NCBI GenBank assembly: GCA_029817715.1
Contig: JARUPY010000290.1
Span: 6,448,001-6,512,000, forward strand
Source of the DNA: Melastoma dodecandrum
Lineage: Eukaryota; Streptophyta; Magnoliopsida; Myrtales; Melastomataceae
Direction of reading: 5' to 3'
DNA length: 64,000 nt
Shown: positions 1 to 64,000 of the stretch, piece by piece
Layout: each line of letters starts with the position of its first letter
How positions within the stretch are numbered: the first letter of the stretch is position 1
Notes under the pieces: generated by a model
What the model saw: only the letters and a program-made list of their open reading frames with translations
The model's database searches: none
Told to the model about the DNA's origin: nothing
Made by a program: the position numbers and the translations under genes

Positions 1-905
1 TTGTACTTTCCAGAAAGGAAAGACAGGGAAGGGTGGAAGCGTTTAACCTAAAATTGCTAATCCTTCTCAAATTAGTCCTTGAATCCCAATTCAATTTTTT
101 TTTTTTTTTATATATGATTGATGAATTCGACGATTAATGGGGATTCATGGGATTTGATTTAGGAGGAAACAAACACCTTTGAAGGTTTTCTACCTCTTTA
201 TAAGAGTAGTTGTAGTAAAGTATAGCTAGTTCTAGAGCGAAATTTCTTTTTAATCATTATAAATAATTTCGTTTCAAGAAAAACAAAATCAACTTAAGGT
301 AAAGAAAAATATTAACTTTAACTAAAAAAAAATACGAACTTTTTTGTTTGAAACAAACTCATGGTTATGAACAAAGTGCGATCATTAATACACGAAATTT
401 CGTTTTAATACGAATCCCCCTATTTAAAATGAAGGCAACGATTAAAATATACGAATTTACTTAATATGGACCATGACTATTTTTTATATATAATTTAGAA
501 TCATGAACATAATCACACCTACAAATTTATTTAATAAGAAAGTACGCTTAAGGGGTTTCGGTACCGACATTTTTGAATGGCACGAGCTTTTCGTGCATGA
601 TATTTCAATCATGGCCATGTATTGAGGCGATTGTTTAGATTGAACGATTTCGAAATAACTTGTCAAAGAACTAACCGAAATGTAACAACAAACTACATAA
701 AGTTTTTCTAGAAAAGAAGATCGTGGGGGGGCAGATAAAACGCGACCAAACAAGAAAGAAGAAATGAGTAGTCTAACTAAATTATTATTAGTCTTGTCTT
801 GTTGGGTAAGCAAGGGAAAGAAATATACTAATCGGATTTTGTTACCAAACGCCAAAAATCAACACCAGACAGACAGAGAGACAGTGAGAGAGAGAGGGGA
901 AGGGG
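1..905. other. intergenic and 5' flank, AT-rich
   Basis: No gene is recognised. The stretch is AT-rich with homopolymer runs, for example T-rich around 97-109. It ends in a GA-rich leader at about 870-900, just before the acyltransferase start codon, which is probably the 5' UTR. An antisense open frame at 484-855 shows no family signature. Confidence 0.6.
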
Positions 906-2928
906 ATGAGCTTCTCCTTCTCCCTCCCCGTCACCGTTGTCACCCTCGCGATCGCCTTCGTCTACTTCTCCACCGTCTTCATCTTCATCGACCGTTGGTT
1001 TGGTCTTACCTCCTCCCCCGGCCTCATCCACTCCTCCCTCTTCACCTCCCTCTCCCTCATGTGCGTCTCCAACTACGCCGCCTCCGTCTTCACGGATCCG
1101 GGTCGGGTCCCCCCTAAGTACCTCCCCGAAATCGAGGACGCCCGCTCCTCCATCCACGAGATCAAGCGCAAGGTCTAATCTTTTCCCCTTCCCCCCCTCC
1201 CTCTCTCTCTCTGACGCTTTATGCTTCCTCATCGGTGAGTTCGGTTTGGGTTTCTTGTTTGATCAGAGTGTGAAGGTATCCCTCTAGTGCACTTTGTTTT
1301 TAGGCTTTGGAGTTTCCAGTATTAGGGAAGGGGCTCTGCCTTTTGCGATCCAAGTTTTGGCCTCTGGACCTTTCCTCATGTTTCCATATAGACAACAGCA
1401 TTTGGAATATTTCCCTTTCCTGTACTTGGTGCTGAGATGCTTTATGATAGAATACCCAGTTCTCCGGACCATACCCCTTATTGCATCTGCAACTCTTTCT
1501 GTTTAGTTATAACTTAGGGTTTCGTTTCTACCATTGATAGTTGGACTTCTTGTTAGCTGAAGGTGGTGGCTTTAGGATTTCGTGGTTTTCTATTCTCCAA
1601 GTTGTTTTTGCTGCTTCGGGAGAGGTCTATGTATCAACTTGATCATCTTGATTCTTGAATACATTTTATAAAAACTATCCTCTTCTCTTGGAATTGATGC
1701 TTGCTTGTGCGAGTGTTTTAATTTCAAATACATAATATCAGATATTCTGTTAGGTATTGAGCTCTTCATTTGTGTGGATGCTCTTAACCAATTCAATGTT
1801 GATCTTTTCTCGTGAGACATTGTGTTTGCCTAAAATGTCTTTTTTATGTGATTTCCAGGGCGGGGACTTGAGATATTGCCAGAAGTGTTCCCTGTATAAG
1901 CCTCCACGCGCTCATCATTGTCGTATCTGCAAAAGATGCGTGCTCCGCATGGTAACCCTTTCTTGTTTTCTTTCGTTCTAGCAGAATTACCTCAACATCC
2001 ATAGACAAGAGATTAAATAGCTGCCAGTTGATTGCCAGGATCACCACTGCATCTGGATTAACAACTGTGTCGGCCATGCAAATTACAAGAAGTTCTTCAT
2101 TTTTGTCGTATATGCCGTGACTGCATGTATTTATTCTCTGGTAAGTTGTTTCTGGGACTTGGGCTTACTTTGTGTCCTTTACGCTCCTGTTCTGTAGATT
2201 GCTATATCCACTAATTCCTTGCAAAAGTCCTTTCTTCGGGAAAATTTGTCTTTCAGACCCCATGTTGTCAATTCCTGTTATATTTTCAGGTACTGCTTCT
2301 CGGCAGTCTAGTCAATGATTCTCAGACAGAAGATGAGCAGATCGGTGATTCTTCAAGGACTGCTTATGTATATAAGCAAACAACTCCGCGTTATTTCTTC
2401 TTTAAGTTCTGTCTCGGTTATAAATTACCTTCCTTACACAGGTCATCTCGGGACTTTTGCTTATACCACTCTCCATCACTTTAAGCATTCTTCTAGGTTG
2501 GCACATCTATCTGGTATTGCATAACAAGACTACAATTGAGGTTGGAAAATGGGCGAAAAAGCTTACTCGTTTCTAATGACGTCGGCTTGCCTGAATGTGG
2601 CCTTTGACGTTTCTCTCTTCCTTTTCCATTGCTTGTAGTATTACGAAGGCGTGAGAGCTATGTGGCTGGCAGAGAAAGGGGGACATATCTATAAGCATCC
2701 ATATGATCTTGGTCCCTTTGATAATTTGACTGCGGTAACGTCTGGATTTGATTCTCTGCTTCTGCTATTCTCTGAATGTTTTATGGGTCGACTAACTTAG
2801 TGAAAGTACTCTGCTTCCTTCAGGCGTTGGGACGAAATATATTCTGTTGGTTATGCCCCACGACAAAGCACATTGGTTCTGGACTTCGCTTCCGGACATC
2901 TTTCGACAATGTGTCTGGAGACATCTGA
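906..2928 (+). CDS. PAT16: DHHC protein S-acyltransferase (PAT15/16-like)
   Basis: Seven exons join cleanly: 906-1172, 1859-1951, 2039-2140, 2290-2367, 2442-2540, 2639-2734, 2824-2928. They give 279 aa, close to the family length. The product would transfer palmitate to cysteines of membrane proteins at Golgi or other endomembranes. Residues 8-30 form a first membrane segment ([16 protein letters not shown]). Exon 2 carries the cysteine-rich C-x2-C and HHC-x2-C zinc ligands. Exon 3 opens exactly with the catalytic DHHC and continues [10 protein letters not shown]. Exons 3-5 hold further membrane segments, and exon 5 ends in the TTxE motif (KTTIE). The C-terminus ([17 protein letters not shown]) is typical of Arabidopsis PAT15/PAT16. 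All introns are GT-AG and phase-consistent, and no key residue is missing. PAT15 versus PAT16 orthology is not resolved. Confidence 0.93.
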
Positions 2929-3630
2929 AGGGAGGGTCTCCTTTACCGCAATGTCCGAGTCAAATCACATTCTTTGATTCATCAGCAAAGAAGGGGATGC
3001 GGATAGGGCCTGATTTTGATGCCATCCTTGTAGTCACCACGGGGGTAAGGACTAATCCTGCTCTTGAATCCGTGCCATGCTGACTGGGGAGTACTACACA
3101 CGGTGGCTTGATGATGCATGACTACACACGGTTGTCTGAAGATGGTATATTTCTAATTCTTCTTCTTTTTGGTTGTGTAATAGTTGGATCACCGATGATG
3201 TTGTCTGTAAGTCTTGTTAGAATCCATGGTTGCGAATGCTGTAGAGGTTGCTTGCCGGTGTCACGTTTTGGGAAAGCAAGCCATGTACAAAGGAACGAGC
3301 ATGGACGAGGATTGCCCTCGAGTTGATGCCGATGTAACAACGATGAGTTTATGTTTTTTGTTGGGCTTAGTTTCGGAGATGTCACGTTAGATAATCTGGT
3401 TAGTATTGGCAGGGCTTCGGCCCCAAACAGCACCCCTTCGTGGTTTGGAAGTGATTGATTCAATTTCTCCCGACAAGATATATCAATGGATGCCTCCCCA
3501 AAAAGTTCAGAAAATATAAATGGATGCATGGAGGATGGGATTTGGGCGGCTGTGGGGATTATCAACAGGGGGATCTACTGTTTTGAGATGATGCTATGCA
3601 GTATTATTATTATAATAAAGATCCTACTAG
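2929..3630 (+). other. 3' UTR and flank of the acyltransferase gene
   Basis: No second gene is visible. A polyadenylation-like AATAAAG lies at about 3614-3620, just before the transposon target duplication, so the element may sit immediately downstream of the 3' UTR. Confidence 0.4.
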
Positions 3631-3640
3631 TCACCCTTAC
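3631..3640 (+). repeat. target site duplication, left copy
   Basis: TCACCCTTAC at 3631-3640 is repeated exactly at 13027-13036 on the far side of the element. A 10-bp duplication fits Mutator superfamily insertion (8-11 bp). Confidence 0.93.
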
Positions 3641-4660
3641 GGCAGCGGCTAACGTTACGTGCACGTAACGTTACGTGCTTTACTAAATTTCATTAATCGG
3701 TTAGTAAAATTTACTAACTTTTTTTGTAAATTGTACTAAACAGTGACCATTTTTTTAGTAAAATTGTTAGTAATCGGATACTAACGGGGTTAGTAAATTT
3801 CATTAGTAATTTACTAACCCCTTTAGTACCCGTTTACTAACGTTACTAACCCCGTTAGTATCCGATTACTAACATTTTTACTAAAAAATCTGTCTTGATT
3901 CGTAAAATCGGTAGTAATCGGATACGAACGGGGTTAGTAACGTTAGTAATCGGATACTAACGGGGTTAGTAACGTTAGTAATCGGATACTAACGGGGTTC
4001 GTAAATTACTAATGAAATTTACTAACCCCGTTAGTATCCGATTACTAACACCCGATTACTAATGTTACTAATCCCGTTAGTATCCGATTACTAACGTTTT
4101 TACTAAAATTGTTAGTAATCGGATACTAACGGGGTTCGTAACGTTAGTAATCGGATACTAACGGGGTTCGTAACGTTAGTAATCGGATACTAACGGGGTT
4201 CGTAACGTTAGTAATCGGATACTAACGGGGTTAGTAAATTACTAATGAGATTTACTAACCTCGTTAGTATCCGATTACTAACAATTTGCCTAAGAAATAA
4301 CTGTTCAAGTTTAGTAAAAATTACTAATTATATTTGTAAAAGTTCGAAACTTTTAGTAAAGATTTAGTAAAATTGTTCGTAAATCGCCGCTAGGTTTAGT
4401 AACGCGTTACTAAATAGTTTAGTAATTTACTAAAATTAACAGTAAACTCCGAACCCCCCGTTCGTTTTTACTAAATCATTTACGAACCTAGTTAGTAACC
4501 CATTGTTTTCCCTTTGCTTTCACGCTCGTCGTTGGCGCCCCTCCCCTCCTCCCCTCCGACCCTCCCCTCCTCCCCTCCCCTCCGACCGTCCCCTCCGAGC
4601 GCATTGTCTGCGCGTGCGGTCCGAGAAGTTTCCCTCCGACCACATTCCTCCCCGCCCCTC
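3641..4660 (+). repeat. left terminal inverted repeat with 32-bp satellite
   Basis: It starts with an 11-bp tip (3641-3651), a perfect 20-bp palindrome (3652-3671) and TACGTG. About 3740-4300 is a 32-bp tandem satellite around the core TTAGTAATCGGATACTAACG, present in both orientations inside this one arm. About 4540-4660 is a C-rich block of CCCCTCCGACC units. The whole matches the reverse complement of about 11940-13026. Confidence 0.88.
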
Positions 4661-4736
4661 TTTGAGTCGTCCTCCCCGCCCCCTTTGCGTGGTCCTCCCT
4701 CCGATCGTCCGTTTGCACCGGACCCTGCGACCGTAA

Positions 4737-4830
4737 ATGGCGTCAGGTGAGATTGCATTGTCTTCGTCATCTTTTACGTGCTGTCCAGCAGAAGTGATGG
4801 CGTCAGGTGAGATTGCACTGTCTTCGTCGT
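4737..4830 (+). repeat. 60-bp offset duplication of the Ulp1 gene start
   Basis: ATGGCGTCAG followed by a GTGAG donor and about 25 more nearly identical bases occurs at 4737 and again at 4797. Each copy could act as a 10-base first coding exon splicing to the exon at 5032. Confidence 0.65.
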
Positions 4831-7800
4831 CTTCGTATTGAGGAGTATCCCGAAACCCTAATAATCACCGTCGACCTGTCTCTTTCCGTTTGCGATTGGA
4901 GAATGATTGTTACGAATTTAGTTTCTGTAAATGGTTTCCGATTGTGGTTTGATTCTGTTAAAGTGTTGGTATCTTAGGATGAGTGATTTGTGGTCTGTTG
5001 AAATTAACATTATCATTTTCTGTTACGGCAGAGGTTGAAGGAGATGCCGAAATGGCCGTTGGAAATACAAACACTCCTGAGAGTTCGAAAAAGAAAAAGG
5101 CTACAAGAGTACGTGTTGGTCAGGTAAGTTAGTGGTCCCTGTCCCTGTTTTGTTTATTTTGCCTGTCATTAATTGAATGGTGTTACTCTGCATTCTGTGG
5201 TTCTTCTATTACAGGATTACCTGTATACTCGATGTAGTCCAAAGAAGTTAATGTCGGTCCTGGACACATTCGATGAGGAGAGGAGGTTAGCGTTAAAAGA
5301 CTTAGGTTTTGATGGTCTTCTTCGTCTGGCAAGTAGGCAGGTGAATCACAGCGCAGTGAAGTTGTGTTTGAAGCTGTTCGATCCACAAAAGAAGGTTCTG
5401 GTCATCGATGGTGTCAAACAACCCCTGCTTTCTACTGATGTACATGAGCTAATTGGCATACCATCTACAAAGGTTGGTGTCCCATTTAGCGGTCACATGG
5501 AAACCGTACGAGAAGAGCTAAAGGGACACCTAAGAAGAGGTAAAATTTCTCTGAAATCTGTTGAGAGTAGTCTGCTATCAAGAACTGGTCCGGACGAGTT
5601 GTGGAAACCAGAGGTAGTCATTTTCATCATAGGTTGCTATTTGTGCCCAACAACGAACTTCGATATCCACGAGGAGTACTTGCTTGCAACCCGCGATGTC
5701 AATGCAATCTGCAAATTTGATTGGGCTACTCATGTTCTTGATAACTTGTGTGCCCAAGTTAAGACATATCAACAGAATGAAGCAAGATACATTGGGGGTT
5801 GCGTGCAGATACTTCTGGTGAGCATTTGGATGATACGATGCTGTTAATATATTCTGCCCACTGATGTTATTGAACTCATCATCATTCGTTGTTCTTTTAA
5901 CCAGCAAGCTTTCGGGTTGTGTTTATGGCAGTTATTCTATGCTAGTAAAGTGTCCATGGCTGCCGATATGTTAGGAAAGATGAACAGGTCATTGCCACTT
6001 TGCCAAGATTGGGACGACGATCGGCTCAAATGCGTTTTCAAAGGCTGTAATGTTGAAGCAACATATATTGTAACTTCTTAGTCCAATTATTTGTTCATAT
6101 TCGAGGCAGCAATACCTGAATTGTTTTGTATAGTTGTATTCATTCCGTTGTGTTTGATGTTAATGCACTTAACAGGATGAGAACGAATTGCCAAATGTGG
6201 CAGATGAAGAAGCCGACTTTGTCCACGACTCGGAGACTATGCAAGGTGTAATGCGCCGGTTGAAGGTAAGTCGAAAATCATCGCGATGTACACTTCAAAT
6301 GTCAATGTCCTTCCCTTTTACATTGGTGTAAGATTGACCTTTTCTGTATGAGCAGAGTTTGGAATTCTCTGTGAGAGTCCTGCAAGGCAGTAACATCGAC
6401 ATACTACGGAGATTAGGTCTGATTCTTACCGAATTGCGAAGAATCAGAAGTGATTCTGATATTCCAAAGAGTCAACCCCACCCTGAAAAGAGGCTGAGTC
6501 CTGCAAGCAGTGGAAATGTTGAACATGGCGAAGGGGGAGGTGATGATGTACATGATCCAATGAATGGCGATGTCGGGGAGGTAGGTGTTGACCAATCAAA
6601 TGAGCCATGCCCTGTCCAGGAGACTGCCTCGCCACCTACTGCTCGAGGTTTAGAGAACCCCAGGGAGGTTACACCAGTCTGTGAGGTGGGATCGACGATG
6701 GTATCCGAAAGAAGCTTGGTGCCCTTCCAACGTGCTGAAAAAAGACAGCCACTCCCGGAGGGTAGTGACGATTACTCAGATGTTCGTGAGGTAGGACTCG
6801 CTCGTACACTGAACAAGTTGGATGACAAGTTGACGGCATTGCTGGACGATGGTAATTTAAACAACCCTGATTCTGAATATGAGTTCGTAATGACGAAATC
6901 CGAGGAAGAGGCGAAGTTCTACCTTACGCCAAAGAAAAAAGCTGATGAAGCAGGAGATGTATCGACAGATGACAATGTTGTCACAGCACGAAAAGGCAAA
7001 GAGAAGATAGGAGAAGGACAAGTTAGTAAAGATGACAAAGGCAACGGATTGATTGGAGATCCAGATTCGCTTCCTGAGCAAGTGTTTGTTGAAGATCAAG
7101 TTCGTAACATAACAGGAGAAGAATCTTGTGTGGCTGTAAAGGTAAGTACTGTTGTCACTTTTGGATAGCATTTACATTAAAAATACAGGATACCGGTCTA
7201 AGCAGCTATTTGATATGGTCATTGGTTACAGGAAACTGGTTCATCTACGACAAATGTGTTTAACAGAAGGGTTACACGTCGTACGGCGGAGAGGAAGCCC
7301 TCGGCATTCAAGAGCTCACCATTCGTCCCACCAAAACCACTGACGCGAACAAGGAAGCGCCAACGCACAGCAGTACCTGAGGTATAACAACGGATTACCT
7401 CTGAATGGACCCATGTCACCGGGGCAAGACCGTGATGAAGTCAGCAGCTTTGACTAGTTGTTGTAATTTTTCCTTTTTAGGCAATTCTAAAGATCATTCC
7501 GACGGATATGCCCGTGAGTGAGGTGAAAACATTTACGCCAGCTCAATGGAATATCTTAGAGTATGCATGGAATGAGGGCAGGGATCATAGGTTTGTTTCA
7601 TTGACTTTGGCCTTCATGTATTGGATTATCATTTTAGTTTTCTTTGTAAGCTACCAACTTTTATTTCCTATTTGTATGCAGTGAATGTTTGTGTACCACG
7701 GACTTTGTCCATGTCAATCGATCATCCATATTGACACTCAAACCAAATGCTTGGATAGACAGTGATGTAAGAATTACTTATACATCACTTAACATATTCT

Positions 7801-8904
7801 GCGGGATGCACGTTAATCGAAGTTGCAATTGCTGACACAGATCATTGACTTCCACGCAATGATGCTCCAGAGAGATGTGGATCCTGCCAAAAAGAAAATC
7901 TGGTATCTCACGAGTTGGTTAGGGGTTAGTTTGTCTTATCCTACGGCACATCTTCATATGCACTGTTTTAATACATCTTCTTACCATGCATCGTTCTGCA
8001 ATAGAATCTTGCAGCCAACCAATACAGTGGACACAACATGCCCAACATTTCAAAATCTGATGCGGCTAACCTATATTCACATTATAGGGCACACATCGGG
8101 AGGAATAATGAAGTTGAATGGGTAATCATTCCGTCATACATCTTTGTAATGAATATTACTATGTATTGTTGGTAAGTATACATTTGATTTGTGAATCTGT
8201 TTGCCCTGTAACTTGTTACTGTGATTGCAGATATATATTCCGGTTTGCATATCGGAAACCCACTGGACATTACAAGTTCTCTCATTCAGGTCATCACAAG
8301 TGTTCATATTGGACACAATTAACAACAAGCTGAGCAACCTACATGGGAGGGCAGACCTTCATCGACGTGTTATTCAACTTCTAAGTGTCATCATGCAAGA
8401 AAATGAGGGGAAATCCAAGATGAAAGGTTTTCAAATCCCTGACATCTGCTCATGGCCTATAACATATCCAACAAATGTGCCTGACCAAATGGCGGCCGGT
8501 CACCCGTAAGTAGAGTCGGTCATATAAACCCAAAATCAGCAGTTATAAATAGTTACACATAAATTCCTATGTTTTGATTTTTTCAGCAATGATTGTGGAT
8601 TATATGTCATGAAGTTCATGTCATTGCCCGAAGCACCAAAAGGAGCTGAGACTGTGGTATGTTAACGACGTCTATAGTTATGCTACCGAGTTTTCCCGTA
8701 AAGAACTCACTTCATTGCGCTGCAACTGTTTAGAATGTAGCTGTTGCTGATAGGCTTAAGCTGGTGATATCCCTTATAAAGTGGTCTGGAAATGACATTC
8801 GAAAGGTTATATATCAAAGGGTGAAAGACAATACCACAATGAAGAAGAAACGGCAGGATGACAGTAGCTCCACAACAGCAGGCATGGAAGCTCGCAAACA
8901 ATGA
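4797..8904 (+). CDS. Ulp1-like (C48) cysteine protease of the Mutator-like element
   Basis: Fourteen exons join in frame: 4797-4806, 5032-5123, 5215-5817, 5905-6069, 6176-6265, 6356-7141, 7232-7381, 7481-7590, 7682-7766, 7841-7924, 8005-8145, 8231-8505, 8587-8656, 8734-8904. They give 943 aa with no stop. Exon 2 has a basic KKKKATRVRV stretch. Exons 3-4 encode the conserved N-terminal globular region of transposon Ulp1 proteins (DYLYTRCSPKKLM...). Exon 6 is acidic and probably disordered. The C-terminus is the peptidase domain: catalytic His in ETHWTLQVL, Asp in FILDTIN and Cys in NDCGLYVMKFM. Such enzymes resemble SUMO proteases, but their role in the element is unknown. The oxyanion-hole Gln is not at its usual six residues before Cys. 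The first exon is only 10 bases and could instead be the copy at 4737. Boundaries are inferred by eye. Confidence 0.8.
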
Positions 8905-9164
8905 CTCAGACGCAAGATGTACCTTATGCTTTTTGATTTGGGTCCGATGTACAAAGCTGTTACGTCGTATATACATTTAGATGACGTTGTAATGTAGTTT
9001 ATATGTGGGGATGACTTCTAACCAGGGGCATGCATTTAGATATAAGCAGGAGCATGCAATTTTGAAACAGCAGGGGATGTAATTACTGTATAAACAAGGG
9101 ATGTCATGCCAGATTGATGTAATACTTTCACCACTGATTGAATGACAAGGGGTGAAGTTAAATA
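8905..9164. other. short spacer between convergent transposon genes
   Basis: AT-rich 260-bp spacer between the stop codons of the Ulp1-like gene and the transposase. It presumably holds both 3' UTRs. No further coding signal is seen. Confidence 0.5.
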
Positions 9165-11381
9165 TTACATATTCCACTGACCAAACACATAGTTATCATT
9201 ACAAAACTCATCCGATGTACCTTCACTACGCGGATTGACATCACAAAGGGTGTTGACACCATATTGTTTAGGAGATTGAGGATTGCCGAAATCCCTGCGC
9301 ATTTTGGATGACGTAAATACATATTCTTTGCCATCATCATCCGTCTTGTTACCTGCATCATCACCGCAACTGAGCTCCAAATCCGCCGTCCAACTTTCAA
9401 TTTGTTTCTGCAATTTACGGAATGAGTTCTCCGATTTCCCGGCCAAGAAGCACATACGTCTGCAAGATGTCATTAATATACCCTGGCGCAAATCATCAAC
9501 GTTCACACCGTTAGCCTGGTGTGAAAATAGAGCATCACTTGTTTTTTTGGCGTTAATTGTCCACCTTTGCTTGACAAGATGAGTAGGTATGGACAAGAAT
9601 CCTTCTATTTTGGCTACGTGGAATAGGTGGGAACATGGATAACCAAATGTCTCAAAATGTAAACAACTGCAGCTCAGTTGGATAGAAGACTTCGCAGATG
9701 TACATTGCACGCACCTATGCTCACCATCATAACACGACAGAGTGTACACCATGGCAATATTTCCGTCTAGTACATCTTTAACATAAAATTTTGATTCCTT
9801 CTCTATCTCAGCCTGAACTTTACGAAAAGACTTCATAGTATATATGCGACGCGCATCCTCCTCAAGTCGGCGCAGCATGGTAATAAGCCTTAAAGATTTC
9901 TAAGATGACTTGAAGTCCTCCTCATATTCCTTGTGACGAATATCTTCAACTGCACGCTCAAAATTGTGCACGAAATCATAAAGCTTATGATTTACATTCA
10001 CATATTCCTTCATATATGCATGCATCCTTTCGCACCGTTGAGTGCTTCTAAGCTCTGCCCAAAAATGTCCAACCAGATACGTTTGCCACCACATATGCCT
10101 GCAATCGTAAATCTGTTCTAGCCATTTGTAACTTATCGTACCTGTATTTGTCATTAAAGAAGTCCACGCTTCTTCAACTTCTTCGGATGGTCTACTATTA
10201 TACATAAAAGAGGAAATACGTCGTCGCATTTGTGCATCCTGTACACGGCGTGTTATGTTCCTGCTGAAATGCCAAAGGCATAACCTGTGCCTAGCATTTG
10301 GCCAAACTTCTCTCACAGATGCAATCATCGCCTTGTCGGCGTCAGTTACAACACTAATCGGGTGTTTTCCTCCCATGACCAAGGTATGTGTGCGCAATAG
10401 CCAAGTATAATCGGCAATGGTTTCAGAAGGCATCAAGGCAGCCCCAAAGACGGTTGTCTGATGATGATGATTCACACCCACGATGATGACCATTTGCATT
10501 CCATATTTGTTCGTCTTAAAAGTAGAGTCGAAAGCTATGACATCACCAAAACAGTGGTAATCAGCTATTGAAGTACTGTCCGCCCAATATATTCGACTCA
10601 CTTCATTCTTCTCGACAAATGTGTAAAAGGCCATACCCGTATCACTATTCCTCCTACACATAAGATATGCTAGCACAGAATCACAATCACCATTACTCCC
10701 AACTGAGTCTTCCTTAAGCTTCCTGTTATTGAGGTCCTTCATTAAGAAACCAACACGCGGATGTCCACCAGATACGTGTACAAGTAGGCGCATAATATCA
10801 CACTGTCTAAACCCAACTTCAAGCATTCGGGTTATAAATGTCATATCTTCGTCTGAAATGTTGCGCCTTTCTCGCATGAAATAAGACAGCCCATTACTCA
10901 CCATTTCATGATTGTGCTTCAACTGAAGAGCTACAAACTTCCATTCTCCAGTCTCTTCAACTCTAGCTTTGAAGAAACAATTGCAAGATGTCCTCATAGA
11001 TGCCCTCACCCGACTATTGGCCGTTAACATAGCTGAATCAGAACATACCCCTTCCCTTGAGCAAACCCACTTTCTCATGACGCATTCTCCGTTTCGCAGT
11101 TTCTGAAGATCCCTTTTCCTAATTGAAAATCCAAGCACCGTTGAATACATTTTAATGAACTCTTCAACTTCTTCGGCAGTACGAAATGACATAATCATCA
11201 ACTGATCTTCATTCATACCACTAAGTATATTGAGGAAGTCATTCGTATCCTGCTCACCTGCACACACATACGGCATTTAGTAGTCCCAAAGCCTTGGCTG
11301 CAAAATATAAAGCAAATATATGCATTAAGGTAGAAAGCATTTACCGAATGTTGCGTGCTCTTGGTTGAAGACAAATTCCAT
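9165..11381 (-). CDS. MuDR/FAR1-type transposase with in-frame TAG
   Basis: The reverse strand reads from ATG at 11381-11379 through an 87-bp intron (11344-11258) to TGA at 9165. An N-terminal FAR1-like zinc domain (CNCFFKARV ... KHNHEM) is followed by the MULE DDE core: first Asp in VIAFDSTFKTNKYG, second in VVTDADKAM, the LCLWHF zinc motif, and Glu in STQRCERMHAYMKEYV. The end carries a SWIM finger (SCSCLHFETFGYPCSHLFHV). The product would bind the inverted repeats and cut and paste the element. One TAG at 9902-9900 interrupts the frame between the DDE core and the SWIM part. Eight codons later (9878) the frame has an ATG, and both sides are otherwise open and family-like. It is therefore a recent nonsense change, a read-through site or a sequence error. 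More 5' exons may exist. Confidence 0.82.
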
Positions 11382-11399
11382 ATCTTCAAGAATGGAATG

Positions 11400-11939
11400 C
11401 GGCTCCACACCCTTGCATCCTAGGTTGAATGTATCACCAACTCATTGTAAGATACATCCAAGCACACATCCCGGTCGTCATTTACAGGCTGCAAAAAAAT
11501 ACATCGTAATGACAAATTGCTACGAGGCAATGCTGATGCAGATCAATCGTTCAGCAACATTCATTGTCAAAACTTGCAGATCACCTGCAGATCACCTGCA
11601 GCTCACCTGTGAAGTTCACAAATAACTTCACTAACACATTGGGAAGGGCAGGCATCACACTTTACTACGGCATTAACTTCCCATCGAAATCAAACCTAAC
11701 GGAGATTTACTTAAACCCAACAGCCGGAAGAATAACGTGCACAGAGGCGAATCTTCCTCTCAGCAACAACCATCGCCGTATTCGGATCCAGGAGTTGCTC
11801 GGACCTTAAATGGAAAATCCGACAGATCACAAAAGAATCACAGCTGCTGCATCCTCCTTAACAACCACAGCTGGTGCATCCGCCTTCGAGATAACCGCAT
11901 CTCCTACTACGTTACTCATGCGTCCTCCGAATCAAGCAA
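11400..11939. other. transposase 5' region inside the element
   Basis: Unique DNA between the transposase start and the right inverted repeat. A short direct repeat of GCAGATCACCT lies at about 11576-11600. A further 5' exon could lie here, but no convincing one was found. Forward open frames at 11737-12196 run into the GC-rich block of the inverted repeat and look like chance. Confidence 0.4.
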
Positions 11940-13026
11940 CTGCAGCACCGGCGAGAGGAATGCGGTCGGAGGGAAACTTCTCGGAGGGGACGCCGACCGC
12001 CGACGGTCGGAGGGGAGGGTCGGAGGGGACGCGCAAAGAAGCTGCTCGGAGGGGACGGTCGGAGGGGAGGACGTTCGTATGGCAACGACAATCGCAAAAG
12101 CAAAACGATGGGTTACTAACTAGGTTCGTAAATGATTTAGTAAAAATGAACGGGGGCATTTACGTAATTTCACACCAGCCAATGGTTAGTAATTAGGTTC
12201 GGAGTTCACTGTTAATTTTAGTAAATTACTAAACTATTCAGTAACGCGTTACTAAACCTAGCGGCGATTTACGAACAATTTTACTAAATCTTTACTAAAA
12301 GTTTCGAACTTTTACAAATATAATTAGTAATTTTTACTAAACTTGAACAGTTATTTCTTAGGCAAATTGTTAGTAATCGGATACTAACGGGGTTAGTAAA
12401 TCTCATTAGTAATTTACTAACCCCGTTAGTATCCGATTACTAACGTTACGAACCCTGTTAGTATCCGATTACTAACGTTACGAACCCCGTTAGTATCCGA
12501 TTACTAACGTTACTAACCCCGTTAGTATTCGATTACTAACAATTTTAGTAAAAACGTTAGTAATCGGATACTAACGGGGTTCGTAACGTTAGTAATCGGA
12601 TACTAACGGGGTTCGTAACGTTAGTAATCGGATACTAACGGGGTTAGTAAATTTCATTAGTAATTTACGAACCCCGTTAGTATCCGATTACTAACGTTAC
12701 TAACCCCGTTAGTATCCGATTACTAACGTTACTAACCCCGTTCGTATCCGATTACTACCGATTTTACGAATCAAGACAGATTTTTTAGTAAAAATGTTAG
12801 TAATCGGATACTAACGGGGTTAGTAACGTTAGTAAACGGGTACTAACGGGGTTAGTAAATTACTAATGAAATTTACTAACCCCGTTTGTATCCGATTACT
12901 AACAATTTTACTAAAAAAATGGTCTGTTTAGTACAATTTACAAAAAAAGCTAGTAAATTTTACTAACCGATTGATGAAATTTAGTAAAGCACGTAACGTT
13001 ACGTGCACGTAACGTTAGCCGCTTCC
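11940..13026 (-). repeat. right terminal inverted repeat
   Basis: Reverse complement of the left arm. It contains the GGTCGGAGGGG block (11965-12075), the 32-bp satellite in both orientations (about 12365-12900), the palindrome (12996-13015) and the tip (13016-13026). The outer tip differs from the left arm only at the third base (A for C). Confidence 0.88.
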
Positions 13027-13036
13027 TCACCCTTAC
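13027..13036 (+). repeat. target site duplication, right copy
   Basis: TCACCCTTAC is identical to 3631-3640. Removing the element and one copy restores a continuous empty site. Confidence 0.93.
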
Positions 13037-16000
13037 CCAAAGCAATTAGATCCTCTCGGAATTGATATCTTTGTCTGTAACCAAGATCTTGATTCCTTTC
13101 TTTTGCAGCATTTAACCCGTCATGTCCATGTTCATCCTGTGGCTGCCTGCGTTGGAAGAAACTGGTGATGTCTGACGGTGTGTGACCATGAAACTTGTGG
13201 CCATAAAACTTCACATCCCATTCACCCACACCCAACACACAAAGTTGCTCCCCATGCCCCACATCACAAATGGATAATATTGAATCTCCCTCCTTTCCTA
13301 AGCTTGCTTGGCCATCTTAATTTTTGTTTTCTAGTCCAAACAACACTAACCACGAGAATACGTGCAAGAAAGAAGCAGCATCCTCGGCGTACATGAGAGC
13401 GTTTTGCTCAACGTATTTTGATCTGAATATTCAACATGATTGCTTCGTGATTCGAAAAGAGCTTTAAATGTTCGATTTCAATATCAAATATTTTCGACCA
13501 GTAGGATTAGCAGTGTTTATGTCTGCGTGATTAGGTTCAAAAAGAAATAAATTCGGTAAAGAAGAATAATGAAGAATAAGCAATACGAAACATTTACTTT
13601 CATTATTGCAACAGATTTTGATTACAACACCAAAAATTTAGAACAAAAGCGTGAGAATAATACAAGGAAAAGAGGTAACAAAATGTCCTCCTCCCAAAGT
13701 GATTTTCATGCCACAATAGTTGTTGATGATCCACTTCATTCCACAATTAGGCCTCCTGCCGCTTACTTACCATCGACCAACTTCAAGTGAAAGGTTTTCC
13801 CAGTTATTAAATTTCTCATAATACGAGAAAAGTTGAGCAAGGAGAAAGAAGTGACTTTTACAATTTCCTCTTCTTCATAAATTATAATAAAACGACAAAA
13901 TAAAATAACGTGTGCCCACAAAACTATGAGATGGATAGACAAAAATTGGACGGACCAAAGAAGGGCACTCAATCCACATAAACTCCCACATTCCGACAAA
14001 CGTCCCCAGGGTTTTATTTTATATACCACATCCCCCCCCCCCCCCAAAACAGAAAGGAATTATTATTCAATCAATATGTATGTATGTATGTATGATTTCT
14101 CTATTTTGGGGTTGGTTCGGATAATGATGGTGAGTCAGTGGCTTAAGAGTTAGATCCTAAATAATGATAATGTCACGGAATTTGGTGATTGTTTGTTTGT
14201 GATAATAATTCAGGGCCAGGTGGGGATAGTAGTAATCCAAAAGTTTTAGGTGGCCGGGGCACCGGGTGTGGTCATATTTTACATCGCTCATGTCAATGTC
14301 ATTTCGTGTGTTAAAGAACCTGTGTTTGTAGGCTATGGCATTCATGATTTGGCTAGCAATACATCCAAGAACTGTACGACCACCCCCCCCCCCCCCCCCA
14401 ATTGAAGCCCTTGCCAGATCTCCCCACCAATCTAATCAAATTATGAAAGAAAGACTACATCTTAAGTCTTCCAACTACTTTGTTCACTCGGTTCTAAACT
14501 AATTCTCTTAATATTCTCCCGTTAAAACATGCTCCAAAACCCCCTTCTTTGAGATGAACGCAACTCGGGGTGAAAATAGTTTTAAACAAAACAAGAAGAA
14601 GATGGTAAACATCACCTTCCATTGTCGACGTAAAACGGTCACGTGTATCGCGTTTTCGTTCCACTCGATTTATCAAAGAATAACGATACAAGAGAAATGC
14701 TACTACACTACAGAGAAGTCAAATATATGACATAGATCTGCACACCGCCTACAGCTAGCTAGTTCATTAAGCCATGACCAATAATAAACCTCTCTGTCAT
14801 TACCGACTCCAACAAGGAACGGAACAAAAGAAAAGAAAAGAAAAACCCTTCTCCCTTTAGGGAAAATTGTTTTTTAATTTTTGTTGGCTGGTGTTTCTTG
14901 TGGAATTGTGTCCTAATAATTAAGGAGTTTAGTCACCGTTGATGTTGCTTTCAGACCCTCTCCAACAACACACCTCAGCCAATGGAAAAGAGAAGGCCTC
15001 CCCAACAACGACAATGGCTTGGCTTGATATTTTTGTATTCATTAAAGTAAGTGGACTACCATACAAAACACACTCCAATTGTGTCTCTATATTATAACGA
15101 TTTCCTCCTTTCCTTTCAAGTCTTTGTTTGCAAATAGGGGGCGAAGGGGTGTTTTTCTATTGATAAACATTTTAATGCGTTTCCAAACCACCCTCCAACC
15201 CAAATCACCATCACCATTTTCCAAGCTTACTTGTTTGTATTTCTCTTACTAATCTTGTCCTAGAGATGTTTCTCAATCTAGGCTATGAAACAAAGTTGCA
15301 TTCGTTACTTTTACATTTTCACCAAGTCAAACAAAAGAATAAAGTTAACGCCTCTCTCATTGGGGTTTTGAACAGATTCGTAGTATTGGAAGTATATTTG
15401 GCAAAGAAGAACAAAACGGAGTATTTCAGCTTTACTTTTTCCCTTGCGCACAACCAAACCTCATCGTCGATCGATGAAATGTTGACAATCATTTCCTGGC
15501 ATGTTCTGTCTCTAGGGGATGTTCGGATCGGGATTAGCTAAAAATAAACAATTGACGATGAAGTATGCAATTAGGAGTTCAAATCTTAGTCTTTTGAAAG
15601 TAAAAAGATCCCCAATGTATGACTTTGCATAAAAATAATTGATGCCAAGTCTAAGTGTGGTGTGGAAATGTCCAGTTTCCATGTGTAAAGCCCCAAACCA
15701 ATAATTGAACACTCCACCGATGATTGGTATTAAGCCTTCGATGTGGCACTGCCAACGACCACCCCCCCCAAAAAAAAAAAAATCGCAAGTAATTAAAACG
15801 AAACGAAACGTTGGATTTCAGGTTTTCACACATGGATCGCGATCTCTCCATCGTATAATGAAGAATGACAAACTTGGAGTTGGGGGAGCAATGAATGACG
15901 AGTTGGGTAATATTTTATTTATCATTATATCATGGAGAGTTTTTAGTTCAATTATTGGGTTGAGGGTTAGGGGTGGGATGGATCGACGAGGATCACGTTG

Positions 16001-16930
16001 GTTCCTTTTATAAACCCTTCCCACCCTTTGGTTATATTTGAATTGGATTTTGTGTCACACCTCTGCAAGTTTGGCCTCCCCGATCCCTAATGATGAGTCG
16101 CAACAAGACAGACACAGAGAAATTGATGATGCTGCATGGACTTTAGGAGGAGGTGGTGGCCTCAATCATTTGGTATTGGTAGGAACCATCCAAAAATATT
16201 TACGTGGGGAAGCATCTAATGTGTTGGCTGGAGCCATCCCCCCCACACAATGCCTTATACTTTTGCTTGGCTCTCCCGTCGTCTCCTCTCATGTCCATCA
16301 TCTTTACAAACTTCAAAATTATTATTATCTTACCGAGTGTCTGTTGGGTGTACGTAAATGCAACCGGGGGAGACAGTCAAATAAATACATACATATATAT
16401 ATAAAGGAAGGAAGGATGTACTCATCGACCCTGGCACGCAAGCAACGTGGACATTTTCCAGAAACGTCTCCCAACTCAAAAGTGTAGTGGTGTTGGTAAT
16501 GAGTTGCAAGAGCAAGAAGACATTCGGACCCCAAAAAAGGAAGCTTAGTTTGGCGGAACACTCCATCTCCATCTCCATCCATCCATCCCCGTTGTTCATA
16601 CCTGGCACCACGAACAACGCGGACGCCTTCATTTCACAACACCCACCAACTTTCCTTTCATCTGTTCTTGAGATTTCTAGTAGTCAAAGGGATTTTCCAA
16701 ACTAAAAGACTTAAAAGAAAGGAGGCTCTTTAAAAATTATGAGGAGGAGACAAGAACAAAAATCTCTTCCTTCATTTTTTTTTTTATTATTTAATGATAG
16801 AAAGTGGAACTCTTGGCATATAATAATACTTTAGCCCTTCATTCTATTGGGGGGGGGGCTTATGTTTTATCTTATTCAATTCGATATGTAAGGGAAGGGA
16901 AGGGAAGGGAAGGGAGAGGGGATGGTCATC
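13037..16930. other. long intergenic region without recognised genes
   Basis: About 3.9 kb of AT-rich sequence. Low-complexity tracts include poly-C at about 14033-14045 and 14381-14399 and a C-then-A run at about 15763-15781. A reverse-strand open frame at 12999-13262 spans the transposon end and has no family signature. Small open frames elsewhere are short and unconvincing. Confidence 0.55.
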
Positions 16931-16938
16931 GGGTTGCC

Positions 16939-16946
16939 TATATAAA
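16939..16946 (+). promoter_or_regulatory. TATA box upstream of the HAD gene
   Basis: TATATAAA lies about 350 bp before the ATG at 17291. The leader between them is CT-rich and probably contains a 5' UTR intron (donor GTAAGCC near 17092, acceptor CCGCAG at about 17269-17274). Confidence 0.5.
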
Positions 16947-17290
16947 CTGAATCCTCCTCACCTTACCTTAACATCATCTTCCTCCTCCTCCTGCCCACCT
17001 CTTTCCCATTTTCTGTCTCCGACATCTCTCCTCCTTGAACAGACTCTGTTTCCACCATCCCCTCCTCTCATCATCTTATTATCTCGCTCAGTAAGCCGTC
17101 TCCTCCCGAATTCCTTTTCCCCACAAATTTGCTTTGCTTCCTCCCGTAGGACTTAAATATGTTGTTAATCTTCGAACATGGAAAGCAACCCGAATTATCC
17201 CTTGAGAATTGGATTTTGATCTTCTGTTTGATCACGCCCTTGGTCACCCTGTCCTGTCTCTGTCTCTCCCGCAGGTTCGCGTAGACAGAA

Positions 17291-18914
17291 ATGGAGTTTG
17301 ACATGATCTTCCGCCTGCCTCAGACCTCAAAATATGACTGCCTCCTCTTTGGTAAGTCCATATTCGTCTCCTCCTCAAGAGAACCGCGGCCATTTTCGCG
17401 AATCCTAATTCTAAGAACTGACGAGGGTGAAGGAAGCAATGTTAAATGACCTTGTGTTGATTGATGCAAAATGCCAGATTTGGACGACACCCTTTATCCT
17501 CTGAGTTCCGGCCTGGCCAAGGCATGCCTCAAGAACATCGGAGGTGGTCATCCCCTCGTCCTTCTTTTCCTTTTCCATTTTCCAGGATGGCACCAGAACT
17601 CTGCAACTTTTTGTTATGTGGTATGTGGTCTGGGTTGTGAAATGGGATGTTGTTGCTTCTTTACCAGATTACACGGTCGAGAGGCTTCGGATCGATGAAA
17701 GCAAAATGGGCACCCTTTCTAACTATGGCACAACCATGGCTGGTCTTAGGGTAGGACAAAGTGATTCATGTTGTGATTCTCCTTGATTGTCGGTGACTTT
17801 TGTGATTAATCCGGTTGATATGCTAATTTTTTGTGTTGTTCTTTTCAATTTTCAGGCAATAGGCTATCAGTTGGACTATTATGAATACCACATGTAACTG
17901 CAGGGTGCTCCACATTGTTGTTCATCCTCTCGACCGATTTTGCCTAGAGAAATTCAGTTGACCCTAGTTAGACCTGTGATATATGTTCAGCGTTGTTCAT
18001 GGAAGACTGCCCTATGAGAACCTTAAGCGGGACCCTGTTCTAAGGAGCCTTTTGCTTAGCCTGCCCTTTACGAAAAATTGTAAGCCGGTTGCTTCAAATT
18101 CAGTTGGCGCGGTTTAGTTCCGAGCCTGTGATGTAGAATTTTCTGACTTAGCTTCTCTTTGAAAATCCCAGATCTTCACGAATGCAGACAAGGTTCATGC
18201 TGCTAAGGTTCTACAGAAGCTTGGATTGGAGGACTGTTTCGAAGGGATGATCTGCTTTGAGACTCTTAATCCAACCAGAAGATTGCCTCATCAGACAGTG
18301 AAGACGAGATCGAGTTCTTGGGTAATTCCTCTGCTGTTAGACCTACCACGGGTAACAACGGAATCTCCGACATCATCGGGCATTTCACCAAGACTACTAA
18401 CGGGACAGGAAAACTGCCCAAGAAGCCTGTGGTCTGCAAACCATCAGAGGATGCCATTGAACATGCTCTCAAGATTGCGAATATCAATCCTCAGAGAACG
18501 GTGAGGCAATCAGCTCTCCAAACCTTTACTAGTTATCATCACCGGATGAAGTAGGTTCAACCGAAGCCTTAACAAATTTGCTTGTCCCCCCTTCCAGATT
18601 TTCTTCGAAGATAGTGTCCGAAACATTCAGGCTGGCAAGCGTTTAGGCCTCCAGACCGTGTTGGTAAGTAAAGCCTGAAAATGTTGTTAAAAAACATTAG
18701 TCCTCTTAAACGAGTTTTGGAGGAACAGTGGAGTTGAATTGCACCATCGAATATGCTGCAGGTGGGCACATCAAACAAGCCAAAGGGAGCAGACTACACG
18801 CTGGAGAGCATTCACAACCTCAGGGAGGCAATCCCCGAACTGTGGGAATCTGAGATGAAGTCGGAAGTGAATTACTCCGGCAATGTTGCTGTGGAGACCT
18901 CTGTCACGGCTTAG
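17291..18914 (+). pseudogene. HAD pyrimidine 5'-nucleotidase-like gene with two frame breaks
   Basis: Eight exon blocks: 17291-17351, 17478-17543, 17668-17750, 17856-17893, 17991-18079, 18172-18500, 18598-18663, 18762-18914. They match the At5g02230-type HAD family. Motif I is DLDDTLYPL, the cap has YGTTMAGLRAIGY and VVHGRLPYE, motif II is IFTNADK, motif III includes VCKPSEDAIE and motif IV is FFEDSVRN. The end is GADYTLESIHNLREAIPELWE. The family is annotated as dephosphorylating nucleotides or small phosphates in the cytosol. Two indels break the frame: one A too many in the A run at 18073-18077, and a missing AACC-type repeat at 18271-18280, after which the homologous frame is shifted. Both lie in short repeats and both splice contexts are intact. 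The gene is either newly dead or affected by sequence errors. Confidence 0.75.
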
Positions 18915-19537
18915 ATTCAGATAGAGGGAACGGAGGTCATTGATGTAGGAATTGCCTACGGGCCAATGCAGATGCCTCTGGACATAGAGGCAGAGGAATC
19001 TAGTTGTCCTGATGGACAGGATGGACTTCTGCTGAGGCGGAATCATCTGACATTGCTCATAGGTGAAATCTGCTGCAATCGATGTAGTCGACAAATGAAT
19101 GATCCATTTTCGAATAAGCAAAATCAGTTCCTACCGATGACTCTAGACCCCATCCACCCCCAGCTTGAAGAGAACCATGAAAAGAGCTCACCTCGTTAAG
19201 AGTAAAAAGCTTTTTACGGTGGATGGTTCAATTCAAATGCCAACCATGGGCTGGGCCTCAGCCTTTTCCTCAATCATTCGGAGAAACTGCAACTGCAAAA
19301 ATCATGTCTGGTCCGTTGGACACACAGCGAACCGGCTCGGTTAGGACAAAACGGAACAACCCAATTGAAACCCAAATCCTTTTCTCAAAGGCAAATCGCG
19401 CCCAGCGAGCGTTATCCAATGCCGCGAATCTCTCCCCAACTTCCATTCTATTTCCTGAAAAAGTCGGATGGGCAACGGGACTTCTTGTGTTGCTGTTAAG
19501 AGTGTGAGTGAGGGGATAGAGTCTTAGTTGGGGAGGG
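18915..19537. other. intergenic, HAD 3' side and Rossmann gene promoter
   Basis: No coding family is recognised. The stretch should hold the 3' UTR of the HAD gene and the promoter and 5' UTR of the next gene. Confidence 0.4.
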
Positions 19538-21411
<1,874 letters not shown>

Positions 21412-22654
21412 GCTATCAGTCAGGTGGGATTAAGATGTAGTCACGCTTTTTTGTGTCGCGTTTTACCTTTTGCGCCTGGCTCGAGTGTCCTTTACTCTGG
21501 TTTGAGTGTAGAAGGACATGGTTTACGGAATTCCCACTGGTATGTTTTGTGCAAGTAAAGCAAACTTCTCGTCATTTGTTCAGGTCACGATGTCGTGTTT
21601 TGTTACATCTTCAGCGTCGCCCTCGCTTTGATGTGGATTGCAGCCTGCCAGTAACTTGGTTCCATTTATGAGTGTCAACTTTGAGGAATTCAGGGGTTAA
21701 GCCTTTTAGTACACAATTATGGACAATGGAGGCACTGATAGGAATTCGTTTGTCATGTGAGCTTTTAATATATATCCTTTATATCCTAACATAACCACGG
21801 TATATGCAGACAACAACAAAAATGAACGGGTCCTGCTCCTGCAACTTTATTACTGCACATCGTCTGTCAACTCTGCCAACATCTTTGTCCTTCAGTCGAA
21901 AAGAGACTGGCGCGGTGTGCCTGTTAGCTTGGACCAGCTGCCTACTTAGGTTTCCAACAAGAAAGACGATATATAATCCTGCATTTCCATCCCTGCATCA
22001 ACAATCTACTATCTTCGTCTATCAAGAAATCATTGTGATAACTCAAGCGCCCCTTTTCACTGCTTGTATGTCTCTGGCCTCTCGACTCTTTCAAACCCCT
22101 CGCAAGCTTACCATGTTCATTGCTTCCTTCTCGATCAACATCCTCTCTTTATTTTCCCAAGAGACAATGGTTTCAAGTATACCAAACACATCGGAGAAGT
22201 GGAACAGGGCCTCTCGTAACCATGTAACTAAGAATGGGGCGTTACAGGACTCATTCACGATCCCATGAATAAAGTGTTTGAAGTTCAGGTTATTTAAGGT
22301 TTGCAGTTTATTTTATTTAAGTTTATTGGTTTGAAGTTAAAAATAAGGACTTATCCTTATTCGTTGTAATCTGAGTTTGGGTTGTGTGGACGAAGAACTT
22401 TTTCCTGTCTTCTGCAATCTGTAAAAATTTTCCAGGCTTTGTTTTTCCGAAATCAATATTTTTAGCATAGAGATGTCTGGACTGATTTTCCTAATTAAAT
22501 CCAGGACCAACTTCCTCGAACTGTTAGTCAAGATGGATTCGTCGAGCAAGTTCTCGGACCAACATAAACTGGAAACCTTTCCTTCTGTGAGAAAATACAG
22601 TACTCATCCCACTGGTGGGACAAGTTACTACCCAATGGGCCACCGTAACCGTCT
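21412..22654. other. intergenic
   Basis: No recognised gene. The first part is probably the 3' UTR of the Rossmann gene. A 154-codon forward frame (21804-22268) and a short reverse one (22337-22549) show no family signature. Confidence 0.4.
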
Positions 22655-22857
22655 TCAAGGCACTTGCGGACGCAGCTGTGGATATTTCTTGTTGATCACC
22701 TCGTAGAAAGGCCTCTCGGCAGCTTGGAGATCTAAAGACTCTTGTAGCATGCAAGACTTGTCCTCCATGTCCTCTTCCATCAGGATCTGACTAATGTACC
22801 TCAGCACCGTATCAGAGAAATCGCTGTCTTCCTGGAAATCATCACTCGGAGGAGCGC
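22655..22857 (-). pseudogene. GRAS (LISCL/SCL9-14 type) N-terminal relic
   Basis: On the reverse strand about 65 codons match the conserved N-terminal region of LISCL GRAS regulators: DSDFSDTVLRYISQILMEED, then MEDKSCMLQE, LQAAERPFYEVINKKYP, then a TGA at 22657-22655. No GRAS catalytic-like core (LHRI, VHIID, PFYRE, SAW) was found nearby, so this is a broken piece. Its place beside the Rossmann gene mirrors At2g37650-At2g37660 in Arabidopsis (from memory), which supports a true ancestral gene that decayed in place. Reverse-strand frames at 22801-23255 may hold scrambled remains. Confidence 0.6.
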
Positions 22858-23289
22858 CCTAAAATGCATTGTAGTGGTAGCCTGATTTGAGTTGAGAGGA
22901 AAAGACTGCGTGCAGCCGCCGCCTCCTCTGCAACCATTGCTCTCGAAAATGGTGCTAACTAAGTGGAGGGTGGCTCTTTGCTCGCATCTTTCACTATATT
23001 CCCATTGCAGACCCTCATTCTCGCTCGACATATTGTCATCTTGACTTTCTTCATCTCGATTATACTTTTCGAACGAAATAGCGTGACGGTCCATTGTCTT
23101 TGCTTGACATATATTCCTCTTGCGTGGTGGCTCTTCTTCTCGACTTTTCTTTCTTGAAACTGGATTCTACTCATCGTCTCGCATGACCTACTCGAATGTA
23201 CTAGTTTCAACCCATATTTATTTATTTTGCGAGGCTTTGTCGTCAACTCTCTCATGAGAATTTTTGCGCATCAGCGGCTTTGCTCATGA

Positions 23290-23294
23290 TCTTC
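23290..23294 (+). repeat. 5-bp target duplication, left
   Basis: TCTTC precedes TGTTAC at 23295 and recurs at 25337-25341 directly after CCAACA. Confidence 0.65.
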
Positions 23295-25336
23295 TGTTAC
23301 AATAAGAGGGGGGGGTGAATTAGTGTTAATCTCAAAATTCGGATTTTAACGCTTTTTCGTTTTACCCCGCAGCGGAAGGAAGTTTCTATAACACATAACC
23401 TTAGATAGGTTTATGTACAACAGAACGTTTGATTGTGTTCACAAAATGTTTGATTGGACACAAAGCTTTTTATAGTGGTTCGGCAAATTGCCTACTCCAC
23501 TCTTCACCCAAAATACTGGATGGTTATCACTCAAACTCAATGTAGTAACGAATACAATACTTGTAACGAAAACAACTTTCTGTAGTATAGACCAATAGGT
23601 TCTATGCAACAGAAGACTGAGTGTTGAAGCACAGACCAGAAGGTTCTGTACAATAGAATGTTACGTAGCACAAACCCGAAGGTTCTGTACTATAGTAACT
23701 TAGGCTCAATACAGACCAGAAGGTTCTGTATCATAAAAAGTTTGGCACAACACAGACCAGAGGGTTCTGTGTCGAAGAGACTTAGGCACAACACAGACCG
23801 AAGGTTCTGTGTCGAAGAAGGTAAGGCACAATACTGACCAGAAGGTTCTGTGTCAGACGTGTTAACCTTCTATAGCACAGATCAAGAGATTCTGTACTGT
23901 AAGCGTCAACCTTCTATAGAATAGATCCAAGGATTCTGTATCACAGAAGGTATAGCACAGACTGTAAGGTTCTGTACTAAGAATGTGTCAATCTATAACA
24001 AACCAAAATGGTTCGTATTAGAAGTGACTTGAGATGTGTACAGACCGTAAGGTTCTGCACTAGAGTAGATTCAGACCTTAAGGTTCTGCTCTACAGGAGG
24101 TTGTACAGATCCGAAGATTCTGCACTACAGGAGGTTGCACGCGTTAACGTGACTAACAAGGTAGCAAATGCGCAATCCCTCAAGGATAACGACTTCGTGG
24201 CGTACCCCACGCGAGTACGTAGCGAACCCTACGCAGGCAGACAACGTTCCCTTTGTCTTAGGGTGGACAACGTATCCTTTGTCCTAGGATGAACAGCGTG
24301 CCCTCTGTCCTGGGGTGACGGCCTTCCTCCTGTCCTGAGGTGACAGCCTTCCTCCTGTCCTGAGGTTCTTGCATACAGAGCTCTACACAACAGAAGCTGG
24401 TTAGTCCCTCACTCTGTGCTCCCGAGGTTCAGCCCTTCTCTCCGACCCGCTGCACGTTGATCACACGACCTCCAACCGTACCTCCAGCCAACGTATCCTG
24501 CAGCTTCCAGTCGAGTCCCTCGAGCCCCCGAGTCACTCTCCCAAAAGGTTTCACCAACGATGCAGCTTCCGTCGGTAGTGCTCCCCGTGCGACTAACTCG
24601 AACGAATGAAAGAACTAAAGCTCAAGCACACGCTCTCTCTGATCAGAATGGGATAAGGGAATATGAATGTTCTATATATTTTTATCAGAGAGCGTGGCCC
24701 CTTTTTATACACAATGTTCAAAGAAGAAAATGCAAGAAGGAAAATATAAATGCGTAATCTGTAAAAGAAGAAATTAAAAGTTAGTTCACAAAATAATTAA
24801 TCTGCAATAATATCACGTGCAAGCATTCAGATAGAAAATAAATCAGAATAAGATTATGATATATTTTCCATGAATAGTGCACCACAGAAGGTTCTGCTCG
24901 ATAACCTTCTCCAGATGGAAACAATCATTGATTTGGTTCCAAATGAATTAAAATCAATTCCATTCTGATAAAGAGACACGTGAGAGTGTATCTGGACAGT
25001 TGGTAGTGATAGGTATCCAAATAATGGTCATGTAGAGATCGTATGGCTTACAGAAGCCTGCAGATCAGTCAACAGAACCTTTCCATATATAGAAGATACA
25101 TTTCGAGAAATAATATCTCCAATATGATTATTTGAAAATCAAATCATGGTAATCTGATTAGACGAATATCTTAATGAGATAATATATATTTCGTAATTAA
25201 ATAATTGATAACTAATTACTTAATTACAACAATGATTCTTATAAAAAGATCCTCATTATGAGAAGCTTCTGTAGAATAGAATGTTCGACCTTCTGTAGTA
25301 CAGAGGGTCCGGTTCATCATCAAAACCGTCCCAACA
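23295..25336. mobile_element. putative solo LTR with heat-shock-element-like repeats
   Basis: A 2,042-bp block begins TGTTAC and ends CCAACA (TG...CA ends, TGTT/AACA inverted tips). It is flanked by the 5-bp direct repeat TCTTC, as expected for an LTR retrotransposon insertion. No gag or pol frame occurs inside, so a solo LTR left by LTR-LTR recombination is the best reading. About 23580-24130 is a degenerate tandem repeat around CAGACCAGAAGGTTCTGTA. Nine sites fit the inverted heat-shock-element pair GAAnnTTC, mostly as AGAAGGTTCT. A leader-like G run with AGAGGGGGGGGTGAATTAG follows the 5' tip. A second partner LTR was not found in the window. A LARD-type element is the alternative. Confidence 0.65.
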
Positions 25337-25941
25337 TCTTCTCTTCACATGTTCTGTTGATATGGTTCCGAATCGTTAATTTGTTTTGGCTCACTCATCA
25401 CATGGGCATGAAGCACCTTATCTTAGCACACACTCGTCGACGGATTTGGACATGGCATCGGAGATGTTTGGAGAAGGTGGAAGTGAGGGACGAGAAGAGG
25501 CCGATTTGGGATCATTGGGCGCCATTTGTTATGTTATGTGGGTGGGATAGTTGGGGTTTATCAAAGAGATGGGAACGGAGGAAATAGATGAGATGGTTAT
25601 TGGACGAAGAGGAGGAGATAATAGAGAAGTCGTAATTGTCTACGCCAATTCAAAATATGCCTTCAACTTCCCGCAGAAAAAAGAGAAGGGAATCACTTCC
25701 TTCAACTAAGAACATGCCTTCAAACTTAAACACACATACACTCTTAGAACGACTACGCCTTTCAAAACCACTGTTCACTTCTCCCACCTCTCTTGGACCC
25801 CTGTTTCTTTTCATGTATTATACTTACTACATGTAGAGCGGAGCTGTTGAGAGTCGTGGATAATTATCGCAATTCTCCGCAAGCACTTGGGTGCGGCAGA
25901 GAAGAGATTCCCTCTCATGCTCGATTGGCTGTCCTTTCCCC
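25337..25941. other. intergenic, 3' side of the kinase gene
   Basis: Starts with the right TCTTC target copy. No recognised coding region; part is probably the 3' UTR of the reverse-strand kinase gene. Confidence 0.4.
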
Positions 25942-27786
25942 TCACCCCCTTGTGTCCTGCATCTGCTTCAGGGCTTCCACTATCTTGTCCATGTTCGGCC
26001 TGACCCTCGGCTCCAATGCTATGCATTGGAGGGCCAGGCCAGCCGCCTTCTGGGCCTGCTCATGGGGGTACTGCCCCTCGAGACGGTTGTCGATTATCTT
26101 GAATATTCTGCCTTTGTTCGTGAGGTATGGCTTCGCCCATTCCACGAGGTTGTGCTGTCCTGCCGGTCTGTTCTTATCTATTGCTCGTCGGCCTGATAGG
26201 ATCTCCAAGAAGACCACCCCGAAGCTATACACGTCGGATTTTGCCGTCAGGCGGCCTTTGCAAAAACCAGACCAAAGGCAGGCATTCAGAAATCAAGCGT
26301 TTAGTGACGATTAGTCGATGAATATGTTGAAACCAGACCAAAGGAGTACTAAGTTATGTTAATGGTACAGGTTTAAAGAGAATGTTCTGTACCTGCGGCG
26401 AGATACTCTGGAGCTGTTGCATATCCATAGGTGCCCATGACACGGGTGGATATACGTAATCGAGCATTTAGCGACAAGTCATCGATGAATATGTTGAAAA
26501 GTACTGAATGATGTTAATGGTATAGGTTGAAATAGATTGTTCTGTACCTGTGGCGAGATACTCTGGAGCTGTATATCCATAGATGCCCATGACACAGGTG
26601 GATGCGTGGCTCTTTTTACCGGTCGGGCCATCCCTGGCTAGCCCAAAGTCAGAGAGTTTGGCATCATAGTTCTGCAGAGGAACATCATGTCAACAACTCT
26701 TAAGGAGCTTAGAGTTTGAAACGAAGACATGAACAGGAAAGTAATGTCCAGGGTTTATGCATAAAATACCGCATCTAAAAGAATGTTTGAAATGTTGAAG
26801 TCACCGTAGATTATTTGTGGTTCCACGGCATGGAGAAATGCAAGACCCTTCGCTGCACCGAGGGCCACTTTCATCCGCAAACTCCAGGACAGTGATTGGA
26901 AGCAAGTCCCACCTGTTTATATCGTCAAACATGAATAATGCTAAACAACGGATCAAGATGATTTGCGCCGATGGGGGACATACGCAGGAATATGTGGTTT
27001 CCCATCCTTCCTCGTGACATGAATTCATACACGAGGAGCCAGTGGTCATCCTCTTGACAGAACCCTAAGAGCTTCACCAGATGAGGATGATGGAACTGCG
27101 AAATGTAATTGATTTCGGCCTGCATTTTGTCGAGAAATGACTGGTGAAATAAGAGACATGACATGGAAATTCCCGCCCTACACACGGGCAACAGAGCAGC
27201 AGAGTAAGAGATCTCTCACATGCCACTCCCGGTGCCCCTGTAATCCATCGTGGTTTATCCTCTTCACCGCAACGATCATGCCGGTGCCAGGCTTGGCTGC
27301 CACAAGGGTTCGCTCGTCTATCCAGGCCTTGAAGATAGAGCCAGAGCCATCTTCACCAAGGAAGTTATCCGGTCGGAAGTTCCTAGTGGCCAACTTGAGC
27401 TCGTTGAAGGTGAATTTCTTGAGATTGGAGCTCCGAAGGATCTCACCCTCAGTACTTGGGGTCGGGGGAAGGGAAGAGGAAGAGGCCCCGGTCCCCCCAT
27501 TCAGACTGTTGGCATCGCGGCTCACATATTTAGAGCCAACACCTGTGCCGTTGCGCCGTTACACCAAACACATCACTCGGACCGAACTTAGAAGATGGAG
27601 GAACAGATCCGAATCATTCCCACTAAGACCAAATTGGATGAAAACGACTTTCACAGGAGTAACAGGGATCTTAATCAAGCTGTCGTCAACATTTCGCAGC
27701 ACTCAAAAATAGTGCAGACCCTCCTCCTTACCGGCGTTAGAGGGGGGAGTCTCGGCCTTCATCTTATTGCTCCAGCAGATCCCCAT
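25942..27786 (-). CDS. receptor-like cytoplasmic kinase, subfamily VII (NAK/PBL-like), degenerate
   Basis: Six exons on the reverse strand, 27786-27732, 27542-27220, 27119-26984, 26912-26770, 26671-26548 and 26255-25942, give an unbroken 364 aa. The N-terminus MGIC fits N-myristoylation plus palmitoylation, so it would anchor at the plasma membrane and act below immune or growth receptors. [19 protein letters not shown] and [17 protein letters not shown] are RLCK-VII marks. Several core motifs are altered. The glycine loop reads GEDGSG (second Gly to Asp). The usual YRDFKTSN catalytic loop is YGDFNISN, so the Arg and the catalytic-loop Lys are lost while the Asp stays. The segment before APEY has Cys and Ile where Arg and Thr are usual. 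DFG is kept. The C-terminus ends early (KQMQDTRG). It is either a pseudokinase or an early pseudogene. Confidence 0.85.
26290..26612 (-). repeat. tandem duplication of the activation-segment exon end
   Basis: About 26290-26455 and 26456-26612 are two imperfect copies (offset about 156-167 bp) of the 3' half of exon 5 plus following intron. The copy at 26385-26455 is left in the intron. It encodes the more canonical residues [11 protein letters not shown] then APEYLA with an extra codon, while the copy used in the exon has diverged. Confidence 0.7.
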
Positions 27787-28733
27787 CTTCAGCAAAACCA
27801 AAATCCCAACACATACCTATCGGTCCAAACTCGGGCTAGCCATTTTGGACCAGAACACAGTCATGGTTCCCTTTGGACTGAGCAATAGGCAGGCATTTTT
27901 CCACCGTCAAAAGTATATGTATTTTTTTGGGGGTCGTCAAGTCAACACGCCCCCTGAGGAGGGGAGGGGGAAGTATTGAAAATCTTCAATTGTTTCACTG
28001 TTTTTGTGTTTGATTAAAGGGTGGGGACTGGGGAGAGGTTGCCATCGCCAGTTGAGAGAAGTAGTTCCAAGCCCATCTAATAACTACCCCCCCAGGTAGT
28101 TTTGGTGGTTGGTTCCCATGTTCCAATTTTCATTTCCTGTCGCCTTCCTTTAGATTTCGAGGGATGAGATCGTCCCTGAGGTTTGAACAAGATTCGAGCA
28201 GTCCAGTCCAGCAAAGTAAAGTGTTGTCGGAGTTTTTAGATGAACTCTTCCCTTCTTGTTTCTCGGGGTGTGTTTAGGTTATCAGGGATGAGATCATCAT
28301 TGCTGCCGGGGAATCACTAGTTTCAAAGTATTTTTATTTGTCTGTTTGTTTCTTCTTCCGTCTCTTCCGGATTGACCGTGAAGGGGGATAGTATTGGAAC
28401 GCAGTTGAATCGTCATTGCTTCTGTCACCCTGCTACGATGATATTCATAACAACAAGGGCATAATGTTTTTGTCCTGCTTTGTAGCCGGCCATCGGAATG
28501 CTTTATTGATTCTTGTAACGGCAGAAATGGTCACTCTTGCCTCGGCCGCTCCCTCCTGTGGAGGGAACTTCCAAGGATGGCGATGAAATCGAACCGCTGA
28601 TCCCAACAATTATGAATCAACTTGTATTATAAGTAGAGGCACAAGATCCCATCCTCCCCCCAGGTTCATTCGGCATAGGTGAAAGAGGGACTTTGGAAAA
28701 GCCACGCCAGCGTACATAAAGATTCACTGAGAG
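27787..28733. other. intergenic between divergent kinase and DUF26 genes
   Basis: No recognised gene. The interval serves as shared 5' flank of the reverse-strand kinase and the forward-strand secreted protein. Confidence 0.45.
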
Positions 28734-29150
28734 ATGGGCGACTTCCGCGGATGGGTGCCGACCATGTTTGTCGTTGTGGTAGTTCTTGCATTTGCCTTTG
28801 AGGCGCGAGGTGATTATGGTGAGGACGAAACGTGGCACAAGTGTGGAGGAGGGAAGTACAGTCTTTCAGACTCCTACGCAATCTGTGTTAACTTTCTCGT
28901 CAATGACTTGGTAAGGCAGACACCTGACCACGGCTACGACTACACTGCATCTAGTAACTACATGAGCGCAAACTGCTACGGCTACGGAGCCTGTGACAGA
29001 TCACTTCCTAGAGGGGAGTGCAGCCAGTGTATTGCAGATGCGTGTAATAACCTGATCGACAAAAGTGAGTGCTTATTCAGGGTGAGGGGAAATATCAAGC
29101 TAGCCAAATGCCAGATGGGATACCAGGAATCTCCACTGACCAACGCCTGA
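28734..29150 (+). CDS. single-DUF26 secreted cysteine-rich protein (ginkbilobin-like)
   Basis: Single exon, 138 aa. The start is followed by a hydrophobic stretch (FVVVVVLAFAFEARG, about residues 12-26) that reads as a signal peptide, so the product is secreted to the apoplast. The mature chain has one DUF26/Gnk2 unit with C-x8-C-x2-C (C..DRSLPRGE..C..SQ..C), followed by CLFRVRG and KCQMGYQ. Single-domain members such as ginkbilobin-2 bind mannose and inhibit fungi. Whether this one binds sugar cannot be judged. No kinase domain follows, so it is not a CRK. The short tail after the last conserved Cys is normal. Confidence 0.85.
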   Translation: MGDFRGWVPTMFVVVVVLAFAFEARGDYGEDETWHKCGGGKYSLSDSYAICVNFLVNDLVRQTPDHGYDYTASSNYMSANCYGYGACDRSLPRGECSQCIADACNNLIDKSECLFRVRGNIKLAKCQMGYQESPLTNA

Positions 29151-29880
29151 AACTCATCCCCCCCGCTCTTCTCCTTCCAAATAAAAGGAGTCATTGTCTG
29201 TCTGTCATGCCTCAAAAGTGTATGATTTTCGTAAATCTCCTGCTTTTATTAGTTTTCCGGTCGCCTCGACAGAGGAGGGCTTTCTGTTTCCTGACAGCAT
29301 GGTGTTGTCTCGTGTCGTGTGTAAGCTTCCACCGTAACTTGCCGAGAGAATAATTGCTGTGGTGGGCTTTTTAGTTCTAACCAAAGCCGTTTAAGGCCCC
29401 ACCTAAAATCAATCCAACTTTTGTTCGCGCTCTTCTGACAATCCTGAACGCACTCCCACCATTGGCCTGAATGGCGCGGGAAGTATCCACAGCTCATTAT
29501 ATGGCTGGCTTTTGCCCCGTTATCCATCCTATTGGTTGCTTCAAGCAAGAAGCATGTCGCTTTGATCGATGAAGAAGGACCCGGATCTTGTGGCTGCTCT
29601 CTCGCAGAATCATCACTAGATGGTGAACAACCAGATCAAGAACATAATCCCGGCGTGTCCCGACCAGGTCACCCCAGTGAAGCATCTCCAGAAGAGACAA
29701 CACCAATCCGTGTTTTTCATGTGCTCTGCCATCATCCTGGGTTAAATCGTGAGAAAGGTTGTGCGAGTTCAATTCAACAGTCATACATTTCTCCTTACAC
29801 CGATCCCGCTGGTTTGGAAGAGGGGTCCTGGGAATTCGAAAAGAGGACAGTGGCTTTGGTGCACTAAGTACTATCCTTGT
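29151..29880. other. intergenic
   Basis: Begins with the probable 3' UTR of the DUF26 gene. From about 29570 there are weakly protein-like frames in both directions with stops, possibly the start of the relic described next. Confidence 0.35.
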
Positions 29881-30130
29881 CGCTGTGGAAGAAGGAATCT
29901 ATCAATAAGCTTGGACATTTTAGGAGAGAGTTCTGTCTGCCGGAGAAACTGAACGTGACGCTGCTGAAGCACCTGGGCATTTTCTAAATTTCGAATAAGT
30001 ACTGAGGTACACGGTGCTTCTTCGAGAAGGGTACAGCAGTTCCTCAACTGGTTGCCAAGAACCCTCTCGTTGTTCTTGGGCAGATTGTATGTTATCCACG
30101 AGCACAAGCCTTCTGGGTTGGGCAGGTTGT
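29881..30130 (+). pseudogene. possible PORR-domain relic
   Basis: Forward translation near 29945-30020 reads EKLNVTLLKHLGIF, stop, ISNKY, stop, then FFEKG and AKNPLVVLGQIV. This resembles the C-terminal part of plant organelle RNA recognition proteins (LLKHLGIFYIS-type motif), with stop codons where family members have Tyr and another residue. The match is by memory and short. Confidence 0.3.
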
Positions 30131-30303
30131 GCATTTAATATATAGAATGCCGCCCCAATAGATTTACGAATTCAAATAAAAGTGTCCCACATCGGCCCAC
30201 ACAATCTCCAACTCAGATTCAAAATACGAGGTTGTCCCAACGGTCAGTTTTCCCCTTTCATGAGTTCTCTCTCTCTCAGAAATCCCAGAAATCAACCCTT
30301 ACA

Positions 30304-33300
30304 ATGAATCTCCCGAAGACGCCGAGAAGCATGAATCCTGCTGCCCCCGGGTCGATCTCACATCCCTTGGTTTCAAAAGTTAGGGTGGTCGCAAGGGTGC
30401 GGCCATTTCTAGCATCGGAGATTGCGGCAAAGGACGGTAACCCGATCCCCTGTGTTTTGGTCGTAGATCAGGATGGACCATCAACTGATGAAGTTATGGT
30501 TCATATCAAGGATCATTATACGAGGTGGGTCGTCTGGTCTTCGCCTTTATAAGTAGAGAAGAAGTTCTGGATCTCATTTTTGGATTTTCTAACTTTTTTT
30601 TTGTGCAGTAGGAACGAGTGTTATAAATTGGACTCCTTTTATGGCGAGGAGGATGATAATGTGAGGAACATATTTGAGCGAGAGGTCAAGCCTCTCATTT
30701 CTGGTGTTCTCCAAGGATCCAATGCCACGGTGTTTGCATATGGGGCCACTGGCAGTGGGAAAACCTACACCATGCAGGTTCGTTTAGTTCTGTCCCGTAT
30801 GGGTTTAGCAAAGTGCCGTCATCCTGCTTTCATAATGAAGTTAATCATACCATTTTGTGTTGATGTGTATGGCACCTTTAAGCAATCACTGTTCCGGTAG
30901 ATGGTAATGAGCCTAGTTATCATTTTTATATTACTCGCCTGCAGGGTACCAACAAGTTGCCTGGGCTGATGCCACTAGCAATGGCTAACATTCTCTCGGA
31001 ATGCGACAAAACCCATGCAACCATAGAGATTTCGTACTATGAGATCTATCTGGAGAGGTGTTATGACCTCTTAGAGTTGAAATTAAAGGAAATTGCTATC
31101 TTGGATGACCAAGATGGCCAAATCCATCTCAAGGGACTGGTGCGGGTACCCGTACGATCAATGTCGGAATTCAATGAGGTGTTCTCCAACGGGATCCAAA
31201 GGAGGAGAGTTGCCCATACTGGTTTGAATGATGTCTCGAGCAGAAGTCATGGAGTGCTGGTAATTTCAGTGATGACCCCTTGCAATGATGGGGGCGCTGC
31301 TACTGTCGTTGGGAAATTGAACCTCATAGATTTAGCCGGTAAATGTCGGGCGCTCTAAGATTCTGCTCCTGTTCTATCCGATAGTTCCCTTCTTTGTACC
31401 CTTTTAAGTTATTCACCCTGGTCATTTTCAGGAAATGAAGATAACCGGAAGACCGGCAACGAGGGTGTCAGACTATTGGAGAGTGGGAAGATAAACCAGT
31501 CTTTATTTACATTATCTAATGTCATTTATGCTTTGAACAATAATATGCCCCGAGTGCCATATCGAGAGAGCAAATTGACAAGAATACTTCAAGATTCTTT
31601 GGGAGGAACTAGCTCTGCGCTCATGGTTGCCTGTCTGGTAGAACACCGTTTCAGTTTTAACATATGTCTGGGCATTAAATTTGTTAAACCACGTTGAAAT
31701 TATTTATTTCAATAGGAAGAAGAAAATATCAGATATGAATTATCAGGCTTTCATTGCAGAATCCAGGAGAGTACCAAGAAGCTGTCCATACAGTTGGCTT
31801 GGCTGCTCGGTCACGCCATATCCCAAACTTTGTTTCACCGGCTCGAAGACAAGAGACTCCCAAATTGAGAGTTGACATGGAGGCGAAGTTGCGATCTTGG
31901 CTGGAGTCAAGAGGTAAAACAAAGAGCAGACAGAGGTTTGGAGCACTGAGTACCCCTGTTTCCACAAAGAAGAATGTAGAGTGTGCCTCGTCTGCTACCT
32001 CAAAGACCGGCCATAAACGTGGGGATTTTCTGCCGAGAAGGTCCAGAGATCGTTTCGGTTATTCGGAAAATATTTTTGTTTTGTCAACTGCAAGCTTTCC
32101 TTTATCAGCATTCAGGTTTAATCGTTAGTATAATTGCAGAATTTTATGTGCCCCTCAGTCTGATCAACGCATTCTGGATGATTCAGAAGTGCTTTTCTCG
32201 GAGGTAAGAACACAATACTGGAACCATATCAAGAGCAATTTGTTTTAAAAAGAAATTATAAGAATCATCCACATAGGTACTTCCTATTTTGCCCAAAAGA
32301 TAGCATCGGTTGCGAGCATAGAATTCCCTTTTAATAGGTAACAGTTGTTTGTTGCTTTTACCAACAGCAGCCCATCTCATTTCTCAAAAGCAACCCACCA
32401 CACACCGTGTTTGAAAGAGAAGAGAAACTTCCAGTGGCGGAATTTGTTTTTAATATTAGCTTATGTGTGTTATTATTAGGCCAAAGAGGGTGGATTGGAG
32501 ACTTCTCTAGCCGATTTGTCATTGGATTCTGGAACAACTGCAGAACAGCAATCAACGAAGGATGATACAGCTGCAACCATGTGTGGGAGCCCCATCGGAT
32601 CCTTAACACCTAGAGAAAGTAACAACACTACGACACCGAACAAGAATAGAACTGCACTCTCCACAATTAACATCAACGTGGATAAAGCAGTCTATGACCA
32701 TTTGGTGGAGACCCAAACACCGATGTCATTAAAGGAAGACAATTCCCAGATGTCAGAGTACACGAGGACGCCACTCGATAAGTTCAACAACTGCAGCGCC
32801 ACGTTAAAGGCATGTGGAAATTCTGATTTGGGACACATATCTTTCTAGCTTTGAGTTTGTCTTTGCTACTGACATTTTCTTATATGCTTCTGAAATGCAG
32901 AATCATCTTACAAAGCAATACCTTGAACTGCTAAATGCAGCTAGTAGGTGAGAATTCTATACTAGAAATTAGTATCTGCCATGTTGTTTTCTTGTCTATA
33001 CTTTTGGGTTCAAACGTTTTTTGTGTTTTGTCTCATCTGTGTTCTGCATTGCAGGGAGGAGCTCCTGGTACTAAAGGTATTGTGCCTGAAAACTGCACCT
33101 GGTTTGGTTGACTTGGTTTTTTTGTTATGCTTTTTTTTTTCCTAATTGATAATCTCGTAAAACAGGGAATTGGACCGAAGAGGGCGGATTATATCCTTCA
33201 ACTAAGACAAGCAGGTCCAATATGCTCGGTATGGTTGTTTAGTCAGCTAAATAATCATTTAAAAAAATTATTCATGCCACTCACTCAGTGTCCTGTTTGT

Positions 33301-33397
33301 TAATGTTGTGTAGTTAGATGACTTGGAGAAGATAGGTCTATCCTCAAGACAGGTACATAACTTGTTCAACTGGGCAGTGAGAGAGGCACTGGAGTAA
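30304..33397 (+). CDS. KIN10A: kinesin-10 motor (KIF22/Kid-like, KIN10A)
   Basis: Eleven exons, 30304-30524, 30609-30777, 30945-31338, 31432-31637, 31760-32040, 32140-32203, 32480-32809, 32901-32947, 33055-33076, 33166-33228 and 33314-33397, give 626 aa, as in Arabidopsis KIN10A. The motor (about residues 25-350) shows [11 protein letters not shown]-loop GATGSGKT, switch I NDVSSRSH and switch II LIDLAGNED. The C-terminus has a helix-hairpin-helix DNA-binding motif ([27 protein letters not shown]), the mark of Kid-type chromokinesins that push chromosome arms in mitosis. Exon 7 to 8 uses a GC donor (AAG then GCATGT); no GT donor keeps the frame. The middle exons (32140-32809) are poorly conserved and less certain. 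At5g02370 is the Arabidopsis counterpart, next to MT2B as here. Confidence 0.93.
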
Positions 33398-33731
33398 CAA
33401 GGGAGCCGGCCGCCGCCGCCGTCCGTGCAACTTAAGCTTACAAAGTTAATTTGGTTTGTGTTGTAGTAGTAGTGGGTGTGACTGACTTAAATCCTGCATC
33501 CAGCAAAGACCAAACTTTCACCTTCTGCTTAAATTGAAGATGGGAACACGAGTATATTGAGATTTAACCAACAACACCCAATTCTTTTTTAACAAGAGAC
33601 TTTGGCCATGGTTTACGCTTTTATTCCACAACACATGGTGAAAGGCCAGCCGCCCACCCACAAATATTCACAACACAACACACACAAACATGAATCGGAT
33701 CCCCACGGCCTGAGGAGGATGTATTCCTATG
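33398..33731. other. intergenic between convergent kinesin and metallothionein genes
   Basis: About 330 bp that should contain both 3' UTRs. No further coding signal. It includes a GCCGCC run just after the kinesin stop and CACA repeats near 33670. Confidence 0.5.
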
Positions 33732-34068
33732 TCACTTGCAGGTGCAGGGGTCGCAGGTGCAGTTAGAACCGCACTTGCATCCGCTCTCGGCTCCCTCTCC
33801 CATCTCTCCTCCCTCAACACCGTACGCCTTGGTGGGGGCAACGCCCATGATGAGGGTGGTGGTGGTGGTCTGGGAAGTGGTGTTCTCCCCCAAGTCAGGG
33901 TACATCTTGCACCTGTGAGATCAAAACACTCCTTCTTCAGGACACAAACATCAAACAACCAAACGTCCGACAATTAGGGACATGTTTAAAAGAAAAGCCT
34001 AACCCTCCGCAGCCGTCGCCGCACTTGCAGCCAGATCCACAATTGCAGTTCCCTCCGCAGCACGACAT
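33732..34068 (-). CDS. MT2: type 2 metallothionein
   Basis: Two exons on the reverse strand (34068-34004 and 33912-33732) give 81 aa, standard for plant type 2. The N-terminal domain is [28 protein letters not shown] with the CC, CxC and CxxC pattern. A Thr-rich linker carries [12 protein letters not shown]. The C-terminal domain is [16 protein letters not shown]. The protein binds Cu and Zn in the cytosol and buffers metals and oxidants. The intron falls between the two Gly codons and Cys of the first domain, as usual. It sits beside the kinesin gene as in Arabidopsis (At5g02380, MT2B). Confidence 0.96.
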
Positions 34069-34165
34069 CCTTTCCTCGCGTTGCTTCTGGGATCAGATCA
34101 CACAAACAGGGGAGGAGGGATTGTGTCTTCTGGGGATGGAAATTCCCACATCCCTTCCAACTTCC

Positions 34166-34173
34166 ATTTTATA
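34166..34173 (-). promoter_or_regulatory. TATA box of the metallothionein gene
   Basis: On the reverse strand TATAAAAT lies about 100 bp upstream of the ATG at 34068, a normal distance with a short leader. Confidence 0.6.
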
Positions 34174-34211
34174 GTGTAAAAGGGTCCGTCATTCTGGAAA
34201 TATCGGCCGTA

Positions 34212-34217
34212 CACGTG
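34212..34217. promoter_or_regulatory. G-box/ABRE in the metallothionein promoter
   Basis: ACACGTGTC contains the CACGTG core, about 40 bp upstream of the TATA box. bZIP and bHLH factors bind this core, which would fit ABA or light control. Binding is inferred. Confidence 0.4.
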
Positions 34218-35458
34218 TCGGGATCTCGTGAATCTTCAATCACGTAAAACCTTCCCCCTCGTTAATATCGCGTGATTGAAGAACAGACACGATATACGAG
34301 GAGACTTAAAGAATTTAGAAAAACAAAAAAGTGATAAAAAGATAAAAAAAAAGCAATAGATAAAAAGATAAAAGGAAGTAATAAAAAGATAAAAGTCATG
34401 GGGAAACGTTGCATTCAATGAGATTGACAAGGACGTCCAACCAACCCCCTCGTGTCATTACTTTAAAATACAAAATCCGGCATTTTACTTTGAATTGTGT
34501 GTATTTTACCAAAATTTGACCCTTGCTTTGGGCCTGGATGGGCTTATAAAAAGCCCAAAATAAGGATAAGAAAGCCCCCCACCCTTCATTACATGCATAA
34601 TCCATACGTAAGACTTGGCGTTTGCAAAATGACAAAAAAAAAAAAAGAACAAACCCCCCTTTCATTTACATTTAATAAAATCCCCAACCCGAAAGAGTCT
34701 TCCTTATCTTGAATCTTATTGGAGTAACTAGTGTTTTTTTGAATCCAAAGAAAAGAAAAAGGGATACTGATATTAATGGTTTGACTGGTATAAGTGGGGC
34801 AGCAGTAAACTTTGGGGGATGGGATGACAGACATCCAACAAAAGGGAAAAACTCCCACTCCCACCCCGTTTCTACTCTCTCTTGCCTTTTGGACAGTGAA
34901 AAGGGAGGGGTTTTTTTTTTTACCAATACAAAAACCTCGTAACAGGCATAAACAGCCACGTGCATATTCACCCACTTGTCAGAGAATTCACATCCCCAAA
35001 AACTCTTTTTTTTTTTTGGTAAAAAAAGTGATGGAAAAACAAGAACAGCAGCAGCAGCAGCAGATGGATTCAGGTGCCCCTCCTCCTCCATCGAAAACTT
35101 CCAACAAAGAAATAATGATAAAAAAAAGGAGGAGTTGTAGCTGTGTTAGTAGGTTGTCTTTTTACTTGTTTTGTTAGTTTCTTCTTGGTGTGTGTGCGTG
35201 TCTGTTGATTTCATCAAGGTAAAGGGAAAGGGTAGGGATGGAGGGAATGTCAATCCGCATAGGATGCTTCGCCAACCTCCCCCCCCCCCCCCCTATTTTT
35301 TCCTTTTGCCTAAGACTAAATTTCTCTCTTAAGAACACTCCCTTCCTTCCTTCCTCCCTCCCTCCCCTCAACCCCTTCAACAAAGTCGTGTGTCAAACGA
35401 AGCCTCCTCCTCCTCCTTCCATGTTTCCCTGACTTGGCATGTCGACTGTCCCCCCAGG
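34218..35458. other. intergenic, promoters of metallothionein and SMR genes
   Basis: AT-rich with A and T runs (34633-34645, 34911-34920, 35005-35017) and a C run at 35279-35293. A short frame at 35031 (MEKQEQQQQQQMDSGAP) of 48 codons lies in the probable SMR leader. It may be an upstream ORF but is not supported further. Confidence 0.4.
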
Positions 35459-35926
35459 ATGACCACTCCCCAGTCGGGTCTTCTCGATTCCAGTGACTTC
35501 AGGAATCGTGATCGGGATCCTTCCCCCGACTTAGTTGTACCCCTTGTCGCGGATGATCATGCCGTTACTGCCCCTGAAGCTGAAAATGATGATGAAGATG
35601 ACGGGTTTAGGACCCCAACGTCTTCTGAGCACAAGATCCCTGTCCTGACGGAATGTCCGCCCGCGCCTGCGCCCAAGAGACCGGAGGAGCTCACTCCCAA
35701 CACCCGAAGGAAGAGGAGAAGGCCATCGCCGTCATCGAGGTTGGAGGAGGATGAGTGCGAAACGGTCAAGGTCATCGATCTCCCGTCGGAGGAAGTCGAG
35801 TCCTTCTTCAAGCTGCGATCCCAGGATGACGCCACTGCCGAGCAGGGTAATAAGACGAACAAGAGGGCTCGGATTGAGGACGACGACGACCACCACCACC
35901 ACCGAGATGGGAATCCTTGTTTATGA
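35459..35926 (+). CDS. SMR3: SIAMESE-related CDK inhibitor (SMR3-like)
   Basis: Single exon, 155 aa from ATG at 35459; an in-frame ATG at 35390 would add 23 residues without family features. The acidic stretch ENDDEDDGFRTPTSSEHKIP followed by TECPPAPAPKRP is the SIM/SMR signature. The C-terminal LPSEEVESFFK is the cyclin/CDK-interacting end motif. The protein would bind CDK-cyclin complexes in the nucleus, arrest mitotic division and favour endoreduplication. NTRRKRRRPS is a likely nuclear localisation signal. After the last motif is an unusual run of Asp then His (about residues 141-149). Arabidopsis At5g02420 (SMR3) and At2g37610 occupy the same relative position. Confidence 0.85.
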   Translation: MTTPQSGLLDSSDFRNRDRDPSPDLVVPLVADDHAVTAPEAENDDEDDGFRTPTSSEHKIPVLTECPPAPAPKRPEELTPNTRRKRRRPSPSSRLEEDECETVKVIDLPSEEVESFFKLRSQDDATAEQGNKTNKRARIEDDDDHHHHRDGNPCL

Positions 35927-38793
35927 TCATGGGGGTGTGAATGATGGTGAACTTAGGTAGGGGGGGGGGCAATTTTTGGATTGGATAGAAGGAGGTGTAT
36001 GTGTTCATAGGATACTTCAGTCACTTTTGCTTCTTCAATGATTATTGCATGGAAAGATCATCAGTGATTTCAACCCGATATTTCAAAACCACTCAATTGA
36101 GTGATAGCATTTACCTTGTCATGCATATCTAAACTCACAATAAGCGAGACGGGAGGTGGGGGCATGTCTATCTTTAATAAACCACTTCTGTTTTAGGATT
36201 GGATTCCCATGGATTCATCCCTTTTCTCTCTTATGACTTTGCCGCCCCTCTTCTCGCGCAGCCAATTCCGGAACCAGACCCAATTAGCCTATTCTATCCC
36301 CCAGCTGCCTTGACCCGTTTCAGTTTGGTAAGCTTTCCATCAATCTGCAGAGAGGGGAGCCTCTTACGACGGTGGAAAACTGCAGACGTCATTCCCTTGT
36401 CGCCAAGGAGCTGATGCAGGGCAATAAATTGTGGAGGATCGATCATGGAAGGCTCGTGGCGGGTGTCCAATGCTCCGGGAGCATCACGGTAGACATCAAA
36501 TGATCAGAAGGAAGGGAACGACTTCCTGGTCACCACCGTATCATTCACGCTAATCTGATAATTTCTTCTCCTTAAATGTTTTGCCGGAAGGACACTTAAG
36601 CAGACCTACGCTTTGGTTTCCTAGTTGCATCCCTACCCTATCCATCCGTTCACCATCCACCCCAATCAATATCCATCCAATTGGAAAGGAAAGGAAGGCA
36701 AAGGTAATTTGGTTTGGACATCCTCTCCCACTGTGGTTCCTGATTATCTCCGTAGCTTCAATCGGCCTTTGGCCTTTTTAACCCAGTCCGTGCGTTTAAT
36801 TTTTTGTCTTAATTTTATTGGGCCTTCGATTGACTCTGGTCCCGTTCGTGACATGGATCGAGGGGTGGAGCGTGTGCTTGTGGATGGATATTTATTTGTT
36901 GTTATTTGGTGCAGGCCAGTAGGTAGGAGATAGAGGGGGGGGGGGTTTGTCACGACAGACGGTCCTACGCAAGAATGCAGTCATTTTCTATTACTAACAA
37001 ACCTTATCCTCTCCTGCCCTTTCCTTTCGAATGATAAAATAAAAAGGTCGTGCCTAGAAGAAAAGACCAAGTCAACGACCTCATCTTCCCTTCTGAAATC
37101 CCTCCCTCCTCCGTCTCCTTTTTCACTTGTACAACCTCCAATAATTAATTACGCGGAATCGACCTAGAATAGAATGTCCTGGTACAACCGAGGGAGGTGG
37201 ATTCCTAGCCCCCCTTAGCACGATGCTTCCTCTTCTGACATATCTACAAACATTAAATACAATTACGATGGAAGCGGTTCAGATGGCTGGCTGGCTGGCT
37301 GGTTCGGACTCTACATCATACAATCACCAAACACCATGCTTATTTACCATGTGCAACAAGAAGCATTGAGCACCCAGATTCATAAAAATTTCCATTATAT
37401 ATATATTTATTTCTTTATAATGAGAGTGTGATTCCTAGTTAGAGCCCACATTTTCCTTGTCGAGATTGAGAGCTGGGCATATAAATAAAGTTGAACCCCC
37501 AATAATACAATAAAGAAATGGGGTACTATGGAGGTACATCAACTTTAGAGGGCTAAATATTTGTGTGGTCCACATTTGGGAACGGAAGGAAGACCAGCCA
37601 ATCGCTAAAAACATGACAATCAACTTTTCCTTGTATGATGAAATCTGAGTAAGAAGGGATTATTACCTACGCAAGTTCTTAAAAGATAACTCCCCCTTTT
37701 TTTTTTTCAAGGAACGAACGAAGGAATTAATTGGTAAAGATTGAATGAAATCACGCCCTCTCGCCCACCAGAAGACACTTGCAGCTCCATTCCAAGTCCC
37801 ACTTTTCTTTCGAAGTACACACGGATTGTACGCTGAGGAATATTAACATAATTCCCATTCCTTCCTCTTTTTTCTTTCTTTTTTTTTTTAGAAAAAAAAG
37901 AATCCCCAATAAAATTGAATTGAAACCTTATAAACATACCCCCAAAACATAAATTTCATTCTCACAACAATTTTCTACGAATCCCACGTTATATATATAT
38001 ATATGTAATAACATCTTGACGCCTGCGCTGCTACGCTTGTCAGCAACCAAAAGCTTCTCTGGCATTCGGGGGGGAGGGCGTTATCTGGGGAAGGCGGCGT
38101 TCCTCCCAATGCCCCACCGCCACCAAACCTCTTCTCCTTCTTCTTCTTCCTTTTCTTTAAACCGCCCGTCCTCTCATCTACACCTCTCCCTTCTCCTCTC
38201 AACCCAACTCCCCCCCTACGCCATCCTCCCTCCCTCCTCCTACAAAGGCTGTCCAGGAAAAAAAAAGGTGAGGAGAATTCCGCTACTTGCTCCTTTCTAG
38301 GTGGGATTCTTCGTTTCCTGGGTCTGTCTTGTTTATAAAGTGAAAGCCTCCTCCTCTTTTCTTTGATGGATACGTTGTTTATGAGACGGTGCTTCCGGCC
38401 CCTGTTCGGTAGATTTGAGGCGATCTTTGGGCAGGGATCGGATATTGTCTTCCTTTAGCCCCTCTGAGTTCCCCTTGTCTTCCTGCCTGTTAACGCTGGA
38501 GGAGGATTGGATTGACAAATAGTTTTTCTCTGGGGAAGCTTAAAGGTTTCATCTTTTAAGTATCTTGGGCTGGTGATTTTGGGGGAGTCTCTCTGGCTTT
38601 GTCACATTGTTGTGGGTTTGTCTGGATTCTCGTTCGTCTGAGCAGACTACTGTTATAACGGGGGTGTAGAGAAAAAGGGTTAATACGGGCGGCGGATTGG
38701 AGTAGTTCGTTTTTAGTGTTTGATTTTGAGTTATCTTCCTGCTCGGGACGCCCAGTCGCGAGGGATTCGGTCCTCAGAATGGAATGAGCTGAT
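35927..38793. other. intergenic and probable 5' UTR of the SLT1-like gene
   Basis: 2.9 kb with no recognised gene. Landmarks are a G run at about 35960, GGCT repeats at 37287-37302, an AT dinucleotide run at 37991-38004 and a CT-rich leader at 38120-38240. AAAAAGGTGAGG near 38262-38274 could be a donor for a 5' UTR intron of the downstream gene. Confidence 0.45.
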
Positions 38794-40308
38794 ATGGGAG
38801 ATCCCCCTCTCCTTACTGCACTGACGATGGAAGCTCATCATCCCTCCACTCTCTTGTCCATGGACTCGAGCGCCCTTTCTCACGACGAGTCCGATTTAGA
38901 AATGAATCGCCAGATGACCCCTACTAGGCCCCCAGATATTAACTTGCCCCTTTCGGCCGAGCGCAGCCCTCCTCCCCAACATACTTGGAATCCTGACCCA
39001 TGTGACATCCTCGATGTTGGCCTGGGCACTCAAGTTTATGAGACTGAAACTTTCCTTAACATTCCCAAGGCCGGACGAAAATGTGCAAAAAGAGTCGACA
39101 GCATATGGGGCGCCTGGTTTTTCTTCAGCTTTTACTTCAAGCCTGTGCTGAACGAGAAGACAAAGGCCAAGATTGTGAGGGACGGCAACGGGGTGTCTGG
39201 ATTTGACAAATCTGATCTTAATCTTGATGTGTTCATGGTTCAGCATGACATGGAGAACATTTACATGTGGGTATTTAGGGAGAGGCCTGAAAATGCACTG
39301 GGTAAAATGCAGCTTCGGAGCTATATGAATGGGCATTCTCGACACGGCGAGCGTCCGTTTCCTTTCAGTGTCGACAAGGGTTTTGTCAGATCCCACAGGA
39401 TGCAGAGGAAGCATTATCGGGGGCTCTCAAATCCGCAGTGCATCCACGGGATTGAGGTCATTCCTTCCCCCAGTTTGATGGGCCTCGATGAAGAAGATAG
39501 AAGGCGCTGGGTGGAACTCACCGGAAGGGAGGTTAATTTTTCAATCCCTCCCGAGGCAAGTGATTTCGGTTCCTGGAGAAATCTGCCCAATACGGACTTT
39601 GAGCTGGAAAGGCCTTCTCAACCCATCAAATGTGCGTCGAATTCTCAGTCAAAGAAGCTTCTTAATGGATCTGGGCTCAATTTGGCTACTCAGTCGACGA
39701 ACAGCAGCAACGGCGATGGTATGGATTTATCACCAGTCAGCAGCAAGAGGAGGAAGGATTTCTTCTCAAATGGGGGCGATGAAGATCCCTTCTGTGCTAA
39801 CCCTCCAACGGAAAGGAATGTCGACATGGAGCTCCATCTGGGGGAACCACAATGGTTGAACGAGTTCAGTGGGGTAATGAAGAATGTTTATGGACCAGTT
39901 ACAGCTGCGAAAACGATATACGAGGATGATGAGGGGTACCTGATCATCATAAGCTTGCCATTTGTGGACCTTCAGAAGGTTAAGGTTTCATGGAGGAATA
40001 CACCCGTGCGAGGCATTATCAAGGTATCTGGCTCGAGCATATCCCGGACGCCATTCATAAGGAGGAACGATAGGACATTCAAGCTTTCAGATCCGTCGCC
40101 AGAGCATTGCCCTTCTGGGGAGTTTGTGAGGGAGATTCCATTGTCGACGCGAATACCGGGGGATGCAAACATAGAGGCATACTATGACGGGCCGGGTTCG
40201 GTGCTGGAAATAATGGTGCCGAAACTCCGAGCGGGGTCAGAAGAACACGAGGTCCATGTCTGCCTTCGTCCACATCTTGGAGCCAGCAAAGACCTCATGT
40301 TAACCTGA
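38794..40308 (+). CDS. SLT1: SLT1-like HSP20/alpha-crystallin domain protein
   Basis: One uninterrupted exon of 504 aa, the family's usual size. The N-terminal two thirds are family-specific: a WGAWFFFSFYFKPVLNEK block, then HDMENIYMWVFRERPENALGKMQLRSYMNGHSRHGE, given here as landmarks near residues 150-190. The C-terminal ~130 residues form an alpha-crystallin-like fold (TIYEDDEGYLIIISLPFVD, VKVSWRNTPVRGIIKVSG, VLEIMVPKL). Tobacco and Arabidopsis SLT1 raise salt and lithium tolerance when expressed in yeast or plants and act in Na/K balance. At2g37570 (SLT1) and At5g02480 are the Arabidopsis homologs, in the same order as here. A Ser/Lys-rich middle (SSKRRKDFF) may be a nuclear signal. No anomaly is seen. 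Confidence 0.9.
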   Translation: MGDPPLLTALTMEAHHPSTLLSMDSSALSHDESDLEMNRQMTPTRPPDINLPLSAERSPPPQHTWNPDPCDILDVGLGTQVYETETFLNIPKAGRKCAKRVDSIWGAWFFFSFYFKPVLNEKTKAKIVRDGNGVSGFDKSDLNLDVFMVQHDMENIYMWVFRERPENALGKMQLRSYMNGHSRHGERPFPFSVDKGFVRSHRMQRKHYRGLSNPQCIHGIEVIPSPSLMGLDEEDRRRWVELTGREVNFSIPPEASDFGSWRNLPNTDFELERPSQPIKCASNSQSKKLLNGSGLNLATQSTNSSNGDGMDLSPVSSKRRKDFFSNGGDEDPFCANPPTERNVDMELHLGEPQWLNEFSGVMKNVYGPVTAAKTIYEDDEGYLIIISLPFVDLQKVKVSWRNTPVRGIIKVSGSSISRTPFIRRNDRTFKLSDPSPEHCPSGEFVREIPLSTRIPGDANIEAYYDGPGSVLEIMVPKLRAGSEEHEVHVCLRPHLGASKDLMLT

Positions 40309-40585
40309 TCTTCTTCTTTTTGGTTGTGTTGTTTTTTTTTTTTTATTGTTATTACGATGGAGGGCGAATTCCGTAGTTTCTCCATTTGGTTTTACACTTA
40401 ACGCTGAGCTAGAAGGTGACTCAAACTTTTAATCTGAGAATTCACAAGCTTTTTTAGGACAATTTTGCCGTAAAACTCTGATTTCAAAATCAAATGTATA
40501 AAAAAAGGGTTAATAAAGTCAGATTAAAAATTTGGAAGCCGAATTGATATTTCGTGGTATTTTAAACAAGGAGGAGGAGGAGGAG

Positions 40586-40750
40586 ATGTCGTGGAGGGGG
40601 AAGGGTCTGGGCGAAGGAGGGGCGAAGCGTCACGGGAAGGTGCTGAGGGACAACATCCAGTGGATGACCAAGCCTGCTATCAGGAGCATGGCCAGGCGAG
40701 GTGGGGTGAACCGTATCAGCGGCCTCTTCTACGAGGAGACCATGGGATGA
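40586..40750 (+). pseudogene. truncated histone H4 fragment
   Basis: The frame from ATG at 40586 matches the first half of histone H4 ([37 protein letters not shown]). It ends in a stop after about 54 codons, where H4 should continue to 103. It also has substitutions at otherwise invariant H4 sites: Trp at position 3, Ser-Met for Arg-Leu, and Asn for Lys in GGVK. The globular C-terminal half is absent downstream, so it is a dead partial copy. It has no intron, so a retrocopy or a direct partial duplication are both possible. Confidence 0.85.
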
Positions 40751-41797
40751 CTGTGATCTTGTTCCCAAGTGGCCGGTTATCCTGTCATTGGCAGATACCA
40801 TTGACGAAATTTCATCAGCAGCAAATTGTTCCTCTTGACCCTTGTAGTTGACCTCCATCATGGGCTTGTTTCCCCTGGTCCAGGGATGACCTTGAAAGGC
40901 CACAATTTGACTGACGCACTTGACTGTGGCATCGCTGAATTGCCTTTCAATCTACGTCTCGGCATCTGCCTGTCAGGACATTTGATACATCCCTCGTCTC
41001 AATGGCTTCTCAGAGGGGCAGGCGGGGGGGTGCTAAGAGGTGGTGGGGTGCTAAGAGGTGGTGGGGTTTAGATGCTGGGGTAATAATAGCTGATGCGTGG
41101 TCTACTTTTGATACCAACAGGCAAGCAAACCATTAATCTGGCCATGCGACCACTTCTGCAAAAGTAAAACACCCCCAGCAATCACGAAGAAACAGTCCCT
41201 CCCATCTTGAAATTCCTCTGGGGCTAATAACGAGGCCGCGACCAAAAAGAACCTCCCATCTTTGACTTGACTCTCTCTCCTCTTTCATGGACTGTCCCCC
41301 CCCCCCCGCCAACTACTGTCCTCCTTATTACATTTTGCTTACTTAAATGAAAGATAGATGAGATAAGATAGAGACATTGCCTTCACACACACACACACCC
41401 AAGGTGGTAGGTATTTCTTTGGGTTTGGGGTTGATGTCCAATAAAATATTAAAGAGAAGTTGGAGGAGGAGTACCGACGACACGACCACAATCAAATCTT
41501 AAGAAAAGAAAATAGGAAACAGGAGGAGGAGGGAGTTGAGAGAAGGTTGTTGGCTAACATTTATAACAGCCCTCCACCGGCACACACTCATTGAATGCAG
41601 AGAGAGGGTGCTGTTGTTGCAGGAGGAAGAGGCGCAGTGGCCGCCGTGTTGCCAACCCCACTGCTTCAACCCATATCCCCTCTCTCTCTCTCTCTCTCTC
41701 TGGATATGCGTCATCTCCCCCTTGCTTTGATGTATATAAAATGTATCCAATTTCTCTCTGTTTTGGTCGGGTTATGAAGAGCCAGTTTGTTTGAGAG
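40751..41797. other. intergenic before the SDR gene
   Basis: No recognised gene. It contains two adjacent copies of GTGCTAAGAGGTGGTGGG (41030-41066), CA repeats (41385-41398) and a long TC repeat (about 41680-41702) near the probable transcription start of the SDR gene. Confidence 0.45.
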
Positions 41798-43973
41798 ATG
41801 GTGGGTATATTCTCTTTGGCCACCGGGATCCCGGGACCGAGTGGGTTTGGATCGGCTTCCACGGCCGAACAGGTTACCCATGGGATCGATGCCTCCCATC
41901 TCACTGCCATTGTCACCGGTCAGTCTTTTTGTTTTCATTTGAATCTTCTTCACCTTTCCCTTCTCATGGCTTCAATCATTATTCATTCATGATTTGAAGC
42001 ATCGAGATTTCCCCAACGAAAACAGAATCGGGATATCAATCCAGAACCTTTTTCTTTTTACAATGAACCTATTTAGAGAAAAAAAATATATTTAGAACAT
42101 GATGAGCACGTTTAATTTTCGATGAGAACAACTAACTCACTGCATGTCTTTTCAATTTCAAACAAATATCCCCCTAGTGACTGCCTTCAAGATCTTTATT
42201 TCTGTCCGCCCGGTATTTGAGAGTGTGCTGCCGCATTCCCGGTCTCGGACGTGAGAATTACTTGGTTAAGCAATGTCAAGCCGCCGACCACTTGGACCAA
42301 CCGGTGCTTCAAGATCTCTTTGAGACAATAATTCTTCGAGCTTTTGGATCGATTTCTTTTCCGTTTTATTATCTTGAAATGATGTTCGTCTGCGTTGTTC
42401 AACAATAAAAAAGGACAAGCATAAATAGTGAAATTAGGGCGGCCTCAAAACAACAATCATCATTATGCATTCAGCAAAATTTTAATTGGCAGTGTGTTAC
42501 CTGTTCTTTTTCCTGCAGGAGGAGCAAGTGGTATTGGTTTAGAAACAGCCAGAGTCCTGGCCTTGCAAAAAGCGCACGTTGTGATAGCCGCTAGAAACAT
42601 GGAAGCTGCAACTGAAGCAAAGCGACTGATACTCCAAGGGGATGAAAATGCCCGCGTAGATGTTCTTAAACTGGATCTCTGCTCAATGAAGTCGATCAAG
42701 GGATTCGTAGATAACTTCAATGCCCTGAATCTCCCACTCAACCTCTTGATGTAAATCAAGACGATTGTCCTTCCATCTCAATTATTTTCGTCGGATCTCT
42801 AGTAGTCGACCCCCATCGTGTTGTTATCTGTTTTGCAGCAATAATGCAGGCATCATGTTCTGCCCGTACCAGCTTTCAGAAGATGGGATCGAAGTGCAGT
42901 TTGCTACTAATCATATTGGTACTTTCTCGGTTCATAGCGATTATTTTTTTTACCAATAACAAATGACTACTTCGATTGCTTTGGTTTGATATTACCTACA
43001 CGCGGACAGGGCACTTTCTACTGACAAACCTTCTTCTGGACAAGATGAAAAGCACTGCAAAGGATACTGGGATTGAAGGTAGGATTGTGAACTTGTCCTC
43101 CGTAGCTCATCTGCACACTTACGAAGAAGGGATTCGATTCGACATGATCAATGACCAAGCCAGGTAGTATCACATCACAAGAGTTATAGATTTGTTCATG
43201 CATCCTGTTTTTTTTTTTAACTGATGAGCTAGGATATACAACTACAATGCCAATCAAACCAGCTATTCTGACAAGAAGGCATACGGTCAGTCCAAATTAG
43301 CAAATATCCTCCATGCCAACGAGCTCTCTCGCCGCTTGAAGGCATGTAAAACCAAACCATCCCTGTATCTCTTTTGTGTTAAAACAGACAAGGAGGCAGC
43401 GTAGTCAATAAAGCATGACTTATGATCGACCTACCCTTCTTCATAATGTCAAGCAAATCTCATTACACTGAAGATAATCTTTTACAGGCAGAAGGGGCAA
43501 ATATCACGGTAAATTCTGTCCACCCTGGGCTTATAATGACAAATCTCATGAGACATTCTATGTTTTTGATGAGTAAGATCTTATCCTGTAACTATCCGTT
43601 TTCTGTCATGACAAAAGAGATAAGTTGGGACACCAACATTACCTGGTGCAGGGATCCTTCGGATGTTCACATATATTCTATGGAAGAGTGTACCACAGGT
43701 TTGTGAACCAAAGAACCGAAAGCTTGTCTTGGGAACTGATGGATTTTCTTTGTCAAGATGCCGAGATTGAGAATGCCATGCTCCTCTTCCTTATCACAGG
43801 GAGCGGCCACAACATGCTACGTTGCTCTGCACCCAACACTGAAAGGCATCACGGGCAAGTATTTCTTGGACTGCAACGAGTTCGAACCAAGCCCTTTTGC
43901 AAAGGATGAGATAATGGCCAAAAAATTGTGGGCTTTCAGCCAGAAGCTGGTTGATTCGGCCTCCAAACCCTGA
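41798..43973 (+). CDS. short-chain dehydrogenase/reductase, TIC32-like
   Basis: Eight exons, 41798-41918, 42519-42750, 42839-42918, 43010-43163, 43233-43341, 43488-43572, 43652-43698 and 43800-43973, give 333 aa. The Rossmann nucleotide site is [13 protein letters not shown], followed by the structural NNAGIM, the catalytic Ser in IVNLSSVAH and the active-site YGQSKLAN (YxxxK). PG in [12 protein letters not shown] is also family-like. TIC32 in pea was described as a calmodulin-regulated SDR at the chloroplast inner envelope. This paralog group (At2g37540/At5g02540) has no fixed substrate, so only NADP-dependent oxidoreductase is safe. Exon 5 to 6 uses a GC donor (AAG then GCATGT); the nearby GT would break the frame. 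The gene is otherwise intact. Confidence 0.92.
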
Positions 43974-45281
43974 GGCATCATTATCCTATTTCCACTTATT
44001 CTCTCACGTGGGGAGAAAAAAAACCAATATGCATGTAGTAATCCTGTAACCGGGTTAAACTGTGAGACGGGGCCGGCCCTGTCAGGATTGCCTTGTGACT
44101 AAGGAAGGCTCTGGTGCGTGGTACTTGGTCTGAATTCTTTTCCAATCACTACTATCTGCGTTATTCTAACCTTCAAAATGATAACGTGAAGGACCTTTTT
44201 AATATTGTACTAATATAGGATCCAAATTTGGAACTAGCACTAAGGAATCCATATTTCATACACTCAGTAAAGATGTCGATGGCATGATTAGGTGGCTCAG
44301 ACCAACAGGCCATCAAATTGATGTACGCAAGGTGCAGTGTTTACTTGCATGGAAGGCAAATGAGTTTCCCAGTTGAATCCATAGGGGGGCCTGTATGAAC
44401 TATGAACTCCCCTGGTTGTTTTTGTCATAACAACTCTTGGAAGAATGAGGAGGGGGAGATGGCCCTTAAGAAGGCAACCTCAGGGGAGGAGGTGATGACA
44501 ACTGAGAAGGTGAGGAGGAAGGCCCACATTCAGTGTCAAGGAGCACAGGGTGCCTAGAGGAGATGTGGCTGTGGCAAGGCGACAGGAAGACCGTTGAAGA
44601 CACGGCTGGTTGGAAGACGGGTTGGGGTCTGAGAGGAACGTCAGTTTTATTGACATGCATTTGGGTTGTCAGGGGATGTGTTTTAATTTGGTTCAATAGC
44701 AAGAAAGACGGGGAATGAATGTTGAGACCAAAGTTGTATCAGTTAGGTTAGGCGATAATCGACCATCCCCTACCGCCTGCCCTAACCCCACCCGAAGAGC
44801 TCATCACAGCATTTGCCCTAAGAAACGGGGCCGGATGGACCTACTCCAAAGCATGTGCCTGACTGTGCAATTTAACACTAAAGATGCTTTCAAGCAAAGT
44901 GCGCAATATGCACCAGAAAGTACTCCAATACTCCTAGAATAATGTAACCAGCCATGAATCCAGCTAATCCTCCAATGTTTCCTCGGCGGTAGGGTAACAG
45001 AAACTCCGTGTTTTGGAACCCACGCAAGAAAGGTACAATGGTCACTTAAGTCCATTCGCATTACTTCCAAGTTGGATACTGATGGTGTTCAATTCAAAAC
45101 AATAACAGACATACAGGAATACAGGGTCCAAACCGAGCTAAATCCATGACCTTCAGAACGATAAAAGCAACAGCGAGTGAATATAATCGATCAATAACGA
45201 TATACAAGAGCATCTTTACAAACTATAGGCATTCCACTCCGAAAATCACATACCCATTTCTAGCGCATCCAAGGATGATGT
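43974..45281. other. intergenic between convergent SDR and ADF genes
   Basis: Contains the SDR 3' UTR and, from about 45100, the probable ADF 3' UTR. Reverse and forward frames of 60-90 codons at 44466-45070 have no family signature. Confidence 0.45.
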
Positions 45282-46354
45282 TCAGCTAGCTCGGCTCCTG
45301 ATCACATCAAGGCCCATCTCGGTTGGATCGGTAGCCTGCAGTTCCACCTGAATCCCATCGAGCTCCCTCTTGAAGCGATCTTTGGAGCTCGCATAGATCA
45401 TCTTGCTCCGGACTCTTGAAGTATCAGGGGACCTTTTTCAAAGACATAATAACAGGTGACAAAAATCAGAGGGTTGGGGGTAAATACTGAATTGGCGTAT
45501 CCAAATGCTAGTTGGCGATTTCATACCATGCGATGAAGAAAATCCTGCTTTTTTGGACATTCTCCTTGGTCATGAAATCGAAGTCGTAAACTGCATAGCG
45601 GCATTCGTCGGCAGGAAGACAAGAGGTAAAATCTTCGTAGCCTTGGTTGGGCTCCCCCACCTTCTCCACGATGACTTGCTTTTGTTTCTCCTCGATCTTG
45701 TACACGATGAATCGGTACGTCCTCTTGGCTTTCAACTCCAAGAATCTCAGCTTACAATCATCATGCACAGCCATGCCAGACGCAGCATTGGCCTGACAAC
45801 GAGGAGAAAGGAAACAACACTGAACAATAAAAATGAAATAGAAAAATAGGAAAACAAGAATATATAGAGACCCGGGTTGGCATCAGTAAAAAAGAAGAGC
45901 GCAACAAAAATGGGGGCAGATCCCACTAAGGCCGCCAATCTAAACAAGCTTCCTTCTTTTGAGGGAGAGGACCAGTTGGAGCCTTACCCCAAACCAGGGG
46001 TAAGGCTCCTACGATCGATCGGCTGCAGCCAAATATGTCAGTCCTAGGAAGTAAATCCACGGGACAGAAGGAAAAGGAAAAGCAAGCAGACGGTAAGAAG
46101 GTAAACGAGGGATGGATTCCAACGACGATCGATCAAGAATGGAGTCAACTAAGGATTTGAAGCGATCCAGAAAAGGAAAACGAGCATCACAGGCAACACA
46201 TTACGAAATAGCAGGAGAAAGAGATGGTCAAACAAAGACGGACGGGACGCGCCACAGCGAAGGAATTCAGAACCTCTCACATCAAAATGAAAAAGAAGCA
46301 GAGAACAGTGGGGTGGGGAGGGGGAGGAAGACAGAGAAAAACATAACCCACCAT
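45282..46354 (-). CDS. ADF: actin-depolymerizing factor (ADF/cofilin)
   Basis: Reverse-strand exons 45792-45527 and 45432-45282, plus a first exon holding only the ATG, give 139 aa. The single-ATG first exon is the normal plant ADF structure. I place it at 46354-46352 (ATG followed by GTGGGT), but this choice is uncertain. The sequence reads [20 protein letters not shown], then [20 protein letters not shown], then [20 protein letters not shown] and [20 protein letters not shown]. It carries the actin-binding long helix ([19 protein letters not shown]). Ser6 is the regulatory phosphosite in plant ADFs and is present. The protein severs and depolymerises F-actin in the cytosol. No Arabidopsis neighbour is known to me at this position in the collinear block. 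Confidence 0.9.
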
Positions 46355-48929
46355 ATTTGGGGGAGGAGAAAGAGGGTTGGGGTGGGGGGAGTGAGATTGA
46401 ATTTCTCAAGTTGAAGAAGTTGGGTTGGGGGGTGGGGGGGGGGGTTATTATGTGTTTGTGTGTGTGTGTTGGTGAAGAAGAGGGAGGGTGGGTTTTATGA
46501 TGAGGATGAGGATGACGATGACGATGAAGATGAAGATGGGTCGGTGTTTGGGTCCAAAAAAAAAAGTGGGTTTGTATGAGCTGTACCCAATCACTTCTTG
46601 CCACGTCATTATTTACTCTTTCTTTTTTTTTTAAAAAAAAAAAATGAGCTTCGCTGTATTAGTTTTGCAAAATTTTTAAAGTGATTTGGTTTCAGAACGT
46701 ATATTTCAAGAGACAAGCGGATCAAAAACCCGGGAGTTGGCTTGGCTTCCTTTTTAATGGATGAAATACACAAAAAAAAAAGATGAAGAATACGAGACGA
46801 AGATGAGGAGGATGAGGGAGGGTGTTGATGATGATGATGATGGGCCAACCCCCACCACCATGGCCGAAAGAGGATGTTTTACAGACCCAGACAGACAAAG
46901 ACATTTTTTTTTTTGCATTGGATTCTTTTCTTTTCTTTAAAAAAAGGAAGGGGGTGGAGGAGTGCGTTGAGCCAACGCTACTTCCTCCTCCACACCACCA
47001 CCTCCACCACCACCTTAAATGTGTGGTGTTTCATAATAATTCCATGGAGTGCATAAAAATATATATAATCCTTCTTCTACATCCACCAACTCATATGCGA
47101 TCGCAAATAAATTATATTTTATCTATTTTTATTATTATAAACAACCTTTCAAGGCCTCCCCCTCCTTGTTATCAATGAATAGGCTGCTTGCTGCTATAAG
47201 TCCCCCAACCCAATTTGGTCGAGTTACCAAAATATTTATCACCTTCTTTGGGTAACTTCCGCTGCTCATAGACATCAATGGCCCAAGTTAAGTTACCCTT
47301 GGGGTGGGGCCCCATTCCCCTTGTTTCTCCCGACTGCCCTTAACTGTCATATGCCTGCCCTGCAGGAGCCCGGAATCGACCACCACCGTTACTCAGTAAG
47401 TAAGAACTTCCACAACATCCTAACTTCTCGGCGGCATAGAAGGAAGGGGAGAGGATGTGGTGCAAAGCAATTGCATTATTTGCCCTTCAGCTTGTCAGAC
47501 GAGAGTTTGGTATGGCCGGAGAAACTAAACGTGCTACATTCTCATTCCTTCCAGAATCATCATCATCATCATCATCATCAGAATGGTCGATGTGGATATT
47601 CAAAAAACCATCGAGGAACCAAAGAGATGGAGGGTGGCTTTTGGAATTCGGGTCTCGAGTTTTAGTCCAATTGGAAATGGACTCTTTTTGTTGAAGCCCA
47701 AGCTAACAAAAATCCTATCATTCTTCTACTACTAAGTTTTTTGTGTTTACAAGTTCCAGGAAGGCCGAGTGGGGGGCCGGGGGAAGAAGATCCCCTTCGT
47801 ACACATGCAATTATTCACTGTGGGAAACTTCCTACCATTTCATTTCTTCATCTGTCCTTCCCCATCCTTCCTTCATCAATTTTTACAAAAAAAAATTATA
47901 CAAAGAGAGGAAAGTGGTTGGGTGGTTTTGGTTCTTCCGCTTACCATCATCCTGTCTGCTTCTGCTTACGCCCACATTTGTCCATACAAATCTACGCTGT
48001 CTGAATTATATATATCCTCCTCCCCATCCTTTTGCAACTTGATCGAATATAAAAATCCCCTTGGTTTTGAAATATCCTCCCGCAAATGCCATCCATCACA
48101 AACAAGAAGGACCCCCCGCCATCACTTTTTGTTTATATTTTACTTGGGTTTTAATATGTCACAGTAAGTCAAATGCTTCTTCTCTGGATTAAATTATTTC
48201 AACATGACTATTTCGATCCATCTGAGCCTCAAGTTCTTCTTTCCCTCCAGTTTTCTAAGCCAAGATCTTTTAACGGATAATAATAATTATTAACGTAGAG
48301 GGAGGGAGGGAGGGGGAGATTTTGTTGGCGTTCCTGAAAATAATATAAAGCACTCGGTTGTTGTGCATCGTTTTGTTGGTTACCTTGGTACTGGCATCTT
48401 TCTTTCCCTCCTCCTTCTCACTGGCATTCATTCTTGGGTTCCCTTCTTTTGGTTCCAGGGGAGGGGTTGGGTTGAGATGTAACAACAGTCGAGGGAGGAG
48501 TTTGGAGTGAAAGAGGCAAAGAGGGGATTCTGTCGGAAAGAGGTTTGCCTTTGCCCACAACATTTCCCTTTTCTTTTCCTTTGTCTCCTCTCTTTTGTTT
48601 GGTTCACGCGCCCACACACATGTTGGGAATAATACCAAACTCCTTAAGGAATTCATTCCCCTTTCTCCAATTCCCAATAATAATCTGAGCTTTACTTTCG
48701 ATTAATCTCGTTTGGAGCCTCCTGGGGATTGAGAAAGCAGCTGTGCAAGAACTATTTTGACATGCCATGGTCTGTCACATTCATTTAGCAACAAGCTTGA
48801 TCTTCAGAATGGGAATAAGAAACGAAAACTGGAAACGGGGGAGGATTGAAAACCGGGGGTGCTGTTTTAACTTCTTTTTTTTTTTTTAAATTTCTTCTTG
48901 AATGAAACAGAAGGTTTTAATCGGGCCCG
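46355..48929. other. intergenic, simple-sequence rich
   Basis: 2.6 kb with no recognised gene. It holds a G run (46434-46444), GTGTGT (46453-46470), imperfect GATGAN trinucleotides (46498-46540), ATG repeats (46826-46841), CAT repeats (47556-47582) and T or A runs. Part is the ADF promoter and 5' UTR, and the last few hundred bases are the phosphatase promoter. Confidence 0.5.
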
Positions 48930-50751
48930 ATGGAACAGAGCCTCTATTTAGAGGAGCCTTATTGCGGCTGGGAGGCTCCCCCTCTGCCTCTGAGGTCAGT
49001 GTCACCCTGTATTTCTTTTGTTATGAAAAATGAAAGATGGGGGGGATGATGCTGTTGTTGTTAATGGTCAGGATGTTCGTGGGGACATGGAATGTGGGAG
49101 GGAAGTCTCCCCACCCTGACCTCAACTTGATGGATTGGCTCAACCTTCATGATCCCGCCGACATTTATGTTCTCGGGTAAAAGAACGAGCCCTCCCCCCA
49201 AACTCTCTCTCTCTTCTTTCTATTTCTAATCCCTGGTACCAAATGGTGTAATGTGTTGGCAGTTTCCAAGAGATAGTCCCACTCAACCCAGGGAACGTCA
49301 TTGTTGGAGTGGACAAGGCTCCCGCCGCCAAATGGCTCTCCCTCATCTCCCATGCCCTCAACGGTTCCCCCTCTGTTTCCCCTGTTCACCTCCGGCCTAG
49401 GATTAGTTTCTCTGACCTCCTCTCCCTGGAGGACGACCATGACTTTGACATGCTCCTCAGATTCAAGTCCGATAGCCCCCTTGATTTTGATCCCTACGGA
49501 GACGAGGCAAGTTCGACCCCAAGCCCACCCTCCTCTTCGGGGAGGCTTCTTTATTGTCTGGCCGCGAGCAAGCAGATGGTTGGGCTGTTCCTTTGCCTTT
49601 GGGTGAGGGAGGACCTGATGCAACATGTTAGCGGTGTCCGGGTCTCCTGTGTGGGCACAGGAATCATGGGCTATCTTGGAAACAAGGTAAATACCCGATG
49701 AATACCGAGATAAATATCAACATTTCGGATAATTGGATAATCTTCTTCTAGTCTGATCAATGTTTCTTTGCGATGGAATTCGTGTGCTGTGCAGGGTTCG
49801 GTTTCAATGAGCATGACACTACACCGTACGAGTTTCTGCTTCGTGTGCACTCATTTGGCCTCCGGAGACAAGGAAGGAGATAAAGTGAGGAGGAATTCGG
49901 ATGTCGCCGAAATACTGAGGAGGACTAAGTTCCCTGCTTCCTCTCGGCTTCGTTTCCAACCGGAAAGCATCCTCCATCACGAGTAAGCCTCTTCCCTCGT
50001 TTTCGTAATAATATAAAGAGATCTTTACAGAAATTATGATTGCTATGAATTAGCAGCAAGATAATATGGCTGGGGGACTTGAATTACCGACTGGTGTCGA
50101 CCCGCGACGACACCAACGAACTGCTTCAGAGGAACAACTGGCAAGCTCTCTTACAGAAGGATCAGGTGAGAATACTAACAAATCGAGATGCCGTCTACCA
50201 AGAGTTCTTCTTAAGTGTCATATGGAGAGATTTTGCATAAACGGATGGCATTTTTTTTTGTGTGTTTGTGTGTATGGCAGCTGAAGATAGAGCAGAAGGC
50301 AGGGAGAGTGTTCAAGGGGTGGGAAGAAGGTATAATCAGCTTTGCTCCGACGTATAAGTACCTCACGGACTCAGATCGCTATGCAGTCCAGGTCAAGGAC
50401 AACAATGGCATTTCAAAGGAGAAGCCCCGCAACCCAGCATGGTAAAACCCAGTTACCCTGATCCCAGACCAAAATATGAAGATTTGGGATGTTGAGGTTG
50501 TTTGTTTTTTGGGCAGGTGTGATAGGATACTGTGGAAAGGGGAAGGGGTGAAGCAGATGTGGTACGGGAGGGGAGAGTACAGATTTTCAGACCACAGGCC
50601 CGTTCATTCCCTGTTCTATGTCCAGTCGGTACAACTTGGGAGGCCCATCATCAGTCCAAGGTTTAGATCCAGGGGAGGACCTGGATTGCTCTCCAGCAGC
50701 CTCCCTGGCTATAAAGTACGAGCCGGGGAGTGGTTTCCCATCCATCCCTAG
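48930..50751 (+). CDS. type I inositol polyphosphate 5-phosphatase
   Basis: Seven exons, 48930-48994, 49072-49176, 49263-49686, 49795-49982, 50057-50165, 50281-50441 and 50517-50751, give 428 aa. An in-frame TAA precedes the chosen ATG. The endonuclease/phosphatase fold is clear: [21 protein letters not shown] (metal Glu), [30 protein letters not shown] (catalytic Asp/Asn), PAWCDRILW and [11 protein letters not shown] (catalytic His). It removes the 5-phosphate from soluble inositol phosphates and perhaps phosphoinositides, damping Ca2+ and phosphoinositide signals. Its TAG stop (50749-50751) lies in the CTAG at which the downstream tandem duplication begins, so its 3' UTR has been copied into units 2 and 3 without the gene. 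At2g37440 is the probable Arabidopsis counterpart. Confidence 0.92.
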
Positions 50752-50995
50752 CTCTTTATGCTATGCTATGCTACTTACGAAGGGTGCTGTGCTACTTACC
50801 AACGGTGACTTTAAGATCAAAAGTTGGGGGTGTACATAAGGAGAGGATGATGATGAATGGGATGATTTTGTTTTTTGTAAAATCGCAGAGGATTTTGGAG
50901 TTGATAAAAAGTTATCCCCCTCCCAGAGTTTGTCTGTCTGACTTAAATAAACCGCTCTCTCTATTTCCGGGGTGGAGTTCAAAGGTTAAAAAAGA

Positions 50996-51083
50996 GTCAA
51001 AGTCAACCCTGCGTGCGACATTGCACAGGAAAACTCTCTTTCTTTCCTCGCTGTCTGGTCCCTCGTGACTGTGTCCAAGTCAA
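50996..51083 (+). promoter_or_regulatory. W-box cluster in the receptor-kinase promoter
   Basis: Three AGTCAA sites (TTGACT on the other strand) at about 50995-51000, 51001-51006 and 51078-51083 fit the WRKY W-box TTGAC(C/T). They lie 160-250 bp before the likely ATG and recur in units 2 and 3. WRKY binding is inferred and would suit a pathogen-responsive gene. Confidence 0.45.
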
Positions 51084-51244
51084 GTTTGTCCCAAAAGGAG
51101 GAGGTCCATCAAATCTTCTTCCCTGATTGCCGCCAATGTTGATTGATCTCTCATCCATCCCCCCCATACATAATTAATAATCTTTATCAGCCTTCCTTCC
51201 CACATCTTCCTCCTCTGATTCATTTCCCATTTCCAGCAGCAGCC

Positions 51245-53581
51245 ATGATTCTCCTTCTCCTCCTCTGCCTTATTCCCCCTTCCCTTTCCCAGAACATCTC
51301 CAGCTACACCTCCTCCAGCTCCCCATGGCTACCCACCTCCACCCAGTTCCTCCTCTCCCCAAACTCTGTCTTTGCCGCCTCCTTCCTGGCTTCCTCCTCC
51401 TCCAACTCCACCTTCTCCTTCTCCGTCTACTACCACAACCTCACCCCTACCACCGTCGTCTGGTCCTCCTCCCCCGTTCCCTCCTCCTCCTCCCTCTCCA
51501 TCTCCTCCTCCCCCTCTCTCCTCTACCTCAACACTTCCTCCGGCCGCAACGCCTTCCCAGGTAACACCTCCGCCTCCTCCTCCAACTCCATCGTCTCCCT
51601 CTCCCTTCGTGACGACGGCTGCCTCATTTTCGGGAGTGGCTGGCGGAGCTTCGACTACCCGACCGACACCTTCCTCCCCGGCCAGACCATGAATGGGACG
51701 AGGTTGGTCTCCCTGAACGGTAGGTTCTCCTTCGATGCCAAGGTCCTCACGTTCAATGACACCAATGTTTATTGGCCTGGATATAACGGGAAAAAGTTCC
51801 TTGAGCTCAGCCCTATCGGGGACATCGACCAGGAAGGTGGAGGATTGGTCATGTCGGCCGATTCCGGAGATTCCAGATTGAGGAGGGTGGTGCTTGGTAA
51901 TGATGGTAACCTTAGGATGTTCAGTTATCAGGATAATGTTTGGAACATGGTCTGGCAGGCTATTCCGGAACTGTGCCAGATTCATGGCTCCTGCGGTAAG
52001 AACTCTATCTGTTTGAGTGACGGCGCCAATTCGACCTACTGTGTTTGTCCCCCGGGGTTTCGTCCTATTTCGGATGGCAACTATGATTGCGAGCGGAAGA
52101 TCGAGATCACAAGTTTTGCCAATGCGAAGTTCCTGAGGCTAGACTATGTCAATTTCTCCGGTGGGAGTAACCAGACCAGTTTGAGCGTCAGCAATTTCAG
52201 TGACTGTCAGGCTAGATGCTTGGCTCAGTCCACCTGTGAGGGCTTCATGGTTAAGTACGACGGAAGCGGGTTCTGTGTTCTGCAGTTGGGTAGGCTCTTG
52301 TATGGATACTGGTCCACGGGGAACGAAGTAGCCATGTTCCTGATGGTGGATAAGCTTGAAACCGATCAGTCTAATTTCACTGGTTTAACGAGCTTGTTGG
52401 AGACTTCCTGTCCTGTCATCATTAGCTTGCCCTATCCACCTGGCAAATCCAGTGCCGATGCCAGGAACATTGCCATTGTGTGCACCTTGTTTGCTGCCGA
52501 GTTGATATCTGGGATGGCGTTTTTCTGGGCATTCCTGAAGAAGTATATAAAATACAGGAACATGGCTCAGACTCTCGGTCTCGAGTTGCTTCCTGCTGGA
52601 GGTCCAAAGCGGTTCACTTTGGCAGAGATCAAGGAGGCCACGAATGGGTTTTCCGATCCGATCGGGAAGGGTGGATTCGGTGACGTATACAAAGGGGAGT
52701 TGAGCGATAAGAGGGTTGTTGCCGTCAAGTGCCTGAAGAATGTCGCTGGCGGGGATGGGGAGTTTTGGGCAGAGGTTACAATCATTGCGAGGATGCACCA
52801 TCTCAATCTGGTGAGGCTGTGGGGATTTTGTGTCGAGAAGGGTCAGAGGATACTCGTATACGAGTACGTGCCTAACGGGTCCCTCGACAAGTTCTTGTTC
52901 CAGCACAACCGCAGCAGGAGCGAGGAAGACATGGGTGAGGTTGCCGGAGAGCGTAAACCCGTGCTCGATTGGGGCATCAGATACAGAATAGCGGTGGGAG
53001 TTGCTCGGGCGATTGCCTACCTGCACGAAGAATGCTTGGAGTGGGTCTTGCATTGCGACATCAAGCCCGAGAACATACTGTTGGGGGACGACTTCTGCCC
53101 CAAGATATCGGATTTCGGACTTGCCAAGCTGAGGAAGAAGGAAGACATGGTAAGCATGTCACGCATCAGGGGCACGAGAGGGTACATGGCCCCGGAGTGG
53201 GCGAAGACGGACCAAATAACTCCGAAGGCGGACGTGTACAGCTTCGGGATGGTGCTGCTGGAGCTGGTGAGTGGGGTGAGGAACTTTGAGATGCAGGGGT
53301 CACTGATGGACAGCGAGGACTGGTACTTCCCCGGGTGGGCGTTCGACAAGGCATTCAAGGAGATGAAGGTGGAGGACATCCTGGACCGTCAGATAAAGCA
53401 TGCGTACGACAACAGGGTACACCTGAAGCTGGTGGACAGGATGGTGAAGACGGCGATGTGGTGCCTGCAGGATAGGCCGGAGCTAAGGCCGTCGATGGGG
53501 AAGGTGGCAAAGATGCTGGAGGGGACGGTAGAGATTATGGAACCGAAGAAGCCGACCATATTCTATCTTGGGGATGAATAG
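51245..53581 (+). CDS. G-type lectin S-receptor-like kinase, copy 1
   Basis: Single exon. The ATG at 51245 is preferred to the in-frame ATG at 51143 because it starts directly with a signal peptide (MILLLLLCLIPPSLSQ), giving 778 aa. Order: Ser-rich B-lectin domain with SFDYPTDTFLPGQ (about 17-145); S-locus/EGF-like part with CQIHGSCGKNSIC (about 243-280); PAN-like domain (about 295-370); membrane helix IAIVCTLFAAELISGMAFFWAF (about 408-430); kinase from about 458, with GKGGFGDVYKG, VAVKCLK, LHCDIKPENILL and DFGLAKL. The catalytic loop is Cys-Asp, so it is a non-RD kinase, common among immune receptors. It would sit in the plasma membrane and sense an apoplastic ligand, which is unknown. It is intact and lacks introns, as is usual for the family. 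Confidence 0.93.
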   Translation: MILLLLLCLIPPSLSQNISSYTSSSSPWLPTSTQFLLSPNSVFAASFLASSSSNSTFSFSVYYHNLTPTTVVWSSSPVPSSSSLSISSSPSLLYLNTSSGRNAFPGNTSASSSNSIVSLSLRDDGCLIFGSGWRSFDYPTDTFLPGQTMNGTRLVSLNGRFSFDAKVLTFNDTNVYWPGYNGKKFLELSPIGDIDQEGGGLVMSADSGDSRLRRVVLGNDGNLRMFSYQDNVWNMVWQAIPELCQIHGSCGKNSICLSDGANSTYCVCPPGFRPISDGNYDCERKIEITSFANAKFLRLDYVNFSGGSNQTSLSVSNFSDCQARCLAQSTCEGFMVKYDGSGFCVLQLGRLLYGYWSTGNEVAMFLMVDKLETDQSNFTGLTSLLETSCPVIISLPYPPGKSSADARNIAIVCTLFAAELISGMAFFWAFLKKYIKYRNMAQTLGLELLPAGGPKRFTLAEIKEATNGFSDPIGKGGFGDVYKGELSDKRVVAVKCLKNVAGGDGEFWAEVTIIARMHHLNLVRLWGFCVEKGQRILVYEYVPNGSLDKFLFQHNRSRSEEDMGEVAGERKPVLDWGIRYRIAVGVARAIAYLHEECLEWVLHCDIKPENILLGDDFCPKISDFGLAKLRKKEDMVSMSRIRGTRGYMAPEWAKTDQITPKADVYSFGMVLLELVSGVRNFEMQGSLMDSEDWYFPGWAFDKAFKEMKVEDILDRQIKHAYDNRVHLKLVDRMVKTAMWCLQDRPELRPSMGKVAKMLEGTVEIMEPKKPTIFYLGDE

Positions 53582-54255
53582 AAGAAAACACAGGAAGATG
53601 AAGTGTGTGTTGTTACGATCAACCATTGATTTTTGGAGGATCCTTCAAAAGTTTGGATTATATTGGATTGTGGTGTTATTGTAGTAGTTCAGTTACCAAA
53701 CGATGAAGAGGAGGGAGGGATGATGATGCACTTCCACCCCCTTTCTACAGGAGTTGTCTCTTTGGAAACCGTTTGCAGGATATACTTTTTTCTTTTGATC
53801 ATGTTACGATCAAAATCACATCATCGTAACCCCAATTGGGAGGGAAAACGGGGGAAGGCCGCCGCCAGCCACGAGAGACAAACAAACGCAAGTGGACGTG
53901 GCCTTTTTCCTATCCTCTTGGTAAGAGTCAACTATTCAATGTACAGAATACGACATCCCAACCCCCCTCCTCCGCCGGGTACTTGACTTGATCTTCAAGT
54001 GATTCGCCAAAAAAAAAAAAAAGAAGAGGAAAAGAAGGTGTGGGGGGAAGCGGCTAACGTGCCGTTAACGGCACGTTACGTGAGGTGTACTAATTTCGAC
54101 CCCGATTTAGTACAATGTACTAACTCGGTTAGTACATTTTGAAATTACTAATGATGTACTAACACTGTAGTTAGTACAGTGTACTAAGTGGTACTGTTTT
54201 TGTACTAGTAATGATTAGTACAATGTACTAATAGGAACTGTTCTTGTACTAGTAA

Positions 54256-54958
54256 TGTACAAGTGTACTAGTTGGTACGAAACAGGAACAGTAATCGTTA
54301 GTACACTGTACATATGTACACTGTACTAGTGTACTAGTTGGTACGAAACAGGAACAGTAATCGTTAGTACACTGTACATATGTACACTGTACTAGTGTAC
54401 TAGTTGGTACGAAACAGGAACAGTAATCGTTAGTACACTGTACATATGTACACTGTACTAGTGTACTAGTTGGTACGAAACAGGAACAGTAATCGTTAGT
54501 ACACTGTACATATGTACAGGGTACTAGTATACTAGTTGGTACGAAACAGGAACAGTAATCGTTAGTACACTGTACATATGTACAGTGTACTAGTGTACTA
54601 GTTGGTACGAAACATGAACAGTAATCGTTAGTACACTGTACATATGTACAGTGTACTAGTGTACTAGTTGGTACGAAACAGGAACAGTAACTATTAGTAC
54701 AGTGTACATATGTACAGTGTACTAGTGTACTAATTGGTACGAAACAGGAACAGTAACTATTAGTACACTGTACATATGTACACTGTACTAGTGTACTAGT
54801 TGGTACGAAACAGGAACAGTACTCGTTAGTACACTGTACATGTGTACACTGTACTAGTGTACTAGTTGGTACGAAACAGGAACAGTAATCGTTAGTACAC
54901 TGTACATATGTACACTGTACTAGTGTACTAGTTGGCACGAAACAAGAATAGAAACATG
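54256..54958 (-). repeat. 66-bp GTAC-rich satellite, left array, unit 1
   Basis: About ten 66-bp monomers. Each has ACTAGTGTACTAGTTGGTAC, GAAACAGGAACAGTAATCG and the palindromic core TGTACATATGTACA, with six GTAC tetranucleotides per monomer. Because 66 is divisible by three and the unit lacks stops in one frame, a long spurious reverse open frame with a 22-residue repeat results. Confidence 0.9.
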
Positions 54959-55231
54959 TACTAACACTGTCGATGGTACACCATTAGTAATTAATAGTTA
55001 CGGAAATTATCGGTGTGTACTAATGTAACTGGTTCATTTGGTAGTTCAATACTAATACAACCAAGCCAAAAACCGAACCTAATGTTGGGTGTGAATTTAC
55101 CATTTAGGACACTGCCATCCGACTTTTTTCTCGTTGTCTTCCTCTCGAAGCCTCGTCACAATCTCGCAGATACAAGTCCCCGAAGTGAAGAGTTATCCAA
55201 ACCTTGGAGGTGGAATCCCGTCCGCGCTTTC

Positions 55232-55567
55232 AGTACACTAGTACACTGTACATATGTACAGTGTACTAACCGTCACTGTTCATGTTTCGTACCAACAAGT
55301 ACACTAGTACACTGTACATATGTACAGTGTACTAACCGTCACTGTTCATGTTTCGTACCAACTAGTACACTAGTACAGTGTACATATGTACAGTGTACTA
55401 ACGAGTACTGTTCCTGTTTCGTACCAACTAGTACACTAGTACAGTGTACATATGTACAGTGTACTAATAGTTACTGTTCCTGTTTCGTACCAATTAGTAC
55501 ACTAGTACACTGTACATATGTACAGTGTACTAATAGTTACTGTTCCTGTTTCGTACCAACTAGTACA
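55232..55567 (+). repeat. 66-bp satellite, right inverted array, unit 1
   Basis: Five monomers in the opposite orientation to the left array, forming a kilobase-scale inverted repeat around the 270-bp interior. The last monomer is cut at ACTAG and joins phosphatase 3' UTR sequence. Confidence 0.9.
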
Positions 55568-56064
55568 CTAGCTCTTTATGCTATGCTATGCTACTTACGA
55601 AGGGTGCTGTGCTACTTACCAACGGTGACTTTAAGATCAAAAGTTGGGGGTGTACATAAGGAGAGGATGATGATGAATGGGATGATTTTGTTTTTTGTAA
55701 AATCGCAGAGGATTTTGGAGTTGATAAAAAGTTATCCCCCTCCCAGAGTTTGTCTGTCTGACTTAAATAAACCGCTCTCTCTATTTCCGGGGTGGAGTTC
55801 AAAGGTTAAAAAAGAGTCAAAGTCAACCCTGCGTGCGACATTGCACAGGAAAACTCTCTTTCTTTCCTCGCTGTCTGGTCCCTCGTGACTGTGTCCAAGT
55901 CAAGTTTGTCCCAAAAGGAGGAGGTCCATCAAATCTTCTTCCCTGATTGCCGCCAATGTTGATTGATCTCTCATCCATCCCCCCCATACATAATTAATAA
56001 TCTTTATCAGCCTTCCTTCCCACATCTTCCTCCTCTGATTCATTTCCCATTTCCAGCAGCAGCC

Positions 56065-58401
56065 ATGATTCTCCTTCTCCTCCTCTGCCTTATTCCCCCT
56101 TCCCTTTCCCAGAACATCTCCAGCTACACCTCCTCCAGCTCCCCATGGCTACCCACCTCCACCCAGTTCCTCCTCTCCCCAAACTCTGTCTTTGCCGCCT
56201 CCTTCCTGGCTTCCTCCTCCTCCAACTCCACCTTCTCCTTCTCCGTCTACTACCACAACCTCACCCCTACCACCGTCGTCTGGTCCTCCTCCCCCGTTCC
56301 CTCCTCCTCCTCCCTCTCCATCTCCTCCTCCCCCTCTCTCCTCTACCTCAACACTTCCTCCGGCCGCAACGCCTTCCCAGGTAACACCTCCGCCTCCTCC
56401 TCCAACTCCATCGTCTCCCTCTCCCTTCGTGACGACGGCTGCCTCATTTTCGGGAGTGGCTGGCGGAGCTTCGACTACCCGACCGACACCTTCCTCCCCG
56501 GCCAGACCATGAATGGGACGAGGTTGGTCTCCCTGAACGGTAGGTTCTCCTTCGATGCCAAGGTCCTCACGTTCAATGACACCAATGTTTATTGGCCTGG
56601 ATATAACGGGAAAAAGTTCCTTGAGCTCAGCCCTATCGGGGACATCGACCAGGAAGGTGGAGGATTGGTCATGTCGGCCGATTCCGGAGATTCCAGATTG
56701 AGGAGGGTGGTGCTTGGTAATGATGGTAACCTTAGGATGTTCAGTTATCAGGATAATGTTTGGAACATGGTCTGGCAGGCTATTCCGGAACTGTGCCAGA
56801 TTCATGGCTCCTGCGGTAAGAACTCTATCTGTTTGAGTGACGGCGCCAATTCGACCTACTGTGTTTGTCCCCCGGGGTTTCGTCCTATTTCGGATGGCAA
56901 CTATGATTGCGAGCGGAAGATCGAGATCACAAGTTTTGCCAATGCGAAGTTCCTGAGGCTAGACTATGTCAATTTCTCCGGTGGGAGTAACCAGACCAGT
57001 TTGAGCGTCAGCAATTTCAGTGACTGTCAGGCTAGATGCTTGGCTCAGTCCACCTGTGAGGGCTTCATGGTTAAGTACGACGGAAGCGGGTTCTGTGTTC
57101 TGCAGTTGGGTAGGCTCTTGTATGGATACTGGTCCACGGGGAACGAAGTAGCCATGTTCCTGATGGTGGATAAGCTTGAAACCGATCAGTCTAATTTCAC
57201 TGGTTTAACGAGCTTGTTGGAGACTTCCTGTCCTGTCATCATTAGCTTGCCCTATCCACCTGGCAAATCCAGTGCCGATGCCAGGAACATTGCCATTGTG
57301 TGCACCTTGTTTGCTGCCGAGTTGATATCTGGGATGGCGTTTTTCTGGGCATTCCTGAAGAAGTATATAAAATACAGGAACATGGCTCAGACTCTCGGTC
57401 TCGAGTTGCTTCCTGCTGGAGGTCCAAAGCGGTTCACTTTGGCAGAGATCAAGGAGGCCACGAATGGGTTTTCCGATCCGATCGGGAAGGGTGGATTCGG
57501 TGACGTATACAAAGGGGAGTTGAGCGATAAGAGGGTTGTTGCCGTCAAGTGCCTGAAGAATGTCGCTGGCGGGGATGGGGAGTTTTGGGCAGAGGTTACA
57601 ATCATTGCGAGGATGCACCATCTCAATCTGGTGAGGCTGTGGGGATTTTGTGTCGAGAAGGGTCAGAGGATACTCGTATACGAGTACGTGCCTAACGGGT
57701 CCCTCGACAAGTTCTTGTTCCAGCACAACCGCAGCAGGAGCGAGGAAGACATGGGTGAGGTTGCCGGAGAGCGTAAACCCGTGCTCGATTGGGGCATCAG
57801 ATACAGAATAGCGGTGGGAGTTGCTCGGGCGATTGCCTACCTGCACGAAGAATGCTTGGAGTGGGTCTTGCATTGCGACATCAAGCCCGAGAACATACTG
57901 TTGGGGGACGACTTCTGCCCCAAGATATCGGATTTCGGACTTGCCAAGCTGAGGAAGAAGGAAGACATGGTAAGCATGTCACGCATCAGGGGCACGAGAG
58001 GGTACATGGCCCCGGAGTGGGCGAAGACGGACCAAATAACTCCGAAGGCGGACGTGTACAGCTTCGGGATGGTGCTGCTGGAGCTGGTGAGTGGGGTGAG
58101 GAACTTTGAGATGCAGGGGTCACTGATGGACAGCGAGGACTGGTACTTCCCCGGGTGGGCGTTCGACAAGGCATTCAAGGAGATGAAGGTGGAGGACATC
58201 CTGGACCGTCAGATAAAGCATGCGTACGACAACAGGGTACACCTGAAGCTGGTGGACAGGATGGTGAAGACGGCGATGTGGTGCCTGCAGGATAGGCCGG
58301 AGCTAAGGCCGTCGATGGGGAAGGTGGCAAAGATGCTGGAGGGGACGGTAGAGATTATGGAACCGAAGAAGCCGACCATATTCTATCTTGGGGATGAATA
58401 G
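56065..58401 (+). CDS. G-type lectin S-receptor-like kinase, copy 2
   Basis: The 778-aa product is identical in translation to copy 1, so all motifs hold (signal peptide, lectin, EGF/PAN, membrane helix, non-RD kinase). Its promoter, with three W-boxes, now lies about 250 bp downstream of the satellite array instead of behind the phosphatase gene. Expression may therefore differ despite the identical protein. An in-frame ATG at 55963 is the alternative start. Confidence 0.93.
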   Translation: MILLLLLCLIPPSLSQNISSYTSSSSPWLPTSTQFLLSPNSVFAASFLASSSSNSTFSFSVYYHNLTPTTVVWSSSPVPSSSSLSISSSPSLLYLNTSSGRNAFPGNTSASSSNSIVSLSLRDDGCLIFGSGWRSFDYPTDTFLPGQTMNGTRLVSLNGRFSFDAKVLTFNDTNVYWPGYNGKKFLELSPIGDIDQEGGGLVMSADSGDSRLRRVVLGNDGNLRMFSYQDNVWNMVWQAIPELCQIHGSCGKNSICLSDGANSTYCVCPPGFRPISDGNYDCERKIEITSFANAKFLRLDYVNFSGGSNQTSLSVSNFSDCQARCLAQSTCEGFMVKYDGSGFCVLQLGRLLYGYWSTGNEVAMFLMVDKLETDQSNFTGLTSLLETSCPVIISLPYPPGKSSADARNIAIVCTLFAAELISGMAFFWAFLKKYIKYRNMAQTLGLELLPAGGPKRFTLAEIKEATNGFSDPIGKGGFGDVYKGELSDKRVVAVKCLKNVAGGDGEFWAEVTIIARMHHLNLVRLWGFCVEKGQRILVYEYVPNGSLDKFLFQHNRSRSEEDMGEVAGERKPVLDWGIRYRIAVGVARAIAYLHEECLEWVLHCDIKPENILLGDDFCPKISDFGLAKLRKKEDMVSMSRIRGTRGYMAPEWAKTDQITPKADVYSFGMVLLELVSGVRNFEMQGSLMDSEDWYFPGWAFDKAFKEMKVEDILDRQIKHAYDNRVHLKLVDRMVKTAMWCLQDRPELRPSMGKVAKMLEGTVEIMEPKKPTIFYLGDE

Positions 58402-58865
58402 AAGAAAACACAGGAAGATGAAGTGTGTGTTGTTACGATCAACCATTGATTTTTGGAGGATCCTTCAAAAGTTTGGATTATATTGGATTGTGGTGTTATT
58501 GGAGTAGTTCAGTTACCAAACGATGAAGAGGAGGGAGGGATGATGATGCACTTCCACCCCCTTTCTACAGGAGTTGTCTCTTTGGAAACCGTTTGCAGGA
58601 TATACTTTTTTCTTTTGATCATGTTACGATCAAAATCACATCATCGTAACCCCAATTGGGAGGGAAAACGGGGGAAGGCCGCCGCCAGCCACGAGAGACA
58701 AACAAACGCAAGTGGACGTGGCCTTTTTCCTATCCTCTTGGTAAGAGTCAACTATTCAATGTACAGAATACGACATCCCAACCCCCCTCCTCCGCCGGGT
58801 ACTTGACTTGATCTTCAAGTGATTCGCCAAAAAAAAAAAAAAGAAGAGGAAAAGAAGGTGTGGGG

Positions 58866-60428
58866 GGAAGCGGCTAACGTGCCGTTAACGGCACGTTACG
58901 TGAGGTGTACTAATTTCGACCCCGATTTAGTACAATGTACTAACTTGGTTAGTACATTTTGAAATTACTAATGATGTACTAACACTGTAGTTAGTACAGT
59001 GTACTAAGTGGTACTGTTTTTGTACTAGTAATGATTAGTACAATGTACTAATAGGAACTGTTCTTGTACTAGTAATGTACAAGTGTACTAGTTGGTACGA
59101 AACAGGAACAGTAATCGTTAGTACAATGTACATATGTACACTGTACTAGTGTACTAGTTGGTACGAAACAGGAACAGTAATCGTTAGTACAATGTACATA
59201 TGTACACTGTACTAGTGTACTAGTTGGTACGAAACAGGAACAGTAATCGTTAGTACACTGCACATATGTACACTGTACTAGTGTACTAGTTGGTACGAAA
59301 CAGGAACAGTAATGGTTAGTACAGTGTACATATGTACACTGTACTAGTGTACTAGTTGGTACGAAGCAGGAACAGTAACAGTTAGTACAGTGTACATATG
59401 TACAGTGTACTAGTGTACTAGTTGGTACGAAACATGAACAGTAATCGTTAGTACACTGTACATATGTACACTGTACTAGTGTACTAGTTGGTACGAAACA
59501 GGAACAGTAACTATTAGTACAGTGTACATATGTACAGTGTACTAGTGTACTAGTTGGTACGAAACAGGAACAGTAACTATTAGTACAGTGTACATATGTA
59601 CAGTGTACTAGTGTACTAGTTGGTACGAAACAGGAACAGTAATCGTTAGTACAGTGTACATATGTACAGTGTACTAGTGTACTAGTTGGTACGAAACAGG
59701 AACAGTAACTATTAGTACACTGTACATATGTACACTGTACTAGTGTACTAGTTGGTACGAAGCAGGAATAGAAACATGTACTAACACTGTCGATGGTACA
59801 CCATTAGTAATTAGTAGTTACGGAAATTATCGGTGTGTACTAATGTAACTGGTTCATTTGGTAGTTCAATACTAATACAACCAAGCCAAAAACCGAACCT
59901 AATGTTGGGTGTGAATTTACCATTTAGGACACTGCCATCCGACTTTTTTCTCGTTGTCTTCCTCTCGAAGCCTCGTCACAATCTCGCAGATACAAGTCCC
60001 CGAAGTGAAGAGTTATCCAAACCTTGGAGGTGGAATCCCGTCCGCGCTTTCAGTACACTAGTACACTGTACATATGTACAGTGTACTAACCGTCACTGTT
60101 CATGTTTCGTACCAACAAGTACACTAGTACACTGTACATATGTACAGTGTACTAACCGTCACTGTTCATGTTTCGTACCAACTAGTACACTAGTACAGTG
60201 TACATATGTACAGTGTACTAACGAGTACTGTTCCTGTTTCGTACCAACTAGTACACTAGTACAGTGTACATATGTACAGTGTACTAATAGTTACTGTTCC
60301 TGTTTCGTACCAATTAGTACACTAGTACACTGTACATATGTATAGTGTACTAATAGTTACTGTTCCTGTTTCGTACCAACTAGTACACTAGTACAGTGTA
60401 CTAGTGTACTAGTTGGTACACTAGTACA
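58866..60428 (+). mobile_element. non-autonomous Mutator-like element, right end missing (unit 2)
   Basis: Same tip, palindrome, left array (about 59076-59778), interior and right array (about 60052-60428) as in unit 1. The left array has the same monomer number but many base changes. The right array ends in a 41-bp fold-back before the CTAG junction. Confidence 0.75.
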
Positions 60429-60925
60429 CTAGCTCTTTATGCTATGCTATGCTACTTACGAAGGGTGCTGTGCTACTTACCAACGGTGACTTTAAGATCA
60501 AAAGTTGGGGGTGTACATAAGGAGAGGATGATGATGAATGGGATGATTTTGTTTTTTGTAAAATCGCAGAGGATTTTGGAGTTGATAAAAAGTTATCCCC
60601 CTCCCAGAGTTTGTCTGTCTGACTTAAATAAACCGCTCTCTCTATTTCCGGGGTGGAGTTCAAAGGTTAAAAAAGAGTCAAAGTCAACCCTGCGTGCGAC
60701 ATTGCACAGGAAAACTCTCTTTCTTTCCTCGCTGTCTGGTCCCTCGTGACTGTGTCCAAGTCAAGTTTGTCCCAAAAGGAGGAGGTCCATCAAATCTTCT
60801 TCCCTGATTGCCGCCAATGTTGATTGATCTCTCATCCATCCCCCCCATACATAATTAATAATCTTTATCAGCCTTCCTTCCCACATCTTCCTCCTCTGAT
60901 TCATTTCCCATTTCCAGCAGCAGCC

Positions 60926-63262
60926 ATGATTCTCCTTCTCCTCCTCTGCCTTATTCCCCCTTCCCTTTCCCAGAACATCTCCAGCTACACCTCCTCCAGC
61001 TCCCCATGGCTACCCACCTCCACCCAGTTCCTCCTCTCCCCAAACTCTGTCTTTGCCGCCTCCTTCCTGGCTTCCTCCTCCTCCAACTCCACCTTCTCCT
61101 TCTCCGTCTACTACCACAACCTCACCCCTACCACCGTCGTCTGGTCCTCCTCCCCCGTTCCCTCCTCCTCCTCCCTCTCCATCTCCTCCTCCCCCTCTCT
61201 CCTCTACCTCAACACTTCCTCCGGCCGCAACGCCTTCCCAGGTAACCCCTCCGCCTCCTCCTCCACCTCCATCGTCTCCCTCTCCCTTCGTGACGACGGC
61301 TGCCTCATTTTCGGGAGTGGCTGGCGGAGCTTCGACTACCCGACCGACACCTTCCTCCCCGGCCAGACCATGAATGGGACGAGGTTGGTCTCCCTGAACG
61401 GTAGGTTCTCCTTCGATGCCAAGGTCCTCACGTTCAATGACACCAATGTTTATTGGCCTGGATATAACGGGAAAAAGTTCCTTGAGCTCAGCCCTATCGG
61501 GGACATCGACCAGGAAGGTGGAGGATTGGTCATGTCGGCCGATTCCGGAGATTCCAGATTGAGGAGGGTGGTGCTTGGTAATGATGGTAACCTTAGGATG
61601 TTCAGTTATCAGGATAATGTTTGGAACATGGTCTGGCAGGCTATTCCGGAACTGTGCCAGATTCATGGCTCCTGCGGTAAGAACTCTATCTGTTTGAGTG
61701 ACGGCGCCAATTCGACCTACTGTGTTTGTCCCCCGGGGTTTCGTCCTATTTCGGATGGCAACTATGATTGCGAGCGGAAGATCGAGATCACAAGTTTTGC
61801 CAATGCGAAGTTCCTGAGGCTAGACTATGTCAATTTCTCCGGTGGGAGTAACCAGACCAGTTTGAGCGTCAGCAATTTCAGTGACTGTCAGGCTAGATGC
61901 TTGGCTCAGTCCACCTGTGAGGGCTTCATGGTTAAGTACGACGGAAGCGGGTTCTGTGTTCTGCAGTTGGGTAGGCTCTTGTATGGATACTGGTCCACGG
62001 GGAACGAAGTAGCCATGTTCCTGATGGTGGATAAGCTTGAAACCGATCAGTCTAATTTCACTGGTTTAACGAGCTTGTTGGAGACTTCCTGTCCTGTCAT
62101 CATTAGCTTGCCCTATCCACCTGGCAAATCCAGTGCCGATGCCAGGAACATTGCCATTGTGTGCACCTTGTTTGCTGCCGAGTTGATATCTGGGATGGCG
62201 TTTTTCTGGGCATTCCTGAAGAAGTATATAAAATACAGGAACATGGCTCAGACTCTCGGTCTCGAGTTGCTTCCTGCTGGAGGTCCAAAGCGGTTCACTT
62301 TGGCAGAGATCAAGGAGGCCACGAATGGGTTTTCCGATCCGATCGGGAAGGGTGGATTCGGTGACGTATACAAAGGGGAGTTGAGCGATAAGAGGGTTGT
62401 TGCCGTCAAGTGCCTGAAGAATGTCGCTGGCGGGGATGGGGAGTTTTGGGCAGAGGTTACAATCATTGCGAGGATGCACCATCTCAATCTGGTGAGGCTG
62501 TGGGGATTTTGTGTCGAGAAGGGTCAGAGGATACTCGTATACGAGTACGTGCCTAACGGGTCCCTCGACAAGTTCTTGTTCCAGCACAACCGCAGCAGGA
62601 GCGAGGAAGACATGGGTGAGGTTGCCGGAGAGCGTAAACCCGTGCTCGATTGGGGCATCAGATACAGAATAGCGGTGGGAGTTGCTCGGGCGATTGCCTA
62701 CCTGCACGAAGAATGCTTGGAGTGGGTCTTGCATTGCGACATCAAGCCCGAGAACATACTGTTGGGGGACGACTTCTGCCCCAAGATATCGGATTTCGGA
62801 CTTGCCAAGCTGAGGAAGAAGGAAGACATGGTAAGCATGTCACGCATCAGGGGCACGAGAGGGTACATGGCCCCGGAGTGGGCGAAGACGGACCAAATAA
62901 CTCCGAAGGCGGACGTGTACAGCTTCGGGATGGTGCTGCTGGAGCTGGTGAGTGGGGTGAGGAACTTTGAGATGCAGGGGTCACTGATGGACAGCGAGGA
63001 CTGGTACTTCCCCGGGTGGGCGTTCGACAAGGCATTCAAGGAGATGAAGGTGGAGGACATCCTGGACCGTCAGATAAAGCATGCGTACGACAACAGGGTA
63101 CACCTGAAGCTGGTGGACAGGATGGTGAAGACGGCGATGTGGTGCCTGCAGGATAGGCCGGAGCTAAGGCCGTCGATGGGGAAGGTGGCAAAGATGCTGG
63201 AGGGGACGGTAGAGATTATGGAACCGAAGAAGCCGACCATATTCTATCTTGGGGATGAATAG
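60926..63262 (+). CDS. G-type lectin S-receptor-like kinase, copy 3
   Basis: 778 aa from ATG at 60926 (in-frame ATG at 60824 upstream). It differs from copies 1 and 2 by two substitutions in the lectin domain, near residues 107 and 114: GNTSASSSNS becomes GNPSASSSTS. The first removes an Asn-X-Ser/Thr glycosylation site. The base changes are A to C at about 61247 and 61267. Kinase motifs are unchanged, so the copy is predicted to be functional. Confidence 0.93.
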   Translation: MILLLLLCLIPPSLSQNISSYTSSSSPWLPTSTQFLLSPNSVFAASFLASSSSNSTFSFSVYYHNLTPTTVVWSSSPVPSSSSLSISSSPSLLYLNTSSGRNAFPGNPSASSSTSIVSLSLRDDGCLIFGSGWRSFDYPTDTFLPGQTMNGTRLVSLNGRFSFDAKVLTFNDTNVYWPGYNGKKFLELSPIGDIDQEGGGLVMSADSGDSRLRRVVLGNDGNLRMFSYQDNVWNMVWQAIPELCQIHGSCGKNSICLSDGANSTYCVCPPGFRPISDGNYDCERKIEITSFANAKFLRLDYVNFSGGSNQTSLSVSNFSDCQARCLAQSTCEGFMVKYDGSGFCVLQLGRLLYGYWSTGNEVAMFLMVDKLETDQSNFTGLTSLLETSCPVIISLPYPPGKSSADARNIAIVCTLFAAELISGMAFFWAFLKKYIKYRNMAQTLGLELLPAGGPKRFTLAEIKEATNGFSDPIGKGGFGDVYKGELSDKRVVAVKCLKNVAGGDGEFWAEVTIIARMHHLNLVRLWGFCVEKGQRILVYEYVPNGSLDKFLFQHNRSRSEEDMGEVAGERKPVLDWGIRYRIAVGVARAIAYLHEECLEWVLHCDIKPENILLGDDFCPKISDFGLAKLRKKEDMVSMSRIRGTRGYMAPEWAKTDQITPKADVYSFGMVLLELVSGVRNFEMQGSLMDSEDWYFPGWAFDKAFKEMKVEDILDRQIKHAYDNRVHLKLVDRMVKTAMWCLQDRPELRPSMGKVAKMLEGTVEIMEPKKPTIFYLGDE

Positions 63263-63726
63263 AAGAAAACACAGGAAGATGAAGTGTGTGTTGTTACGAT
63301 CAACCATTGATTTTTGGAGGATCCTTCAAAAGTTTGGATTATATTGGATTGTGGTGTTATTGTAGTAGTTCAGTTACCAAACGATGAAGAGGAGGGAGGG
63401 ATGATGATGCACTTCCACCCCCTTTCTACAGGAGTTGTCTCTTTGGAAACCGTTTGCAGGATATACTTTTTTCTTTTGATCATGTTACGATCAAAATCAC
63501 ATCATCGTAACCCCAATTGGGAGGGAAAACGGGGGAAGGCCGCCGCCAGCCACGAGAGACAAACAAACGCAAGTGGACGTGGCCTTTTTCCTATCCTCTT
63601 GGTAAGAGTCAACTATTCAATGTACAGAATACGACATCCCAACCCCCCTCCTCCGCCGGGTACTTGACTTGATCTTCAAGTGATTCGCCAAAAAAAAAAA
63701 AAAGAAGAGGAAAAGAAGGTGTGGGG

Positions 63727-64000
63727 GGAAGCGGCTAACGTGCCGTTAACGGCACGTTACGTGAGGTGTACTAATTTCGACCCCGATTTAGTACAATGTA
63801 CTAACTTGGTTAGTACATTTTGAAATTACTAATGATGTACTAACACTGTAGTTAGTACAGTGTACTAAGTGGTACTGTTTTTGTACTAGTAATGATTAGT
63901 ACAATGTACTAATAGGAACTGTTCTTGTACTAGTAATGTACAAGTGTACTAGTTGGTACGAAACAGGAACAGTAATCGTTAGTACACTGTACATATGTAC
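63727..64000 (+). mobile_element. non-autonomous Mutator-like element, cut by window end (unit 3)
   Basis: Left tip, 20-bp palindrome and first satellite monomer are present. If the duplication model is right, the last unit of the locus should carry the intact right tip and a target duplication related to the bases just before 63727. Confidence 0.7.

What the first reader, a model, noticed from the sequence alone, without database searches (positions are those of the whole stretch)
50748..64000. Receptor-kinase gene amplified in tandem through a junction between a transposon satellite and a neighbouring stop codon
Three head-to-tail units carry a lectin receptor kinase plus the left part of a Mutator-like element. 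Each internal junction (55568 and 60429) joins the element's inverted satellite to the phosphatase 3' UTR at CTAG. That CTAG includes the phosphatase TAG stop (50749-50751), and ACTAG occurs twice in every satellite monomer. This points to microhomology-mediated duplication seeded by the satellite, followed by expansion. Gene and flanks are nearly identical between units, so it is very recent or homogenised. A transposon supplying palindromic satellites that amplify an immune-type receptor would be a distinct route to copy-number change.
Basis: partly seen in the sequence, partly recalled or inferred. Interest (0 to 1): 0.9.

Follow-up and report, generated by a model that had tools for sequence, protein, structure and literature searches.

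The report
Transposon-seeded receptor kinase gene array
A plant receptor-kinase gene has become four near-identical copies in a row through a faulty join inside the repetitive arm of a jumping gene that landed beside it, and another contig of the same genome still shows the older state of one gene copy and no jumping gene.

Summary
The array is real in the assembly and larger than the window shows. Four head-to-tail units start at 50748, 55568, 60429 and 65282 (last outside the window). Unit 4 ends with the whole 2,136-bp element, right tip and 9-bp target-site duplication included. The element is a foldback-type MULE: MULE tips, arms of 66-bp satellite, larger relatives, one with an open FAR1/MULE transposase frame. 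All three junctions join the right satellite arm to CTAG at the phosphatase TAG stop. Junctions 2 and 3 carry an extra 41 bp that tiles as successive template switches. Contig C80, colinear over 62 kb and probably the other haplotype, has one gene copy and an empty target site: insertion first, then amplification. Units differ by 0.08% outside the element and 2.8% in the left satellite. Best reading: a template-switch duplication started in the foldback arm, then expansion by unequal recombination. Transposon-linked tandem gene duplication is already known (Kochia EPSPS; maize Ac). New here: a single element, an internal satellite breakpoint, an empty-site allele in the same genome. New variant of a known kind.

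The parts
49252..50751 (+). 3' part of a phosphatase-like gene in several open pieces, ending in TAG 50749-50751
   Evidence: Pieces 49252-49698 and 50446-50748 hit Pfam PF22669 Exo_endo_phos2 (29.7 bits against cut-off 27; 23.2 bits, below cut-off); frame and stop. That it is an inositol polyphosphate phosphatase is recalled, not from a call.
50748..50751 (+). CTAG: left breakpoint of every unit, including the phosphatase TAG stop
50748..55567 (+). Unit 1 (4,820 bp)
51245..53581 (+). G-type lectin receptor-like kinase gene, unit 1, 778 aa in one open frame
   Evidence: Pfam B_lectin, S_locus_glycop, Pkinase above cut-off; PAN_2 just below cut-off; best protein hits At1g34300/At5g24080-like kinases of Punica, Syzygium, Psidium at 74-75% identity
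54037..54045 (+). Target-site duplication GGTGTGGGG, left copy; right copy at 70716-70724, outside the window
   Evidence: single copy at the empty site on C80
54046..54255 (+). Left tip and outer terminal inverted repeat (GGAAGCGGCTAACG...); its inner end holds two copies of a 44-bp repeat (54171-54257)
54256..54948 (+). Left satellite arm, 66-bp monomer, 10.5 copies
54956..55231 (+). Core of the element between the satellite arms
   Evidence: 98-100% copies at 7 other places in the genome
55232..55571 (+). Kept part of the right satellite arm, 5.2 of the 11.2 monomers of the intact arm in unit 4
55568..55571 (+). Junction 1, CTAG, simple form
55568..60428 (+). Unit 2 (4,861 bp); kinase 56065-58401; element left part from 58866
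60373..60432 (+). Junction 2, complex form: 47-nt foldback, then ACTAGTACACTAG, followed by CTCTTTATG
60429..64000 (+). Unit 3, running on to 65281 outside the window; kinase 60926-63262; element from 63727

Best explanation
A non-autonomous foldback MULE of 2,136 bp inserted 465 bp downstream of a single lectin receptor kinase gene. SHOWN in the assembly: tips, 9-bp target-site duplication, and the empty site with one gene copy on contig C80. Its two arms are inverted arrays of a 66-bp, partly self-complementary satellite that could fold into a long hairpin (inferred; only the 101 nt around junction 2 were folded). DNA synthesis through the right arm then stopped and switched template: in junctions 2 and 3 first into the opposite arm orientation, back again, and finally about 5 kb backwards to a CTAG at the phosphatase stop. 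From there the kinase gene and the element were copied again. SHOWN: the junction sequences and their tiling. INFERRED: the switching itself, and that fork stalling or gap repair in the arm set it off. The first direct duplication created 4.8 kb of homology, and unequal recombination raised the array to four units, copying the 41-bp-insert junction. Junction 1 most likely lost the 41 bp later, between 13-bp direct repeats. INFERRED. The satellites then diverged far faster than the gene, mostly by copying between monomers. SHOWN as pattern; conversion against polishing artefact is open. Likely effect: three to four usable kinase copies, each with the same 497 bp upstream of the ATG. INFERRED; expression was not examined.
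For: Four units with the whole element only in the last. Element family: TSDs GGTGTGGGG, CAAGAATGG, CTCCACAAC, ACTCTCTAT at the four insertions whose two ends I read, all four with 66-bp satellite arms; FAR1 and MULE Pfam domains in a 681-aa frame of the 7.2-kb copy on C125. Empty site and single copy on C80. 4-bp microhomology, 1.3-1.4% by chance, or 2.4% with the flank break given. Junction 2 tiles as right arm (32 bp), left-arm orientation (18 bp), right arm (13 bp), flank, and the 101-nt stretch around it folds as single-stranded DNA at -24.6 kcal/mol, z -6.5; junction 3 has the same insert. The five substitutions outside the element are each private to one unit, C80 agreeing with the majority.
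Against: One locus only: among 32 element positions that I count in the listing (40 rows; a lower bound, and it can show only duplications that include the core) this is the only close tandem array of cores. The other tandem duplication holding family members (C136, period 28.9 kb) ends 1.3 kb beyond the right tip, by eye not in satellite. A 4-bp match in one founding event is modest evidence. Junction 1 could be the older form. No reads or other individuals could be checked.
Confidence: 0.68

Rival explanations
1. Transposase-driven gap repair: the element was cut out of one sister and the gap was filled from the other; synthesis through the right arm slipped to CTAG, giving the same product with a cut rather than a stalled fork as trigger.
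For: The family looks recently active: cores 98-100% identical at 7 other places and an open transposase frame on C125. Gap filling with template switching is the model that PMC8277862 gives for most single-copy Pack-TIRs (passages read).
Against: That paper favours the transposition-independent form of gap filling and leaves only a small proportion to the excision-driven form. The footprint would be the same, so the sequence cannot separate the two. The intact element with matching TSDs in unit 4 needs complete repair.
Confidence: 0.25
2. Simple break joining by 4-bp microhomology (end joining between sister chromatids), with no replicative switching.
For: Junction 1 is a clean join with a shared CTAG.
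Against: Two of three junctions carry the same 41-bp insert, made of satellite pieces in alternating orientation. Its removal by slippage between 13-bp repeats is simpler than its later gain.
Confidence: 0.2
3. Alternative (reversed-ends) transposition, as with maize Ac.
For: A DNA transposon sits at the duplicated segment.
Against: The join lies inside the arm, 5.2 monomers into the right satellite, not at an element end, and carries no TSD. In PMC3744419 (passages read) the junctions lie next to the element and contain 8-bp TSDs.
Confidence: 0.03
4. Unequal crossing-over between two element copies that flanked the gene, as proposed for Kochia EPSPS.
For: Explains growth from two to four units once the first duplication existed.
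Against: Upstream of unit 1 no element copy was found: no 66-bp satellite before 54256 in the tandem-repeat scan and no match of the unit over 400 bp outside the array in 104 kb. C80 shows no element at the locus.
Confidence: 0.04
5. Assembly artefact: copy number wrong, or units created or merged by the assembler.
For: C80 starts with about 8 kb of indel-rich sequence, as in an unpolished noisy-read contig end. The 1-base loss in a C run of unit 4 and the monomer-like satellite variants could be polishing errors.
Against: Junctions and arms differ from one another (41 bp, 8 bp), three of four units carry private substitutions outside the element, and a separate contig shows the single-copy state with a clean 9-bp empty site.
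Confidence: 0.1

Closest known systems
Kochia scoparia EPSPS tandem array with a FHY3/FAR1-bearing mobile element (PMC6808082; passages read)
   Same: FAR1-coding, MULE-related element next to a tandemly duplicated gene; three to eight copies typical; a 7-bp identity between the element and the start of one repeat type; growth by unequal crossing-over proposed.
   Different: There two copies of a 16-kb element flank the segment and are held to have started it. Here one small non-autonomous element, a breakpoint inside its satellite arm, a template-switch footprint, and a 4.8-kb unit with one gene.
Foldback transposons with MULE features: Tm1 of root-knot nematodes (PMC3169594, abstract), FARE1 and MuTAnT of plants (PMC4486113, passages), and the foldback element Tetris of Drosophila virilis (PMC4079207, abstract)
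   Same: Long inverted repeats forming foldback structures; 9-bp TSDs and a Mutator-type (Phantom) transposase reported for Tm1; a mudrA-like transposase for MuTAnT; Tetris arms hold tandem repeats that seeded satellite arrays.
   Different: No sequence kinship was tested. In what I read of them, none reports a tandem gene array jointed inside the arm.
FoSTeST and gap-filling duplications at TIR elements, including Ssk-FB4 in Drosophila (PMC8277862, passages read)
   Same: Fork stalling and template switching in a repetitive TIR is the proposed cause of the gene copy; microhomology in at least one breakpoint of 190 (67.6%) Pack-TIRs.
   Different: There the gene copy is captured inside the element and moved; here the flanking gene is duplicated in place, outside the element.
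MULEs with multiple TIRs (PMC3310237, abstract and section 4.2 read)
   Same: Plant MULEs with tandemly repeated terminal sequence; replication slippage is discussed as a cause.
   Different: Duplicated whole TIRs rather than 66-bp satellites; no flanking gene amplified in what I read.

Membership tests
Mutator-like (MULE) superfamily, foldback type | 9-bp target-site duplication and an empty site without element | tested here: met
   GGTGTGGGG on both sides, single copy on C80; three relatives with other 9-bp TSDs
Mutator-like (MULE) superfamily, foldback type | Long inverted repeats built of internal tandem repeats | tested here: met
   66-bp satellite in both arms; 906 bp aligned in inverted orientation, 96-97% identical
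Mutator-like (MULE) superfamily, foldback type | MULE transposase in the family | tested here: met
   681-aa frame in the 7.2-kb C125 copy: PF10551 1.8e-26, PF03101 5.8e-17; no transposase in the short C603 copy
FoSTeS/MMBIR-type template-switch duplication | Microhomology at the join | tested here: met
   CTAG, 4 bp; 1.3-1.4% of random joins, 2.4% with the flank break given
FoSTeS/MMBIR-type template-switch duplication | Short templated inserts or serial switches at the join | tested here: met
   Junctions 2 and 3: 41 bp of satellite in alternating orientation (tiling done on junction 2); junction 1 lacks them
FoSTeS/MMBIR-type template-switch duplication | Dependence on replication or fork stalling | not testable with these tools
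   needs an experiment
Alternative (reversed-ends) transposition | Junction at an element end, with TSD | tested here: not met
   junction is inside the right arm
NAHR between two flanking elements (Kochia model) | Element copy at both borders of the segment | tested here: not met
   no satellite or element match upstream of unit 1 and none at the locus on C80

The most novel reading that the evidence does not exclude
The satellite arms of this foldback MULE family are general hot spots for template switching. Wherever a copy lands beside a gene it can seed direct tandem amplification of that gene within tens of thousands of generations, with the satellites themselves turning over about 36 times faster than the gene, so that insertion polymorphism feeds receptor-kinase copy number in the population.
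Probability: 0.15. Interest if true: 0.78.

Novelty: new variant of a known kind. Interest (0 to 1): 0.52.

Why it matters
Single, datable cases in which the states before and after a transposon-seeded gene amplification both survive in one genome are useful. Here the empty-site contig fixes the order, the junction keeps a readable switching record, and the gene is a receptor kinase whose copy number could matter to the plant. It makes the question whether foldback arms trigger tandem gene gain testable by population sequencing.

Tried and rejected
Rice origin was a first guess from genome size; the kinase's best hits (Punica, Syzygium, Psidium, 74-75%) point to a Myrtales-like plant without a close relative in the protein collection. 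Alternative transposition and two-element crossing-over were rejected on the junction position and the upstream border. I considered whether the seven other fragments of the kinase gene belong to the same process; they lie in an unrelated element of about 1 kb. I considered whether the C136 element pair is a second case; its right-hand break is by eye not in satellite, and an attempt to read its left break (compared) found no match, so that break is unlocated. Reading flanking-marker exchange into the divergence step at the array (0.1% left, 1.5% right) was dropped because such steps also occur elsewhere along the same contig. A genome-wide scan of element tips for further tandem cases could not be completed (see below). 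In checking this report against the calls I lowered the gap-repair rival from 0.30 to 0.25, because the paper cited for it favours the form without transposition.

Full report
OBSERVATION. The window is G000:C603:6448001-6512000 of an unnamed 373-Mb, 607-contig genome. The self-comparison gives direct repeats 50748-59139 against 55568-64000 (99.1%) and 50748-54319 against 60429-64000 (99.9%). I fetched the next 40 kb; coordinates above 64000 continue the window's count. A fourth unit starts at 65282. Unit lengths are 4,820, 4,861 and 4,853 bp; the fourth ends in the full element. The left tip GGAAGCGGC is at 54046 (68580 in unit 4), the right tip at 70715, and GGTGTGGGG stands on both sides, 54037-54045 and 70716-70724. 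The element in unit 4 is thus 2,136 bp. (The scripts and note 10 used 70714, one base short.)

GENES. The amplified gene (51245-53581) codes for 778 aa with B_lectin, S_locus_glycop and kinase domains above cut-off and PAN_2 just below it. Best hits are At1g34300/At5g24080-like kinases of Punica, Syzygium and Psidium, 74-75% identical; 559 of 7,991 scored candidates passed and 120 were listed. The frame is open in units 1-3 and on C80; unit 4 has lost one C of a CCCCC run and stops after 148 codons, possibly an assembly error. Two pieces of the upstream gene match Exo_endo_phos2, one above and one below the cut-off.

JUNCTIONS. All three joins end ...ACACTAG|CTCTTTATG; the undisturbed flank reads CCATCCATCCCTAGCTC, so CTAG is shared. 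Random joins between the right arm and three stretches of neighbouring sequence share 4 bp or more in 1.3-1.4% of 40,000 draws each, against 1.8% with the kinase gene as donor; with the flank break held at CTAG, 2.4% of arm positions match by 4 bp. Junctions 2 and 3 carry 41 more bases. They contain a 47-nt inverted repeat with one mismatch at its centre, and the 101-nt stretch around junction 2 folds at -24.6 kcal/mol, z -6.46, 0 of 200 shuffles as good. Greedy tiling of junction 2 with pieces of the element and flank gives 32 bp of right arm, 18 bp in left-arm orientation, 13 bp of right arm, then flank. Whether the middle piece was copied from the left arm or by the strand folding back on itself cannot be told. 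Junction 1 equals this minus 41 bp between 13-bp direct repeats; I take it as derived, but the reverse is not excluded. Unit 3 also lacks 8 bp in its right arm.

SINGLE-COPY ALLELE. A search of the genome with the kinase gene gives 27 matches; five are full-length, the four array copies and C80:26330-28730. C80 (238,633 bp) was compared over its first 62 kb. Apart from small length differences it is colinear with the window contig from 25886 to 54045 and from 70716 to 103647, with the 9-bp target present once. It is probably the other haplotype; a recent duplicate locus is not excluded, but either way it is the empty site. Divergence from the array contig is about 0.1% from 36 to 54 kb, 1.5% from 70.7 to 86 kb and patchy beyond; the first 8 kb or so of C80 are indel-rich. 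In the unit, C80 differs from all four copies by three substitutions, a 38-bp and a 2-bp length difference. The five substitutions within the array are each private to one unit (u2 one, u3 two, u4 two; two of u3 change an amino acid, one of u4 is silent), C80 agreeing with the majority; unit 4 has two 1-base length changes besides. Five changes in four copies of 3,297 bp are 3.8e-4 per lineage, about 54,000 generations at a recalled rate of 7e-9; errors would make it younger, and homogenisation older.

SATELLITES. Mean pairwise difference is 0.076% outside the element (5 variable of 3,297 sites), 2.76% in the left satellite (35 of 700), 1.07% in the kept right satellite (7 of 327), 0.18% in the core (1 of 276), 0.24% in the outer left repeat (1 of 210), columns with gaps left out. 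Of 44 minority variants in the left satellite, 33 sit in a 15-mer found elsewhere in the satellites, against 7.8% of 5,000 random substitutions. That fits copying between monomers; mis-polishing from other monomers would look the same.

ELEMENT FAMILY. The core has 40 listed matches (50 candidates, 40 scored); 7 places outside the array are 98-100% identical over the whole core, the others 82-85% or short. The terminal 215 bp has 353 candidates, of which 40 were scored. Both ends were read at four insertions, C603, C125, C331 and C589, with 9-bp TSDs and satellite arms at all four. The 7.2-kb C125 copy has a long open frame with FAR1 and MULE domains. Of 7,681 candidates 37 pass 1e-50; the top two are 35% and 37% identical.

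GENERALITY. Collapsing the listing by hand (the four array rows to one, five second partial core matches to their elements) leaves 32 element positions; only this one shows cores in close direct tandem. The listing would miss duplications that leave out the core, and I did not read the flanks of most of these copies. A pair on C136 lies in a 28.9-kb direct duplication whose right end is 1.3 kb past the element tip. So the evidence for a general satellite-driven process is one case. The planned tip scan stayed unanswered.

LITERATURE. Eight searches of an open-licence library. Closest is Kochia EPSPS (PMC6808082, passages): a FHY3/FAR1-bearing element, tandem copies, 7-bp identity between the element and a repeat start. 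Reversed-ends transposition (PMC3744419, passages) gives junctions at element ends with 8-bp TSDs, not seen here. Fork stalling and template switching at repetitive TIRs is proposed for flies (PMC8277862, passages). Foldback relatives: PMC3169594 and PMC4079207 (abstracts), PMC4486113 (passages), PMC3310237 (abstract and one section). I saw no report of a tandem gene array jointed inside a foldback arm in these listings, abstracts and passages; that is a statement about these searches only.

VERDICT. The array is as described but larger; the element is a foldback MULE; the order insertion then amplification is well supported; a template-switch start is the best reading of the junctions; the class of process is known. 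New variant of a known kind.

Noticed in passing
window 3641-13026: A second, larger MULE with related tips (GGCAGCGGCTAACG / GGAAGCGGCTAACG), a shared 10-bp flank TCACCCTTAC, 32-bp palindromic satellites in both arms and a minus-strand transposase (MULE and FAR1 Pfam domains in the first piece) split into two frames at about 9900.
   Followed up: partly
L029 4687-5760, L030 4549-5621, and five near-copies in L031-L035: Seven places hold a 5' piece of this same kinase gene (about window 50959-51155 plus 51319-51822, the second piece 87.5-95.2% alike) inside an unrelated element of about 1 kb, with TIRs of about 180 bp in L029 and L030: a Pack-MULE-like capture of the same gene.
   Followed up: partly
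C136: L041, L042: Two family members 28.9 kb apart in direct orientation lie in a tandem segmental duplication, flanks 98.6% identical, with a right-hand break by eye not in satellite.
   Followed up: partly
C80 against ext 54045/70716: Divergence between the two contigs steps from about 0.1% to about 1.5% at the array; this would fit exchange of flanking markers in an unequal crossover, but similar steps occur elsewhere.
   Followed up: no
unit 4, ext 66005 (equivalent of 51471): The fourth kinase copy has CCCC instead of CCCCC and a broken frame; pseudogene or assembly error.
   Followed up: no
about 71.9-78 kb in window count (L009/L010), minus strand: Large open frames with reverse-transcriptase-like sequence (by eye) just downstream of the array; retrotransposon or endogenous viral element, described only.
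   Followed up: no
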